A stretch of DNA of 50,666 nt from an uncultured Clostridia bacterium (GTDB taxonomy: Bacteria > Bacillota > Clostridia > Christensenellales > UBA1242), in the NCBI GenBank assembly GCA_944350115.1, contig CALVNZ010000001.1:285378-336043 (forward strand), given 5' to 3'. Positions 1 through 50,666 of this stretch are shown here, piece by piece (the stretch's first letter is position 1; the number at the start of each line of letters is the position of its first letter). The notes under the pieces were generated by a model that saw nothing but the letters and a program-made list of their open reading frames with translations, was not told where the DNA came from and searched no databases. A program made the position numbers and the translations under genes.

Positions 1-3000
1 GACGACATAACTTTAAACAGCAAAACTGAAGAAGTTACAGTGACATTTTTGAACTTTGAAATAGATTCTTTAACTATTGATAAAGGAGAATTCTATTGGA
101 ACACTTATGCCGTAGGAAATGTTCGATACAATGCCAGCGTAGCCTATAAACACATGCAAGATGCAAACGAAACTGTTGTTGTTCCTTCAAGCAGTGGAAC
201 AATCCAATCATTTGTTCCAACAAAAGATGGCGACTATCAATATATCGAATTCTATACGCCAGGAGGCATAAACGGATTTAGCGTTCTTGTCGGTAGCGAA
301 GTTTACAGACTAAAAAATGTTACCAAGCTAAAGATGCCTTCTGTTTCAACAGACAACGGACAACTTGTTTACTCTGACTCAAACACGTATGACGAAGGCA
401 AAGAAAGAAAATATTTGTTAAGCAATAATGTTTCCGAAAGAATAAATCTTGTTTTAACCGTGACGGATCAAGAAAGTTCTTTTACTAGAACCCCGGGTGT
501 AAATGGCTTGACAAGCGTTGCAGAAGAATATGATTACAGAGTTACTGAAGCATCAGCAAACACCTTCTATGTGTCTATGGGAGGAGACGATGTTTCTGGG
601 TTTAATATTCAACAGATGACAGATTCATCGGGAGAAAACGTCTTTAATCATTTTATATTAACAGCAAAAGAGTTGGCAGAAGATGAAAAAATATTGTTGC
701 AATCGTCGACAGCCAACATTTTGGCGCAAATGATTAAATATTCTGCCGATGCTAGTTACGAAACGCGGGGCGAAAAAGTGTCTTTGAAAGAGGGCGTGCA
801 AATAGTTGACGGAATTGTCGTTTGGCCTGAAGCTAGTCAAAAAGTTCAAGCCCCTTACGAAATCTTGTATGAAGTAAGAGTAGAAACTTATTATGAAACT
901 TCAAATGGTTGGACAAAAGATTCAACTTGTTCGATGACGTACTATACTGAAAACAATTATTTGAGTTCAGACTACTTTATAAACTCTCCAAACGCAACTC
1001 AAAAATATGCTGTCTATGTTAAAGCGAACGCATATTTACCAAACGAAGATGGCTCAATTTCAACGATAGAAAACAAGCGATATGATATTGCAAGTTTGAT
1101 ACAATATGAAGGTTCAACAAGCTATGTGCTTCAAGGAGAACTAGTTTTCAATTTTGACGGAAATGCTGAAAATCTTTTTGAAAGATCTGAAAGTGTGAAT
1201 GATTTTGACATCATAAACGGAGCGTTGTCTTGGAGTTACGAAGGATCTTCAAACTTGGCAACAAGGTTTGTTTTAGAATACAGCATAACAGGACATAACT
1301 CTTGGACAGAACTTAAAGGTTCGGTTGTTTATGAAAATGAAACAAACAAGTATGTGTTTAAAATAGAAAAAGGGCAGTTGTCGAGCACGAGTCAATACAA
1401 CATAAGAATTCAAGCTGTTAATTATAAAGAAACAAATCAAAAAGTCGATGTTGGTGGGCAACTTGCTTCAAATAAATATGGCGTCGGAGGATTGTCATAT
1501 AGGCAAATCAGTGTGTTAAAAGATTTTACAACGGCCGATTTTACCACGACAAGAAATGACAATGACGCACAAACAAACGTTCCATACACGATTGATTTTA
1601 CAAACTATTACAACAACAACTCTTTAATTTCGGCCTCAAACATCAATCTTGTTGTCACATATTTAAAAACGGGCGAAACAAGAACGATTACTTCCGCAAA
1701 CAAAAAACTTACTATTATTGTGGCAACTGGCGAAAACCCTCCAGAAGAAAGTGGAGATGCTATTGTGGTTGACAGCAGTGAGTTCACAATTTCAGTCAGG
1801 GCAGTTGCAGTGAACATAAACAGCATTTTAAGTTCAGAAAACGATGTTTCAATTGCTTTAAGTGAAACGCTTTGGTACGGAGCCGATTCTATTAGCTTTG
1901 ATTCTGATTCACAATCGTTCAGCTGGACTTACGGTGCAGAATATAAATATAAAACACAGGTTGAAAACGAAAATGTGGCGTTAGTTTATTACTATGACGA
2001 AGAAAATTTAACATTTAAAGTTTACGGAGTTGATGACGGCGAGGCAATAAATCAATATGAAGGTGAAAACGGTTTAAGGATTCCTATACTTTATGAAAAA
2101 GAAGTAATGTGGATTTGGGGTAGAGATGCAGTTTATTCATATGATGAAGAAAATGAGTTTGGTGTTGTTACTACTATAAGAAACACTTATTTACAAAGAT
2201 ACAACGAAGAAACTCAAAGCTTCGAAACAACTTCAACTGTGGTTGGAGCAAACTTGAATTATCGATATGGGTTGGATTATTTTATTGTTGTTAAAAAACT
2301 TCTTGATGATGAAACAGCTCAAAATTATTATCTTCCACTAGATAAGGTTAAGTCTGAAAATGTAAGCGGACAAGGAAAGTATTATGCTGTTAATTCTGCT
2401 GTTTACACAGATTCAACTCTTACAACTCCTCGAGGAATCCAAGGTGAAGAAGAGCTTATTGTTGCGCCAGGAACAGTTGCTGACAACGGTTATTATAAAA
2501 TCGAAAACTACAATCAGTTTGGCGGAACAAAAGGCTACTACATTCAAAAAGACAATGTGTTAAGATATGTAACATGTGCAGATTTCAACAAAGAAAATCT
2601 AGTGTTTAAAGTGACAATTCAAAGTAAAAAAGTGACTGTTGAAGGAAATACAACGACAACTGTTGAAACAACAAGAGAATATGACAACATTTTGCTGGGC
2701 GATATGACTAATGGATTATACACGACGACGTTTGAACCAAATCTTATAGGAGAAATAATAAGTTTCAGTGTGCAAGTAAGAAGAGGAGAAAACAATTTGC
2801 CGTCAAAACCTCTCACTTTTGATGACAGTCAACAAACATTAGAATTTAACCTGTTTGATTCTGGAGCGGGCACGCAAGAAAACCCATTTATTATTTCAAA
2901 CACAACCCAGTTTGAGAATTTGAGTTATAGATACGAGAAAAAATATTACCACAATTATTACTACCAAAAAGAAAAAACGACAGTAAAAAAACAAGGAGCT

Positions 3001-4158
3001 ACAAGCCCATCAACAACAGTTGAAGGTTATGTGACAGACAACGAAAAATATTATAGTTTCAAACAAAGTCAGGATTTAGTATTTTCAAATATTGATGGCT
3101 TCGTAATAGACCAAACTTTTGTTGGAAATTATGACGGTAATGGTAATTCAATTATTCTTAACAACTTTGTTTCGGCGAAGGGCTTAGGTTTTACAGTAAA
3201 TGGTAAAATCGCTCAAGCAACTGAACAAATGAGCGAAATAACATTCAACAAAGGGGCGGCATTATTTAAAGAAATTGCAGAAGAAAGCTCTGTTAAAAAT
3301 TTGTCGATATCAATGTCTACAAAATTTGATGAAACGTTTAAAGCGTCTTTACAAAATGAGTCTGTTTTAATTGCAGGGCTAGCGATTAAAAACAGTGGCG
3401 AGGTTTCTGGCGTCACGGTTTCTTCTTTAAACTTCTCATTTGCAACAGCAATTTCGGCGGGCACTTACCTAGGTTTAACAGGGGTGGTTGCAGAAAACGT
3501 TAAAACCATGTCTGAATGCTCATTAAACAGCATTGTAAACATAAGTCAAACGAACAGTCAAGCAGGACAAAATTTCTTGTTTGGCGGAGTTGCTTTGTTT
3601 AATAATGGCTCAAGTGCAAGCATGACGCAGTGTCAAAACATGAAAAACATCAGCGTTTCATGGAAGCCAACAGGTGCTAATGACAATGGAATTGTTCAAG
3701 TGGGCGGAATAGTTTTAACAAATAATTTTGGTGAAATCAACCGGGCTTTCAATAACGCAGATGTCACTGTTAGCCTTACTCAAACGGGAAACACATCAAC
3801 ATTTGTAGCGGGAATTGTGGTTGGAGCTAATGAAGGAAACATTTATTCTTCCATTAACACCGGCAATATAACTGGTATTTATGCCGGTGGGATTGCTTAC
3901 TTTATCAGCAATACAACAATTTACAAGTTGGTTGCGCTTGGAAAAGTTAACAACTCTTTTAGCAATCTTCTTGCAAACAGGGGAACAGTAAAGAGTGGCA
4001 CAGTCTATACACACGTTGAAGCACCCGCGTCTATTAGCGTGAGTTATGTTTTGTTGAGCAGTGGACAAACGATTTTAGACTGTCAAAACTCAACATGGAA
4101 AATCGTAATAAATTATACAAATGCAAATACTTACACTGTTAATTTCCAACAAAGTTGA
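1..4158 (+). CDS. Large surface/adhesin-like protein, 5'-truncated by window edge
   Basis: The frame is open from the first base, so this is the 3' part (1,385 visible codons) of a longer gene. The apparent GTG start near base 40 is only the first start-like codon. The protein is rich in Thr, Ser, Asn and Tyr, almost free of Cys, and beta-rich. Several stretches resemble fibronectin-III-like repeats (for example around nt 840-900 and 1200-1290). From about nt 2860 there is a module beginning DSGAGTQENPFIIS, followed by GNYDGNGNSI at about nt 3130, which resembles GLUG-type repeats. The same module type occurs at both ends of the giant protein at 36964. No sortase motif or membrane anchor is visible at the C-terminus. 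The downstream lipoprotein gene starts 26 nt after its TGA, suggesting co-transcription. A cell-surface role is inferred; no ligand can be named. Confidence 0.8.
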   Translation, partial: DDITLNSKTEEVTVTFLNFEIDSLTIDKGEFYWNTYAVGNVRYNASVAYKHMQDANETVVVPSSSGTIQSFVPTKDGDYQYIEFYTPGGINGFSVLVGSEVYRLKNVTKLKMPSVSTDNGQLVYSDSNTYDEGKERKYLLSNNVSERINLVLTVTDQESSFTRTPGVNGLTSVAEEYDYRVTEASANTFYVSMGGDDVSGFNIQQMTDSSGENVFNHFILTAKELAEDEKILLQSSTANILAQMIKYSADASYETRGEKVSLKEGVQIVDGIVVWPEASQKVQAPYEILYEVRVETYYETSNGWTKDSTCSMTYYTENNYLSSDYFINSPNATQKYAVYVKANAYLPNEDGSISTIENKRYDIASLIQYEGSTSYVLQGELVFNFDGNAENLFERSESVNDFDIINGALSWSYEGSSNLATRFVLEYSITGHNSWTELKGSVVYENETNKYVFKIEKGQLSSTSQYNIRIQAVNYKETNQKVDVGGQLASNKYGVGGLSYRQISVLKDFTTADFTTTRNDNDAQTNVPYTIDFTNYYNNNSLISASNINLVVTYLKTGETRTITSANKKLTIIVATGENPPEESGDAIVVDSSEFTISVRAVAVNINSILSSENDVSIALSETLWYGADSISFDSDSQSFSWTYGAEYKYKTQVENENVALVYYYDEENLTFKVYGVDDGEAINQYEGENGLRIPILYEKEVMWIWGRDAVYSYDEENEFGVVTTIRNTYLQRYNEETQSFETTSTVVGANLNYRYGLDYFIVVKKLLDDETAQNYYLPLDKVKSENVSGQGKYYAVNSAVYTDSTLTTPRGIQGEEELIVAPGTVADNGYYKIENYNQFGGTKGYYIQKDNVLRYVTCADFNKENLVFKVTIQSKKVTVEGNTTTTVETTREYDNILLGDMTNGLYTTTFEPNLIGEIISFSVQVRRGENNLPSKPLTFDDSQQTLEFNLFDSGAGTQENPFIISNTTQFENLSYRYEKKYYHNYYYQKEKTTVKKQGATSPSTTVEGYVTDNEKYYSFKQSQDLVFSNIDGFVIDQTFVGNYDGNGNSIILNNFVSAKGLGFTVNGKIAQATEQMSEITFNKGAALFKEIAEESSVKNLSISMSTKFDETFKASLQNESVLIAGLAIKNSGEVSGVTVSSLNFSFATAISAGTYLGLTGVVAENVKTMSECSLNSIVNISQTNSQAGQNFLFGGVALFNNGSSASMTQCQNMKNISVSWKPTGANDNGIVQVGGIVLTNNFGEINRAFNNADVTVSLTQTGNTSTFVAGIVVGANEGNIYSSINTGNITGIYAGGIAYFISNTTIYKLVALGKVNNSFSNLLANRGTVKSGTVYTHVEAPASISVSYVLLSSGQTILDCQNSTWKIVINYTNANTYTVNFQQS

Positions 4159-4184
4159 AACATTTAGAATTAAAGGATAAAAAT

Positions 4185-5081
4185 TTGAATAAAAATAAAA
4201 ACATGAAAAAAGTTTTGGGTCTGCTTTTATTGTGCTGTTTTTGTGCCTTATCTTTGGCAGGTTGTCAAAAAAACGACTTGCCAAAGAGCGCAATTGTTAT
4301 GCAAATTGCTTCTTATTCTTCAAGTGTGGAACAGACTTTTTCATTGCCAGCTAACACGGATTATTACAGAGATAATGGCGTTGACAAGCAAACAATAAGC
4401 GAATATGTGGAAGCGTTTACAACAAGCGTGAAAACAAAAATATGGAACAAAATTTTTCTAAACTATTTTTTGATTTATTCACAAAATCCTTCAGCAGAGT
4501 TTGCACTTGACGGCGATCAAATTATATTAAATCAAGCAAAATACAACGCTTCCACAGACACAGTGAGTTTTTCATTTGTTTTCAAATCTATCGCAGCGTG
4601 GAATTATTATCATCCATCAACCAGCAATGAAGAAACTGAAGGCAATCAAGAAAACGGCATCAGTTTTGTTGATGTGAATTCTTCCTCAGGAATTTTTCCT
4701 TTTGCGCAGTTGTCAGCAGATGAGCCGGTAGGATATGTTTATGCAAAACTTATTCAAGATGAAAAAGAGAAGTTTTTCCCTGTTCAACTTGTCAGCGAAG
4801 AACCCAAAGTAAGTTTTGTTTACGATTATGCGACAACGCATAAAAGAGTGCATTCAAATGCCGATTATGTTTATTCTGGAACGCTTTATCACCATGTTTG
4901 GATTGCTGATTATGACGAATTAAGTGAAGATAAAACAATTGAACTTTACACGGTCAATGCTGTTCGAGGCTGGTGGTATTTGACAGCACTTTTAATAGCT
5001 TTGCTTGTTGCGGTAGTTGGAGTTATTGTTATTTACGCTTTAAAAAAAAGAAAACCAAAAGTAAAAAATAATATAAAATAA
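4185..5081 (+). CDS. Lipoprotein with additional C-terminal membrane helix
   Basis: The 298-residue protein has a basic N-terminus, a hydrophobic stretch and a lipobox (LAGC, Cys27 counted from the TTG at 4185), so it should be exported and lipid-modified. Near the C-terminus, residues about 264-286 form one transmembrane helix followed by a Lys/Arg-rich tail, so the body between is probably extracytoplasmic and tethered at both ends. TTG at 4185 is chosen because AAAGGA at 4172-4177 lies 7 nt upstream; ATG at 4203 is an alternative that keeps the signal peptide. It follows the surface protein gene closely and ends at a clear terminator. It might act as an anchor or export partner of that protein, but this is inference from position only. 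No known family recognised. Confidence 0.8.
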   Translation: MNKNKNMKKVLGLLLLCCFCALSLAGCQKNDLPKSAIVMQIASYSSSVEQTFSLPANTDYYRDNGVDKQTISEYVEAFTTSVKTKIWNKIFLNYFLIYSQNPSAEFALDGDQIILNQAKYNASTDTVSFSFVFKSIAAWNYYHPSTSNEETEGNQENGISFVDVNSSSGIFPFAQLSADEPVGYVYAKLIQDEKEKFFPVQLVSEEPKVSFVYDYATTHKRVHSNADYVYSGTLYHHVWIADYDELSEDKTIELYTVNAVRGWWYLTALLIALLVAVVGVIVIYALKKRKPKVKNNIK

Positions 5082-5082
5082 G

Positions 5083-5113
5083 GGAAAGTTTTGTTTAGCT
5101 TTCCTTTTTTTTA
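5083..5113 (+). terminator. Intrinsic terminator after the lipoprotein gene
   Basis: Stem GGAAAG (5083-5088) pairs with CTTTCC (5099-5104) and is followed by a T-rich run. Confidence 0.8.
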
Positions 5114-5141
5114 TTGAAATTCTTGAAATTTGTGATATACT
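5114..5141 (+). promoter_or_regulatory. Sigma-A-type promoter of typA
   Basis: TTGAAA (5114-5119) and TATACT (5136-5141) are separated by 16 nt. The predicted start of transcription is about 20 nt upstream of the typA ATG. The -35 box partly uses the preceding terminator's T tract. Confidence 0.65.
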
Positions 5142-5169
5142 AAATCGTTAAAAGGACAAAAAAATAAAT

Positions 5170-7002
5170 ATGACAAACGACAAAATAAGGAATGTGGCTA
5201 TTATTGCGCACGTAGACCATGGTAAAACATCACTTGTCAACGAAATGCTTAAACAGGGAAATGTTTTTCGCGACAATCAAGTTGTAGAAGACAGGGTTAT
5301 GGACTCAAACGCGCTTGAAAAAGAAAGGGGAATAACAATTTTAGCAAAAAACACCTCTTGTGTTTATAACGGCACAAAAATTAATATCATCGACACACCG
5401 GGACACGCTGATTTTGGCGGAGAAGTTGAGAGAGTTCTTAAAATGGTTGACGGAGTTTTGCTTTTAGTTGACGCTTTTGAAGGACCTATGCCACAAACGC
5501 GTTTTGTTCTCCAAAAGGCTCTTGATCTTGACCTTAAAGTGGTTGTTGTTATAAACAAAATAGACAAGCCAGATGCCAGAGTTAAAGAAGTTATTGATGA
5601 AGTTTTAGAATTGTTTTTGGAACTTGACGCAAGTGAAGAACAGTTAAATTCACCGTTTGTTTTTTGTTCTGCAAAAAAAGGAACTTCAACAACGGACATG
5701 AATGTTGTTGGAGAAAATTTAAATCCGCTTTTTGAAACTATTTTAAAAGCAATTCCTGCGCCACAAGGTGATGAAAATCAGCCTCTTCAACTTTTGATTT
5801 CTTCGGCAGAACATAATGATTATGTTGGCAGACTTGCAGTGGGTAAAGTAACTAGAGGTAAAATAAAAGAAGGTCAAAATATTGTTGTTTGCAATTTCTT
5901 TGACGAAAACAAAAAGCAGAAAGCAAAAATTGTGAGCTTGATGGCGTTTGAAGGTTTGAAAAGGGCGCCAATAAAAGAAGCTACTGTTGGAGAAATTGTT
6001 TGTGTAGCAGGGCTTGAAGAAGTGACCATTGGCGACACAATTTGTGGAGAAGAAAAGATTGAACCTATTGAATTTGTCAAAATTGCAGAGCCAAGTATTG
6101 AAATGACATTTATGGTAAACAATTCTCCTTTTGCGGGAACAGAAGGAAAGTTTGTGACAAGCAGACACTTAAAAGAAAGACTTCACAAAGAAGCTGTTAA
6201 AGATCTTTCGTTAAAGGTCAGTGATGGCGCAAGCGCGGATTCTTTCATTGTTCGCGGAAGAGGGGAAATGCATTTGTCAATATTGATTGAAAACATGAGA
6301 AGAGACGGCTACGAATTTCAAGTTTCTATGCCAAAAGTTCTGTACAAAGAAATTGATGGAAAAAAATGTGAGCCTATTGACAGATTGTTTTTAGATGTTC
6401 CAGAAGATTGCGTAGGAACAGTTATGAGCAAAATGGGGTTAAGAAAAGGCGAACTAGTCATCATGAACCCACAAAACGGAAGAATGAAAATGGAATTTTT
6501 AATTCCTTCAAGAGGGTTGTTTGGTTTTAAAAGCGAGCTTTTAACCGACACAAAAGGTGAGTGCGTGATAAATTCGGTTTTTGATTCTTATCAACCTTAT
6601 AAAGGTGAAATCACAAGAAGAGAATATGGATCACTTATTGCTCATGAAGCTGGCGAAGCAATTGTTTATGGACTTTTTAATGCACAAGACAGGGGAGATT
6701 TGTTTATCGGACCAGGGACAAAGGTTTATGCAGGAATGGTTGTGGGACAAAATCCAAAAGGTGGAGACATCGTGGTAAATGTGTGCAAAAAGAAACATTT
6801 GTCCAATATGCGTGCATCGGGTTCAGACGAGGCTTTAAGACTTGTTCCACCAAAAATATTAAGCTTGGAAGAATCTATCGAATTTTTGGCTGATGACGAA
6901 TATCTTGAAGTTACGCCTAAAAATATACGAATTAGAAAAATAATTTTAGACCATACAATGAGATTGCGCGAAAAGGGTAAAGCTTTAAGAGGTGAAATTT
7001 AA
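5170..7002 (+). CDS. typA: Ribosome-associated GTPase TypA/BipA
   Basis: This 610-residue translational GTPase belongs to the EF-G/LepA superfamily and binds the ribosome; in known bacteria it aids 50S assembly and growth under stress. All G motifs are visible: AHVDHGKTSLV (G1), the ERGITI switch, DTPGHADF (G3), NKIDK (G4) and SAKKG (G5). The C-terminal half has the BipA-type arrangement, including GRGEMHLSILIE and SRGLFGF. Length matches the family (about 605-615). ATG at 5170 is preceded by AAAGGA with about 10 nt spacing. It has its own promoter and is followed 11 nt later by a small membrane protein gene, then dnaB, so the three may share a transcript. Confidence 0.96.
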   Translation: MTNDKIRNVAIIAHVDHGKTSLVNEMLKQGNVFRDNQVVEDRVMDSNALEKERGITILAKNTSCVYNGTKINIIDTPGHADFGGEVERVLKMVDGVLLLVDAFEGPMPQTRFVLQKALDLDLKVVVVINKIDKPDARVKEVIDEVLELFLELDASEEQLNSPFVFCSAKKGTSTTDMNVVGENLNPLFETILKAIPAPQGDENQPLQLLISSAEHNDYVGRLAVGKVTRGKIKEGQNIVVCNFFDENKKQKAKIVSLMAFEGLKRAPIKEATVGEIVCVAGLEEVTIGDTICGEEKIEPIEFVKIAEPSIEMTFMVNNSPFAGTEGKFVTSRHLKERLHKEAVKDLSLKVSDGASADSFIVRGRGEMHLSILIENMRRDGYEFQVSMPKVLYKEIDGKKCEPIDRLFLDVPEDCVGTVMSKMGLRKGELVIMNPQNGRMKMEFLIPSRGLFGFKSELLTDTKGECVINSVFDSYQPYKGEITRREYGSLIAHEAGEAIVYGLFNAQDRGDLFIGPGTKVYAGMVVGQNPKGGDIVVNVCKKKHLSNMRASGSDEALRLVPPKILSLEESIEFLADDEYLEVTPKNIRIRKIILDHTMRLREKGKALRGEI

Positions 7003-7013
7003 AGGAGGCTATT

Positions 7014-7280
7014 ATGGTGCAACCAAAAGATAAAAGACCAATGAAAAAAGCAATGAGAAGATTTATGTGGTTTGTTGTCGCATATTTTATTGTAGGCATC
7101 ATTGTCGCTACTTCTCTTGTTGTTTGGACAGACATTCCGCAATGGGCAAATATTATCATCTGTGTTGTGCTTGCTGGGATTATGTATTTGGCATTTTTGG
7201 GAATTTGTGCTAGAATTGATAAAAAGACAAAAGAAAAAGAGGAGTCTCAACCTAAAAAACCAGATATTTATTCTGAATAA
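7014..7280 (+). CDS. Small two-helix membrane protein
   Basis: The 88-residue protein has a basic N-terminus (KDKRPMKKAMRR), two predicted transmembrane helices (about residues 18-38 and 46-66), and a charged Lys/Glu-rich cytoplasmic tail. A very strong ribosome site (AAAGGAGG, 7001-7008) fixes the ATG at 7014. It lies between typA and dnaB with gaps of 11 and 14 nt, so it is almost certainly co-transcribed with them. I do not recognise the family and assign no function. Confidence 0.8.
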   Translation: MVQPKDKRPMKKAMRRFMWFVVAYFIVGIIVATSLVVWTDIPQWANIIICVVLAGIMYLAFLGICARIDKKTKEKEESQPKKPDIYSE

Positions 7281-7294
7281 GAAAGGAGTTAGCT

Positions 7295-8725
7295 ATGCCT
7301 GATTACAAAATGATGCCACATAATTTGGATGCTGAACAAGCTGTTTTAGGGTGCTTGATCATAGATTCAATGTGTCAAACAGAAATTATGTCTACGTTAA
7401 AGGCAGAAGATTTTTACACTGATTCACATAAAAACATTTTTTCGGCAATGACCAAAGTTTTCCAAAAAAACATGCCGATTGATTTTGTTACGCTGACAGA
7501 AGAACTTGAAAGAGAAGGGAAAATTGATGCCGTTGGAGGCATTGATTACATAAACTTTTTGTCAAACGTTGTTCCATCTGCGGCAAACTATAAATTCTAT
7601 GTTGACATTGTAAAAACAAATTCAGTTCGCAGAATGCTTATAAAAGGTGGACAAAATATTATTGAAAAAGCCTACACTGATGAGGATAGAGAAGGTGTGA
7701 TAGCTTTTGCTGAAGCGGAAGTTTACAGTATTTCTGAAAAAGAAGAAACCTCACAACTTGAACATGTTGGGAAACCTAACGGAGCAATAAAATCCGTTAT
7801 TGACAAATTTGACAAAATTTCAAAAGATCCGGCATCTTTAAGAGGCATTTCGACCGGCTTTAGAGACTTGGATAATATTACAAACGGCCTTCAAAATAGC
7901 GATCTTATTTTGCTTGCTGCAAGACCTTCTGTTGGTAAGACAAGTTTTGCAATGAATGTTGTAACGAACATTGCGATAAAAGAAAATAAAAGTTGCGCTG
8001 TTTTTTCGCTTGAAATGAGCAAGGAACAATTGACTCAAAGAGCACTCTGTTCCTTGGCAAAAGTGCCTATGCAAAATGCGCTTACTGGGAAAATGACAAG
8101 TGATGAATGGAAAAGAATTTGGACGGCGACCAAACAACTTGAAAACGCGAAGCTTTTTATTGATGACTCAAGTTTGACAACTCCAGCTTCATTGCTTTCA
8201 AAATGTCGTAGACTTAAAGCCAAAGAAGGCAAGTTGGATCTGATCATGATTGACTATTTGCAACTTATGACTTCTGACAATAAAAAAAGAGAAAACAGAC
8301 AAGGCGAAATTTCTGAAATTTCACGAAACTTGAAGGTTGCGGCAAAAGAACTTAACGTTCCTATCATTGTGCTGTCACAACTTTCAAGAGATATTGAAAA
8401 AAGAGAAGGGCACAGGCCACAACTTTCTGACCTTCGAGATTCGGGGGCAATTGAACAAGATGCGGATATTGTTATGTTTTTGCATAACCCAGAAAAATAT
8501 AACGACGTTCCAACAGAGGATGAACCAGGTGTTGTTGAGCTTATTCTTGCGAAGCACAGAAATGGTGCTACAGGAAGCATAAAACTTCGCTGGATCGGTC
8601 AATACACAACTTTTGTTGGCTTGGAAGAAAAAGTGAAATATGAAGCGCCAAAAAAAGCTGTTCAATCAATCGAAGAAGCTCCATTGACCGAAATACAAGA
8701 AGATGATTTTGATGAGTTTATTTAG
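7295..8725 (+). CDS. dnaB: Replicative DNA helicase DnaB
   Basis: The 476-residue hexameric 5'-3' helicase unwinds DNA at the replication fork and interacts with primase. The N-terminal domain begins with the typical MPHNLDAEQAVLG (residues 7-19). The RecA-like C-terminal domain has Walker A ARPSVGKTSF at about residues 209-218, the Walker B-like LIMIDYLQLM, and the DnaB signature around LSQLSRDIEKREGHRP. Length is typical (about 450-480) with no intein. AAAGGAG lies just upstream of ATG 7295. gltX starts only 9 nt after its stop, indicating an operon that joins replication and translation functions. Confidence 0.97.
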   Translation: MPDYKMMPHNLDAEQAVLGCLIIDSMCQTEIMSTLKAEDFYTDSHKNIFSAMTKVFQKNMPIDFVTLTEELEREGKIDAVGGIDYINFLSNVVPSAANYKFYVDIVKTNSVRRMLIKGGQNIIEKAYTDEDREGVIAFAEAEVYSISEKEETSQLEHVGKPNGAIKSVIDKFDKISKDPASLRGISTGFRDLDNITNGLQNSDLILLAARPSVGKTSFAMNVVTNIAIKENKSCAVFSLEMSKEQLTQRALCSLAKVPMQNALTGKMTSDEWKRIWTATKQLENAKLFIDDSSLTTPASLLSKCRRLKAKEGKLDLIMIDYLQLMTSDNKKRENRQGEISEISRNLKVAAKELNVPIIVLSQLSRDIEKREGHRPQLSDLRDSGAIEQDADIVMFLHNPEKYNDVPTEDEPGVVELILAKHRNGATGSIKLRWIGQYTTFVGLEEKVKYEAPKKAVQSIEEAPLTEIQEDDFDEFI

Positions 8726-8734
8726 GAGATTTTG

Positions 8735-10369
8735 ATGGATAATAAAAAACTTGCAGATTTATTATATCCAAACGCACTGAATGTTGAAGATATTGAAAAA
8801 AAATATCCTGAAAGAAATTTAGAAAAAGGGGCGGAGGTAACAAGATTTGCTCCAAGCCCAACAGGATATTTGCATATCGGGCATTTTTTTAGTGCACTTG
8901 TTGACTATCAAATTGCAAAAGCAAGCAATGGCGTTTTTTATTTTCGATTAGAAGACACTGATAAAAAAAGAGAAGTTGAAGGGGCAGATAAAATTGCTCT
9001 TGAAATGTTAAAATTATTAAAAGTTTATCCAGATGAAGGTTGTCTTTTAGAAGGTGAAAAAGGTTGTTATGGCCCTTATATACAAAGTCAAAGACTTGAA
9101 ATTTATAAGGCTTATGCAAAAAAACTTGTCAGCGAAGGCAAAGCGTTTCCTTGTTTTTGCAAAAAGCCTGAGAACTTAGCCGAAGTAAAAGAAGAAAGAG
9201 CAAAAAGATACGGAGCAGAATTTTCAAATGAAGAATATGACTCCTGCAGAAATCTTTCTTTTGAAGAAATAAAAAGCAAAATTGAAGCAGGAGAAGCATT
9301 TGCATTAAGATTAAAAACAAAAGGCAAAAACGGAGATAGAATAAAATTTGTAGATGCTCAAAAAGGTGAAATCGAAATGCAGGCAAACACGAAAGATGTT
9401 GTGCTTGTAAAAGAAAATAGAATTCCGCCTTATGCTTTTGCGCACCCAATAGACGATCATTTAATGAAAACCACTTTGGTCGTTCGCGGTGAAGAATGGT
9501 TGCCTTCTGCCCCGGCACATCTTGAAATTTTTGATGCTCTAGGTTTTGAAAGGCCAAAATACTTTCATGCACCGCTCATTTCAAAACTAAATGAAAATGG
9601 TGGAAGAGAAAAGCTTTCAAAACGAAAACATCCAGAGGCAGATATGCGGTTTTTTATTAAAGCAGGTTATCCCGTTTTAGCTATTAGAGAATATGTGTTA
9701 AATCTTATAAGTTCTGCTTTTGAGCCGTGGAGAACAAAAAATCCGGAGGCATCGCTTGACGAGTTTAAGATATCACCAAAAGACATAACAGCAGTGATGC
9801 CTATTTTTGACATAGTTAAATTAAACGATGTGTCAAAAAATGTGATTGCTAGAATGTCGGCAAAAGAAGTTTTCACAGAAGTTTTAAAATGGGCAGAAAA
9901 CAACGATGAAAAGTTTGCGCTAATTTTAAAACAACGTCCAGATTACTGTGTTAAAGTTTTTAATATAGATCGTGAAGGGCCAAAACCAAGAAAAGACATT
10001 TTTAATTGGTCAATGATTGAAGAATATTTTTCTTACATGTTTCACAAGCCACAATGTTTTGATGCCGTTGAAGACAAAAAACAATTTAAAACCTTTATAA
10101 AAGTATATTTAAAGGAGTTTAATTTTCCTTTAAACAAAGAAGAGTGGTTTGAAAATGTTAAGTTAATTGCTGGAAAATTAAATTATGCGGTTGACAACAA
10201 GCTTTTTAAGCAACAACCAGAGAAATATGCTGGCAACCTTGCAAAAGCTTGTGAGCACATTAGAATTGCTTTGACGGGGAAAAAGGATGCCCCAGATCTT
10301 TACACCTTGATTTCAATTTTAGGCGAAAAAGAAGTTGTTGAAAGATTTGAAACAGCAATCAAATTTTAA
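8735..10369 (+). CDS. gltX: Glutamyl-tRNA synthetase, clostridial long form
   Basis: This class I aminoacyl-tRNA synthetase charges tRNA-Glu, and possibly tRNA-Gln in organisms that use GatCAB. The HIGH-type signature is FAPSPTGYLHIGH (residues 38-50) and the KMSKS-type signature is KLSKRKH. At 544 residues it is longer than the usual form of about 480-500, because of an N-terminal extension of about 35 residues with a YPERNL motif; this is characteristic of a clostridial GltX subfamily. ATG 8735 is chosen over the adjacent TTG at 8732 because AGGAG (8724-8728) gives 6 nt spacing. It ends in a bidirectional terminator. The downstream gene is on the other strand. Confidence 0.95.
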   Translation: MDNKKLADLLYPNALNVEDIEKKYPERNLEKGAEVTRFAPSPTGYLHIGHFFSALVDYQIAKASNGVFYFRLEDTDKKREVEGADKIALEMLKLLKVYPDEGCLLEGEKGCYGPYIQSQRLEIYKAYAKKLVSEGKAFPCFCKKPENLAEVKEERAKRYGAEFSNEEYDSCRNLSFEEIKSKIEAGEAFALRLKTKGKNGDRIKFVDAQKGEIEMQANTKDVVLVKENRIPPYAFAHPIDDHLMKTTLVVRGEEWLPSAPAHLEIFDALGFERPKYFHAPLISKLNENGGREKLSKRKHPEADMRFFIKAGYPVLAIREYVLNLISSAFEPWRTKNPEASLDEFKISPKDITAVMPIFDIVKLNDVSKNVIARMSAKEVFTEVLKWAENNDEKFALILKQRPDYCVKVFNIDREGPKPRKDIFNWSMIEEYFSYMFHKPQCFDAVEDKKQFKTFIKVYLKEFNFPLNKEEWFENVKLIAGKLNYAVDNKLFKQQPEKYAGNLAKACEHIRIALTGKKDAPDLYTLISILGEKEVVERFETAIKF

Positions 10370-10370
10370 A

Positions 10371-10397
10371 AAAAGCATTCATAATTGAATGCTTTTT
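10371..10397. terminator. Bidirectional terminator between gltX and the SecB-like gene
   Basis: AAAAGCATTC (10371-10380) pairs with GAATGCTTTT (10387-10396); T runs on both strands let it serve the two convergent genes. Confidence 0.85.
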
Positions 10398-10787
10398 TTA
10401 TGCTTGAACTGTTGGCACTGTCACCATTGGACCGATTGCAGAGTTTGTCGTCATGTTTGCAATTAGGGTCGCGATGTGTAAAATGAGAGCTCTACAAATT
10501 GGCGTGTTTTTAAAATAATCAGCAGGATTTGCAAGTTCATCAAAGTATTTTTTTTCAATTGCAACATCAGCGCTCATTTCAACAAAAATTTTAAACAAGC
10601 ACTCAGGGTCTGCCACAACACTTCTGGCTACGCTTACTCTTGCAGTGTTGTCATTTATTAGTTTAACTTCAACTTCATCGCCAACACGTATGTTGACCAT
10701 AGTTCCTTCTTTTGGTGCGTCAAGCCTTTCAAACTCAGCTCGAGTTAAAAGTGGTTTAATGTTCATGTTTTTAATAATTTTGTCCAT
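10398..10787 (-). CDS. SecB-like small protein (tentative)
   Basis: This 129-residue protein has an N-terminal beta-rich part (strand NIKPLLTRAEFERL, then VNIRVGDEVEVKLI, ARVSVARSVV and LFKIFVEMSAD) followed by a long helix (ICRALILHIATLIANMT) and the tail IGPMVTVPTV. This order and the tail recall the SecB fold of short Firmicute SecB-like proteins, which end with a helix and a 'PPLxLPxxxF'-type segment. SecB proteins bind unfolded preproteins or act as chaperones in toxin-antitoxin-chaperone systems. The match is by eye and weak. AAGGAG lies 6 nt upstream of ATG 10787. It stands alone on the reverse strand, with no neighbouring toxin-antitoxin pair. Confidence 0.6.
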   Translation of the reverse strand: MDKIIKNMNIKPLLTRAEFERLDAPKEGTMVNIRVGDEVEVKLINDNTARVSVARSVVADPECLFKIFVEMSADVAIEKKYFDELANPADYFKNTPICRALILHIATLIANMTTNSAIGPMVTVPTVQA

Positions 10788-10880
10788 AACTTACTCCTTA
10801 ATTAAATATTAACATGTTTTAAAGAAAAAAACAACTTTTTTGTGCTTGTCTTATCGTGAAAACATTCGAAATTACAAAAT

Positions 10881-10903
10881 TTTGCAACACAACTGTTGTA
10901 AAA
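10881..10903. promoter_or_regulatory. Inverted repeat in divergent intergenic region
   Basis: TTTGCAACA (10881-10889) and TGTTGTAAA (10894-10902) form a near-perfect inverted repeat, with one G-T pair if transcribed. It lies between the divergent SecB-like and acidic-lipoprotein genes, so an operator role is possible. Confidence 0.35.
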
Positions 10904-10906
10904 CCC

Positions 10907-10914
10907 TTGTCGAA
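10907..10914 (+). promoter_or_regulatory. Putative 0A box (Spo0A site)
   Basis: TTGTCGAA matches the Spo0A binding consensus core TGTCGAA. It lies 57 bp before the ATG of the acidic lipoprotein gene. A similar core occurs at 15535 and 31585. Prediction only. Confidence 0.35.
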
Positions 10915-10970
10915 TTTTGTTTTTTTTCTTTTGCCCAGTGTGTTAAAATTATAAAACAATGAGGAGCGAT

Positions 10971-11561
10971 ATGAAAAAAATTAATATAATTTTCGTAGCG
11001 TTATTTTGTTGTTTATTAGGATTTTTTGTTTTTGGATGCGGTGAACAAAATGAGGCTACAAACAATCATAACACAAACAACAACGAAATAATAGAAACGC
11101 TACCAAACGAGCCGGAGCAAAATGAAGAAGATAAGGAAACGGAAAAACCTTCAAATGATGAAGATTCAAGCGAAGAGGAATCAGAAGATTTAGAAAATCA
11201 AGACGGAGAAGAAGAAAACCAACAACCTGACAACGAAAACAAATTCGAAAAAGAAGAAAGACAAATAGAAGACTGGCTAAAACATTCGTTTTCTTTTGGT
11301 GAAGCAGAAATAGAGTTGTCTAATTTATGCATATGCGATAAAGAAAGTGTTAGTATTGACATAGAGACTGTCGTTTCGGTTGATGAACTGCTTGATGTGG
11401 TAAAGAACAATTTTGCCGATGACGAAATTATCTCAATGGACAGCGACAACATTTCTTACTTTTTTATATCATTAAAAATAAATGAAAATGATTATGAAAT
11501 ATTTTTGATAAAAATTTCCGAAAGCTTTTATAGTTTGTCAATAACATTGTTAGTTTATTAA
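10971..11561 (+). CDS. Acidic-linker lipoprotein
   Basis: The 196-residue protein has a lipoprotein signal (hydrophobic residues 5-21, lipobox FGC with Cys23). Next comes a very acidic, Glu/Asn/Asp-rich low-complexity linker (about residues 28-105), and then a compact globular domain of about 90 residues with alternating hydrophobic strands (ISYFFISLKI, YEIFLIKI). The linker probably spans the cell wall and displays the C-terminal domain. ATG 10971 is preferred to ATG 10959 because GAGGAG (10961-10966) sits between them with correct spacing. The gene is monocistronic and ends at a strong terminator. I do not recognise the globular domain. Confidence 0.78.
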   Translation: MKKINIIFVALFCCLLGFFVFGCGEQNEATNNHNTNNNEIIETLPNEPEQNEEDKETEKPSNDEDSSEEESEDLENQDGEEENQQPDNENKFEKEERQIEDWLKHSFSFGEAEIELSNLCICDKESVSIDIETVVSVDELLDVVKNNFADDEIISMDSDNISYFFISLKINENDYEIFLIKISESFYSLSITLLVY

Positions 11562-11587
11562 AAAAAGCACACGATCGTGTGCTTTTT
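11561..11587 (+). terminator. Palindromic terminator
   Basis: GCACACGATCGTGTGC (11567-11582), flanked by A and T runs, is a perfect palindrome of 16 nt; the T run follows on the plus strand. Confidence 0.85.
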
Positions 11588-11638
11588 TGTACACTTTTTT
11601 GTTGTTTTGCATATAAACTTGTGTTAAAGGAGAAAGAC

Positions 11639-12376
11639 ATGGAAGATTTTCTTTCTGACAAGTTTACATATGATTTAGACCCCATAACAGGAGAAAGAGT
11701 GGTCAAAGCCGTTGGAGATGAAAGTAAAATTTTGTTTCAAAATGACTATTCCACTTATATAGGACGAGATGAACGACTTGCGCCTAGACCCGTTTTGCAA
11801 AAAAATCTATCAAAACAAAGTGTTTTTGGGTGGCTTTTTCAACCTGCCAAAACCTTTAAAAAAGAAAGTGGTGAAAGTCAAGTGGTGAACAAAAAAAATT
11901 CATTGCGTCAAAATTTTCCTTTTTGGAGTCCGCGACCAAAACCACCACAACAAAGACCGCCTCAAATAAATCCGGTTGTTAAACTTTCAAGAGAAATTTA
12001 TTTAAAACTGAATGATTTGGTAAAAGCATACCGCATGTTGCAAGTTATGTCTTCAAAAGACAAAGAAGAATTAAGAGGACTTGAAAATCAGGCATTAATA
12101 ATGCGTTCTACAATGTTTAATATTTACAGGTCGTTAAGCGGAAATTCCAAACCACCTTTTGTTGATGATAAATTTCAGCTAGATGAACAATATTGTGTTG
12201 CGATTGAACAAACGTGTAAACTTGTTGAAGAATTAACAAAAGGCGTTTTACGATTAATGCAATCAATTGAAGTGCAAAAAATAGACAGACAATTATTAAT
12301 TATAAATGCAACTTTATTGACGCAGGAAAGAAACTTAGAAAAACTGCGCGCAAAATGTGTTGCAAGGGAGGATTAA
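11639..12376 (+). CDS. Helical protein, degenerate ferritin-like domain with disordered N-terminus
   Basis: Start ATG 11639 has AAAGGAG with 7 nt spacing; the upstream in-frame ATG lies inside the terminator. The 245-residue protein has about 105 residues of low-complexity, Pro/Lys-rich N-terminal sequence. A helical region (about 108-240) follows, including the segment ELRGLENQALIMRSTMFNIY, which is spaced like the metal-binding helix of ferritin-like proteins (ExxxHxxM..IY..LTG) but lacks the His. It is joined directly to the next gene (TAA then ATG with no gap), which is a canonical ferritin-like protein. A structural or partner role is inferred; the family assignment is tentative. Confidence 0.75.
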   Translation: MEDFLSDKFTYDLDPITGERVVKAVGDESKILFQNDYSTYIGRDERLAPRPVLQKNLSKQSVFGWLFQPAKTFKKESGESQVVNKKNSLRQNFPFWSPRPKPPQQRPPQINPVVKLSREIYLKLNDLVKAYRMLQVMSSKDKEELRGLENQALIMRSTMFNIYRSLSGNSKPPFVDDKFQLDEQYCVAIEQTCKLVEELTKGVLRLMQSIEVQKIDRQLLIINATLLTQERNLEKLRAKCVARED

Positions 12377-12907
12377 ATGAAAGACAATATTCAGCCAAGT
12401 TTTGTAAATTTGCCGATAAAATCAGATACGCCTTTTCCGGAAATAGTAGATGTAACAAAATCGTCTTCAACTGTTCAAATATTAAAAAAACTTGCTTATT
12501 CACGAGAAAGTGAAATGACTGCAACGACGACTTATTTACATCAAGATTGGCAGCTTTATCCTTTTTATCCAGAAATAGCAAATGTGATGGAGCAAGTTGC
12601 AATAACAGAAATGACGCATTTGGACGCTTTGTCAAACGCAATTGTAGCATTTGGAGGGAACGCAGATTATTATAAGGATGGCAACCCTTGGACAGCGCAA
12701 TTTGTCGCTCAAGGCATATCTTTGCCAGAAACCATGCAAAGAAATATCGATGCCGAGAATGCTGCCATTTACGATTATGAAAAAGCGATTGAAAATGTTT
12801 CAAACGAAAGCTTAAAACAATTGTTTAGAAAAATCATTCAAGACGAAAAAGCACATATAGCAATTTTTAACGCTATTATTGAATATTTAAAAACAGAAAA
12901 TATGTAG
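12377..12907 (+). CDS. Ferritin-like (rubrerythrin/Mn-catalase type) protein
   Basis: The 176-residue four-helix protein has a full set of candidate di-metal ligands: Glu46, Glu78-x-x-His81, Glu127 (or Glu135) and Glu157-x-x-His160. Such proteins bind Fe or Mn and act in oxidative-stress defence or metal handling. There is no rubredoxin domain (no CxxC). Aromatic residues (DWQLYPFYPE, WTAQFVAQG) lie between the helices. ATG 12377 follows the previous stop directly, with GGGAGG within the preceding codons, so translational coupling is likely. The gene ends at a strong bidirectional terminator. The exact metal and substrate cannot be told from sequence. Confidence 0.85.
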   Translation: MKDNIQPSFVNLPIKSDTPFPEIVDVTKSSSTVQILKKLAYSRESEMTATTTYLHQDWQLYPFYPEIANVMEQVAITEMTHLDALSNAIVAFGGNADYYKDGNPWTAQFVAQGISLPETMQRNIDAENAAIYDYEKAIENVSNESLKQLFRKIIQDEKAHIAIFNAIIEYLKTENM

Positions 12908-12908
12908 T

Positions 12909-12948
12909 AAAAAAGCAAGAAAATCTTAAACAGTTTTCTTGCTTTTTT
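12909..12948. terminator. Bidirectional terminator
   Basis: AAAAAAGCAAGAAAA (12909-12923) pairs with TTTTCTTGCTTTTTT (12934-12948). It serves the ferritin-like gene and the convergent YcxB-like gene. Confidence 0.85.
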
Positions 12949-13438
12949 CTTTGTTAAATTTTAAATCAAACAAATTTTCAATTTTTTTCAAGTCTTCCGT
13001 TTCGGCAAATCCATTTTTGCTGACAAACAGCGTCACTGACTTGTCAACAAACAGAAGCAAATATTTCTTTTTATTTGCATACCCTTTGGCAGAATCATAA
13101 CGAACCGTTAATTTTTCTGTGTGAACACCATCAGAAGCAAGTACAAAAAGCTCTTTGTCAAAAAACTCGTAAGTGTAGGTCGTGGATTGTGGAATGTTTT
13201 TGTTTTGCTTTAACATAAACAATTTGACAATGATGAAATATGCAGGATAAAGAACTGCGCCTAACACAACAAAAAACACGCTTTCGAAAACAAATTCGCC
13301 ATTTCTAATTCTGAAAGCAAGCAAAACGAATGCCACGGCGAACACGGCAACCAACCAACTACTTTTTAATATTGAAAGGTTTTGAAAATTTAATATTTCT
13401 CTTTTTGATAAGGTGGTTTTATTAAAAGCGATATGCAT
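12926..13438 (-). CDS. YcxB-like two-helix membrane protein
   Basis: The 170-residue protein has about 25 polar residues (MHIAFNKTTLSKREI...), two transmembrane helices (about 28-42 and 49-70), and then a soluble beta-rich domain with TYTYEFFDKELFVLA and a segment like YLLLFVDKSVTLFVSKNGF. This layout matches YcxB-like proteins, whose role is unknown. ATG 13438 is chosen because TTGGAGGA lies directly upstream; the longer reading from 13459 would start inside the promoter. The protein ends in a basic tail, and its 3' end overlaps the terminator stem. Confidence 0.75.
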   Translation of the reverse strand: MHIAFNKTTLSKREILNFQNLSILKSSWLVAVFAVAFVLLAFRIRNGEFVFESVFFVVLGAVLYPAYFIIVKLFMLKQNKNIPQSTTYTYEFFDKELFVLASDGVHTEKLTVRYDSAKGYANKKKYLLLFVDKSVTLFVSKNGFAETEDLKKIENLFDLKFNKEKSKKTV

Positions 13439-13458
13439 AATTCCTCCAAGCAAATTCA

Positions 13459-13487
13459 AGTATAAATATTTTGACTAATATTGTCAA
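13459..13487 (-). promoter_or_regulatory. Near-consensus promoter of the YcxB-like gene
   Basis: On the reverse strand TTGACA (13482-13487) and TATACT (13459-13464) are separated by 17 nt. Confidence 0.8.
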
Positions 13488-13547
13488 GGAATTAACATTT
13501 TTGTGCTTTTTTTCATAAAAACTATAAGCGTTAAAAAGTGGGGTAAA

Positions 13548-14171
13548 ATGAAAAACAAGCCTAAATTTTATAATTCAAAAACATGTTTTATATCAAAAGA
13601 AGTTTGGTTTGGTGAAAATGTTTCAATAGGGCAAAATGTCATAATTAAAGGCAAATGCAAAATTGAAGATAACGTCGAAATAGGGGCAAATTGTGAAATT
13701 ATTGATAGTGAAGTTGGGAGCGGTTCTAAAATAGTTTTTAGTGTTGTTGAAGAAAGCCGAATCGGCAAAAACTGCGAAATTGGACCTTTTTCTAGAATAA
13801 GACCTAACAGCGAAGTTGGAGATAATGTTAAAATTGGAAATTTTGTTGAAATAAAAAATTCAAAAATCGGTTCAAAAACTAAAGCTTCTCACCTTGCTTA
13901 CATAGGAGACGCAGACGTTGGAGAAAATGTCAACATTGGATGTGGGGCAATTTTTGTAAATTACAATGGTAAAGAAAAAAACAGGACGGTGGTTGGCGAC
14001 GAGGCTTTTATCGGAAGCAACTGCAATATTATAGCTCCGGTCGATATTGCCAAACGCAGTTATATTTGTGCTGGCACCACGGTAACAGAATCCACAAATA
14101 TGGAAGATTTTGTGATTGGAAGGGTTCGCCAAGAAGTTAAGCCAAGGCGCGCAAATAAGTATTTAAAATAA
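13548..14171 (+). CDS. GlmU-type acetyltransferase domain protein (no uridyltransferase domain)
   Basis: The 207-residue protein is a left-handed beta-helix of hexapeptide repeats (ENVSIGQ, DNVEIGA, KNCEIGP, ENVNIGC). It matches the C-terminal half of GlmU, including SRIRPNSEVGDN, FVEIKNSKIG, ASHLAYIGDADVG and FVNYNGKEKNRT, which contain the Arg, Lys, His, Tyr, Asn and Lys used to acetylate glucosamine-1-phosphate. The N-terminal pyrophosphorylase half of normal GlmU is absent: ATG 13548 follows GTGGGG, and only a short leader lies upstream. It sits 9 nt before glmM, which makes its substrate, so acetylation of GlcN-1-P for peptidoglycan is the likely role. The uridylyltransferase must be encoded elsewhere. 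Confidence 0.85.
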   Translation: MKNKPKFYNSKTCFISKEVWFGENVSIGQNVIIKGKCKIEDNVEIGANCEIIDSEVGSGSKIVFSVVEESRIGKNCEIGPFSRIRPNSEVGDNVKIGNFVEIKNSKIGSKTKASHLAYIGDADVGENVNIGCGAIFVNYNGKEKNRTVVGDEAFIGSNCNIIAPVDIAKRSYICAGTTVTESTNMEDFVIGRVRQEVKPRRANKYLK

Positions 14172-14180
14172 GGGGAGATC

Positions 14181-15485
14181 ATGGGAATTTATTTTGGAAC
14201 AGACGGTATTAGGGGCATAGTAAACAACGATTTGACCGAACAAATTGCAGAAATGGTCGGAAACGCGTTAGCAAGAAAAAAGAAAAAAGCAAAAATTTTA
14301 ATAGGACGGGACACCAGAGTTAGCGGAAGCTTTTTATTGGTTGCCATAGCAACAGGTGCTTTAAAAGGTGGCGCGGACGTTGTTGATGTTGGAGTTTTGC
14401 CGACACCAGCAATTTCTTTTTTGGTAAAAAACAAGAAGTTTGATTATGGTGTTGTGGTTTCAGCTTCCCACAATCCAAAAGAATACAATGGTATTAAAAT
14501 TTTTAATAGTGAAGGCAAAAAATTAAGCGAAAAAGAAGAAAGCGAGCTGGAAAGATTTTTTGCTTGTCCGCAGACTTATTCTTCCTTAAAAGTTGGAGGT
14601 TTTAAATCGTCGCCAAATCTTAAAAACGCTTACATAAATTATTTAAAGTCTATTTCTCAAAATTTAAATGGCCTAAAAGTTGTTCTTGATTGTTCAAATG
14701 GCGCGAGTTATTTCACGGCGCCCAAAATTTTTAAGTCGCTTGGGGCTGATGTGATAAAAACCGCTTGCTCAAACAACGGCAAAAAAATTAATGAAAACTG
14801 TGGCTCAACGCATATTGAAAATTTAAAAAACAAAGTTTTAAAAGAAAGGGCTGACGTAGGATTTGCTTTTGATGGAGATGCTGACAGAATTATTGCGGTT
14901 GATGAAAAAGGCGATGTGTTTGATGGCGATAAGATTTTATACATTTTGGCGGTTCAGTTGCATGAAAAAGGGCTTCTTAATGGAGATACGATTGTGGGAA
15001 CAAGCCACACTAACACAGGTCTTTTAATTGCGTTAAATAAGAAAAAAATAAATTTAATTCGAACTGATATTGGCGACAAATACGTTATTGAAGCCATGGA
15101 AAAAATGAACTTGTCTTTGGGGGGAGAGCAATCAGGACATATAATCATTAAACCTTTTCTGCCAACCGGAGATGGTGTTTTAAGTGCGTTGCAAATTGCA
15201 GGGATAATGAAAACAAAAAACAAATCGTTAAGCGAACTTTTTGATGCCAAATTACTTCCACAAATAAATAAAAACATTGTGGTTGAAGACAAATTAAAAG
15301 TTTTGAATAACGAAAAACTTTCACAAAGTGTTTTGCAAATCTCAAATGAAATTGCGCCAGTTGGAAGAATTCTTGTTAGGGCAAGCGGAACTGAACCTAA
15401 AATTAGGGTTATGATTGAACATCCAGATGAAGAAAAAGCAAAAAGATATGTAGTTGAGCTCGAAAAAATTATAAAACAAATTTAA
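14181..15485 (+). CDS. glmM: Phosphoglucosamine mutase
   Basis: The 434-residue cytoplasmic enzyme converts glucosamine-6-phosphate to glucosamine-1-phosphate for cell-wall precursor synthesis. The start FGTDGIRGIVN is typical. The active-site serine loop is VVSASHNPKEYNGIK (about residues 92-106), the Mg-binding loop is FDGDADR, the sugar-specificity loop contains GGEQSGH, and the phosphate-binding loop is RASGTEPKIRVM. Length is close to the family norm (about 445-450). ATG 14181 has a GGGGAG site. The operon pairing with a standalone GlmU acetyltransferase gives two consecutive pathway steps. Downstream, an inverted repeat around 15489-15504 lacks a good T tract. Confidence 0.95.
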   Translation: MGIYFGTDGIRGIVNNDLTEQIAEMVGNALARKKKKAKILIGRDTRVSGSFLLVAIATGALKGGADVVDVGVLPTPAISFLVKNKKFDYGVVVSASHNPKEYNGIKIFNSEGKKLSEKEESELERFFACPQTYSSLKVGGFKSSPNLKNAYINYLKSISQNLNGLKVVLDCSNGASYFTAPKIFKSLGADVIKTACSNNGKKINENCGSTHIENLKNKVLKERADVGFAFDGDADRIIAVDEKGDVFDGDKILYILAVQLHEKGLLNGDTIVGTSHTNTGLLIALNKKKINLIRTDIGDKYVIEAMEKMNLSLGGEQSGHIIIKPFLPTGDGVLSALQIAGIMKTKNKSLSELFDAKLLPQINKNIVVEDKLKVLNNEKLSQSVLQISNEIAPVGRILVRASGTEPKIRVMIEHPDEEKAKRYVVELEKIIKQI

Positions 15486-15528
15486 AAGACAACACTTGTG
15501 TTGTGTCGTCATTTTACGAATAAAAACT

Positions 15529-15557
15529 TTGACTTTCGACAGAAAAAGCGATAAACT
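15529..15557 (+). promoter_or_regulatory. Promoter of Big2 protein gene, leaderless spacing
   Basis: TTGACT (15529-15534) and TAAACT (15552-15557) are 17 nt apart. The ATG begins at 15567, only 9 nt after the -10 box, so the mRNA would start at or within about 3 nt of the start codon. Confidence 0.7.
15535..15541 (-). promoter_or_regulatory. Putative 0A box inside the promoter
   Basis: TTCGACA reads TGTCGAA on the reverse strand, the Spo0A core. It lies directly after the -35 box of the Big2 gene promoter. Spo0A-controlled promoters often have boxes at this position. Prediction only. Confidence 0.35.
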
Positions 15558-15566
15558 TATCGTGAA

Positions 15567-16661
15567 ATGAGCAAGAAGTTGAAACTTATCATCAGCGCTT
15601 CAGTCATGGTTGCGATTGTTTGTTGTGTGGTCGCATTGGTTTGTTATTTGTTTGCAAAACCTATTCCATCACAACTTACTTTGGCAGTTAATGAAATTTC
15701 TATTCTTGTTGATGAAAAGAAAAAGTTGGAATTTGAATGTTCAGATTGTGAGGCTGAAATAAGCATAGAAGTTTATGACGAAACCATTGTTGAGGTTGAT
15801 GGCCATTATCTTATTGGAAGAAAAGTTGGTTCAACATCTATAAGAATTACAGCCACAATCAATGATGAAAGAGCGATTGCGACCACTACTGTTTCTGTAA
15901 CAGAAAATCCAAGTGGAGCAATAACAAATCTTGCAAACGAAATTACGCTTTACTTGCTTGACAAAGAAATAGACAAGGCAAACGAAGATGGGTATTTCAA
16001 CCAATTGAATTTTGAGTCTTTTAAAGAATACGATGTATCAGTCAGTGAAAACATAATTAAAGTTTCCAACAACACAATCATAGCAGAAAAAGAAGGCGAG
16101 GCAGAAATAACATTCTCATCTAAAAATTTTAATCAAACTGAAAGTGTCAAAGTTTTTGTTAAAAGCGTGCCACCAAATCTTGAAGTGGAATATGATGAAA
16201 TTGAATTAAACATGGGCGAGCAAGTAAAAATTGAATATAATATTTCTCCTATTTATTTCACAGGTGATGCGGTTGTAGAATTAGATGGCTCAAATAAAGT
16301 GACTATTGAAAATCAAACAATCAAGGCAGAAGAAGTTGGTATAACATCAATCGATATAAGATTAAACGGCGAAATTGTTAAAACAATCACTGTTAAAATA
16401 TTTGGAGACGAAACTTTTTCAATATCTTCTTTGACGGGTGGATATGTTGAAAACGGGAAAATTTTTGCCACTGAAGATGTTGTTAGATTTAAATTAATTT
16501 CGGAAAACGGAATTAGTTTGAAAAGTGAGGTTACTTCATCTAATGGAACAATTAGAAAAGAGATTGATTACATCATTTTAGAAAATTTTGGAAATTGCAC
16601 ATTAACCATATATTTTGCAGATTTAGGAAAGACTATATCAATTGAAGTTGTTAAAGTTTAA
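15567..16661 (+). CDS. Membrane-anchored Big2/Ig-like repeat protein
   Basis: The 364-residue protein has an N-terminal membrane helix (about residues 8-30) with no lipobox in the usual position, then extracytoplasmic Ig-like modules. At least two have the Big2 pattern: LTLAVNEISILVDEKKKLEF ... VGSTSIRITATI (about 37-110) and LEVEYDEIELNMGEQVKIEY ... VGITSIDIRL (about 208-275). Two Cys (SDCEAE) stand out in an otherwise Cys-poor body. No ribosome site precedes ATG 15567, and no better in-frame start exists, since the next ones lie inside the membrane helix. It is probably a surface or wall-associated protein of unknown role. Confidence 0.8.
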   Translation: MSKKLKLIISASVMVAIVCCVVALVCYLFAKPIPSQLTLAVNEISILVDEKKKLEFECSDCEAEISIEVYDETIVEVDGHYLIGRKVGSTSIRITATINDERAIATTTVSVTENPSGAITNLANEITLYLLDKEIDKANEDGYFNQLNFESFKEYDVSVSENIIKVSNNTIIAEKEGEAEITFSSKNFNQTESVKVFVKSVPPNLEVEYDEIELNMGEQVKIEYNISPIYFTGDAVVELDGSNKVTIENQTIKAEEVGITSIDIRLNGEIVKTITVKIFGDETFSISSLTGGYVENGKIFATEDVVRFKLISENGISLKSEVTSSNGTIRKEIDYIILENFGNCTLTIYFADLGKTISIEVVKV

Positions 16662-16663
16662 AA

Positions 16664-16693
16664 AAAACTATGACAAATTGTCATAGTTTTTTA
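16664..16693. terminator. Bidirectional terminator (Big2 gene and tRNA-Met)
   Basis: ACTATGACA (16667-16675) pairs with TGTCATAGT (16679-16687) and has A and T runs on both sides. It lies immediately after both the Big2 gene and, on the other strand, tRNA-Met. Confidence 0.9.
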
Positions 16694-16696
16694 TTG

Positions 16697-16773
16697 TGGT
16701 AGCGGTAACTGGGCTTGAACCAGTGACCTTACGGGTATGAACCGTACGCTCTAGCCAGCTGAGCTATACCGCC
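16697..16773 (-). tRNA. tRNA-Met (CAT), elongator type
   Basis: On the reverse strand the 77-nt gene begins GGCGGTATAGCTCAG and ends with encoded CCA. The anticodon loop is TTCATAC (anticodon CAT), and the T arm has GGTTCAAGCC. Its sequence closely follows the Bacillus elongator tRNA-Met, including the G1-U72 pair. An initiator or Ile2 identity is less likely. Confidence 0.93.
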
Positions 16774-16790
16774 AGAATTTTTGTGATTTA

Positions 16791-16820
16791 ATTATATAAG
16801 TTTTTTGGTCTATTTGTCAA
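16791..16820 (-). promoter_or_regulatory. tRNA-Met promoter
   Basis: Reverse strand TTGACA (16815-16820) and TATAAT (16791-16796), spaced 18 nt, both perfect consensus boxes. Confidence 0.85.
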
Positions 16821-16839
16821 TAGATTTCAAACAATTGCT

Positions 16840-16867
16840 TTGAAAAAGTGAAAAAATTTTATATACT
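16840..16867 (+). promoter_or_regulatory. yqeY promoter
   Basis: TTGAAA (16840-16845) and TATACT (16862-16867), spaced 16 nt. Confidence 0.7.
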
Positions 16868-16888
16868 ATAAAAGTCCAAGGAGGTTTT

Positions 16889-17311
16889 ATGATTTTAGAG
16901 CAAATTAAAAGCGCAAACATTGAAGCAATTAAAACAAAAGATCAAACAGCACGAGCTCTTTATAGTGTGCTTTTGAATAAAATAAAACTTGAAGAAATAA
17001 ACAAAAGACAAGCAGGGATAGAAATGACCGACGGTGACGTTGCCGCAATTTTACAAAAAGCCACAAAAGAATTGTGTGAAGAAAGAGACAATTATGTTAA
17101 AGCAGGAAACAGTGCAATGTCTGACGAAATTGCAAAGCAAATTAGTTTAATTGAAAAATATCTTCCTAAAATGCTTTCAAAAGAAGAAATTAAAAACATC
17201 ATTAATTCTTTGCCAGATAAAACTATTCCTTTTGTTATGAAATATTTTAAACAAAACTATCATGGTGCGTGCGATATGCGCCAAGTAAGTGAAGTGTTGA
17301 AGGAAATTTAA
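16889..17311 (+). CDS. yqeY: YqeY/GatB-like domain protein
   Basis: The 140-residue protein matches the YqeY family, which resembles the C-terminal tRNA-binding tail domain of GatB and is linked to tRNA or amidotransferase function, though its exact role is unknown. Typical segments are KTKDQTARALYSVLLNKIK near the N-terminus, ERDNYVKAGN and IEKYLPKMLSKEEI in the middle, and a truncated-looking VMKYFKQNYHGACDMRQVSEVLKE end. The usual length is about 148. AAGGAGG precedes ATG 16889. The stop overlaps the next start by 1 nt (TAATG), so it is translationally coupled to the phosphoesterase. Confidence 0.9.
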   Translation: MILEQIKSANIEAIKTKDQTARALYSVLLNKIKLEEINKRQAGIEMTDGDVAAILQKATKELCEERDNYVKAGNSAMSDEIAKQISLIEKYLPKMLSKEEIKNIINSLPDKTIPFVMKYFKQNYHGACDMRQVSEVLKEI

Positions 17312-18009
17312 TGAAAGTTTTTGCTATAAGTGATTTGCATTTATCAATCAATAATCCAAAACCCATGAACATTTTTGGCCAAGTGTGGGAAAATTATGTT
17401 GAAAAAATTTTCGCAGATTGGAAAACAAAAGTGTGTGACGACGATTTGGTTTTGCTTGCTGGGGATTTTTCTTGGGCGATGAAATTAGATGATGCATTAA
17501 CTGATTTTAAAATGCTTGAAAATTTGCCTGGCAAAAAAGTTATAATCAGGGGCAATCATGATTTTTGGTGGTCATCTATTTCGGCAGTTAGAAAATTTTT
17601 GCCAAAAGGATTTTTCGCAATACAAAATGACGCAATCAAAATAGGGGACTTAATTATTTGTGGAACAAGAGGCTGGACTGTTCCCGAAAGTGGTCAACAT
17701 GCAACGATTGAAGATGAAAAGATTTTTAAAAGAGAAGTAATTCGTTTGGATTTGACTTTGAAAAGTGCAAAAAAACTTCAAACAAATGGTGAAAAAATAA
17801 TTTGCATGATGCATTATCCACCATGCAATTTTAAAAAAGAGCAAAGCGAGTTTACAAATTTATTAGAAGAAGCAAAAGTGACAAGTGTGGTTTTTGGACA
17901 CCTTCATGGTTACAAAAGGAAAGAAACGCAGTTTGCGCTCAATGGCATAAATTATTATCTTACTTCTTGTGATATGGTGGACAACAGTTTGGTTGAAATA
18001 AAAGTTTAA
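17311..18009 (+). CDS. Metallophosphoesterase
   Basis: The 232-residue calcineurin-like phosphoesterase shows all five metal-binding blocks: SDLHLS (Asp8, His10), LAGDFSW, RGNHDFWW, MMHYPP and FGHLHGY. It should hydrolyse phosphomonoesters or diesters with two metal ions; the substrate cannot be told. There is no signal peptide, so it acts in the cytoplasm. It overlaps yqeY by one base, and no separate promoter is visible. It is related to the widespread Firmicute 'predicted phosphohydrolase' group whose genes are often near cell-division or translation genes. Confidence 0.9.
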   Translation: MKVFAISDLHLSINNPKPMNIFGQVWENYVEKIFADWKTKVCDDDLVLLAGDFSWAMKLDDALTDFKMLENLPGKKVIIRGNHDFWWSSISAVRKFLPKGFFAIQNDAIKIGDLIICGTRGWTVPESGQHATIEDEKIFKREVIRLDLTLKSAKKLQTNGEKIICMMHYPPCNFKKEQSEFTNLLEEAKVTSVVFGHLHGYKRKETQFALNGINYYLTSCDMVDNSLVEIKV

Positions 18010-18031
18010 AACCCTTTTTATAAGGAAACAA

Positions 18032-18061
18032 TTGACATATATGTCTAAAAAATGTTAAACT
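18032..18061 (+). promoter_or_regulatory. Promoter with palindrome over the -35 box
   Basis: TTGACA (18032-18037) and TAAACT (18056-18061), spaced 18 nt. A perfect 12-bp palindrome, GACATATATGTC (18034-18045), overlaps the -35 box and could be a repressor site. Confidence 0.65.
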
Positions 18062-18084
18062 AGCGAAAATTAAGTGGAGAAAAA

Positions 18085-19473
18085 ATGAAAAAAATTGGCA
18101 AAATTTTTGCTTTGATTCTTATGGCTGGAACTTTGACTTTTGCTTTGGCGGGTTGTAGCAAAGACAGCGGAATTTCAAACAGCAAAAGCGATCAAATAAT
18201 ATATAATGGTGGAATTGTGTCAGTGGTTGATGACAATATTTTTTATGCAAACGGATATTCAAATTCAGACATAACTACAATGGACGAATTTAACGCAGCC
18301 GCGCAATATTCTTATCTCGCAAGATTGAATTTAAACGAAAACGAAACAGACCCATATAGTTCCCCAGAAAATGTGGTAAAACTTAACAGCGAAGTTGTAG
18401 GGTATGAAAACACTTATAGTTTTGTTGTTGGCGATTTCGTTTATTATGCAAGCCCAAACAAACATCAAACAAGTTCAAACACCTATGTTTTCACATATGT
18501 TTCTCTTTTTAAAACAAGATTAAATGGTTCTGACACAAAAGAATTGATGACCACAAATTCTTTTGACACTGAAAAAGCTCAGTTTAGTGTTGTGGAAGTG
18601 GAAGGACAAAAGTTTTGGCTTGTTTATGACGGAACGGCTTTAAATATAATCAATTTAAACAACGACAAAGTTATAAAAATTTCCGATTCAGCGACAAGTG
18701 TGGCTTTGCCAAAAGAAAATGAAACTTTTAATGGTAAGGTTTATTACACAGAGGACAAAGAAAATAAGTATGGCGAAACAGGGAATGAAGTTTTTGAATA
18801 CGACATTGTTTCGAATGAATCTAAAGCTATTATGAAAACCATTAACAACACGGTGACTTTTACAGGAAGATGCGGTGATGATGTTTTCTACACAAGGGTT
18901 AATGCATTGACAAATGTCACGAAAACATATAAGGCAGATGCAAAAGATTTTGAATCGCAAACATTTTTAACTGCAGGCGAAGAGTTTTATTCAGCTGAAA
19001 TAAGTGAGATTTGGAAAATTGAAAGCGAAAATCTTTCTTCTTACAACGGTTATATCTTCACCTCTTCACTTTCAGGCAATGCGCAAATTTTGTATAAAAG
19101 AAATTCTGCGTCAAATCCAATAGTGTTGCTTGCAAACGGGTCTTATTCATCACTATTATTTGTGAGTGGCGACCTTGTTTATTATTCAACAAGTGACGGC
19201 ATTGCTTATAAAAGTGTTTCAACTCCAACAGAAGAAACAAAGCTTGTCGAAGGATTGACGATAATTGCAGACAAAATCGGATATGATTTCTACGAAAGTG
19301 GGAACTTAAAAAATTTATATTTCTATGCTCAAAGAATTTATTTGGAAGATGACGAAGATTCAACAGAATCAACAACTGACACCGAAGAAAATGATGACGC
19401 AAATTACTATCTTTACATGATTTCAGCATCATCGCAAAGCACTCCGCAATTGTTGGGAAAAACCGTCAAATAA
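18085..19473 (+). CDS. Lipoprotein with propeller-like repeats (DUF5050-like)
   Basis: The 462-residue lipoprotein has lipobox LAGC (Cys24). The body has repeated short beta-segments with Tyr/Phe pairs: GGIVSVVDDNIFYANGY, GDFVYYASP, GKVYYTED, GDDVFYTRV, GDLVYYSTSDGIAYKS. These are spaced as in DUF5050-like/LRP1-type beta-propellers of Clostridia. A Glu/Asp/Thr-rich insert lies near the end (around residues 425-445). A role on the outer face of the membrane is inferred; the function is unknown. GTGGAG precedes ATG 18085. It has its own promoter and a strong terminator, hence is monocistronic. Confidence 0.82.
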   Translation: MKKIGKIFALILMAGTLTFALAGCSKDSGISNSKSDQIIYNGGIVSVVDDNIFYANGYSNSDITTMDEFNAAAQYSYLARLNLNENETDPYSSPENVVKLNSEVVGYENTYSFVVGDFVYYASPNKHQTSSNTYVFTYVSLFKTRLNGSDTKELMTTNSFDTEKAQFSVVEVEGQKFWLVYDGTALNIINLNNDKVIKISDSATSVALPKENETFNGKVYYTEDKENKYGETGNEVFEYDIVSNESKAIMKTINNTVTFTGRCGDDVFYTRVNALTNVTKTYKADAKDFESQTFLTAGEEFYSAEISEIWKIESENLSSYNGYIFTSSLSGNAQILYKRNSASNPIVLLANGSYSSLLFVSGDLVYYSTSDGIAYKSVSTPTEETKLVEGLTIIADKIGYDFYESGNLKNLYFYAQRIYLEDDEDSTESTTDTEENDDANYYLYMISASSQSTPQLLGKTVK

Positions 19474-19513
19474 TAGCAAGTTTTAGCTTTAATAAACTTC
19501 AACAAAAATAGAC

Positions 19514-19550
19514 ATAACTCGCGTAAAATGACGCGAGTTATTCTTTTATT
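19514..19550 (+). terminator. Intrinsic terminator
   Basis: ATAACTCGCGT (19514-19524) pairs with ACGCGAGTTAT (19531-19541), followed by TTCTTTTATT. Confidence 0.85.
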
Positions 19551-19580
19551 TTGTCATGTTTTTGTGTTAATTTAAATATG

Positions 19581-19599
19581 TTTCACGATTTAAGTGAAA
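19581..19599. promoter_or_regulatory. Inverted repeat in the spo0A-homologue leader
   Basis: TTTCAC (19581-19586) and GTGAAA (19594-19599) form a perfect inverted repeat with 7 nt between, about 42 bp upstream of the start codon. It could be an operator or an mRNA hairpin. Confidence 0.35.
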
Positions 19600-19640
19600 T
19601 TTATGATTTTTCAAAAAATTTAATAAAAGGAGAGAGAAAT

Positions 19641-20411
19641 ATGGGAAATCTGCCGTTACACAAAGGAAAAATCAGAGTCTATGTTGCAGACAAAGCAGAA
19701 GATAATAATGTAGTGACATATTTTCGAGGCAGTGACAAATTTGCTTTGGTTGGCGCGAGTCCAAACGGAGAAGAAGTTTTAAAAGACGTGCCTTTACTTA
19801 AACCAGACTTTCTGATTATGGAAGTTATGCTCAGCGGAATGGATGGATTTGTTGTGCTTGAAAAGTTAAAAGAAAGCATGGCAGACAGAGTGCCAAAAGT
19901 TATTTTTACGAGCAATCTTTCTCACAGTGGTTTTGTGACGAAAGCAATTACAGAAGGAGCAAGCTATTTTATGGTCAAACCTATCTTGCCAGAAGTACTT
20001 GAAGAAAGAATTTACGATCTGATGCAAAATCAAAATGATAATTCCGTTACAACAATGAAAACCAACAAGCAGTTGGATGAAAAAATTTCAAATATTTTTA
20101 TTAGCATTGGGATTCCGGCTCATATAAAAGGATATCAGTTTTTAAGAGAGGCTGTAAAACTGGCTGTTGAAAAACCTGAAATCATTGGTTCTATTACAAA
20201 ACAACTTTACCCCACAATTGCAGAACGATTCGAAACGAGCTCCTCAAAAGTTGAAAGAGGGATGAGACATGCAATTGAAGTTGCGTGGAATAGAGGCAAA
20301 ATCGAAAACATCAATTCTTTGTTTGGTTTGAAGATTTACAACAGCAATGAGAAACCAACAAATGGTGAATTAATTGCATTAATTGCAGATAAAATGATTA
20401 TGGAAGGATAA
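19641..20411 (+). CDS. spo0A: Spo0A-family sporulation regulator with degenerate receiver
   Basis: The 256-residue protein has a response-regulator receiver (about 10-125) joined to a Spo0A C-terminal DNA-binding domain. The latter is strongly conserved: GIPAHIKGYQFLREAV, IIGSITKQLYPTIAERF, VERGMRHAIEVAWNRG and KPTNGELIALIADK. In Bacillus, phosphorylated Spo0A starts sporulation by binding 0A boxes. Here the phospho-acceptor position is Glu61 (LIMEVMLSGMDG; Asp56 in B. subtilis, GAA codon at 19821), and the acidic pair is VADK (Asp17, Lys18) rather than VADD. Thr90 and Lys113 of the switch are kept. ATG 19641 has AAAGGAGAG. Activity may therefore not depend on normal phosphorylation. Confidence 0.92.
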   Translation: MGNLPLHKGKIRVYVADKAEDNNVVTYFRGSDKFALVGASPNGEEVLKDVPLLKPDFLIMEVMLSGMDGFVVLEKLKESMADRVPKVIFTSNLSHSGFVTKAITEGASYFMVKPILPEVLEERIYDLMQNQNDNSVTTMKTNKQLDEKISNIFISIGIPAHIKGYQFLREAVKLAVEKPEIIGSITKQLYPTIAERFETSSSKVERGMRHAIEVAWNRGKIENINSLFGLKIYNSNEKPTNGELIALIADKMIMEG

Positions 20412-20416
20412 TTCGT

Positions 20417-20445
20417 TTGACAAAAACAAGTTTTGTTTTTATAAT
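20417..20445 (+). promoter_or_regulatory. Perfect consensus promoter, leaderless spacing
   Basis: TTGACA (20417-20422), 17 nt, TATAAT (20440-20445). The ATG begins at 20452, 6 nt after the -10 box, so the transcript should start at or next to the start codon. Confidence 0.85.
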
Positions 20446-20451
20446 TTAATT

Positions 20452-20757
20452 ATGAATTTAGAGTTAACAGGTAAAGAAAAACAAAAACTTCTTTTCTCTA
20501 GAATTATTGGCGTTTTTTTGTCAGCGCTTTTGCTAGCACTGCTTGTGCTTTATTATCTTGACAGAATCAATTCGTCCATTATTGTTTTAAGCACACTAGG
20601 AATTGGCGCATTGATTCTGGGCTTGTCTACCCTCAGTTTCAATGTAAAATATTCAAAGTTTTGGGCAGGAGTATTGTTTGCTTTGGCGATGATATTTGTT
20701 GTTTCTTTTATAATAATGTTTATTTATTATTATTTAAACGGAATGTTTGTTATTTAA
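20452..20757 (+). CDS. Small three-helix membrane protein
   Basis: The 101-residue protein has a short charged N-terminus (ELTGKEKQK) and three transmembrane helices (about 15-35, 41-60 and 70-95). There is no ribosome binding site: the six bases before the ATG separate it from a perfect -10 box, so it is probably translated from a leaderless mRNA. It lies between the Spo0A homologue and a terminator, and is monocistronic. No family recognised. Confidence 0.78.
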   Translation: MNLELTGKEKQKLLFSRIIGVFLSALLLALLVLYYLDRINSSIIVLSTLGIGALILGLSTLSFNVKYSKFWAGVLFALAMIFVVSFIIMFIYYYLNGMFVI

Positions 20758-20765
20758 AAAGCTTG

Positions 20766-20794
20766 CGACGATTTTTAAAGTCGTCGTTTTTTTT
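20766..20794. terminator. Terminator between convergent genes
   Basis: CGACGA (20766-20771) pairs with TCGTCG (20781-20786); the stem extends inwards, and a T run follows. Confidence 0.85.
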
Positions 20795-21404
20795 ATTTTA
20801 AAAAGCCTTCGATTTTTTTTACATATCCATGAGAGGGTTGTGTTGAATCATACCAAGCAATTCTAGCGGTTGTTCCAGAACTTCCCGTATAAATAATATA
20901 TGACATTTCTACGAATTCTATTGCGTCTAAACTTTTTGCAAATTTAAAAAACATGTAAGCAATGGCGCGAAAACTTTGCGCAATTTCATGAGAAAAATTG
21001 AAAGAAAGAGGATCTTGGCTTGAAGGCAAAGGAATTGTTACAACATCTTGATAATCGCCACTTGCGATATAAAACTTAAAATATTTGCAATTTGCGATAT
21101 TTGCATTTGTGATAGTGTTGTGAGCCATAAACCCATCTGCAAACCCAAGATTTTCTGTTTCATCTGCACTGTCCATATCAAAAATGACTATTTTTTCTCC
21201 TGGGTCTAAAATGTTTTCAATTTCAGTTAAGCGAGAGTTAAAGTTTTCCAATTGATTTGTAAGATTTGAAATTTGCTCGCTAATTGTTGTGGCGTCAACT
21301 TGTTCTAGCTTTGAAAAAACATCTTTCATTGTTTCATTTGAAAGCGACCATAAATCTCTCTTAATTTTTTCGGTTTCATCTTTTATTTTTTCTATTTCAT
21401 TCAT
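20793..21404 (-). CDS. Coiled-coil protein of unknown function
   Basis: The 203-residue protein has an N-terminal coiled coil (about residues 1-67; MNEIEKIKDETEKIKRD ... ISEQISNLTNQLENFNSRLTEIENIL). The C-terminal domain of about 135 residues is beta-rich with aromatics (IVIFDMDSADE, YFKFYIASGDYQDVVTI, FVEMSYIIYTGSSGTTARIAWYD). There is no signal peptide or membrane helix. The arrangement recalls trimeric tail-fibre or phage-structure-like proteins, but I do not recognise it and there are no phage genes nearby. The ribosome site (AAGGAG) lies in the 3' arm of a terminator-like hairpin, so expression may depend on read-through from the SH3 gene. Confidence 0.75.
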   Translation of the reverse strand: MNEIEKIKDETEKIKRDLWSLSNETMKDVFSKLEQVDATTISEQISNLTNQLENFNSRLTEIENILDPGEKIVIFDMDSADETENLGFADGFMAHNTITNANIANCKYFKFYIASGDYQDVVTIPLPSSQDPLSFNFSHEIAQSFRAIAYMFFKFAKSLDAIEFVEMSYIIYTGSSGTTARIAWYDSTQPSHGYVKKIEGFLK

Positions 21405-21408
21405 AAAA

Positions 21409-21428
21409 AAACTCCTTTTTTCAAGGAG
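21409..21428 (-). terminator. Terminator-like hairpin containing the next gene's ribosome site
   Basis: On the reverse strand AACTCCTT (21421-21428) pairs with AAGGAGTT (21410-21417), followed by a T run that ends at the ATG of the coiled-coil gene. The AAGGAG arm is also that gene's ribosome binding site. Confidence 0.7.
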
Positions 21429-21437
21429 TTTAGCAAA

Positions 21438-22046
21438 CTATTCAAGTTGTTTCAATTTTTTGTGCCGTTTTTTCTTTGTCACATTTAAAAGAATTATTAT
21501 TATGCTGACAAGAGCAATTATTGCTGTTATGGAAACTATTAGCGCGTAGTTTACTCCGTCAGGTTTAAGATTTTCTATGCTTACATAACCAACAACAATT
21601 TCACCTTCATTTTCAAATTTTATTGCAAGAAAATCTTTTTCTTTGTCATATCCTTCATATAGAAACACGCGCGTTCCTTTTTTTACGGTGCAAATACGTT
21701 CGTTTGTTGACAAGGAATAAACATCTGTGTCATTTAAAATTGTGGCGTTGTATGACAAAACGGATTCTTGTGAGTTTTCGAGTGCCCCTACGCATTCATT
21801 AAAAACATATCCGTTGTAAGAGCCGTTTTCATCTTGGTATGACACATAATAAAATCCGTCGACTTGGCTTTGGTCAAGCAAAGAAAGTTCATCTCCTTTT
21901 TCAAGCTCAAAAACGATTTCACTCGTCAAACTTGGGGAGGAATAAAGACTTGCCGTGTTTGTCAGCACATAAACAGTTTCTCCAACGGCATAATTAGATG
22001 GAGAAAGCAAAGCAAAACTTAAAATCATTGCAAGACTTTTGAACAT
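21438..22046 (-). CDS. SH3b-domain cell-wall protein with C-terminal membrane helix
   Basis: The 202-residue protein has a signal peptide (about 1-21), two bacterial SH3-like modules (about 25-85, beginning VYVLTNTASLYSSPS; and about 98-160, with TDVYSLSTNERICTVKKGTRV), one transmembrane helix (about 167-190), and a basic cytoplasmic tail (KKKRHKKLK). SH3b modules usually bind peptidoglycan peptides, so it is probably a wall sensor or anchor. There is no ribosome site before the ATG; the -10 box ends 6 nt upstream, suggesting a leaderless mRNA. The following coiled-coil gene is separated by the hairpin at 21409. Confidence 0.82.
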   Translation of the reverse strand: MFKSLAMILSFALLSPSNYAVGETVYVLTNTASLYSSPSLTSEIVFELEKGDELSLLDQSQVDGFYYVSYQDENGSYNGYVFNECVGALENSQESVLSYNATILNDTDVYSLSTNERICTVKKGTRVFLYEGYDKEKDFLAIKFENEGEIVVGYVSIENLKPDGVNYALIVSITAIIALVSIIIILLNVTKKKRHKKLKQLE

Positions 22047-22052
22047 AGTAAA

Positions 22053-22081
22053 AGTATGTTAGTTTTTTTTTATTTTGTCAA
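22053..22081 (-). promoter_or_regulatory. Promoter of the SH3 gene, leaderless spacing
   Basis: Reverse strand TTGACA (22076-22081), 17 nt, CATACT (22053-22058). The ATG is at 22044-22046, leaving 6 nt between the -10 box and the start codon. Confidence 0.65.
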
Positions 22082-22160
22082 GCACAAATGGAGAATTCTT
22101 AACAAATGTAAACAAATGCTGGTTTAGTTATAATGTTAAAAAGTAAACATAAAATATTTT

Positions 22161-22334
22161 ATGAAATTTTTAATTATTAAGAAAAAATCTTTAATTTACT
22201 TTGTTTTGTTGTTTTTGGCAATTTTTTGCATTGCGTCAGTTTTTGTAACAATAAGCGCCAATGTCCCAAGCACAAAATTTACAATTGTCATTGATGCGGG
22301 ACGCGGTGGAGGGGATGTCAAGTTAGGACAGTAA
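22161..22334 (+). pseudogene. Truncated N-acetylmuramoyl-L-alanine amidase (cwlD-like) remnant
   Basis: An ATG-started frame of 57 codons reads MKFLIIKKKSLIYFVLLFLA ... TKFTIVIDAGRGGGDVKLGQ, then TAA. It matches the N-terminus of the intact amidase at 24907 (MKFLTIKKRTL..., YTIVIDAGHGGKDGG), including 19 identical bases over ATTGTCATTGATGCGGGAC. The zinc-binding His of GHGG is Arg here, and homology ends after the first catalytic motif, so no enzyme can be made. A TATAAT lies at 22129-22134. The gap 22047-22420 otherwise holds only the SH3-gene promoter and a terminator. A small independent membrane peptide is a less likely reading. Confidence 0.75.
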
Positions 22335-22387
22335 GTTTTTAAAATTTTAATAGAAAAAAGACACATATTTTATAAGTGTAAAGAAAA

Positions 22388-22416
22388 AAGCATATCGGTT
22401 GATATGCTTAATTTTT
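22388..22416. terminator. Bidirectional terminator at the cassette edge
   Basis: AAGCATATC (22388-22396) and GATATGCTT (22401-22409) around a GGTT loop, with A and T runs on either side. It ends the reverse operon. Confidence 0.8.
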
Positions 22417-22420
22417 TATT

Positions 22421-22876
22421 TTATAAATAGCAAGGATTTTCAACTTTCTCCCAAATATCTCGGACATATTCATTGTCTATCTTGGCGTTTTTGATAAAAT
22501 CTTCCTTGTCTTTGAAATATATTGTGCCACATGGCTCAGGACCCCAACTAAATTCAATGCCATTCTCGCCATTTCTAAATAAGGAAAAACCAACATTTTT
22601 ATATTCAAATCCTGTTTCACTATAATGTTCAAACGCTTCAAGAAAATCGTCTAAATCGGGTTTCATAGGTTTATTTTCTTTATATAATTTTTTTGCTTTA
22701 TTTAATGGAACTAAGTTTGAAAATATAACATTGTCAGGAAATTCACTATATATTTTTCCATTATACCATCCACAATTTGAGCATTCGCCCTGGTCGTAGA
22801 CATCAGCCATATATTTATGACCGCAAACTGCACACTTTTTTTCAAATATTTTATCATATATATTTTTATTTTTCAT
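22421..22876 (-). CDS. Zinc-ribbon (CPCC-like) small protein, possible immunity protein
   Basis: The 151-residue protein has an N-terminal zinc ribbon CAVCG(x13)CSNCGWYNG (about residues 15-40), then an acidic alpha/beta body (LDDFLEAFEHYSETGF; FRNGENGIEFSWGP). The ribbon and size resemble CPCC-type proteins, which comparative genomics links to toxin immunity. It is the last gene of the reverse operon, 11 nt after the toxin-tail-like gene, which is the usual place for an immunity gene. ATG 22876 is chosen over 22894 because AAAAGGAG lies just upstream. The immunity role is inferred from position. Confidence 0.7.
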   Translation of the reverse strand: MKNKNIYDKIFEKKCAVCGHKYMADVYDQGECSNCGWYNGKIYSEFPDNVIFSNLVPLNKAKKLYKENKPMKPDLDDFLEAFEHYSETGFEYKNVGFSLFRNGENGIEFSWGPEPCGTIYFKDKEDFIKNAKIDNEYVRDIWEKVENPCYL

Positions 22877-22887
22877 TTTTACTCCTT

Positions 22888-23211
22888 TTAACAATATGAA
22901 TTGTTTGTATCTTCGCCATTTGGACCTTTGTATGGAGGTCTTTGCTTTCCTGGTTGCTTAGTCCAATCCCAATAATGGTCATGAGGATATTTATGAGGAT
23001 TTTTCGGATTTTCATTTTTATGTTTCCAATCTCTATCCCACAAATTTCTGCCATCTGGGCCATACCATCTTTGTTGCAACAATTCATTTGGATTATCTAT
23101 GTTATACATATCCGTTCTCGTGTTAGGAGGACCAAACGAACCTGGTATATTTTGTCCAACTTTTCCATATATTGGTTCATTAATTCCGCCACTTGGTTTA
23201 CACATACCCAT
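22888..23211 (-). CDS. Small polymorphic-toxin-tail-like protein
   Basis: The 107-residue protein begins MGMCKPSGG and is rich in Gly, Pro, Asn, Asp and Trp. It carries RTDMYNIDNPNELLQQRWYG, PDGRNLWDRDWKH and a PHDHYWDW motif. This pattern (R.D.Y...G...Q.R.Y...G...RD.D..H ... PH.H.W.W) is, from memory, a tail seen in bacterial polymorphic toxins and in standalone proteins of mobile regions in Firmicutes; the activity is unknown. No signal peptide. Its ATG overlaps the HNH gene's TAA by one base (TAATG), with GGAGGTGC as ribosome site, so the two are translationally coupled. Toxicity is a hypothesis. Confidence 0.65.
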   Translation of the reverse strand: MGMCKPSGGINEPIYGKVGQNIPGSFGPPNTRTDMYNIDNPNELLQQRWYGPDGRNLWDRDWKHKNENPKNPHKYPHDHYWDWTKQPGKQRPPYKGPNGEDTNNSYC

Positions 23212-24029
23212 TATAGCACCTCCTGAGGCAAAATTTCAAAGTATTTTGAGATTGTTTCTCCACCTATTCCAATAAGTTTGAATTTTAAATTCTTGCCAAT
23301 TAAGCTTTTTACTTTTAGTTCAGTTGTAAATAGTCCAGCGGTGTTATACTTTGTTTTAACTTTCTTCTCATCCAAATGCCATTCAATTCTGTCAGCAAAT
23401 AATGATTTTATTTGAATGGTTCCTTGATAATTATCAACATAAATGGAAACAACTTTAGGAGAGCCTATCAAGTTTTCATTTCTTTTTATTTCAAACAAAT
23501 TTTTCATGTCATCAAATGACAGTTTGTCCCACTCCACATTCTCATATGGGTTTTTTATTAGGGGGATATTATTTTGTTTTATTTCAATTCCGCTTCCGCC
23601 AAATTTTTCTATGTCTGCGACTATCTTCCAACGATAAACTGAATTTCTTTCATTGTATTCAAGCAAAGACTTATGGAGATGACTTGCAAATTCCATTTCC
23701 GAAGCATTGTTAACGTTCATAAAATGCTCTTGTGCTTCTTCGCCATAGCCAAGTCTAACAGAGTTTTTGAAATGTTTAACTCCATGACATTTTGAACAAA
23801 TTGCAACAATTTGTTTTAACGTTTGTGTTTTCTTTTTTATATTGAATTCCCATTCTTCGTGAACATCAAGGTTGTTTGTTTCAAAGCCACAAATTTCACA
23901 TTTTCCATTTGCTCTTTTAAGTGCAAATTCGCGGAGTTTATCCCAATCTTTTTTAGATAGTGTTTTGCTGAAATCGTTGTTCCAAGCACCTTTTGGGAGC
24001 ATATTTATAGTTAATTTTAAATCTTCCAT
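23211..24029 (-). CDS. HNH-type nuclease-like protein
   Basis: The 272-residue protein has an HNH/zinc-finger domain at about residues 30-90: CEICGF, LDVHEEWEFN, then VAICSKCHGVKH. This gives two CxxC zinc pairs and a His-Glu pair in the HNH position. The N-terminal segment WNNDFSKTLSKKDWDKLREFALKRANGKC is typical of this subgroup. The remaining 180 residues are unassigned, ending with a beta-rich part (VVSIYVDNYQGTIQIKSL). It probably cuts DNA or RNA, but the target is unknown. TATAGGAG lies upstream of ATG 24029 and overlaps the preceding gene's stop, so it is in one operon with the DUF4417 gene. Confidence 0.8.
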   Translation of the reverse strand: MEDLKLTINMLPKGAWNNDFSKTLSKKDWDKLREFALKRANGKCEICGFETNNLDVHEEWEFNIKKKTQTLKQIVAICSKCHGVKHFKNSVRLGYGEEAQEHFMNVNNASEMEFASHLHKSLLEYNERNSVYRWKIVADIEKFGGSGIEIKQNNIPLIKNPYENVEWDKLSFDDMKNLFEIKRNENLIGSPKVVSIYVDNYQGTIQIKSLFADRIEWHLDEKKVKTKYNTAGLFTTELKVKSLIGKNLKFKLIGIGGETISKYFEILPQEVL

Positions 24030-24038
24030 AATTTGCTC

Positions 24039-24776
24039 CTATATTTCTGGATAAAGCTGTCCAGCAAAATATTTTCTAGTGAATTCACTGAGTCCAATCT
24101 TTTTTATGAGTTCTTCTCGGTTATATGGGTCAATCGCTTTAATATCTCCAGTCATTTCTTCAAAAGGTGTTCCATAGCAAATAATTGCACTTGGTTTAAT
24201 TTTTTCCATCATTATTTCATAGCCTTCCATAAAACCTTTTTTGTTATCTTCTCTCGTGTAGGTTGATACCGCCACAACTGAACCCTCTTCAACACCATCG
24301 CAAAAGAAATCAAAACAATCATATGAACCCCACGAAATTGTTGGAATTACAAGCATACCTTGTTTTTGCCAAAATGCGCCGCACCAACGATTTTTGAAAA
24401 CACTATCAATCTGTCTAGCAAGTGGCATATCCTTATATGTGCTAAATTCAGGCGTAAGCAAAGCATAATATTGATCTAGTTTTTCAAGTGATTGTTCAGG
24501 TTTTTCATAGACTGTCTCAAAATTCCAATCATAAGTGAAGAAATGAATTGTTTTATTTTTGTTTTCTTCATCATCATTTTTTGTTTTTAAATAACTTAAT
24601 AACTCTATTTTATCCAAGTCAATATTTTGTTTCTTGATTAGTGGTATTCCATATTTTCCACTTTTTTCAAACTCATTTCTCACAAGTTTTTGTTTCTTTT
24701 TTCGCTTTTCTTCTTCATAATCAGTTGTGCTTTCTGTATTAGAAAAAAGCGAATTTAATTGTTCGTTGTTAATCAT
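24039..24776 (-). CDS. DUF4417-family protein
   Basis: The 245-residue protein has a charged N-terminus (EEEKRKKKQKLVRNEFEKSG). The following block matches DUF4417 proteins of Firmicute phages and mobile elements: IPLIKKQNID, IHFFTYDWNFETVYEKPE, LTPEFSTYKDMPLARQI, NRWCGAFWQKQGMLVIPTISWGS, FDFFCDGVEEGSVVAVSTY. The biochemical role is unknown. It is the first gene of the reverse operon, with AAAAGGAG before ATG 24776. The presence of this family supports the idea that 22390-24800 is an acquired cassette. Confidence 0.85.
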   Translation of the reverse strand: MINNEQLNSLFSNTESTTDYEEEKRKKKQKLVRNEFEKSGKYGIPLIKKQNIDLDKIELLSYLKTKNDDEENKNKTIHFFTYDWNFETVYEKPEQSLEKLDQYYALLTPEFSTYKDMPLARQIDSVFKNRWCGAFWQKQGMLVIPTISWGSYDCFDFFCDGVEEGSVVAVSTYTREDNKKGFMEGYEIMMEKIKPSAIICYGTPFEEMTGDIKAIDPYNREELIKKIGLSEFTRKYFAGQLYPEI

Positions 24777-24906
24777 TTTTATTCTCCTTTTATTTTACGT
24801 CTCTTAAAACAAAAAGAGATTAACATTGAAATTTTGCGTTTTCAACGTTTTGTGACATCTTTTTTGATTTTGTTATATAAAATATTTTTGTTTAATAAAA
24901 TACAAT

Positions 24907-25596
24907 ATGAAATTCTTAACAATAAAAAAACGCACGTTGTGTGTTATTTTGGTGGGTATAATTTTAATTTGTTTTGTTGTTGGTGTTTACTATGCCGTCA
25001 AGACAACGAGTTCGCCAAAGGCGGTGTACACTATTGTCATTGATGCGGGACACGGTGGGAAAGATGGAGGGGCGATTGGTAAAATCACAGGAATCTCAGA
25101 AAACGAACTTAATTTGCAGTATGCCGAAACGTTAAAAGAAATTTGCGAAAACATGGGAATAAAAGTTGTCATGACCCGCAGTGATTTAAATGGTTTGTAT
25201 TCTCCGCTTGCAAGCAATAAGAAAAAATCCGATATGCAAAAAAGACAAGAAATTATTGAACAAAGCGGAGCTGATTTGGTCGTCAGTGTTCATATGAATG
25301 CCTTTCCGCTTTCATCTTCTAGGGGCGCGCAAGTTTTTTATGGGCTTGACAATGATTTAGGACAGGTGCTTGCAGAAAAGATACAAGAATCTTTACACGT
25401 TTCGATTGATTATGCAAAAGCCGTGCCAAAAGAAGGAGATTTTTTTATTTTAAACTGCACATCTCTCCCAGGGGCTCTTATTGAGTTTGGTTTTTTATCA
25501 AATGCGGAAGAAGAAAACCTGCTTGTTTCACAAGAGTATAAATATGAAATATGTTTAGCGGTTGCACATGGAATTTTAGAATTTTACGAGATGTAA
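24907..25596 (+). CDS. cwlD: N-acetylmuramoyl-L-alanine amidase, CwlD type
   Basis: The 229-residue protein has one N-terminal membrane helix or signal anchor (about 11-31), then an Amidase_3 zinc hydrolase domain. Catalytic and metal residues are visible: DAGHGGKDGG, the Glu in ISENELNLQ, VVSVHMNAF and IEFGFLSNAEEE. Such enzymes cleave the lactyl-peptide bond of peptidoglycan; CwlD prepares spore-cortex muramic lactam. The spore role is inferred from size and from spoIIE and a Spo0A homologue nearby. No ribosome site precedes ATG 24907; TAAAAT ends 5 nt upstream but lacks a clear -35. A truncated copy lies at 22161 on the other side of the cassette. Confidence 0.88.
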   Translation: MKFLTIKKRTLCVILVGIILICFVVGVYYAVKTTSSPKAVYTIVIDAGHGGKDGGAIGKITGISENELNLQYAETLKEICENMGIKVVMTRSDLNGLYSPLASNKKKSDMQKRQEIIEQSGADLVVSVHMNAFPLSSSRGAQVFYGLDNDLGQVLAEKIQESLHVSIDYAKAVPKEGDFFILNCTSLPGALIEFGFLSNAEEENLLVSQEYKYEICLAVAHGILEFYEM

Positions 25597-25602
25597 AATG
25601 AT

Positions 25603-25630
25603 TTGAAAAAGATTGGCGGTGTGATAAACT
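25603..25630 (+). promoter_or_regulatory. Promoter of the guanylate-kinase-like gene
   Basis: TTGAAA (25603-25608) and TAAACT (25625-25630), spaced 16 nt. The longer in-frame start at 25603 coincides with the -35 box and is therefore not used. Confidence 0.6.
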
Positions 25631-25650
25631 ACTATCAAGGAGAAAAGAAG

Positions 25651-26199
25651 ATGTTGATTATTATGGTAGGTCCTTCTGGCGTTGGTAAAAATGCAGTAAT
25701 AGATTTGTTGAAAAAAAGAAATCCAAAACTATGTTCAATGAAAACTGTTACAACCAGAAAAAAAAGAAAAGTTGAGACAGGACCTTACATATTTGTTAGC
25801 GAAAAAGAGTTTGCCGACAAAATAAAAAAAGGTGAGTTTTTCGAGTATGAAAATGTGCACGCAAATTTAATGTATGGAACGCTTTTGTCTACATTAGAAG
25901 AAGTTAAAACAAGCAAACAAAATTTTATTAAAGACATTGATGTTCATGGTGCAATAAAAATTCAAAAATATTTAGGCAGAAAAATTTGCAAAACTATTTT
26001 TCTTGATGCGCCAGATGATGTGCTTTATACAAGGCTCAAAAATCGTGGCGAAAGCGAAGAAATGATAAAAATCAGAATGAGCAGGTATGAAATGGAAAGA
26101 AAACTAAAAAAGCATTTTGATTTTATTGTTGAAAACATCGATTTAGAAAAAACGGTGAAAAGTATTGAAGATTTTATAGGAACCGAAAATTTGACTTAA
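25651..26199 (+). CDS. Guanylate-kinase-like protein
   Basis: The 182-residue P-loop protein has guanylate-kinase features: GPSGVGKN (P-loop, residues 7-14), VTTRKKRKVE (GMP-binding Arg pair), FEYENVHANLMYGT and LKNRGESEEMIKIRMSRYEME (lid). It should phosphorylate GMP to GDP, or it may be a diverged paralogue. After the P-loop Lys there is Asn, where typical Gmk has Gly or Ser, and the usual LEIEVQGA is replaced by IKDIDVHGA. It is slightly shorter than usual (about 205). ATG 25651 has AAGGAG with suitable spacing. A terminator follows. I cannot see whether another gmk exists in the genome. Confidence 0.8.
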   Translation: MLIIMVGPSGVGKNAVIDLLKKRNPKLCSMKTVTTRKKRKVETGPYIFVSEKEFADKIKKGEFFEYENVHANLMYGTLLSTLEEVKTSKQNFIKDIDVHGAIKIQKYLGRKICKTIFLDAPDDVLYTRLKNRGESEEMIKIRMSRYEMERKLKKHFDFIVENIDLEKTVKSIEDFIGTENLT

Positions 26200-26205
26200 T
26201 ATGAC

Positions 26206-26240
26206 AAAAAGGTCGCTAAAATTCTTACGGCGACTTTTTT
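26206..26240 (+). terminator. Intrinsic terminator upstream of spoIIE
   Basis: AAAAAGGTCGC (26206-26216) pairs with GCGACTTTTTT (26230-26240), allowing one G-T pair. Confidence 0.75.
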
Positions 26241-26273
26241 GTTTGCATTTATAATTTTTCATAGGAGAAAACT

Positions 26274-28568
26274 ATGAAAATTTTTGGCAAAATGATTTAT
26301 TTGATATTAGCAATTTTTTTTGTGGGGTTGTTTTTTGTTTTAGAAAATGCATCAATCGCAGGTGTCATTTTTCCTTTTTCATTTAGCATGATGTTTGCTT
26401 TGGTTTGGGCGAACCAAAAATACTGGCTTGTTTGTCCAGCTTATCTAATCAGTGCTATTGTTGCAAACCATTCATTGGCGGGAGTAGTCAGTGCAATTTG
26501 CTCGGCTGTATTTATTGTTGTGCCTTATTTAATTCATTATTTTTGCAAAAAAGGAATGTCGGTGTGGGAGCTTGTGATTTATTCCGTGTTAAGCCAATCC
26601 GCCCCAATTGCTTTTGCGGCAACTTCAGGGGAAGCAAACGCAGTTTATTATAGCGTGGCAAGCACTTTAATTGGCGTTGTGTTTATGCTCGGGTGCATTA
26701 CTTTGTTCGAAGCAATTTTTGTTAGAGGATGCGCATATAGGTTGTCTGCAATTGAGATGGTCGCAGGAAGCAGTATATTAATGGCGTTAACAGCGGGAAT
26801 GGTTTGTTTTGAAATAAACAGTTTTTCATTTTTAAAACTTTTTGTCAGCTTTTTATTGTTAGCTATAACATATTGTTCAAAAAATTATTATTCTGTTTTT
26901 GTCGCGGCCATATTTGGACTTGGCACTTTGATATCAACAAGCAACCCATTGTATTTAGCTCCGTTTATGTTGTGGGCACTTGCAATTTCACCATTCAAAA
27001 CTTATCGCAAATATTTTTCTGCGATAGCTTTAATATGCTGTGAACTTTTGATTGGTTTTTATTTTAAATTATATCCAGCTTTTGATTGGCTGGCAATACT
27101 TCCAACTGCAATAAGCTCCGTCATATTTATGATAATACCAGACAAAATCTACAATTCTGTCAAAGGGCTTTTTGATCTCAAAGGAGATAGAACAGCGATT
27201 AAAAATGTTGTCAACAGAAACAGAGAAATTTTGCACAGAAGACTTGCTTCGCTTTCCGATGTTTTTGGTGAAATGAACAAAGTTTTTAAAAGTTTGGTAA
27301 AAAAGAATTTAAGTGAAAATGAAGTCAAAAAACTTTTACGTGATGAAGTAATCTCTCGAAATTGTGAAACTTGCCCTGACCGAGCAAGATGCCATAGAAC
27401 TTATCAAGAAGAAACTAACAGGGTTTTAGACGAGTTAATGGACATTGCTTTTGAAAAAGGCAAAGTCACACTTTTAGACATACCAAATTATTTAAACTCA
27501 CGTTGTGGCAGAGTTAACGGAATAATAACCGCCACAAATGGGTTGTGCAAGCAATACAAGTCTTATAGTGGCATGCTTTCAAACATTGACACTTCCAAGC
27601 TTTTAATCGCAGATCAGTTGGGTGGAATTTCTTCCGTCATGAAAAACCTTTCAAAAGAAGTGGATACTGAAATAGCTTTTGACGGAAAAAGAGAGCAAAA
27701 AATTGTTGATGAACTTTTGTTTAACGACATAGTGTGTTCTGACATAGTCGTTTATGAAAAAGATGCACACACTTGTGAAGCATCGCTGGTTGTTCGGAGT
27801 ATGGACGCAGAGCAAATCAAAATCCCAGACATAATTGGTAAAATCTGTAAATCTAAAATGTCTGTGTATGAAAAATTTCCGTCTACGAAACCTGGGTGGA
27901 CGACACTAAGTTTGAAAACTGCGCCAAAAATGGATTGCGTTTTTGCCATTGCTTCACAAACAAAAAATGGCAGTTCATCGAACGGAGACAATCACAGCGT
28001 TTTAAGACTTGATGGTGACAAGTTTATGTTTGCTTTGTGTGATGGAATGGGCAGTGGGGAAGAAGCAGAAAAAACAAGCGAAGTTGCCATTGGCCTTATA
28101 GAAAATTTTTATAAAGCAGGCTTTGAGAGTGACGTTGTTTTGTCAAGTGTCAACAAACTTTTGTCATTACAAAAAGAAGACAAGTTTTCCGCCATCGACG
28201 TTTGTATTTTAGATTTAAAAAATGGTCTTGCAGATTTTATCAAAATGGCATCTCCAGCCTCAATAATAATGTCGTCCGAAAGCTCAAAAATTATAGGAAG
28301 CGAAAACTTGCCGTTGGGGATTATAGACAAAGTTGAACCAGTGACAAAAAAGCTTGTCGTAGGAGATGGAGATAACATAATTTTGATGACTGATGGAGTC
28401 GCTGACAGTTTTGCAAGCGACCAAGCTGTCGAGGATTTTGTCAAAAGTTGCTATTCTTTAAATCCACAAAACATAGCAGACAAAATTCTTGAACAAGCAC
28501 TTGCAAACAATGATGGCAGAGCAAAAGACGATATGAGCGTTTTAGTTGTAAAAGTTTTTAATATTTAA
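26274..28568 (+). CDS. spoIIE: Stage II sporulation protein E (SpoIIE phosphatase)
   Basis: The 764-residue protein has about ten N-terminal membrane helices (residues 1-290). A central region follows with a Cys cluster CETCPDRARCH (about 363-374), then a C-terminal PP2C phosphatase (about 560-764) with GDNHSV, CDGMGSGEEA (about 588) and MTDGVADS (about 705). In known spore formers SpoIIE sits at the asymmetric septum and dephosphorylates SpoIIAA, activating sigma-F in the forespore. The length is near the usual 800 or so. ATAGGAG precedes ATG 26274. A TATAAT lies at 26250-26255 with no clear -35. The spoIIE-tilS order is conserved in Bacillota. Confidence 0.95.
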   Translation: MKIFGKMIYLILAIFFVGLFFVLENASIAGVIFPFSFSMMFALVWANQKYWLVCPAYLISAIVANHSLAGVVSAICSAVFIVVPYLIHYFCKKGMSVWELVIYSVLSQSAPIAFAATSGEANAVYYSVASTLIGVVFMLGCITLFEAIFVRGCAYRLSAIEMVAGSSILMALTAGMVCFEINSFSFLKLFVSFLLLAITYCSKNYYSVFVAAIFGLGTLISTSNPLYLAPFMLWALAISPFKTYRKYFSAIALICCELLIGFYFKLYPAFDWLAILPTAISSVIFMIIPDKIYNSVKGLFDLKGDRTAIKNVVNRNREILHRRLASLSDVFGEMNKVFKSLVKKNLSENEVKKLLRDEVISRNCETCPDRARCHRTYQEETNRVLDELMDIAFEKGKVTLLDIPNYLNSRCGRVNGIITATNGLCKQYKSYSGMLSNIDTSKLLIADQLGGISSVMKNLSKEVDTEIAFDGKREQKIVDELLFNDIVCSDIVVYEKDAHTCEASLVVRSMDAEQIKIPDIIGKICKSKMSVYEKFPSTKPGWTTLSLKTAPKMDCVFAIASQTKNGSSSNGDNHSVLRLDGDKFMFALCDGMGSGEEAEKTSEVAIGLIENFYKAGFESDVVLSSVNKLLSLQKEDKFSAIDVCILDLKNGLADFIKMASPASIIMSSESSKIIGSENLPLGIIDKVEPVTKKLVVGDGDNIILMTDGVADSFASDQAVEDFVKSCYSLNPQNIADKILEQALANNDGRAKDDMSVLVVKVFNI

Positions 28569-28582
28569 TTTTAGAATAAGTC

Positions 28583-28611
28583 TTGATTTAAACTGCATAA
28601 TTGTGTATAAT
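28583..28611 (+). promoter_or_regulatory. tilS promoter
   Basis: TTGATT (28583-28588), 17 nt, TATAAT (28606-28611). Confidence 0.75.
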
Positions 28612-28632
28612 TTCAAAACGTGGGGTTAAATT

Positions 28633-29961
28633 ATGCAGAACATTTTAAATTTTATTCAAAAAAACAAACTCATATCTCCGGGAGAGAGAATTGGCGTAGG
28701 AGTTAGTGGTGGAAGCGATTCAATGGCGCTTTTGCATTTTTTAAGTCAAAATGCAGAAAAGCTTGACATTGAAGTAATAGCAATACACATTGATCATGGA
28801 ATAAGAGAAGAGTCCAGAGATGAGGCAAATTTTGTAATTTCGAAATGTAAAGAAATGGGCGTGCGTGCGTATAAGTTTAGAATAGAAGCATTAAAACTAG
28901 CAAAAGAAAAAGGTTTAAGTGTTGAAACTGCCGCACGAGAGGGGCGTTATGCTATTTTCGAATCTTTGTTTAAAAAAGATGTGGTAGACAAAATTGCGCT
29001 AGCACATCATTTAAGCGATCAAGCAGAAACAATTTTAATGCATATTTTTAGAGGTTCGGGCATGTCTGGCGCGAGAGGAATGGAGCCTATCAGAGACGGC
29101 AAGTATATCCGACCTATGCTAACAACATCAAAAGAAGAAATATTAGATTATGCTAACTTCAACAATTTGGACTATGTTGAAGATGCATCGAACAGCGATG
29201 TGACATATTCAAGAAACTTTTTAAGAAATGTTGTTTTGCCACAGGTTTCAAAAAAATGGCCAGGCGCTATTAAGGCGGTTTGTCAATTTGGTGAAACGTT
29301 GAAAGAAGACGACGAATATATCAATTCACAAGTTTTTGATGACGCTGTTATCTACGATGAAAAAGAAGCAAAAATACCTTTAAGTTATTTTCTATACAAA
29401 AAACCAATTATTTCAAGGATGATTATTAAAGTTTTGAAAAACATTGGCGTTAAGATTGATTTTGAAAGAAAGCATATAGATTTAATTTATGCTCTTGCTA
29501 CAAATGGTGAAACGGGGAAAAAACTTTCGCTTCCTTTTGATGTGGTTGCGATTAAGGAATATGATTACCTTACGCTGTTTAACAAAAAAGTTGAAATTCC
29601 GGATTTTAACTGCGAATTTAAGTGTGGCGAATATGATGTCCCTAATATGGGAAAAATGATTGTTAAGCGGGTTAAAGATTTTTCACCTAAAGAGGGCGTT
29701 ATTTACATTGATTATAGAAAGGTGCCTAAAACTGCAGTTTGGAGATTTAGAGAAGATGGGGACGTGTTCACAAAATTTGGCGGAGGCACAAAAAAGCTTA
29801 AATCGTTTTTAATTGACAAAAAAATTCCACAAAGGAAAAGAGCATTTTTGCCAGTTTTAGCAGATGGGAATAATATTTTAGCAATAGCAGGTGTTGAAAT
29901 TTCTGAAAGCGTCAAAATTGAAAATGTTCCTACTGGTTATAGCGTAGAATTTCACATTTAA
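28633..29961 (+). CDS. tilS: tRNA(Ile)-lysidine synthase
   Basis: The 442-residue enzyme modifies the wobble C of tRNA-Ile(CAU) to lysidine using ATP and lysine, so that it reads AUA codons, which are frequent in this AT-rich genome. The N-terminal PP-loop is SGGSDS (residues 25-30), followed by IHIDHGIREESRDEANF, AAREGRYAIFE and LAHHLSDQAETILMHIFRGSG. The C-terminal TilS domains include KLKSFLIDKKIPQRKRAFLPVL. Length fits the family. ATG 28633 has GTGGGG and its own promoter. It lies directly after spoIIE. Confidence 0.95.
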   Translation: MQNILNFIQKNKLISPGERIGVGVSGGSDSMALLHFLSQNAEKLDIEVIAIHIDHGIREESRDEANFVISKCKEMGVRAYKFRIEALKLAKEKGLSVETAAREGRYAIFESLFKKDVVDKIALAHHLSDQAETILMHIFRGSGMSGARGMEPIRDGKYIRPMLTTSKEEILDYANFNNLDYVEDASNSDVTYSRNFLRNVVLPQVSKKWPGAIKAVCQFGETLKEDDEYINSQVFDDAVIYDEKEAKIPLSYFLYKKPIISRMIIKVLKNIGVKIDFERKHIDLIYALATNGETGKKLSLPFDVVAIKEYDYLTLFNKKVEIPDFNCEFKCGEYDVPNMGKMIVKRVKDFSPKEGVIYIDYRKVPKTAVWRFREDGDVFTKFGGGTKKLKSFLIDKKIPQRKRAFLPVLADGNNILAIAGVEISESVKIENVPTGYSVEFHI

Positions 29962-29995
29962 GAATAAAATTAGTTTTTAATGACACAATAAACCC

Positions 29996-31342
29996 ATGAA
30001 GACAAACATGTGGCAAAATTGTGATGAAAAAAAATTAAATGAAATAGACTTGTTTGCAGAAGACTACAAGTCTTTTTTATTTGAAAGTAAAACTGAAAGA
30101 GAATGCATAAAGTTTTTTTCTAAACTTTTATCAACAAACGGATTTTTAAATTTAAACGATTTAATTAATCAACAAAAACAACTCAAAACAGGTGACAAAG
30201 TTTTTGTTATAAACATGAACAAAGCGCTCGTAGCTTTTGTCGTTGGCAAACAGCCGATTGAAAAAGGAATGAACATTTTATGTGCACACATCGATAGTCC
30301 AAGGCTTGACTTAAAAAGTAATCCTATATATGAAGGTTCCGGATTTTGCATGTTTGACACGCATTATTATGGTGGAATAAAGAAATATCAATGGACAACT
30401 TTGCCACTGGCTTTGCATGGGCTTGTTTGTAAAAAAGATGGAAGTAAAATTGACATAAAAATAGGAGAAGACGATTATGACCCAGTTTTTGGCGTAACAG
30501 ATCTGCTTCCACATCTTTCTGACAAACAAAAAGCGGTTGACATAAAAGGCGAGCAGTTAAATCTTATAGTGGGTGGGAAAGCAGAAAATGGCTCTGTTAA
30601 AGCGACTGTCATAAATATTTTGCAAAAGATTGGAATTGAAGAAGACGATTTTGCATCTGCAGAAATTGAAGTTGTGCCAGCAGGAAAGCCAAGAGATTTT
30701 GGCTTTGATAAAAGCATGATTATGGGTTATGGTCATGATGATCGCAGTTGTGCGTTTGCCATAGCACGAGCCATGATGAACTGTTCAACACCTGAAAAAA
30801 CCGCCGCCATAATTTTGGTTGATAAAGAGGAAACGGGTTCGCTGGGAGCAACGGGTATGAAAAGTCGTTTTTTTGAAAATATGGTTGCGGAAGTGATGAA
30901 ACTTGCTGGAGAATACAACGAGCTTTCTTTTAAACGAGCTTTAAATAAAAGTCAGGTCATATCTTGCGATGTAACTGCCGGATTTGATCCAAACTGGCCA
31001 GATTCTTCGAACAAAAAAACAGAAGCGTTTTTGTCAAGAGGAATTGCTTTTTGTAAATATACAGGCAGCAAGGGAAAGGCAGACTCAAATGATGCCAACC
31101 CTGAATATATTGCAAAATTAAGAAAAATCATGGATGAAAATAACATAGCCTACCAATTTACAGAAATGGGAAAAGTTGATGTTGGTGGCGGTGGAACGAT
31201 TGCTTATATATTGGCTGAATACGGAATGGAAGTTATTGATGCAGGTCTCCCTGTTTTATCAATGCATGCGCCGTGGGAAGTAATTTCAAAGTTTGATTTA
31301 TATGAAAATTTTCTTTTTTATAAACTATTTTTAGAGCAATAA
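29996..31342 (+). CDS. M18-family aminopeptidase
   Basis: The 448-residue cytoplasmic metallo-aminopeptidase is of the aspartyl-aminopeptidase (M18) family. The two-zinc site can be seen in LCAHIDSPRLDLK (His98), YGHDDRSCAF (bridging Asp), DKEETGSLGATG (catalytic Glu pair) and SMHAPWEVISKFD (His near the C-terminus). It removes N-terminal residues, typically acidic ones, from peptides. The length is typical. It begins 34 nt after tilS, but no ribosome site is visible before ATG 29996, nor before the next in-frame ATG at 30008, so the start is less certain. A terminator follows. Confidence 0.92.
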   Translation: MKTNMWQNCDEKKLNEIDLFAEDYKSFLFESKTERECIKFFSKLLSTNGFLNLNDLINQQKQLKTGDKVFVINMNKALVAFVVGKQPIEKGMNILCAHIDSPRLDLKSNPIYEGSGFCMFDTHYYGGIKKYQWTTLPLALHGLVCKKDGSKIDIKIGEDDYDPVFGVTDLLPHLSDKQKAVDIKGEQLNLIVGGKAENGSVKATVINILQKIGIEEDDFASAEIEVVPAGKPRDFGFDKSMIMGYGHDDRSCAFAIARAMMNCSTPEKTAAIILVDKEETGSLGATGMKSRFFENMVAEVMKLAGEYNELSFKRALNKSQVISCDVTAGFDPNWPDSSNKKTEAFLSRGIAFCKYTGSKGKADSNDANPEYIAKLRKIMDENNIAYQFTEMGKVDVGGGGTIAYILAEYGMEVIDAGLPVLSMHAPWEVISKFDLYENFLFYKLFLEQ

Positions 31343-31345
31343 AAA

Positions 31346-31378
31346 AAAGCTGTTTTATCAACAGCTTTATTTTTTTTG
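31346..31378. terminator. Terminator between convergent genes
   Basis: AAAGCTGTT (31346-31354) pairs with AACAGCTTT (31360-31368), with A and T runs. Confidence 0.85.
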
Positions 31379-31570
31379 AAAATCTTTTCCGTTTATTAAA
31401 TAATCGATTGAAACATTGAAAAGTTTGCTCATGGCATTTAATGTAGCAAAGCTTGGCTCTCTTTTCCCATTTTCATAGTATGACAAAGCCTCTCTTGAAA
31501 TGTTAAGTTTTGTCGCCACATAGAGTTGATTAAATCCTTTTTGTTTTCTTATTTGTTTTAAACCTTTCAT
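31367..31570 (-). CDS. XRE-family helix-turn-helix regulator
   Basis: The 67-residue protein is a single HTH_3 (Cro/C1-type) domain: LKQIRKQKGFNQLYVATKLNISREALSYYENGKREPSFATLNAMSKLFNVSIDYLI is the classic five-helix layout (its recognition helix is around REALSYYENG). It lacks any effector domain and could act as a simple dimeric repressor. GGAAAGGA precedes ATG 31570. Its upstream region contains a TATAAT (reverse strand, 31610-31615) and two 0A-box-like elements between that and the start codon. lemA is divergent, 266 bp away. Confidence 0.92.
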   Translation of the reverse strand: MKGLKQIRKQKGFNQLYVATKLNISREALSYYENGKREPSFATLNAMSKLFNVSIDYLINGKDFQKK

Positions 31571-31836
31571 AGTCCTTTCCGTTTTGTCGAAAATTGTCGT
31601 TTCACTTGAATTATAGTAACATTTTGAGCGCGCATTATTTGTAACAACATGTCACCGCTAAAACATAAAAGATTGAGAAGCCTACGTAATATAAATATGT
31701 TTGACAAAACTTTAAAAAAAATACATTAAACAAAACAAAAATAAAAATTGACAAATACCATGTATTTTTGATTGGAGATTTTTTTTAAAAATAGTAAAAT
31801 AATATAAAGCATAAAACTTTTGATAGGAGGTGTTAA
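31571..31836. other. Divergent intergenic region (XRE / lemA)
   Basis: This AT-rich region holds the XRE gene promoter and 0A-like boxes on the left. Two TTGACA hexamers (31701-31706, 31748-31753) lack good -10 partners. A likely lemA promoter is TTGGAG (31772-31777), 17 nt, TAAAAT (31795-31800). An inverted repeat AAATAC-CAT-GTATTT spans 31753-31767. No convincing gene is present. Confidence 0.5.
31583..31599 (+). promoter_or_regulatory. Two tandem 0A-box-like elements
   Basis: TTTGTCGAA (31583-31591) is followed by TTGTCG (31594-31599), 11 bp apart, i.e. about one helical turn. They lie between the predicted -10 box (31610-31615, reverse strand) and the ATG of the XRE gene. The first is a full match to the Spo0A consensus. 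Binding here would tend to repress. Confidence 0.4.
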
Positions 31837-32415
31837 ATGGCTTGGTGGTTAATTTTAATAATAGTGCTTGCAGGCGTAATAGTTTTGACAGCGGTGTCAA
31901 TTATTGCCTGGTGGATTGTCACATACAACAAATTTCAAACAATGGACAATGATATTGACGAAGCTTATTCGACAATGGATGTGTATATGAAAAAAAGATA
32001 TGATTTGATTCCAAATCTTGTTGAAACCGTAAAAGGCTATGCAAAGCACGAAAAGGAAGCTCTTGAAAATGTTATGAAAGCGAGATATTCATGTATGACG
32101 GCAGATTCACCTGCAGAAAAAGCAAAAAATGAAAATTGGCTTGCAGGGACGTTGAAATCTTTGTTTGCGGTTGCAGAAAACTATCCTGAATTAAAAGCAA
32201 ATCAAAATTTTACAGAACTTATGAATAATTTGCGCAACATAGAAAACGAAATCGCCACTTCGAGAAAATATTACAATGGGGCAGTGAAAGTTTACAATAA
32301 TTTAAGGGAAACTTTTCCATCCAACATAATTGCAAGACATTACAAATTTGAAGAAAAAATTATGTTTGTTATTGACAACGTAGAAGAAAGAGTTGCACCA
32401 AAGGTTAGTTTTTAA
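31837..32415 (+). CDS. lemA: LemA-family membrane protein
   Basis: The 192-residue protein has one N-terminal transmembrane helix (about 4-28) and a long helical domain with the LemA signature: YNKFQTMDNDIDEAYSTMDVYMKKRYDLIPNLVETVKGYAKHEKEALE, then NLRNIENEIATSRKYYNGAVKVYNNLRETFPSNIIA. LemA proteins are common, conserved four-helix proteins whose exact role remains unclear. AGGAGG gives ATG 31837. Often lemA is followed by an htpX or TPM-domain gene; here it stands alone and ends at a strong terminator. Confidence 0.94.
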   Translation: MAWWLILIIVLAGVIVLTAVSIIAWWIVTYNKFQTMDNDIDEAYSTMDVYMKKRYDLIPNLVETVKGYAKHEKEALENVMKARYSCMTADSPAEKAKNENWLAGTLKSLFAVAENYPELKANQNFTELMNNLRNIENEIATSRKYYNGAVKVYNNLRETFPSNIIARHYKFEEKIMFVIDNVEERVAPKVSF

Positions 32416-32420
32416 AAAAC

Positions 32421-32449
32421 AAAGCCCGCTTAATTGAGCGGGCTTTTTA
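32421..32449 (+). terminator. Intrinsic terminator after lemA
   Basis: AAAGCCCGCT (32421-32430) pairs with AGCGGGCTTT (32437-32446). The T run overlaps the -35 box of the tRNA-Leu promoter. Confidence 0.9.
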
Positions 32450-32478
32450 TTGACAAAAGCAGTTGTTTTAGATATAAT
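32450..32478 (+). promoter_or_regulatory. tRNA-Leu promoter, perfect consensus
   Basis: TTGACA (32450-32455), 17 nt, TATAAT (32473-32478). Confidence 0.9.
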
Positions 32479-32514
32479 TTTTAAAGTTTTCTACGCGCAT
32501 ATGAAAACGAGTGA

Positions 32515-32600
32515 GCAGGAGTGGCGAAATGGCAGACGCGCTGGCTTCAGGTGCCAGTGACCGCGAGGTCTTGTGGGTTCAACTCCCATCTCCTGCACCA
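32515..32600 (+). tRNA. tRNA-Leu (CAG)
   Basis: The 86-nt class II tRNA has acceptor GCAGGAG...CTCCTGC, encoded CCA, an anticodon stem CTGGC/GCCAG around the loop TTCAGGT (anticodon CAG), a long variable arm and a T arm GTGGGTTCAACTCCCAT. Its 3' 70 nt are repeated at 32741. Confidence 0.95.
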
Positions 32601-32696
32601 AAATAAAAACAAGTGTGTGGATGCCATTTCGCAAAAACGGGCTCCCGAAAATGCTTGTCATTTTTGGGCAAAGGAGCAAACGAGCGAAAATGCAAG

Positions 32697-32716
32697 CTTT
32701 TGCCGAAAGGCAAAAG
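32697..32716 (+). repeat. Hairpin with GAAA loop between tRNA-Leu copies
   Basis: CTTTTGCC and GGCAAAAG flank a GAAA tetraloop. It lies in the 140-bp, comparatively GC-rich spacer between tRNA-Leu and its partial copy. Nothing else recognisable is seen in that spacer. Confidence 0.5.
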
Positions 32717-32740
32717 GGCAAGAGCGAAGTTTGTGACGCA

Positions 32741-32810
32741 GGCAGACGCGCTGGCTTCAGGTGCCAGTGACCGCGAGGTCTTGTGGGTTCAACTCCCATC
32801 TCCTGCACCA
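32741..32810 (+). pseudogene. Partial duplicate of tRNA-Leu (3' 70 nt)
   Basis: From GGCAGACGCG to the terminal CCA the bases are identical to 32531-32600. The 5' acceptor strand and first half of the D arm are missing, so it cannot fold as a tRNA. Identity continues into the AAAATAAAAA beyond the CCA. Confidence 0.9.
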
Positions 32811-32812
32811 AA

Positions 32813-32843
32813 ATAAAAAAAACAAGTCTTTTCACTAGACTTG
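32813..32843 (-). terminator. tRNA-Ser terminator
   Basis: On the reverse strand CAAGTCT and AGACTTG form a stem followed by an eight-T run. On the plus strand it may also stop tRNA-Leu transcripts weakly. Confidence 0.75.
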
Positions 32844-32850
32844 CTATTCT

Positions 32851-32939
32851 TGGCGGAGGACACAGGATTCGAACCTGCGGACGCTGTTAACGTCAACGGT
32901 TTTCAAGACCGCCGCTTTAAACCACTCAGCCAATCCTCC
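32851..32939 (-). tRNA. tRNA-Ser (TGA)
   Basis: The reverse strand starts GGAGGATTGGCTGAGTGG, has anticodon TGA in the loop TCTTGAAAA, a long variable arm and an encoded GCCA end. 89 nt. Confidence 0.95.
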
Positions 32940-32948
32940 ATGCCTTAC

Positions 32949-32977
32949 ATTATACACAATTGTTTAAAATTAATCAA
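32949..32977 (-). promoter_or_regulatory. tRNA-Ser promoter
   Basis: Reverse strand TTGATT (32972-32977), 17 nt, TATAAT (32949-32954). Confidence 0.8.
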
Positions 32978-32990
32978 GAGAAAAACATAA

Positions 32991-33018
32991 AAAAAAGCGG
33001 AAAATTTTCCGCTTTTTT
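32991..33018. terminator. Terminator of the small membrane protein gene
   Basis: AAAAAAGCGGAAAA (32991-33004) and TTTTCCGCTTTTTT (33005-33018) form a perfect palindrome. Confidence 0.85.
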
Positions 33019-33028
33019 GTTTTTATTC

Positions 33029-33343
33029 TTATTGTAAAACAAGTGGAACAATGATGCCGGCGATAATAATCAATAGGCAAACGAAATAAAGAACTTTCCA
33101 AACAGCTGGTTTTGGTCTAACATAACGCCAAGCCAAAATAGCAACAATTATTATCATTGCAGCAGCAGCTATTCCTTGCAATGCTGAAACCGCAACAGAA
33201 GAAACCCCACATGCAGAAAGAATTAAAGCAACGGCGTATAAAATTGTTGCAGCAACTATAAGCCAAAAAGAAATTTTGTTTAATCCCCACATTCCTTTTG
33301 AAGATGATGAACTTGAAGATGATTTTTTTGTTGTTTTTGCCAT
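33029..33343 (-). CDS. Small three-helix membrane protein with Ser-rich N-terminus
   Basis: The 104-residue protein starts with MAKTTKK, a run of eight Ser and then KGMWGLNK, followed by three predicted membrane helices (about 27-47, 50-72 and 84-103). ATG 33343 is chosen because GGAGG lies 8 nt upstream; the longer frame from 33370 would begin before that ribosome site. It stands alone on the reverse strand and ends at a palindromic terminator. No family recognised and no function assigned. Confidence 0.78.
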   Translation of the reverse strand: MAKTTKKSSSSSSSSKGMWGLNKISFWLIVAATILYAVALILSACGVSSVAVSALQGIAAAAMIIIVAILAWRYVRPKPAVWKVLYFVCLLIIIAGIIVPLVLQ

Positions 33344-33479
33344 TTCATTTCCCTCCTTTTTAAATATCATACTACCCTAAAAAATTTATGTCAATTATTT
33401 TAAAAAGGTTAAAAATAAATATTTTTTAATTTATATGTTTGTGTCGCATTTTTTTCAAAAAACGACAAAAAATAGAATT

Positions 33480-34319
33480 ATGAAAAAAATTTGTGTTTTG
33501 TTGTTAACTATTTTATTGTTGTTGGGTTTTGCATTGTCACATCAAAACATTGTTGTTCGTGCAGACAGCGAAATTGTTGATGTTCCAATAATCATGTATC
33601 ATTCGATATTAAAATCTCGCTCAGGACAATACATAATTTCGCCGGACAAACTCAAAGAAGATTTGTTATGGCTGAAAAATCATGGGTACGAAAGCGTTTT
33701 TGTTTCAGACCTAATTGATTTTTGTGAGGGGAAAAAAGATTTGCCACAAAAACCAGTGGTGATCACTTTTGATGACGGGCACTATAACAATTATTACTAT
33801 GCGAAACCAATTTTTGAAGAATTAAAATTTAAAGCGACAATAAATATTGTAGGAACATATTCAGAATTTAGCACAACAAGTGGGGATTTTGACAATCCTA
33901 ATTATTCTCACTTAACTTGGGGAGAAATAAAGGCTTTGCAACAAAATGAGTTTTTTGAAATCGGCAATCATACTTATAACATGCACAACTTAAAACCAAG
34001 ATATGGGATAGGCAAAAAAACTGAAGAAGATTTTGAAACTTATAAAGAAAATTTAACTAAGGATGTCACAAAACTCGAAAACTGTTTCAAAGACAAATGT
34101 GGCTTTACCACAAAAATATTTGCATATCCTTTTGGTAAATATTCCGAAGAAAGTTATGAAATATTGTCAGGACTTGGATTTAAAGCTTTTTTGACTTGTA
34201 ATGAAGGCATAAATCATTTAAAAAAAGGTGATGAAAGCAAATTAAAAACTTTGTATCGCTACAATAGGTCTGGATTAATTTCGACAGAGGAGTTTTTCAA
34301 GCACGTAGGACTTAAATAA
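33480..34319 (+). CDS. Secreted polysaccharide deacetylase
   Basis: The 279-residue protein has a signal peptide (MKKICVLLLTILLLLGFALS, cleaved around residue 30) and a NodB-type deacetylase domain: VPIIMYHSI, VITFDDGHYNNY (catalytic and metal Asp pair), EIGNHTYNMH (metal His), and AYPFGKYSEESY. It should remove acetyl groups from N-acetylglucosamine or N-acetylmuramic residues of wall or surface polysaccharide. The start is uncertain: no ribosome site precedes ATG 33480, and an in-frame ATG at 33435 would add 15 residues before the signal peptide. Confidence 0.9.
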   Translation: MKKICVLLLTILLLLGFALSHQNIVVRADSEIVDVPIIMYHSILKSRSGQYIISPDKLKEDLLWLKNHGYESVFVSDLIDFCEGKKDLPQKPVVITFDDGHYNNYYYAKPIFEELKFKATINIVGTYSEFSTTSGDFDNPNYSHLTWGEIKALQQNEFFEIGNHTYNMHNLKPRYGIGKKTEEDFETYKENLTKDVTKLENCFKDKCGFTTKIFAYPFGKYSEESYEILSGLGFKAFLTCNEGINHLKKGDESKLKTLYRYNRSGLISTEEFFKHVGLK

Positions 34320-34322
34320 AAA

Positions 34323-34350
34323 CTTTACGATAATGCGTAAAGCTTTTTTA
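34323..34350 (+). terminator. Intrinsic terminator
   Basis: CTTTACG (34323-34329) pairs with CGTAAAG (34336-34342), followed by CTTTTTTA. Confidence 0.8.
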
Positions 34351-34392
34351 TTTTTTTTAATTTGTGTTATAATCAATTAAAATAAAAAAGTT

Positions 34393-34409
34393 AAACAATA
34401 TTATTGTTT
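34393..34409. promoter_or_regulatory. Inverted repeat upstream of the LOG gene
   Basis: AAACAATA-T-TATTGTTT is a perfect inverted repeat about 20 bp downstream of a TATAAT (34369-34374), i.e. in the 5' leader. It could be an operator or leader hairpin. Confidence 0.35.
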
Positions 34410-34447
34410 TGCTGTTTTACATATAAATATATATAAAAGGGCGGTTG

Positions 34448-34999
34448 ATGAAAAAGAAAATATTTATGGCATGTGGTATGAAATTGCCAAACGACAAAGA
34501 TTTGATTGAAGATATAAAAAAAATTGCAAAATATGTTGCACTTTCTGGTTGGACAATTGCGCAAGGCGGTTCATCAGAAGGTATAATGGGGCTTGTTGTA
34601 GATGAGTTTTCTAAATATTCAAATGATATATACATGATTGTGCCAAAAAAGTTTAGAAAAGATTTACCGTCTTTAACATTTAAAGAATTGATGATGGTTG
34701 AAGATGAAGCGGCAAGACTCGTTAACATCAAAAATCAATGTGAAACTATTGTCGTTTTACCTGGTGGATCGGGAACGGTTGAAGAGTTTATGTATTTGGT
34801 GGAAACAAAAAAATATCATGAACATGATCGTGATGTTTTGGTTTTCAATTACAAAGGCTTTTTTAACAATTTATTTAAACAACTTGAAAAATGTGAAGAA
34901 ATGGGTTTTTTAAATCCAGGTGCATTAAAATATGAAGTGGCAGGAACGGTTGAAGATTTAATTCATCTTATAGATTTAGCTAAGCATGATAAAAAATAG
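34448..34999 (+). CDS. LOG-family nucleotide phosphoribohydrolase-like protein
   Basis: The 183-residue Rossmann-fold protein shows the LOG family motif PGGSGTVEEFMY (about residues 100-111), and the nucleotide-binding GG..GIMGLV near residues 40-50. LOG enzymes hydrolyse nucleoside 5'-monophosphates (for example cytokinin or purine nucleotides) to free base and ribose-5-phosphate. The precise substrate in this bacterium is unknown. ATG 34448, right after an in-frame TTG, has GGGCGG upstream. It overlaps the next gene by 14 nt, indicating coupling to the DNA glycosylase; the pairing may suggest nucleotide or base salvage and repair. Confidence 0.88.
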   Translation: MKKKIFMACGMKLPNDKDLIEDIKKIAKYVALSGWTIAQGGSSEGIMGLVVDEFSKYSNDIYMIVPKKFRKDLPSLTFKELMMVEDEAARLVNIKNQCETIVVLPGGSGTVEEFMYLVETKKYHEHDRDVLVFNYKGFFNNLFKQLEKCEEMGFLNPGALKYEVAGTVEDLIHLIDLAKHDKK

Positions 35000-35504
35000 G
35001 CTGGGGAAGAACTTTTTTGAAAATGACGCAGAAAATGTTGCCAAAGGTTTGCTTGGCAATTTTTTGTGTGTCAATGATGGAAAAAGCGTTAAAAAAATAA
35101 AAATTTTAGAAACAGAAGCTTATTTTGATGAAAAAGATTCTGCTAGTCACGCAAGATTTGGAAAAACAAAAAGATCGTCTAGGATGTGGGGCAAGGCAGG
35201 CGATGTTTATGTTTATTTAAACTATGGTTTGCATTTTATGTTAAACTTTGTTACAGGAAAAGAGGGCGAAGCGCAAGCGGTTCTAATTAGGGCGGTAGAA
35301 GGCTTTGATGGCCCAGGTAAATTAACAAAGTTTTTAAAAATAGATTATGGGTTTAAAGATGAGAACGCTGTTGACAGCAAAAAAATTTGGGTGGAGCGGA
35401 ATAAGAATTTAAATAAATTTGAATTTTTTAGTTTACCTAGAAAAGGAATAGATTTTGCTAACAAATCAGATAAAGAAAAAAAATTAAGATTTTTAATAAA
35501 ATAA
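34986..35504 (+). CDS. 3-methyladenine DNA glycosylase (AAG/MPG family)
   Basis: The 172-residue protein matches AAG-type alkylbase DNA glycosylases. The opening is NRLGKNFFENDAENVAKGLLGNFL, the catalytic Glu is in ILETEAYFD, and DSASHARFGKTKRSSRMWGKAGDVYVYLNYGLHFMLNFVT carries the base-flipping Tyr and pocket residues. It should excise alkylated purines and hypoxanthine. It is shorter than usual (about 190-200), with a shortened C-terminal part after GPGKLTKFLKI. ATG 34986 overlaps the LOG gene. An AT-only hairpin follows at 35504-35550. Confidence 0.9.
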   Translation: MIKNRLGKNFFENDAENVAKGLLGNFLCVNDGKSVKKIKILETEAYFDEKDSASHARFGKTKRSSRMWGKAGDVYVYLNYGLHFMLNFVTGKEGEAQAVLIRAVEGFDGPGKLTKFLKIDYGFKDENAVDSKKIWVERNKNLNKFEFFSLPRKGIDFANKSDKEKKLRFLIK

Positions 35505-35550
35505 AAAAATATTAAAATAATCAAAAAATTATGAAAATTTTAATATTTTT
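35504..35550. terminator. AT-only hairpin, probable bidirectional terminator
   Basis: AAAAAATATTAAAAT (35504-35518) pairs with ATTTTAATATTTTT (35537-35550) and is followed by T runs. There are no G-C pairs, so it is weaker than the other terminators. Confidence 0.5.
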
Positions 35551-35583
35551 TTTATTTTTTTTAATTTTTAACAATTTTTTTTA

Positions 35584-36645
35584 TTAATTTTTATTATCAA
35601 ATTTTTTTCGATAATTAATTCCCATTGCAGATTTAATTTTTTCCATGGTTTTATTTGCGATTAAATTAGCTTGGTCTGATCCTTTAAACAACATTTCAAA
35701 TATTTTTTCAGGATTTTTTTCAAATATTTTTCTGCGCATTCTTATCGGTGCTAATAATTCTTGTAAAACATTATTTAAAAATAATTTAATTTTGACATCG
35801 CCAAGTCCACCGCGTTTATAATGATCTTTTAATTCTTCTAAATTTTTGTATTCAGGCATATATTTTTCAAAAGAATCTGGGGTTATGAATGCGTCTAAAT
35901 ATTCAAAAACAACATTTCCTTCAATTTTTCCCGGATCTGAAATTTTTATGTGGTCCGGATCAGTGTACATACTCATAACTTTTTCTTTTATAGTTTTTTC
36001 ATCGTCACTTAAATAAATGCAATTTCCAAGAGACTTGCTCATTTTTCCTTTGCCGTCAATTCCCACAAGCCTTGCTTGTGATTTTTGCTTTGGAATTATT
36101 GCATCTGGCATAACCAAAACATCTCCATAAGTGGTGTTAAAAGTTTTCACAATTTCTCTTGCCTGTTCGATTACAGGCAATTGATCTTCTCCGACAGGAA
36201 TAATGTTTGCATTAAATGCAGTTATATCAGCAGTTTGGCTGATTGGGTAAGTGAGAAAACCAACAGGTATGTTTTCACCAAAACCTCTAAATTTTATTTC
36301 TTCTTTCACGGTTGGGTTGCGTTTTAATCGCGAAAGATTAACTAAATTCATATAATAAAAAGTCATTTCGGTCAAAGCTGGCACTTCTGACTGTATAAAA
36401 ATGCAAATTTTGTTTGGGTCGAGACCGCAAGCTAGATAATCTAATGCAACTTCTAAAATGTTTTCCCGCACTTTTTGAACGTTTTTAGCATTATCTGTTA
36501 AGGCTTGTGCATCGGCAATCATTACATAAAATTCATCATAATTTCCTGCGTTTTGCATTTCAACCCTTGATTTAAGTGTGCCTATATAATGCCCCAAGTG
36601 CAATTTGCCGGTTGGTCTATCAGCTGTCAATATAACTTTTTTCAT
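35584..36645 (-). CDS. trpS: Tryptophanyl-tRNA synthetase
   Basis: The 353-residue class I enzyme charges tRNA-Trp. The HIGH-type motif is RPTGKLHLGHYIG (residues 10-22), and the KMSKS motif is GKMSKSLGN (about 200-208). QTADITAFNANIIPVGEDQ is typical of the family. Length is slightly above the usual 330-340. GAGGT lies upstream of ATG 36645. The promoter (36663-36691) is close, leaving a leader of only about 10 nt, too short for a T-box riboswitch, which controls trpS in many Bacillota. Confidence 0.96.
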   Translation of the reverse strand: MKKVILTADRPTGKLHLGHYIGTLKSRVEMQNAGNYDEFYVMIADAQALTDNAKNVQKVRENILEVALDYLACGLDPNKICIFIQSEVPALTEMTFYYMNLVNLSRLKRNPTVKEEIKFRGFGENIPVGFLTYPISQTADITAFNANIIPVGEDQLPVIEQAREIVKTFNTTYGDVLVMPDAIIPKQKSQARLVGIDGKGKMSKSLGNCIYLSDDEKTIKEKVMSMYTDPDHIKISDPGKIEGNVVFEYLDAFITPDSFEKYMPEYKNLEELKDHYKRGGLGDVKIKLFLNNVLQELLAPIRMRRKIFEKNPEKIFEMLFKGSDQANLIANKTMEKIKSAMGINYRKKFDNKN

Positions 36646-36662
36646 GTTTACCTCTTACAGCA

Positions 36663-36691
36663 AAAATAACACAAAATTGTTGCGATGTCAA
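36663..36691 (-). promoter_or_regulatory. trpS promoter
   Basis: Reverse strand TTGACA (36686-36691), 17 nt, TATTTT (36663-36668). Confidence 0.65.
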
Positions 36692-36884
36692 ATAATTATG
36701 AAAAAAATAATAAAAAAATCAAAAAAAACAGAAAAAATAGCGTAAAAAAACTGAATTATTAATTTGCACAACAAATTTTTTAGCATTTTAAAACAAAGAA
36801 ATAAATTATTTTTTACAACAAAAATTTTTAAAATTTTTTTAAAGAATATTTTTTGAATAAAAAAAGAAAAAAAGGTCGAAATAT

Positions 36885-36914
36885 TTGGTTAAAATTTTCT
36901 CGTTGTGCTATACT
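36885..36914 (+). promoter_or_regulatory. Promoter of the giant surface protein gene
   Basis: TTGGTT (36885-36890, weak) and TATACT (36909-36914), spaced 18 nt. A perfect inverted repeat, ACTTAC-TTT-GTAAGT (36912-36926), covers the predicted start of transcription. AAGGAG (36951-36956) sits before the ATG. Confidence 0.55.
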
Positions 36915-36963
36915 TACTTTGTAAGTAATCTTAAAAAAAAGATTTAGCGTAAGGAGATTTGTT

Positions 36964-39900
36964 ATGTCCAAAACAAAGAAAATCACAAGTATTGCTTTTG
37001 CAATCATATTCGCATTTTTAACTTGCGGAATAGGGTTGTTAACATTTTTGCCAAGTTATTTTAATGGCAAACTTGCCGAAGACAAAGCGACAACAAAGGC
37101 GGCGGTAGATATTTCAGGGCCGATCGAAAATTCTGGACTTGCGACAGAAGTTTATAATGGACAAACTTTTTACATGATTTCAACAGAAGATGAATTTGCT
37201 TCTGTTGCTTATGCTATTTCTTACTCAAACAAAACTGATTGGGCGAGTGCGAACTATGCTCTTGCAAATGACATCAACTTACAATCAAAGCTTTGGACGC
37301 CTATTGGAACAGAAACAAATCCTTTCACTGGTAAGTTTAATGGTAACGGTTACACAATAACAGGCGTGATGGTTCCTATGTCGGCTTCAGTAGATCAAAA
37401 CTATTTTGGTCTCTTTGGTAAAGTTGTTGGCGCAACGCTTTATGACGTCGTTATTGGAGAATTTACATATTCTTATCAAGGTGATGTAATGCCTCCTTAT
37501 TCAGGAAGACTTGCTGGTTATGTTGAAAATACAAGACTTGTGGATATTTATGATTTAGCTTATGTGAGATTCCCAGAGATATTGGCAACAGAACTTAAAA
37601 CTTTTGGATACATTTCAACTGGAACAACAATGTACGCTGGCGACACTTTTACAAGCAAAGGCAAAGTTTATTCTCCAGCAAACTATAATTCAAATTTAGG
37701 ATCAGTTCAATTTAACTGGGCGGGAATTTCTGGTGAGCCAAACATTGTTGGAAAGAGCATTTACGTTGTTAATGACGGCGTTGGCAAAATGTATTTATTT
37801 GAGGACGAATCAAAGCAAGACATTGGCAGTTATAAAATTTTAGTTGAAGGAACATCGGTCGTTGATCCATTAACAAGAGGAGTATACTCAAATAATTATA
37901 GAGATGAACTTCCTAAAGAAGCCGGATCACTTGGGTTAACAGATGGCGATGTTGTAATTGAAGGTTCAACATTGGGCAAAAAGATGATGGGCTTTAAAAA
38001 CGGAATGGACAAGTCTGAAAATCCAACATATTATCAAAACATTAATGAATATTTAAATGGCGGGGATGGTAAGCCAGCAGCAAGCACAGATTACAACTTT
38101 GTTGTTGCTGATTGGAAAGATCTTTCTTACAATTTGACCATTCATGCTGGTTATAACAGTACTTCTGGGGAAGAAGTCGTTATTCCAATTAATGATGTGC
38201 TTTATGGCGACACTTGGGCAAACGTTATCGCTCAAATTTCAAGAAGTGGTTACACTTTGAAAAAATTGACAGAAACAAAAGGCGGAACTGATGCTGTTTA
38301 TGAAGCTGAAATAGTTTGGGACGAAAACTATATTAACAAGACTGTTACGCCAACTTATCCAAAAGGAAGCAATGTTACTCAATGGGACGAAGCAGGTCAA
38401 AATGTTTTAAACATCGATCTTTACGCTGAATGGCAGGGCGAACCAGTCAACACACTTGTCAAATTCCAAAACACCAACGACGCTGGCGCAAGTTTGGACG
38501 CAATGAACAATTTGAGTGTTGTTTATGCTGATCCAGAGGTAGGAAAAATAACAATTTCTGAATATGGTTCTGTTAATGGCGAATACACATTTAAAGCTGT
38601 TGCAAATGAAGAATTGAATTTTAGTTTCAAACTTGACAATGGTTATGTCGTTTCAGACAATGGAGTGTCAATCACTGGCGGTGTTGATTCCGTGTCGGGA
38701 GATGCGCCTATAATTTCTTATTCTTATAGTGAAGATACTAAAATACATACTATCAATGTTAAAGGTATAGTTGCAGAAGACGCACAAATCACGATTGAAA
38801 TTGAAAGGGAAGAAATTGCAATTCCTGTTACGGCACAACACTTTAACCTTTCTTTGAGCGGGCATGACAGCGCAACAACTTCAATTTCTACAACGGGCGA
38901 CGGACAATACACAATCACAACCAAGATTGGAGAAAGTTTCAATCTTGTAGCGACTGCAACAGGCAACTATGAATTTGACACTTATCAAGTCAACGGCTTA
39001 ACACAAGTTAATGCTCCAACAGGTGACACAGGGGCTGAAAAAACTTTTGCAATCACTGTTGAAACTTTCAATAACCCAAGCATTGTGATTTCGGCAAAAG
39101 AGAGATTGTTCACAGCATCAATTGATTTTGTTTATGATATATACAACACCGATGGTAACGCAAAACCTGGCACGATTTCAATTCAGTGTGGCGAACAGGT
39201 CGTTTCAACTGGCGAAGATGCTTCTTGGAGCAATTTGATGGTGAACGATCCTGTTGTGATCACGGTGACGAATAATGAATATTATGTTATAAACGATTTA
39301 ACTGTTTCTGGCGGAAGTGCGGTTTTAAACAGAACTAGCGACACAACTTGGGAACTTACTGGTGTTGTTGGAGGAGAAACATACACAATTACAGCAAATT
39401 TTGATAAAGTTCAATACACTGCAACTTACACTGGTGGATTTGCGTTCTCAGGAAATAGTCCAACACCAATTTTAGATGCAGAAGGAAGCCCTGTTGATGA
39501 CGCTTCGCAAATCATCACTTTTGGCGGAAAGACCTCCTATATTTATGGAGAAGAATTAACACTTTCTTTTGATTTGATTTCACAATATTATGAATTTGTT
39601 GGTTGGTATTATTCAAATGGCGTGCTTATTTCAAGTGATCCAGATTCTACTTTGACAGCACCAGCTTCGAATTTAAATATTTATGGTGTGATTAAGGGTA
39701 AAACAGCAACCGTTACAATCAACACGGGAACTTATTATGAACTTGCTGACGAAATTAAAAATGCGAACAAAAACCTTGTGACTGTTTCAAATGGTGTCAG
39801 CACAATCACATTCACTTACGCTCAACCAAACAGCGGAGCATTTAGTTTGCAAACACTTGCAGGTTATGGCGTTTCAAGAGTTTTGATTGGGCCGTCAAGT

Positions 39901-42900
39901 GCAAATATTGCAAATGGCGAAAGTGGTTTCTATTTGTTTGGCACAGGAAATTCTTTTGCAGGATATCTTAGTGCTTATCAAAACAACGCAGAAATTTTAG
40001 ACCTTTTCACAGCAGAATCAGATTGGCATATCGAATTGCTTGCAAGGCCTTATTCAGCACAAGTTGTTTTCCAAGCAGGAGCTGATGCCACAGGCGCTCA
40101 AGTTTCAGATGTTTACTATTATGATCAACCAATTGATGTGACAACAATCATGGCGGGATTTAGTAAGACAGGGCACACAGGTTCTGGCTGGGAATTCACT
40201 TTAAGTGGAACCAAATATAATGTCACAGATGAAAGCCTTTTAAGCGAAGGAAAGTACTTGTTAGATTTTGCTTCTTTTAACGGAATAACAAGTGTTGTTA
40301 GTGAAAATGGTGCAAATCAAATCGTTGTTACAAGAACTTACACTGCTAATGAATATAAACTTTCATTTGATTTGAATGGCGGAACAATCGCTGATCCAAG
40401 CGGGCTTGAAGGCGATGCCAAAACAGGTTATTACAAAATGGTGACTTATGGTCAGCCAATTGGCTCTTTGCCAACGGCGACAAAAACTGGCTACAACTGG
40501 GGGCGATGGACAATTGACTCATCCACAGTCACTGCTGATTCGACTTATTCCTATGCAGAAGCAAAAACCATCGTTGCTAATTTTAATGAAAAACGATATG
40601 ATTTGGTTGTTTATGCAAATGGCGGGAAATTTGCTGAGGGTTCAGATGTTTCAGAAGATGGAACTTATATAAATGGCGAGCTTGTCTATGACTCACCTTT
40701 AACAGGGTTCTTTGAAGGTCTTGCAAGTCATACAGGGTTAAATAGACAAGGCTTTAAAGCAACAGGTGTGGCTTATGTTGTGAAATCTACAGATGGGGAG
40801 GGCGCGACATATGAACTAAAAAAACATATCACTGAAGACATGCGTTTCAACATTGAAGATTTTGGAGACACAGGATTTGATTTTGATGATTCAAGCTCTG
40901 TTTTGACACTTTATGTTGTTTGGGAATTTGCAGAAGATGCACTTGCTGTCAACATGACCGACTCAACTATTGCATATAACTCTGAAGACAAATTAGATTT
41001 TCAAGTTTCAGTATCGTTTAACGGAACATCTTATAATATCAACGAAACAAGTTCTATTCCAACTGATGCAGGCATTGCATTCGACGGCGATGCAACTTGG
41101 CAATATAGCACTGATGGAGTGTCTGGCTGGGCAGATTTTAAAGGCGAAGCAAACAACTATATGGTTTCAATTTCAAATGTTTCAGAGTCAGGACATTATC
41201 GTGTGACTTACACAATTAAAGACACTGCATCAATTTCAGTTATTGCTCCAACCAAAGAGATTTCTGGTGAAGTTGTCGCAACAATTGAAAAAGGCAAGGT
41301 TAAGTTTGAATTTAGTGGAATGGCAGAGCCTCCATATATTTATTCAGCAATGCTTGTTGCGAAAGAACTAATATCTTATAACTTGCCAGTCTTGAAGATG
41401 ATTGAAACTGATGAAAGCGCTATACAAAGTTTTATAAACTTAAATTTAGAAAACTTTAATTTCGGCGATGTTTCTCAAGAAGAAATAAATAGTATCTGTA
41501 AAATTACTTTTAAAACCTTATTGACACAATCGTTAATAGACACAAGTTTTAAAGAAGAAATCAAAACTGCTTATGCCAACTCTGGCTGCGCCGATCAAAA
41601 TATACAGAATCTTAATTACGCGTCAGTTGAAGAATTTAACAGCTTTATAGATTCGTTGACGATAGACTGGATCAACGCAAATGTTGATGGAGCCTATTAT
41701 GAAACATTATCTAATGAAAATGCCGTTTCTTATTGGTTAATGGTTGGCAGTGCGTTGCCATATTATATCGATATAAATGTTGAAGCAAACAACTGGAAAG
41801 ATTTTGTTACCCTTGCTGATTCTAATTTTGAAGGGTCTACAATTTTACTTGTAAAACCAGAAGAATACACAAGCGAAAACATTGTTTCAAAGATTACAGA
41901 AGATGCAAATGTTGGGCTTCATTATGTTGCTTACGAGCTCACTCCTTCTACAACATTTGATATCGACAATTATAAAGATATTAGTGTCGTTGATGAAAAA
42001 TATTATGTTGTGTTTACCAGCGACTATTTAAGAAATTATTCAATAGGTTGGCAAGGCAAAACCACAACAGCTCCGCTGTTAATTGCTCCAAGCACGACGC
42101 TTGAAATGACAGACACGACAGGCATTGCTGGACAAGATTATTCTTATGTTTTGACAACAACAAATGTACCTGGCGGAGTTTATCAAAAAGTTGAAGCAAC
42201 TGTTAAGCCAACTGCAACAACAGCAGGAACTTACAATTTCTTGGACGGAACGCTTATAGTAACTGAATACAAAGTTTACACAACTGATTCCGAATATTAC
42301 ACAATCACAAGACAAGAAGATGGTTCTTACAAAACAACAGGGGCAACGGGCGGATTGACCTTAGGTGACTTTAATGTTGAAAACATCAACCTTTATGTTG
42401 ACGGCGAACTTACACTTCTTGGGCAAGAGGCTTACAACAAATATGAATTTTCATCATCATATTTGACTGCAAGCGCTGGCGGAAGTGCAAACTTGACTGC
42501 GAATATTATTGAATCAGTTGAAGGATATGAATTAACCATTAATTCTGCGACTATTGAAATTGACGGAAGCTCACAAACGATTGAGGTTAATGGCAGAAAT
42601 GGAAGATTCTATGATTCAAAAGGCAACTTCTTGTTTGAAATTGTTGGCAATGGCGCAAACCCAGTGCTTTATGCAACAACATATGTCAAAGATGTAACGA
42701 TTGAAGTTGCAAACTTAACGCCTGCTACAAACAGAAAGTTTATTGGAATTTTAGAATGGAAAAAAGATGATACGAGCATTTATGAAACAGCTTTAAAAAC
42801 ATTGCAAGAATTCCCAACTTCGAAAAGCGTTAAAGTGACATTAGACAATTCGACGCTTAATCAGGCAAAAGCATTTAACGCAATTTACACAGAAGCAGTT

Positions 42901-45900
42901 TATGTGACATTCTCTTCAATTTCAGACAAATCAATTTCTTTGACAAGCGGGTTTGTTGATTATTCAATCTTTGTTCCTATTGCTGGAACAACGACATTGA
43001 ATGACAGTGGCGTGAATTATGATCTTTACGCATTTAAATCATTAGTTACACCTGCAGGAACTTCGGCAGAAGGCAAAAATTTGACAGTGACAGGAGATAA
43101 GCCAGTTTACAATGTGCAAGCGATGTTTGGTTTAAATGCTCCACAAATCTCTGTTGATCCTTCGGCTTGGACACTTGCAACAAAAGAAGGATCTTATGAA
43201 CTAGATGAATTTATTGACAGAATCATAATTTCAAATGACGGAACAGAAAGTGGAATTACTTACACTTATCAATGGTTGAAAGAGGGCTTGCCAATTGAAA
43301 GCATTGATGCAAACACATCAAACAACGGGACTTACAGCGTTAAAGTGACCGCAAATCATGCAAACTTTAATTCTGTTGAGAGCAATTCAACTGAATTTAC
43401 AATCACATTTACAAAATCATCTGTTTCTCTTACTGCACCAGAGACTACAAGTGGAACTTACAAAAATGCAAGCTTCTTAAATGACATCAGCTTCACTTAT
43501 AATTTAACAAATTCAGCTGACACTGGATTAAATGAAACAAAATCATTGACACTTGCAGATTTGCTCGCACTTAACAGCGCACCAACAAAAACAATTGTGA
43601 CTTCAATTGAAAAAGGCGGTGCACCTGTTAGTGACATCAAAGATGCAGGAGCGTACACAATTAAATTTAGTTGGTCAAGTGATACAACAAGCGTTTACGA
43701 GTTTACTGGAATAACTGAATTTACATTTACTGTTAGCCCAGAAAGCATTGAATTAAATAAAGGAAATCATTCTTTATCAAAGAATTATGGTGAAAGTGAC
43801 CCTGATCCACTTTCAGTTCAAGTGCAAGGAATTAATGAAACATTCACAGTTGTTTATGAAAATAGGGGAACAGGCGAAAGCGTAGGGCCTTATAACCTTA
43901 ACAACCCTCAATCACAAAACCCAAACTACACTGTTTCATTCCCAGCTGATGATCAAGGTCAAGGATGGTTTGAAATCAAAAAAATTGATGGGCTTGTTTT
44001 AAGAGCAGAAGTTACAGGAACTGTCACACACATTTATGACGGCAAAACTCCTGATTCAGTGACTGTTGAAGACGGCTCTGCTGGTGCAGTTGTTTTAGTG
44101 ATCAAGAGCGCTGATCAAGAATGGGGCAGATTGACATTAAGCGATTTCATGGAAATCCCAGAAGGTGGAAGTGCAGGAGAACCGTCAACTACAATTAAAG
44201 CAAGCACTTTTGCAGGAATAACATTTAGCGTGGCAAGCGCTTCAAAGAATGTTGGAGAATACTTCATTACTGCAACAGGCACAACCACAACATTTAGCGG
44301 CGGGTTCATTTTTGAAAATCCAACCGCTGCAAAATTTGCGATTAGTCAAAAAGAAGTGACACTTTCTGATTTAACAAAGGAATTTGATCAAACGACATCA
44401 TTTGACAGCCGTTTGGAGAAACACAATGTGACAATTTCTGGACTTGTTGGTGGTGAAGACCTTGATCTTACTGCAACTTTTGCTAGTGCAGAAGTGACTG
44501 AAGACGGGGCAAGTCATGCTTTGTCAGACCTTACACTTGTTGATGGATCTAACGGACTTGCTGGAAACTATAAAATCGCAGAAGGCTCTTATACAGGAAC
44601 AATTACAAAATCATCAAAAGTAATTGAGATTTCTTTTACAAACGACCCGTTTGTTTATGGCGACATTTCTAAAACCGATTTAAGTGCAATCGTGCTTGAT
44701 GGTAAAGTTGACGGAGCGTCAGTTTATCCAACTTATGTTGATTTCGATGTGACCATCACAGACGCAACTTACTCACAAGGAGAATTCTTAAATCAAGGAA
44801 GTTGGACAATTCAAGTTTCTCCAACATCTAAATATTACACTGTAAACTCAACCACATTTGAAATCACCGTTGGTAAAAAGACAATTACTGCAACTGCTGA
44901 CGGAGAGATAGTCAAAGATTATGATGCAACAACGGATGTTTTACAATCATTTAGTCTTGATGCTCTTGAAGGCGATGCTGTTTTAGCAACAGCAACTTAT
45001 GCAAGTGAAATGCCTGGTGAAGATATAGAAGTTACAATTGCACTTTCTGGTGCAGACAGCACAAACTACATTTTGGCAAACTCAAAAACGACTGGGCAAA
45101 TTAATGAAATCATCATCACAGTTAATGCAAACATAAACAGCATTTCTTTCGTTGATGGCGCACAAGCTATTGGGCAAACTATTTTTGAAATCAGCTATCC
45201 TTTCACTGAATCTTGGGCTGCTGAACAAGCCTTTGCACTAATCACGAACCCATCAAAAACAGGATATGATTTTGTCAAGTGGACAAGTGGAGATAAAGAC
45301 TTTACAGCAGGAACTATTGATGAAATTTTTGAAACTGCAATTACATCTAGAAATATTGATATAACAGCAGAATGGAAAATTCAAATATTTGAAGTTACAG
45401 TCATAATTGATGATGAGCAAGGCTCTTACACTGCTGATCCACAAGGAAGTGTGTTAAACAAAGTTCACACTTATGACTATTGGACAACTGCAACATTTAC
45501 TGGAGAAGCAAAAAATGGATATGTCTTGCTTTCACAACCGCAAACAATTCAAAACATAAGTCAAAATGAAACAGTGACTATTTCGTTTAGGGCTGCAAGA
45601 ATTACATTCGTGGTTGAAGCTGACACAAGCTCGCTTTATCCATCAGGAGCAACTGTTGTTTACGGCGGAGAAGGTTGGACGAGTTCAGGAACAAACGCTG
45701 TGAAGAAAGTGCTTTCTTACACAGATTTAGGAGAACTTACGGCAAATGCGTTCTTGCCAACGACCACATTGACAGGATATAAGCTTGCATCTTGGAAAGT
45801 TGGTGAAAAAATCATTTCTGCAAGCGATGGCGCCTATACTCTTGCACAATTGGTGGCGGATGCTAACAGCTCATTTACAAGTGATATTGCGATTGAGATT

Positions 45901-48900
45901 GCTCCACAATTTGAAGCAAACCAGCATCAGATTTCATTTGATTCTAACGGCGGAACACCAAGCAGTCTTGATCCAATCACGGTGACTTATGGCCAGGAGA
46001 TTGGAGATCAACTTCCAGAAGTTACACAAACTGGATATAACTTCATGGGTTGGGTTTACAACGGCGAAACCTACACAACAAGCACAATTTATGGCTTGGA
46101 CGAAGATATCACGCTTGTTGCTGAATGGGGCGTTGGAGTGTTCACTTTGCAAGTGACGACCGAGCACGCAACAGTCAAAGTTGTCAATCAAGATGGTGAT
46201 GAAATTGTAAGCACGGGTGGCGGAAGCTATAAATTGAGCCACGAAGATACTTACACAATTACAGTTCAAGTTGAAGCAGGCTATTCTATTGGAGAATGGA
46301 CAAATAGTGAGGGATTTGATTTCTCGCTTGATGAAAACAAACTTTCTGCAACTATTTCAAACATCTCTAAAAACGGAACATTAAACATTGCAACAGAAGC
46401 AAAGGACAATGAAATCAACATTATTATTGATCATGCGACAATTGATGTTGTCATTGGAGAAGACACAAAACCTTCTGTTTCAAAAACAGAGACAGGTTAT
46501 AAATTTAATGCCAAAACAGGTGAAGTTGTTAAGATTACAATTAAACCTGAAGAGGGATATGCAATCACTTTTGTTGGAACAGATCAAGGTAAAGTGACAT
46601 CAGAAGGAAATGTTTACACTTTGCAAAACTTCACAGCAAACACGAATTTAACATTTAGTGCAAAAGCAAATCAATTTATTGCAAATTTAGTTCTCGATGA
46701 TCATATAACGGGTGTTGAAATCATCTCTGGTGGACAAAATGCTGGAACAGGAAAAATTCAAGTTTCAACCGGCGAGCCACTTATGATAAAACCTATTTTC
46801 GCAACAGGATATGAATTAGCACAAGATGGTGCTACTGCAACAACAGGTGTTAGCGTTTCAGTGGATGGCGGAACAGGAAATATAACTTTCTCTGACTTTA
46901 CAAATGAATTTACTATTACATTAACTTCTTCTGGAATTTTCTATGACATGGGCGTTTCATTTAAAGCAATCGATGAAAACAATTCAGTTGTGGAGGAAGA
47001 CCAATTCAGCGTTTCTACCACTCCGTCAGGGCAAGCTCAATTTAACACAGAAATAACATTCGCAGCATCAATGGGCGCGGCAGAAGGATATGTGTTCCTT
47101 GGCTGGTTTGAAGGCACACTTGTTGAAGAAGACGGAATTTTAAATCTTGAAGGCAAAGAACCTGTCAGCACAGACCTTGAATATAAATTCATTGTGACAG
47201 GTGCACGGGATCTGACGGCTGTGTTTAAATACAGCGTGTTCAAGATTCAGGCATTCGTTGAAGGAAAAGGACAAATTTATAAAGACAGCATTGAAGAGGG
47301 AACGCTTGTTGCTGACAATGAAGACAATGTGTACATGTCAGAAGAGATGTTCTACAATCAAACTTTGACTTTGGTTGCAAAAGCAAAACCTGGTTATGAA
47401 TTTGATGGCTGGTATATAGATGGAGCAAAGGTGACAGAAGGTGTTACTGGAACTACATTTACAACAACAATTTCAAAGGCTTTTGACATAACCGCAAAAT
47501 TTGTTGCTAAAGAAATAAGATTTGACATTAATCCTGGGGTTGTTATAAACGGAATCTTGTATGATGGCGAAAGCATTGAAGGTTTAAATTTTGGCAAAAT
47601 CGAATGGAGCACAGATTCTGAATTTACAGATCCTGTTGCAACAGAAGATATGCCAGTTATCACAGAAACTGACGGAAAAGTTTATGTGAGAATCACAAAT
47701 TACGCTGGTTATACATTTGACTCCATTTATTCTGCGCTTGAAGGGTTTGATGGACAAATCAACGAAATTTCAAAAACAGAAAACACACATGTTTTTGAAA
47801 TAACCAACCTTAATGCTGATCATGAAGGCGGATACAGATTTGTTGCAAAATTTGTCGCTGAAACAACGACAATTACATTAAAATTTAATGACGGTAATAA
47901 ACAAATTGAGGCTGGACAAATTGTTGTAACCGCTGATCCTGGATTGAGCATTTCAGGAAACAGTTCTTCAGCAGTTGAAGTTAAAGCTGTGACGGGTTCA
48001 AGCTTGTCAGTTACAGCATCTATTTACCTTGGACTAGAATTTGCAGATGGTTCTAACCCAGTTAAACTTGCAGGCGGATCAGGGACTATTGAAAATCAAG
48101 TGACTTCAACACCTGACGCATCAACAGGTTGGGCACAGCAAGTGATCTTTACGGTTAAAGACTTTACATCAGGAATTGTTGAAGTTGTGATAAACGTTAA
48201 ACCAAAAACATACAAAGTTCAACTCTATAATGTTGCACTTGATGGAACAACAAGCCTAATTGGCAATACAATTGAAGTTGAATTTGGAACGCAACTTGAG
48301 GTTCCATCGGAAATTTCAACTCCAGAGAGAACTGGCTTCACATTTACTGGATTCTATGCATACGTGAATGGTGCAGGGAAACAATATTTGAACGCTGATT
48401 TAGTGCCTAATGGAAATTGGACAGACACCGGATATGAATACTTTGGTGGAAAATATGTTCAATCCACAAACTTTGACCCAATCACAAATACATTCTCTCT
48501 TTATGCAAATTACATCATCAATAAGACGCGCATCACAATTAATGCAGTGCCGAAAGGACTTGAAAACATAGACCCAACTGTTGCTGTAAAAGTTGTTATG
48601 GACGGACTTAATGAATCTAACTCTTGGACTTCATCAGAAGAATCTTTCTATGTTGACGTGAGAGAGGGTGCAAACATTTCTGTTACTGCTCCAAGTTATG
48701 AAAACTATAAGTTCGCTTACTGGACAATAACAAGAACGACTACATCAGGCGTTCAAAGTCAGGATAAAATTTACAGCGAGACCATTTCTCCGCTTTCTCA
48801 TGATAGAGATGAAAGCATAACGCTAGAAATTACTTATTATGCTGAAGTGCAAATTAAAGTTTCAGGAAATGGCGGAACTGCTTATTACACATATCAAAAC

Positions 48901-50181
48901 GAAGATGGCGAGACCATTTCAGTTGACAGTTCAGCTTATATTCCAACAACAAACAACATCATGCTTTATGCTACGCCAAATGCAGGATATGAGTTCATTG
49001 GCTGGTATGATGCAGAAGGGAAATTGATTGGAACGACTGCGACATACGAAGTGACCGCGTCAGCAGAAAATCCACTTTATGCAACAACATATGAAGCAAG
49101 GTTTGATGGACAAACAATGTCAATCAAAATTGGCGAATATGACAAAGTAAATGGAAAAATCACAACAGTCAGAGTTGATGGCAAAGAAGTGGAAAATTTT
49201 GAAAGTGGATTTAGTGCAAAAATTGGACAAAGCATTCAATTCGTGATCGAGAAAAATGACAACTTTGAAGTTTCTTGGACGGGCGGAACGGTTCGAAATT
49301 TAGGTGGAAATAATTATTTCTACAGGGTAACATTTGATGATTCTGTTGACGGAGTGATCACCTTGACACCTGTTATTTCTCAAAAACAATGCACTGTTAA
49401 ACTTTCAATCAAGATGCTCGACATGGCTGACAACAGTGAAGCTTCACTTGCAGCAGATGTAAGTTATGTTGACTTAAACGGACAATCAGTTCCTGTCAGC
49501 GTGATGAACGGAGCTACATTCAATGGACTTGCAGGAGGGCTTTTAGAACTTCAATTCTCATTTAAACCAAACTATAAGATTGCAAAAATGCTTATGAATG
49601 GTGTTGATGTTTTCGAAGGAGTTTCAGAAGGCAACAAAGTTTATATAACTCTTACCCCTAACACAATCACGAATCTTGCAAGCATCGAAATATATTTCAC
49701 TCGTGATTTGTGGGTGGATTATGTGAGCGCTGATTATAAACTTGCAGGTTCAGGCACTGATGGAGATCCTTATAAGATTTCTTCTCAAACTGATTTGGCT
49801 TTTGTCGCTTATATGATCAATGTTGAAAACAACACTGAATATGCAAACGCGGTTTATGTTGTTGAAAACAATATTAACATGAGTGGCAAATACTGGTCAC
49901 CAATTGGCACGCAAGACAACAAGTTTAACGGCAAATTCTATTATCGCAACCATGTGATTGATGGAATTAGTGTTGAATATGGCTATAAAGGTGATTTGAG
50001 TCAAGACAAAGTGTTTGGTTATGTTTCGGACGAAGCTTTGATTGAGCTTAATGAATATGACTACACACTTGCCATTGTCATCATTTGCATAGTCATCTTC
50101 CTTATTATTCTTGCAGTTGTAATCTACTTGATCATTAGAAGAAAACGCAAGAAACAATTGGAAGAACTTGCAAACAGCTGA
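36964..50181 (+). CDS. Giant surface adhesin-like protein (4,405 residues)
   Basis: One uninterrupted frame. An N-terminal membrane or signal helix (about residues 6-28) is followed by a GLUG-like module (about 58-135; EFASVAYAISYSNKTDWAS, PIGTETNPFTGKFNGNGYTITG). A very long beta-rich body contains InlB-type repeats (FDLNGGTIADP near 1135; FDSNGGTPSSLDPITV near 2990), GWY-type modules (YEFVGWY, YEFDGWY, YEFIGWY), MBG/YDG-like domains (near 2260-2700) and Ig-like domains. A helix-rich island lies at about 1445-1700. The first module recurs at about 4260-4335, then one C-terminal helix (about 4363-4387) and a basic tail. No sortase motif. AAGGAG gives ATG 36964. It probably forms a long wall-spanning stalk; adhesion is inferred. 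Confidence 0.93.
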   Translation: MSKTKKITSIAFAIIFAFLTCGIGLLTFLPSYFNGKLAEDKATTKAAVDISGPIENSGLATEVYNGQTFYMISTEDEFASVAYAISYSNKTDWASANYALANDINLQSKLWTPIGTETNPFTGKFNGNGYTITGVMVPMSASVDQNYFGLFGKVVGATLYDVVIGEFTYSYQGDVMPPYSGRLAGYVENTRLVDIYDLAYVRFPEILATELKTFGYISTGTTMYAGDTFTSKGKVYSPANYNSNLGSVQFNWAGISGEPNIVGKSIYVVNDGVGKMYLFEDESKQDIGSYKILVEGTSVVDPLTRGVYSNNYRDELPKEAGSLGLTDGDVVIEGSTLGKKMMGFKNGMDKSENPTYYQNINEYLNGGDGKPAASTDYNFVVADWKDLSYNLTIHAGYNSTSGEEVVIPINDVLYGDTWANVIAQISRSGYTLKKLTETKGGTDAVYEAEIVWDENYINKTVTPTYPKGSNVTQWDEAGQNVLNIDLYAEWQGEPVNTLVKFQNTNDAGASLDAMNNLSVVYADPEVGKITISEYGSVNGEYTFKAVANEELNFSFKLDNGYVVSDNGVSITGGVDSVSGDAPIISYSYSEDTKIHTINVKGIVAEDAQITIEIEREEIAIPVTAQHFNLSLSGHDSATTSISTTGDGQYTITTKIGESFNLVATATGNYEFDTYQVNGLTQVNAPTGDTGAEKTFAITVETFNNPSIVISAKERLFTASIDFVYDIYNTDGNAKPGTISIQCGEQVVSTGEDASWSNLMVNDPVVITVTNNEYYVINDLTVSGGSAVLNRTSDTTWELTGVVGGETYTITANFDKVQYTATYTGGFAFSGNSPTPILDAEGSPVDDASQIITFGGKTSYIYGEELTLSFDLISQYYEFVGWYYSNGVLISSDPDSTLTAPASNLNIYGVIKGKTATVTINTGTYYELADEIKNANKNLVTVSNGVSTITFTYAQPNSGAFSLQTLAGYGVSRVLIGPSSANIANGESGFYLFGTGNSFAGYLSAYQNNAEILDLFTAESDWHIELLARPYSAQVVFQAGADATGAQVSDVYYYDQPIDVTTIMAGFSKTGHTGSGWEFTLSGTKYNVTDESLLSEGKYLLDFASFNGITSVVSENGANQIVVTRTYTANEYKLSFDLNGGTIADPSGLEGDAKTGYYKMVTYGQPIGSLPTATKTGYNWGRWTIDSSTVTADSTYSYAEAKTIVANFNEKRYDLVVYANGGKFAEGSDVSEDGTYINGELVYDSPLTGFFEGLASHTGLNRQGFKATGVAYVVKSTDGEGATYELKKHITEDMRFNIEDFGDTGFDFDDSSSVLTLYVVWEFAEDALAVNMTDSTIAYNSEDKLDFQVSVSFNGTSYNINETSSIPTDAGIAFDGDATWQYSTDGVSGWADFKGEANNYMVSISNVSESGHYRVTYTIKDTASISVIAPTKEISGEVVATIEKGKVKFEFSGMAEPPYIYSAMLVAKELISYNLPVLKMIETDESAIQSFINLNLENFNFGDVSQEEINSICKITFKTLLTQSLIDTSFKEEIKTAYANSGCADQNIQNLNYASVEEFNSFIDSLTIDWINANVDGAYYETLSNENAVSYWLMVGSALPYYIDINVEANNWKDFVTLADSNFEGSTILLVKPEEYTSENIVSKITEDANVGLHYVAYELTPSTTFDIDNYKDISVVDEKYYVVFTSDYLRNYSIGWQGKTTTAPLLIAPSTTLEMTDTTGIAGQDYSYVLTTTNVPGGVYQKVEATVKPTATTAGTYNFLDGTLIVTEYKVYTTDSEYYTITRQEDGSYKTTGATGGLTLGDFNVENINLYVDGELTLLGQEAYNKYEFSSSYLTASAGGSANLTANIIESVEGYELTINSATIEIDGSSQTIEVNGRNGRFYDSKGNFLFEIVGNGANPVLYATTYVKDVTIEVANLTPATNRKFIGILEWKKDDTSIYETALKTLQEFPTSKSVKVTLDNSTLNQAKAFNAIYTEAVYVTFSSISDKSISLTSGFVDYSIFVPIAGTTTLNDSGVNYDLYAFKSLVTPAGTSAEGKNLTVTGDKPVYNVQAMFGLNAPQISVDPSAWTLATKEGSYELDEFIDRIIISNDGTESGITYTYQWLKEGLPIESIDANTSNNGTYSVKVTANHANFNSVESNSTEFTITFTKSSVSLTAPETTSGTYKNASFLNDISFTYNLTNSADTGLNETKSLTLADLLALNSAPTKTIVTSIEKGGAPVSDIKDAGAYTIKFSWSSDTTSVYEFTGITEFTFTVSPESIELNKGNHSLSKNYGESDPDPLSVQVQGINETFTVVYENRGTGESVGPYNLNNPQSQNPNYTVSFPADDQGQGWFEIKKIDGLVLRAEVTGTVTHIYDGKTPDSVTVEDGSAGAVVLVIKSADQEWGRLTLSDFMEIPEGGSAGEPSTTIKASTFAGITFSVASASKNVGEYFITATGTTTTFSGGFIFENPTAAKFAISQKEVTLSDLTKEFDQTTSFDSRLEKHNVTISGLVGGEDLDLTATFASAEVTEDGASHALSDLTLVDGSNGLAGNYKIAEGSYTGTITKSSKVIEISFTNDPFVYGDISKTDLSAIVLDGKVDGASVYPTYVDFDVTITDATYSQGEFLNQGSWTIQVSPTSKYYTVNSTTFEITVGKKTITATADGEIVKDYDATTDVLQSFSLDALEGDAVLATATYASEMPGEDIEVTIALSGADSTNYILANSKTTGQINEIIITVNANINSISFVDGAQAIGQTIFEISYPFTESWAAEQAFALITNPSKTGYDFVKWTSGDKDFTAGTIDEIFETAITSRNIDITAEWKIQIFEVTVIIDDEQGSYTADPQGSVLNKVHTYDYWTTATFTGEAKNGYVLLSQPQTIQNISQNETVTISFRAARITFVVEADTSSLYPSGATVVYGGEGWTSSGTNAVKKVLSYTDLGELTANAFLPTTTLTGYKLASWKVGEKIISASDGAYTLAQLVADANSSFTSDIAIEIAPQFEANQHQISFDSNGGTPSSLDPITVTYGQEIGDQLPEVTQTGYNFMGWVYNGETYTTSTIYGLDEDITLVAEWGVGVFTLQVTTEHATVKVVNQDGDEIVSTGGGSYKLSHEDTYTITVQVEAGYSIGEWTNSEGFDFSLDENKLSATISNISKNGTLNIATEAKDNEINIIIDHATIDVVIGEDTKPSVSKTETGYKFNAKTGEVVKITIKPEEGYAITFVGTDQGKVTSEGNVYTLQNFTANTNLTFSAKANQFIANLVLDDHITGVEIISGGQNAGTGKIQVSTGEPLMIKPIFATGYELAQDGATATTGVSVSVDGGTGNITFSDFTNEFTITLTSSGIFYDMGVSFKAIDENNSVVEEDQFSVSTTPSGQAQFNTEITFAASMGAAEGYVFLGWFEGTLVEEDGILNLEGKEPVSTDLEYKFIVTGARDLTAVFKYSVFKIQAFVEGKGQIYKDSIEEGTLVADNEDNVYMSEEMFYNQTLTLVAKAKPGYEFDGWYIDGAKVTEGVTGTTFTTTISKAFDITAKFVAKEIRFDINPGVVINGILYDGESIEGLNFGKIEWSTDSEFTDPVATEDMPVITETDGKVYVRITNYAGYTFDSIYSALEGFDGQINEISKTENTHVFEITNLNADHEGGYRFVAKFVAETTTITLKFNDGNKQIEAGQIVVTADPGLSISGNSSSAVEVKAVTGSSLSVTASIYLGLEFADGSNPVKLAGGSGTIENQVTSTPDASTGWAQQVIFTVKDFTSGIVEVVINVKPKTYKVQLYNVALDGTTSLIGNTIEVEFGTQLEVPSEISTPERTGFTFTGFYAYVNGAGKQYLNADLVPNGNWTDTGYEYFGGKYVQSTNFDPITNTFSLYANYIINKTRITINAVPKGLENIDPTVAVKVVMDGLNESNSWTSSEESFYVDVREGANISVTAPSYENYKFAYWTITRTTTSGVQSQDKIYSETISPLSHDRDESITLEITYYAEVQIKVSGNGGTAYYTYQNEDGETISVDSSAYIPTTNNIMLYATPNAGYEFIGWYDAEGKLIGTTATYEVTASAENPLYATTYEARFDGQTMSIKIGEYDKVNGKITTVRVDGKEVENFESGFSAKIGQSIQFVIEKNDNFEVSWTGGTVRNLGGNNYFYRVTFDDSVDGVITLTPVISQKQCTVKLSIKMLDMADNSEASLAADVSYVDLNGQSVPVSVMNGATFNGLAGGLLELQFSFKPNYKIAKMLMNGVDVFEGVSEGNKVYITLTPNTITNLASIEIYFTRDLWVDYVSADYKLAGSGTDGDPYKISSQTDLAFVAYMINVENNTEYANAVYVVENNINMSGKYWSPIGTQDNKFNGKFYYRNHVIDGISVEYGYKGDLSQDKVFGYVSDEALIELNEYDYTLAIVIICIVIFLIILAVVIYLIIRRKRKKQLEELANS

Positions 50182-50194
50182 TAAAAAGCTTATA

Positions 50195-50229
50195 AAAAAG
50201 ACCTAAAACTGTTTAGGTCTTTTTTTTTA
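50195..50229 (+). terminator. Terminator of the giant gene
   Basis: AGACCTAAA (50199-50207) pairs with TTTAGGTCT (50212-50220), followed by a T run. Confidence 0.9.
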
Positions 50230-50279
50230 TTTTGAAAAACAAAAAGACTTGAAATTTTAAAAATTATTTTAAAAAAATG

Positions 50280-50309
50280 TTGACAAAGTGCTTTTGGTTG
50301 TGATAAAAT
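50280..50309 (+). promoter_or_regulatory. rRNA operon promoter
   Basis: TTGACA (50280-50285), 18 nt, TAAAAT (50304-50309). It precedes a leader of about 150 nt. Confidence 0.8.
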
Positions 50310-50338
50310 ACCCTTGCTGCACAATTAAAGAGGCAGTA

Positions 50339-50356
50339 AGATCTATGAAAATTGAA
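50339..50356 (+). promoter_or_regulatory. boxA-like antitermination element in rRNA leader
   Basis: AGATCTATGAAAATTGAA resembles the boxA region of Bacillota rRNA leaders (TGTTCTTTGAAAACTGAA). A hairpin GTGAC-GAAGA-GTCAC follows at 50437-50451. An inverted repeat AATAACTT/AAGTTATT (50374-50381, 50402-50409) lies between them. Confidence 0.5.
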
Positions 50357-50465
50357 TAGGAAAAAGCGAATTAAATAACTTATCATGAGTCAATTTAAGT
50401 CAAGTTATTGAGTAAGGATTAAACGAAGTGTACGAAGTGACGAAGAGTCACGAAACAAATAAAGA

Positions 50466-50666
50466 ATAACGTTAGAGTTTGATCCTAGCTCAGGACGAAC
50501 GCTGGCGGCGTGCTTAAAACATGCAAGTCGAACGGACTTGTTGTTAGCACAAAGCAATTTCAAGAAGGTTTTTAACTTTTGGTTAGAGGTTGTTTTGTGC
50601 TGACAGCAAGTTAGTGGCGGACGGGTGAGTAACGCGTGAGCAATCTGCCTAACACAGGGGGATAAC
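50466..50666 (+). rRNA. 16S ribosomal RNA, 5' end (partial)
   Basis: AGAGTTTGATCCTAGCTCAG (50474-50493), ACGAACGCTGGCGGCGTGCTT, ACATGCAAGTCGAACGGA and GTGGCGGACGGGTGAGTAACGCGTGAG are universal 16S 5' sequences. The exact mature 5' end (about 50466) is estimated. The V1 helix is long. The gene runs past the window edge. Confidence 0.97.

Follow-up and report, generated by a model that had tools for sequence, protein, structure and literature searches.

Glutamate in place of the phospho-accepting aspartate of Spo0A in a small-genome Clostridia lineage predicted to form endospores

The spo0A locus

The window, i.e. the whole stretch of 50,666 nucleotides analysed here, belongs to the genome of an uncultured Clostridia bacterium (865,569 bases, 99.34% complete) and carries a spo0A gene with the following features, together with two genes annotated by similarity to sporulation proteins:

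19474..19640, + strand: spo0A leader, with a terminator-like hairpin, a promoter-like segment, a palindrome and a GGAG
19641..20411, + strand: spo0A, 256 aa, ATG start, frame confirmed; TIGR02875 231.1 bits
19668..20012, + strand: receiver domain (pseudo-receiver), residues 10-124; Pfam Response_reg (PF00072) 51 bits, cut-off 30.2
19689..19694, + strand: codons 17-18, GAC AAA, Asp-Lys at the metal-binding pair (B. subtilis Asp10-Asp11)
19821..19823, + strand: codon 61, GAA, Glu at the phospho-accepting Asp site, aligned to B. subtilis Asp56
19911..19913, + strand: codon 91, Ser, conserved Thr/Ser of the pocket (Ser or Thr in 133/133 aligned sequences)
19977..19979, + strand: codon 113, AAA, conserved pocket Lys, invariant within the genus
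20085..20393, + strand: Spo0A_C DNA-binding domain, residues 149-251; Pfam PF08769 131 bits
24907..25596, + strand: CwlD-like spore amidase; TIGR02883 174 bits, below the cut-off of 221.6
26274..28568, + strand: SpoIIE-like phosphatase; TIGR02865 365 bits, full length, below the cut-off of 490.8

The 19641-20411 product passes the cut-off of 200 bits set for the Spo0A equivalog (TIGR02875), and a profile search identified it as the sole full-length Spo0A of this genome. Its receiver matches the solved Spo0A receiver 9phz, while its Spo0A_C domain can be aligned to 1LQ1 and 1FC3 with the recognition helix SKVERGMRHAIEVAW conserved. On these sequence matches the product is a Spo0A orthologue, in agreement with a first-pass annotation of the window, made without database searches, which had described the DNA-binding half as strongly Spo0A-like.

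The leader includes a good ribosome-binding site for spo0A (GGAG at about 19629-19632) and an extended -10-like element resembling TGTGnTATCTT, which has no clear -35, precedes spo0A in almost every member of the genus (e.g. L087-L153) and reads TGTGTTAATTT in the window copy. An exact palindrome, TTTCAC-N7-GTGAAA (TTTCACGATTTAAGTGAAA, 19581-19599), has a single exact match in the window; being kept in the closest subclade only, it was rejected as a genus-wide operator. These leader elements are best described as candidates for promoter and operator roles. Scanning for 0A boxes upstream of spo0A, spoIIE and spoIIA returned only weak matches, with 1-2 mismatches in AT-rich DNA, and no convincing box.

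Directly upstream of spo0A lies a gene for a predicted lipoprotein without a Pfam family (18085-19473). It is the most conserved neighbour of spo0A in the genus (54/80 loci), and the order YqeY-metallophosphoesterase-lipoprotein-spo0A, with YqeY at 16889-17311 in the window, is conserved in about 50 of the 80 loci. The idea of a conserved neighbour acting as a Spo0A partner was rejected, as just the predicted lipoprotein and housekeeping genes were found. Elsewhere, the window encodes a GltX-like glutamate--tRNA ligase scoring slightly below the cut-off (8732-10369) and a 4405-aa ORF (36964-50181), possibly a giant surface protein, for whose first 1012 residues the sole match is a sub-threshold List_Bact repeat.

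A receiver domain without its acceptor

The first-pass annotation had reported that Glu61 occupies the site of B. subtilis Asp56 and that Asp17-Lys18 replaces the Asp-Asp pair, and both readings are upheld by the codons and by alignment. Misalignment at site 61 can be ruled out, the flanking motif aligning gap-free with B. subtilis. The same annotation listed Thr90 and Lys113 as kept pocket residues: Lys113 is indeed conserved, but Thr90 was off by one, as site 90 is variable and mostly hydrophobic among the 133 aligned family Spo0As and the conserved residue is Ser91. The protein therefore combines the pocket residues Ser91 and Lys113 with the absence of the acceptor Asp and of an intact acidic Mg2+ pair, and, as a recognised receiver fold (PF00072) with Glu61 instead of the acceptor Asp, it belongs among the pseudo-receivers. 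With Glu at the acceptor site and no second metal acid, Mg2+-dependent phosphate uptake by this receiver is predicted to be no longer possible.

Comparisons between close relatives in the genus gave a median dN/dS (omega) of ~0.07 for the receiver and ~0.01 for the DNA-binding domain, which is almost frozen in the genus; these values are rough because synonymous sites are near saturation. They indicate that both domains are clearly constrained by purifying selection. Within the receiver, site 61 ranks 27th of 115 in conservation, and site 18, at rank 106, is among the most variable. Positions at which the genus is uniform but departs from the class are concentrated in two switch loops, beta3-alpha3 and beta4-alpha4 (61, 64, 70, 93-98), with 110 in addition, and the lineage-specific invariant residues are L64, F70, H95, F98 and F110. 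Such a pattern would look like a maintained pocket without metal-dependent phosphotransfer, unlike that of a decaying domain.

Recurrent replacement of the acceptor aspartate

Related Spo0As, whose alignment the first-pass annotation had recommended, were compared across the genus, the family and the class, all from draft assemblies of uncultured organisms. Within the window's genus, site 61 is Glu in 81/83 distinct Spo0As and Asp in the other 2, with Glu encoded by GAA in 58 cases and by GAG in 23. Many different gut metagenome assemblies contributed to these 83 proteins. Since close relatives carry the same residue, a sequencing error or single-strain change at 19821-19823 is ruled out, and the Asp-to-Glu change is, on this alignment, not specific to the window genome. 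In the two genus members with Asp at site 61 (L009 and L147), the second metal acid is nonetheless missing. Residues seen at site 18 include K, N, T, S and A, with an acid in just 2/83 genus members, while all 83 share Asp17, Lys113, Tyr109 and Phe110 and carry either Ser or Thr at site 91.

In the other genera of the family, 38/50 distinct Spo0As have Asp at site 61 and 12/50 have Glu; Asp61 and an acidic second residue are both kept in 21/50. A neutral residue at site 61 was found in none of the 133 family Spo0As. Outside the family, the class retains Asp in 60/63 Spo0As (with one Glu, one Asn and one Ser) and the second metal acid in 57/63. The Glu (L175) and Ser (L193) exceptions are both members of a sister family in the same order, whose sampled genomes have just 1 to 4 HisKA matches.

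On a tree built with sites 18 and 61 excluded, site 61 requires 8 state changes. Five are Asp-to-Glu events, placed on the window's genus (support 100), genus g20 (99), L046, L060 and L175; the other three are a switch to Ser and two reversions to Asp, both among members of the window's genus. Glu61 would thus have arisen about five times, with at least four being the safer count because the branching between the two main Glu genera is poorly supported.

Loss of histidine kinases across the family

Profile searches of the window genome returned no HisKA and no HATPase_c_5 match, and Spo0A is the only protein with a Response_reg domain. Four proteins match HATPase_c, and all were assigned, namely to GyrB, ParE (with its partner subunit next in gene order), MutL and SpoIIAB (172 bits), which rules out an orphan kinase among them. 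Taken together, the HisKA, HATPase_c, HATPase_c_5 and Response_reg searches therefore leave no candidate for a sporulation kinase, Spo0F or Spo0B in this genome, the components that the first-pass annotation had advised looking for.

This situation is typical of the family, sampled here with 197 genomes from 42 genera: a Spo0A relative is present in 188/197 genomes and a HisKA domain in 23/197, and genomes typically encode one receiver domain each. The suggestion made at first pass, of a phosphorelay control that is bypassed or replaced, is strongly supported by the lack of histidine kinases and of any other receiver in the window genome and with the similar state of most of the family. As a class-wide control, HisKA was detected in 236/243 genomes, and the 7 genomes without it are exactly the 7 members of this family. 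Among the HisKA matches in the family, 23/25 have a response regulator gene no more than 3 kb away, and these kinases were rejected as Spo0A kinases because they adjoin a regulator of their own; by gene order, the family's 23 HisKA loci resemble ordinary two-gene systems and not orphan sporulation kinases.

Most of the other family genera have kept Asp61 though most lack HisKA kinases, so kinase loss alone does not force the change to Glu, and the loss of kinases and the loss of Asp appear not to be one event. Small phosphodonors could still act in those HisKA-less genera that keep the full acidic pair.

A retained sporulation programme

The window genome encodes SpoIVA (669 bits), consecutive SpoIIAA-SpoIIAB-SigF genes, consecutive SpoIIGA-SigE-SigG genes, and SigK-like and SigH-like sigma factors, in addition to the SpoIIE-like and CwlD-like proteins of the window. 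Several of these sporulation proteins score below curated cut-offs though matched over their full length, and their names are hence assigned from best match and gene order. SpoIVA is found in 190/197 family genomes, even though these are mostly 0.7-1.4 Mb, far smaller than the minimum genome of 2.3 Mb quoted for spore-formers (PMC11536998). From this gene content, the window organism and most of its family relatives are predicted spore-formers without histidine kinases.

A Spo0A probably uncoupled from phosphorylation

With no acceptor site and no kinases, sporulation must be decided unlike in well-studied bacteria. The explanation we favour, and consider probable, is that this Spo0A orthologue has turned into a phosphate-independent regulator, probably in an active-like state and set by its amount or by partners. 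Genome reduction would have removed histidine kinases and the other response regulators from the lineage, with Spo0A being retained as the starter of a sporulation sigma cascade that is still complete, and with its receiver being maintained as a folded pocket (Asp17, Glu61, Ser91, Lys113). Most likely, Glu61, the changed site 18 and the rewritten beta4-alpha4 loop would place this receiver at or near its active, DNA-binding-competent state. The sporulation decision would then come down to Spo0A amount, with SigH and the spo0A leader as candidate inputs, or alternatively to partners, including two receiver-less Spo0A_C paralogues.

A constitutive or active-like state, with control by level or partner, is what we infer from this combination of residues and missing genes, and it is compatible with observations on other receivers. 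Natural aspartate-less receivers most often carry Glu in place of the Asp, a substitution that can mimic phosphate, and they tend to retain the first acid together with the Lys while losing the second acid (PMC4395418, PMC12632262); Glu61 acting as a phosphate mimic would fit this evidence. Asp-to-Glu alone, however, is often insufficient for activation, Spo0A being among the examples (literature cited in PMC4395418), and neither replacement of the Glu in ChxR, which does not abolish constitutive DNA binding, nor changes to the triad residues in RitR, which are without effect, point to a strict dependence on these residues (PMC4395418). For these reasons, we propose that several changes together hold the receiver in an active-like state. 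A CheY D13K/Y106W mutant with Lys at the position equivalent to Lys18 is constitutively active (PMC11528121); an effect specific to Lys18 cannot be general, however, because site 18 varies among genus members.

Among the alternatives, the strongest is a pseudo-receiver that stays off until a metabolite or a protein binds at the pocket or the rewritten beta4-alpha4 face, with Glu61 being structural instead of a phosphate mimic. The purifying selection and the invariant switch-loop residues listed above would agree with such gating, and partner and ligand control are both listed for other pseudo-receivers (PMC12632262). Considering that the most conserved spo0A neighbour is a predicted lipoprotein, and as such an unlikely cytoplasmic partner, we regard this alternative as rather unlikely, if worth serious attention.

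Another possibility is that the working sporulation activators are the receiver-less paralogues, with full-length Spo0A modulating them or on its way out. The window genome encodes two such short Spo0A_C proteins (L002, 1438-1857 on G000:C3, and L003, 1450-1920 on G000:C1), which share the recognition-helix core VERSMRH with Spo0A and would need no phosphorylation; most genus members likewise had more than one match (P0001) in the search for Spo0A relatives. These are the only other Spo0A_C matches of the genome, so that there is no second canonical Spo0A, a finding that the first-pass annotation had named as counting against its reading. The paralogues are much more diverged, however (TIGR02875 80 and 53 bits, against 231 for full-length Spo0A), and the full-length protein is the one whose DNA-binding domain is nearly frozen in the genus, which makes their taking over as activators improbable. 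A role as phosphate-independent competitors or partners of Spo0A is possible.

We consider it more improbable still that an unrecognised kinase or phosphodonor modifies Spo0A, either at Glu61 or on Ser/Thr. HMM searches are blind to new kinase types, and receivers are known to be modified on Ser/Thr (PMC4395418); against this stand the empty kinase searches of the window genome and the incomplete Mg2+ site of its Spo0A. Least probable of all, and very much so, is a Spo0A decaying along with its lost signalling in bacteria that no longer sporulate, an idea in line with the strong genome reduction and the loss of all two-component partners but at odds with the near-universal SpoIVA, the full sigma cascade, the purifying selection on both domains and the fact that Glu never gave way to a neutral residue in the family.

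Extending the phosphate-independent Spo0A to the family as a whole, the chances are about even that these small-genome gut Clostridia form endospores without two-component signalling, with Spo0A uncoupled, its acceptor Asp repeatedly converted into a permanent negative charge, and the decision moved to Spo0A abundance, SigH or partners. To our knowledge, Spo0A phosphorylation is treated as a universal gate to endospore formation. In the open-access literature (subscription papers and preprints being outside our scope), we found no description of a Spo0A without Asp or of spore-formers without histidine kinases. A clade with a spore programme but without kinases, and in at least two genera without the acceptor, makes the need for phosphorylation directly testable, and bears on how a developmental decision is rewired after the loss of its signalling system. 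In metagenome annotation, finding Spo0A should not be taken as evidence that a phosphorelay exists.

Comparison with known systems

Canonical Spo0A, as in B. subtilis and in Clostridium, where it works with orphan kinases, has in common with the window protein the receiver and Spo0A_C domains, the recognition helix, the pocket Ser/Thr and Lys, and the first metal acid. The window protein differs from it in having Glu at the acceptor site and Lys at the second acid (a site that is variable in the genus), and the window genome differs in lacking a kinase or phosphorelay. Candidatus Arthromitus (PMC3533761) is also a reduced, uncultured gut clostridium with a streamlined set of sporulation control genes; the family genomes described here are mostly in the size range given above.

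The aspartate-less type of receiver is itself already known, and is found here, judging from the alignments, on a Spo0A and fixed in a lineage. Glu at the D position, with the first acid and Lys kept and the second acid lost, is the typical pattern given for these receivers, ChxR, RitR and HP1043 among them (PMC4395418, PMC12632262). Unlike in these regulators, the effector of the window protein is Spo0A_C, the programme is endospore formation and the genome is without any kinases, while sister genera still display the ancestral, phosphorylated state. The constitutively active CheY D13K/Y106W (PMC11528121) shares the Lys at the second metal acid, but was engineered and carries a second change, whereas natural relatives in the window's genus display many other residues at this site.
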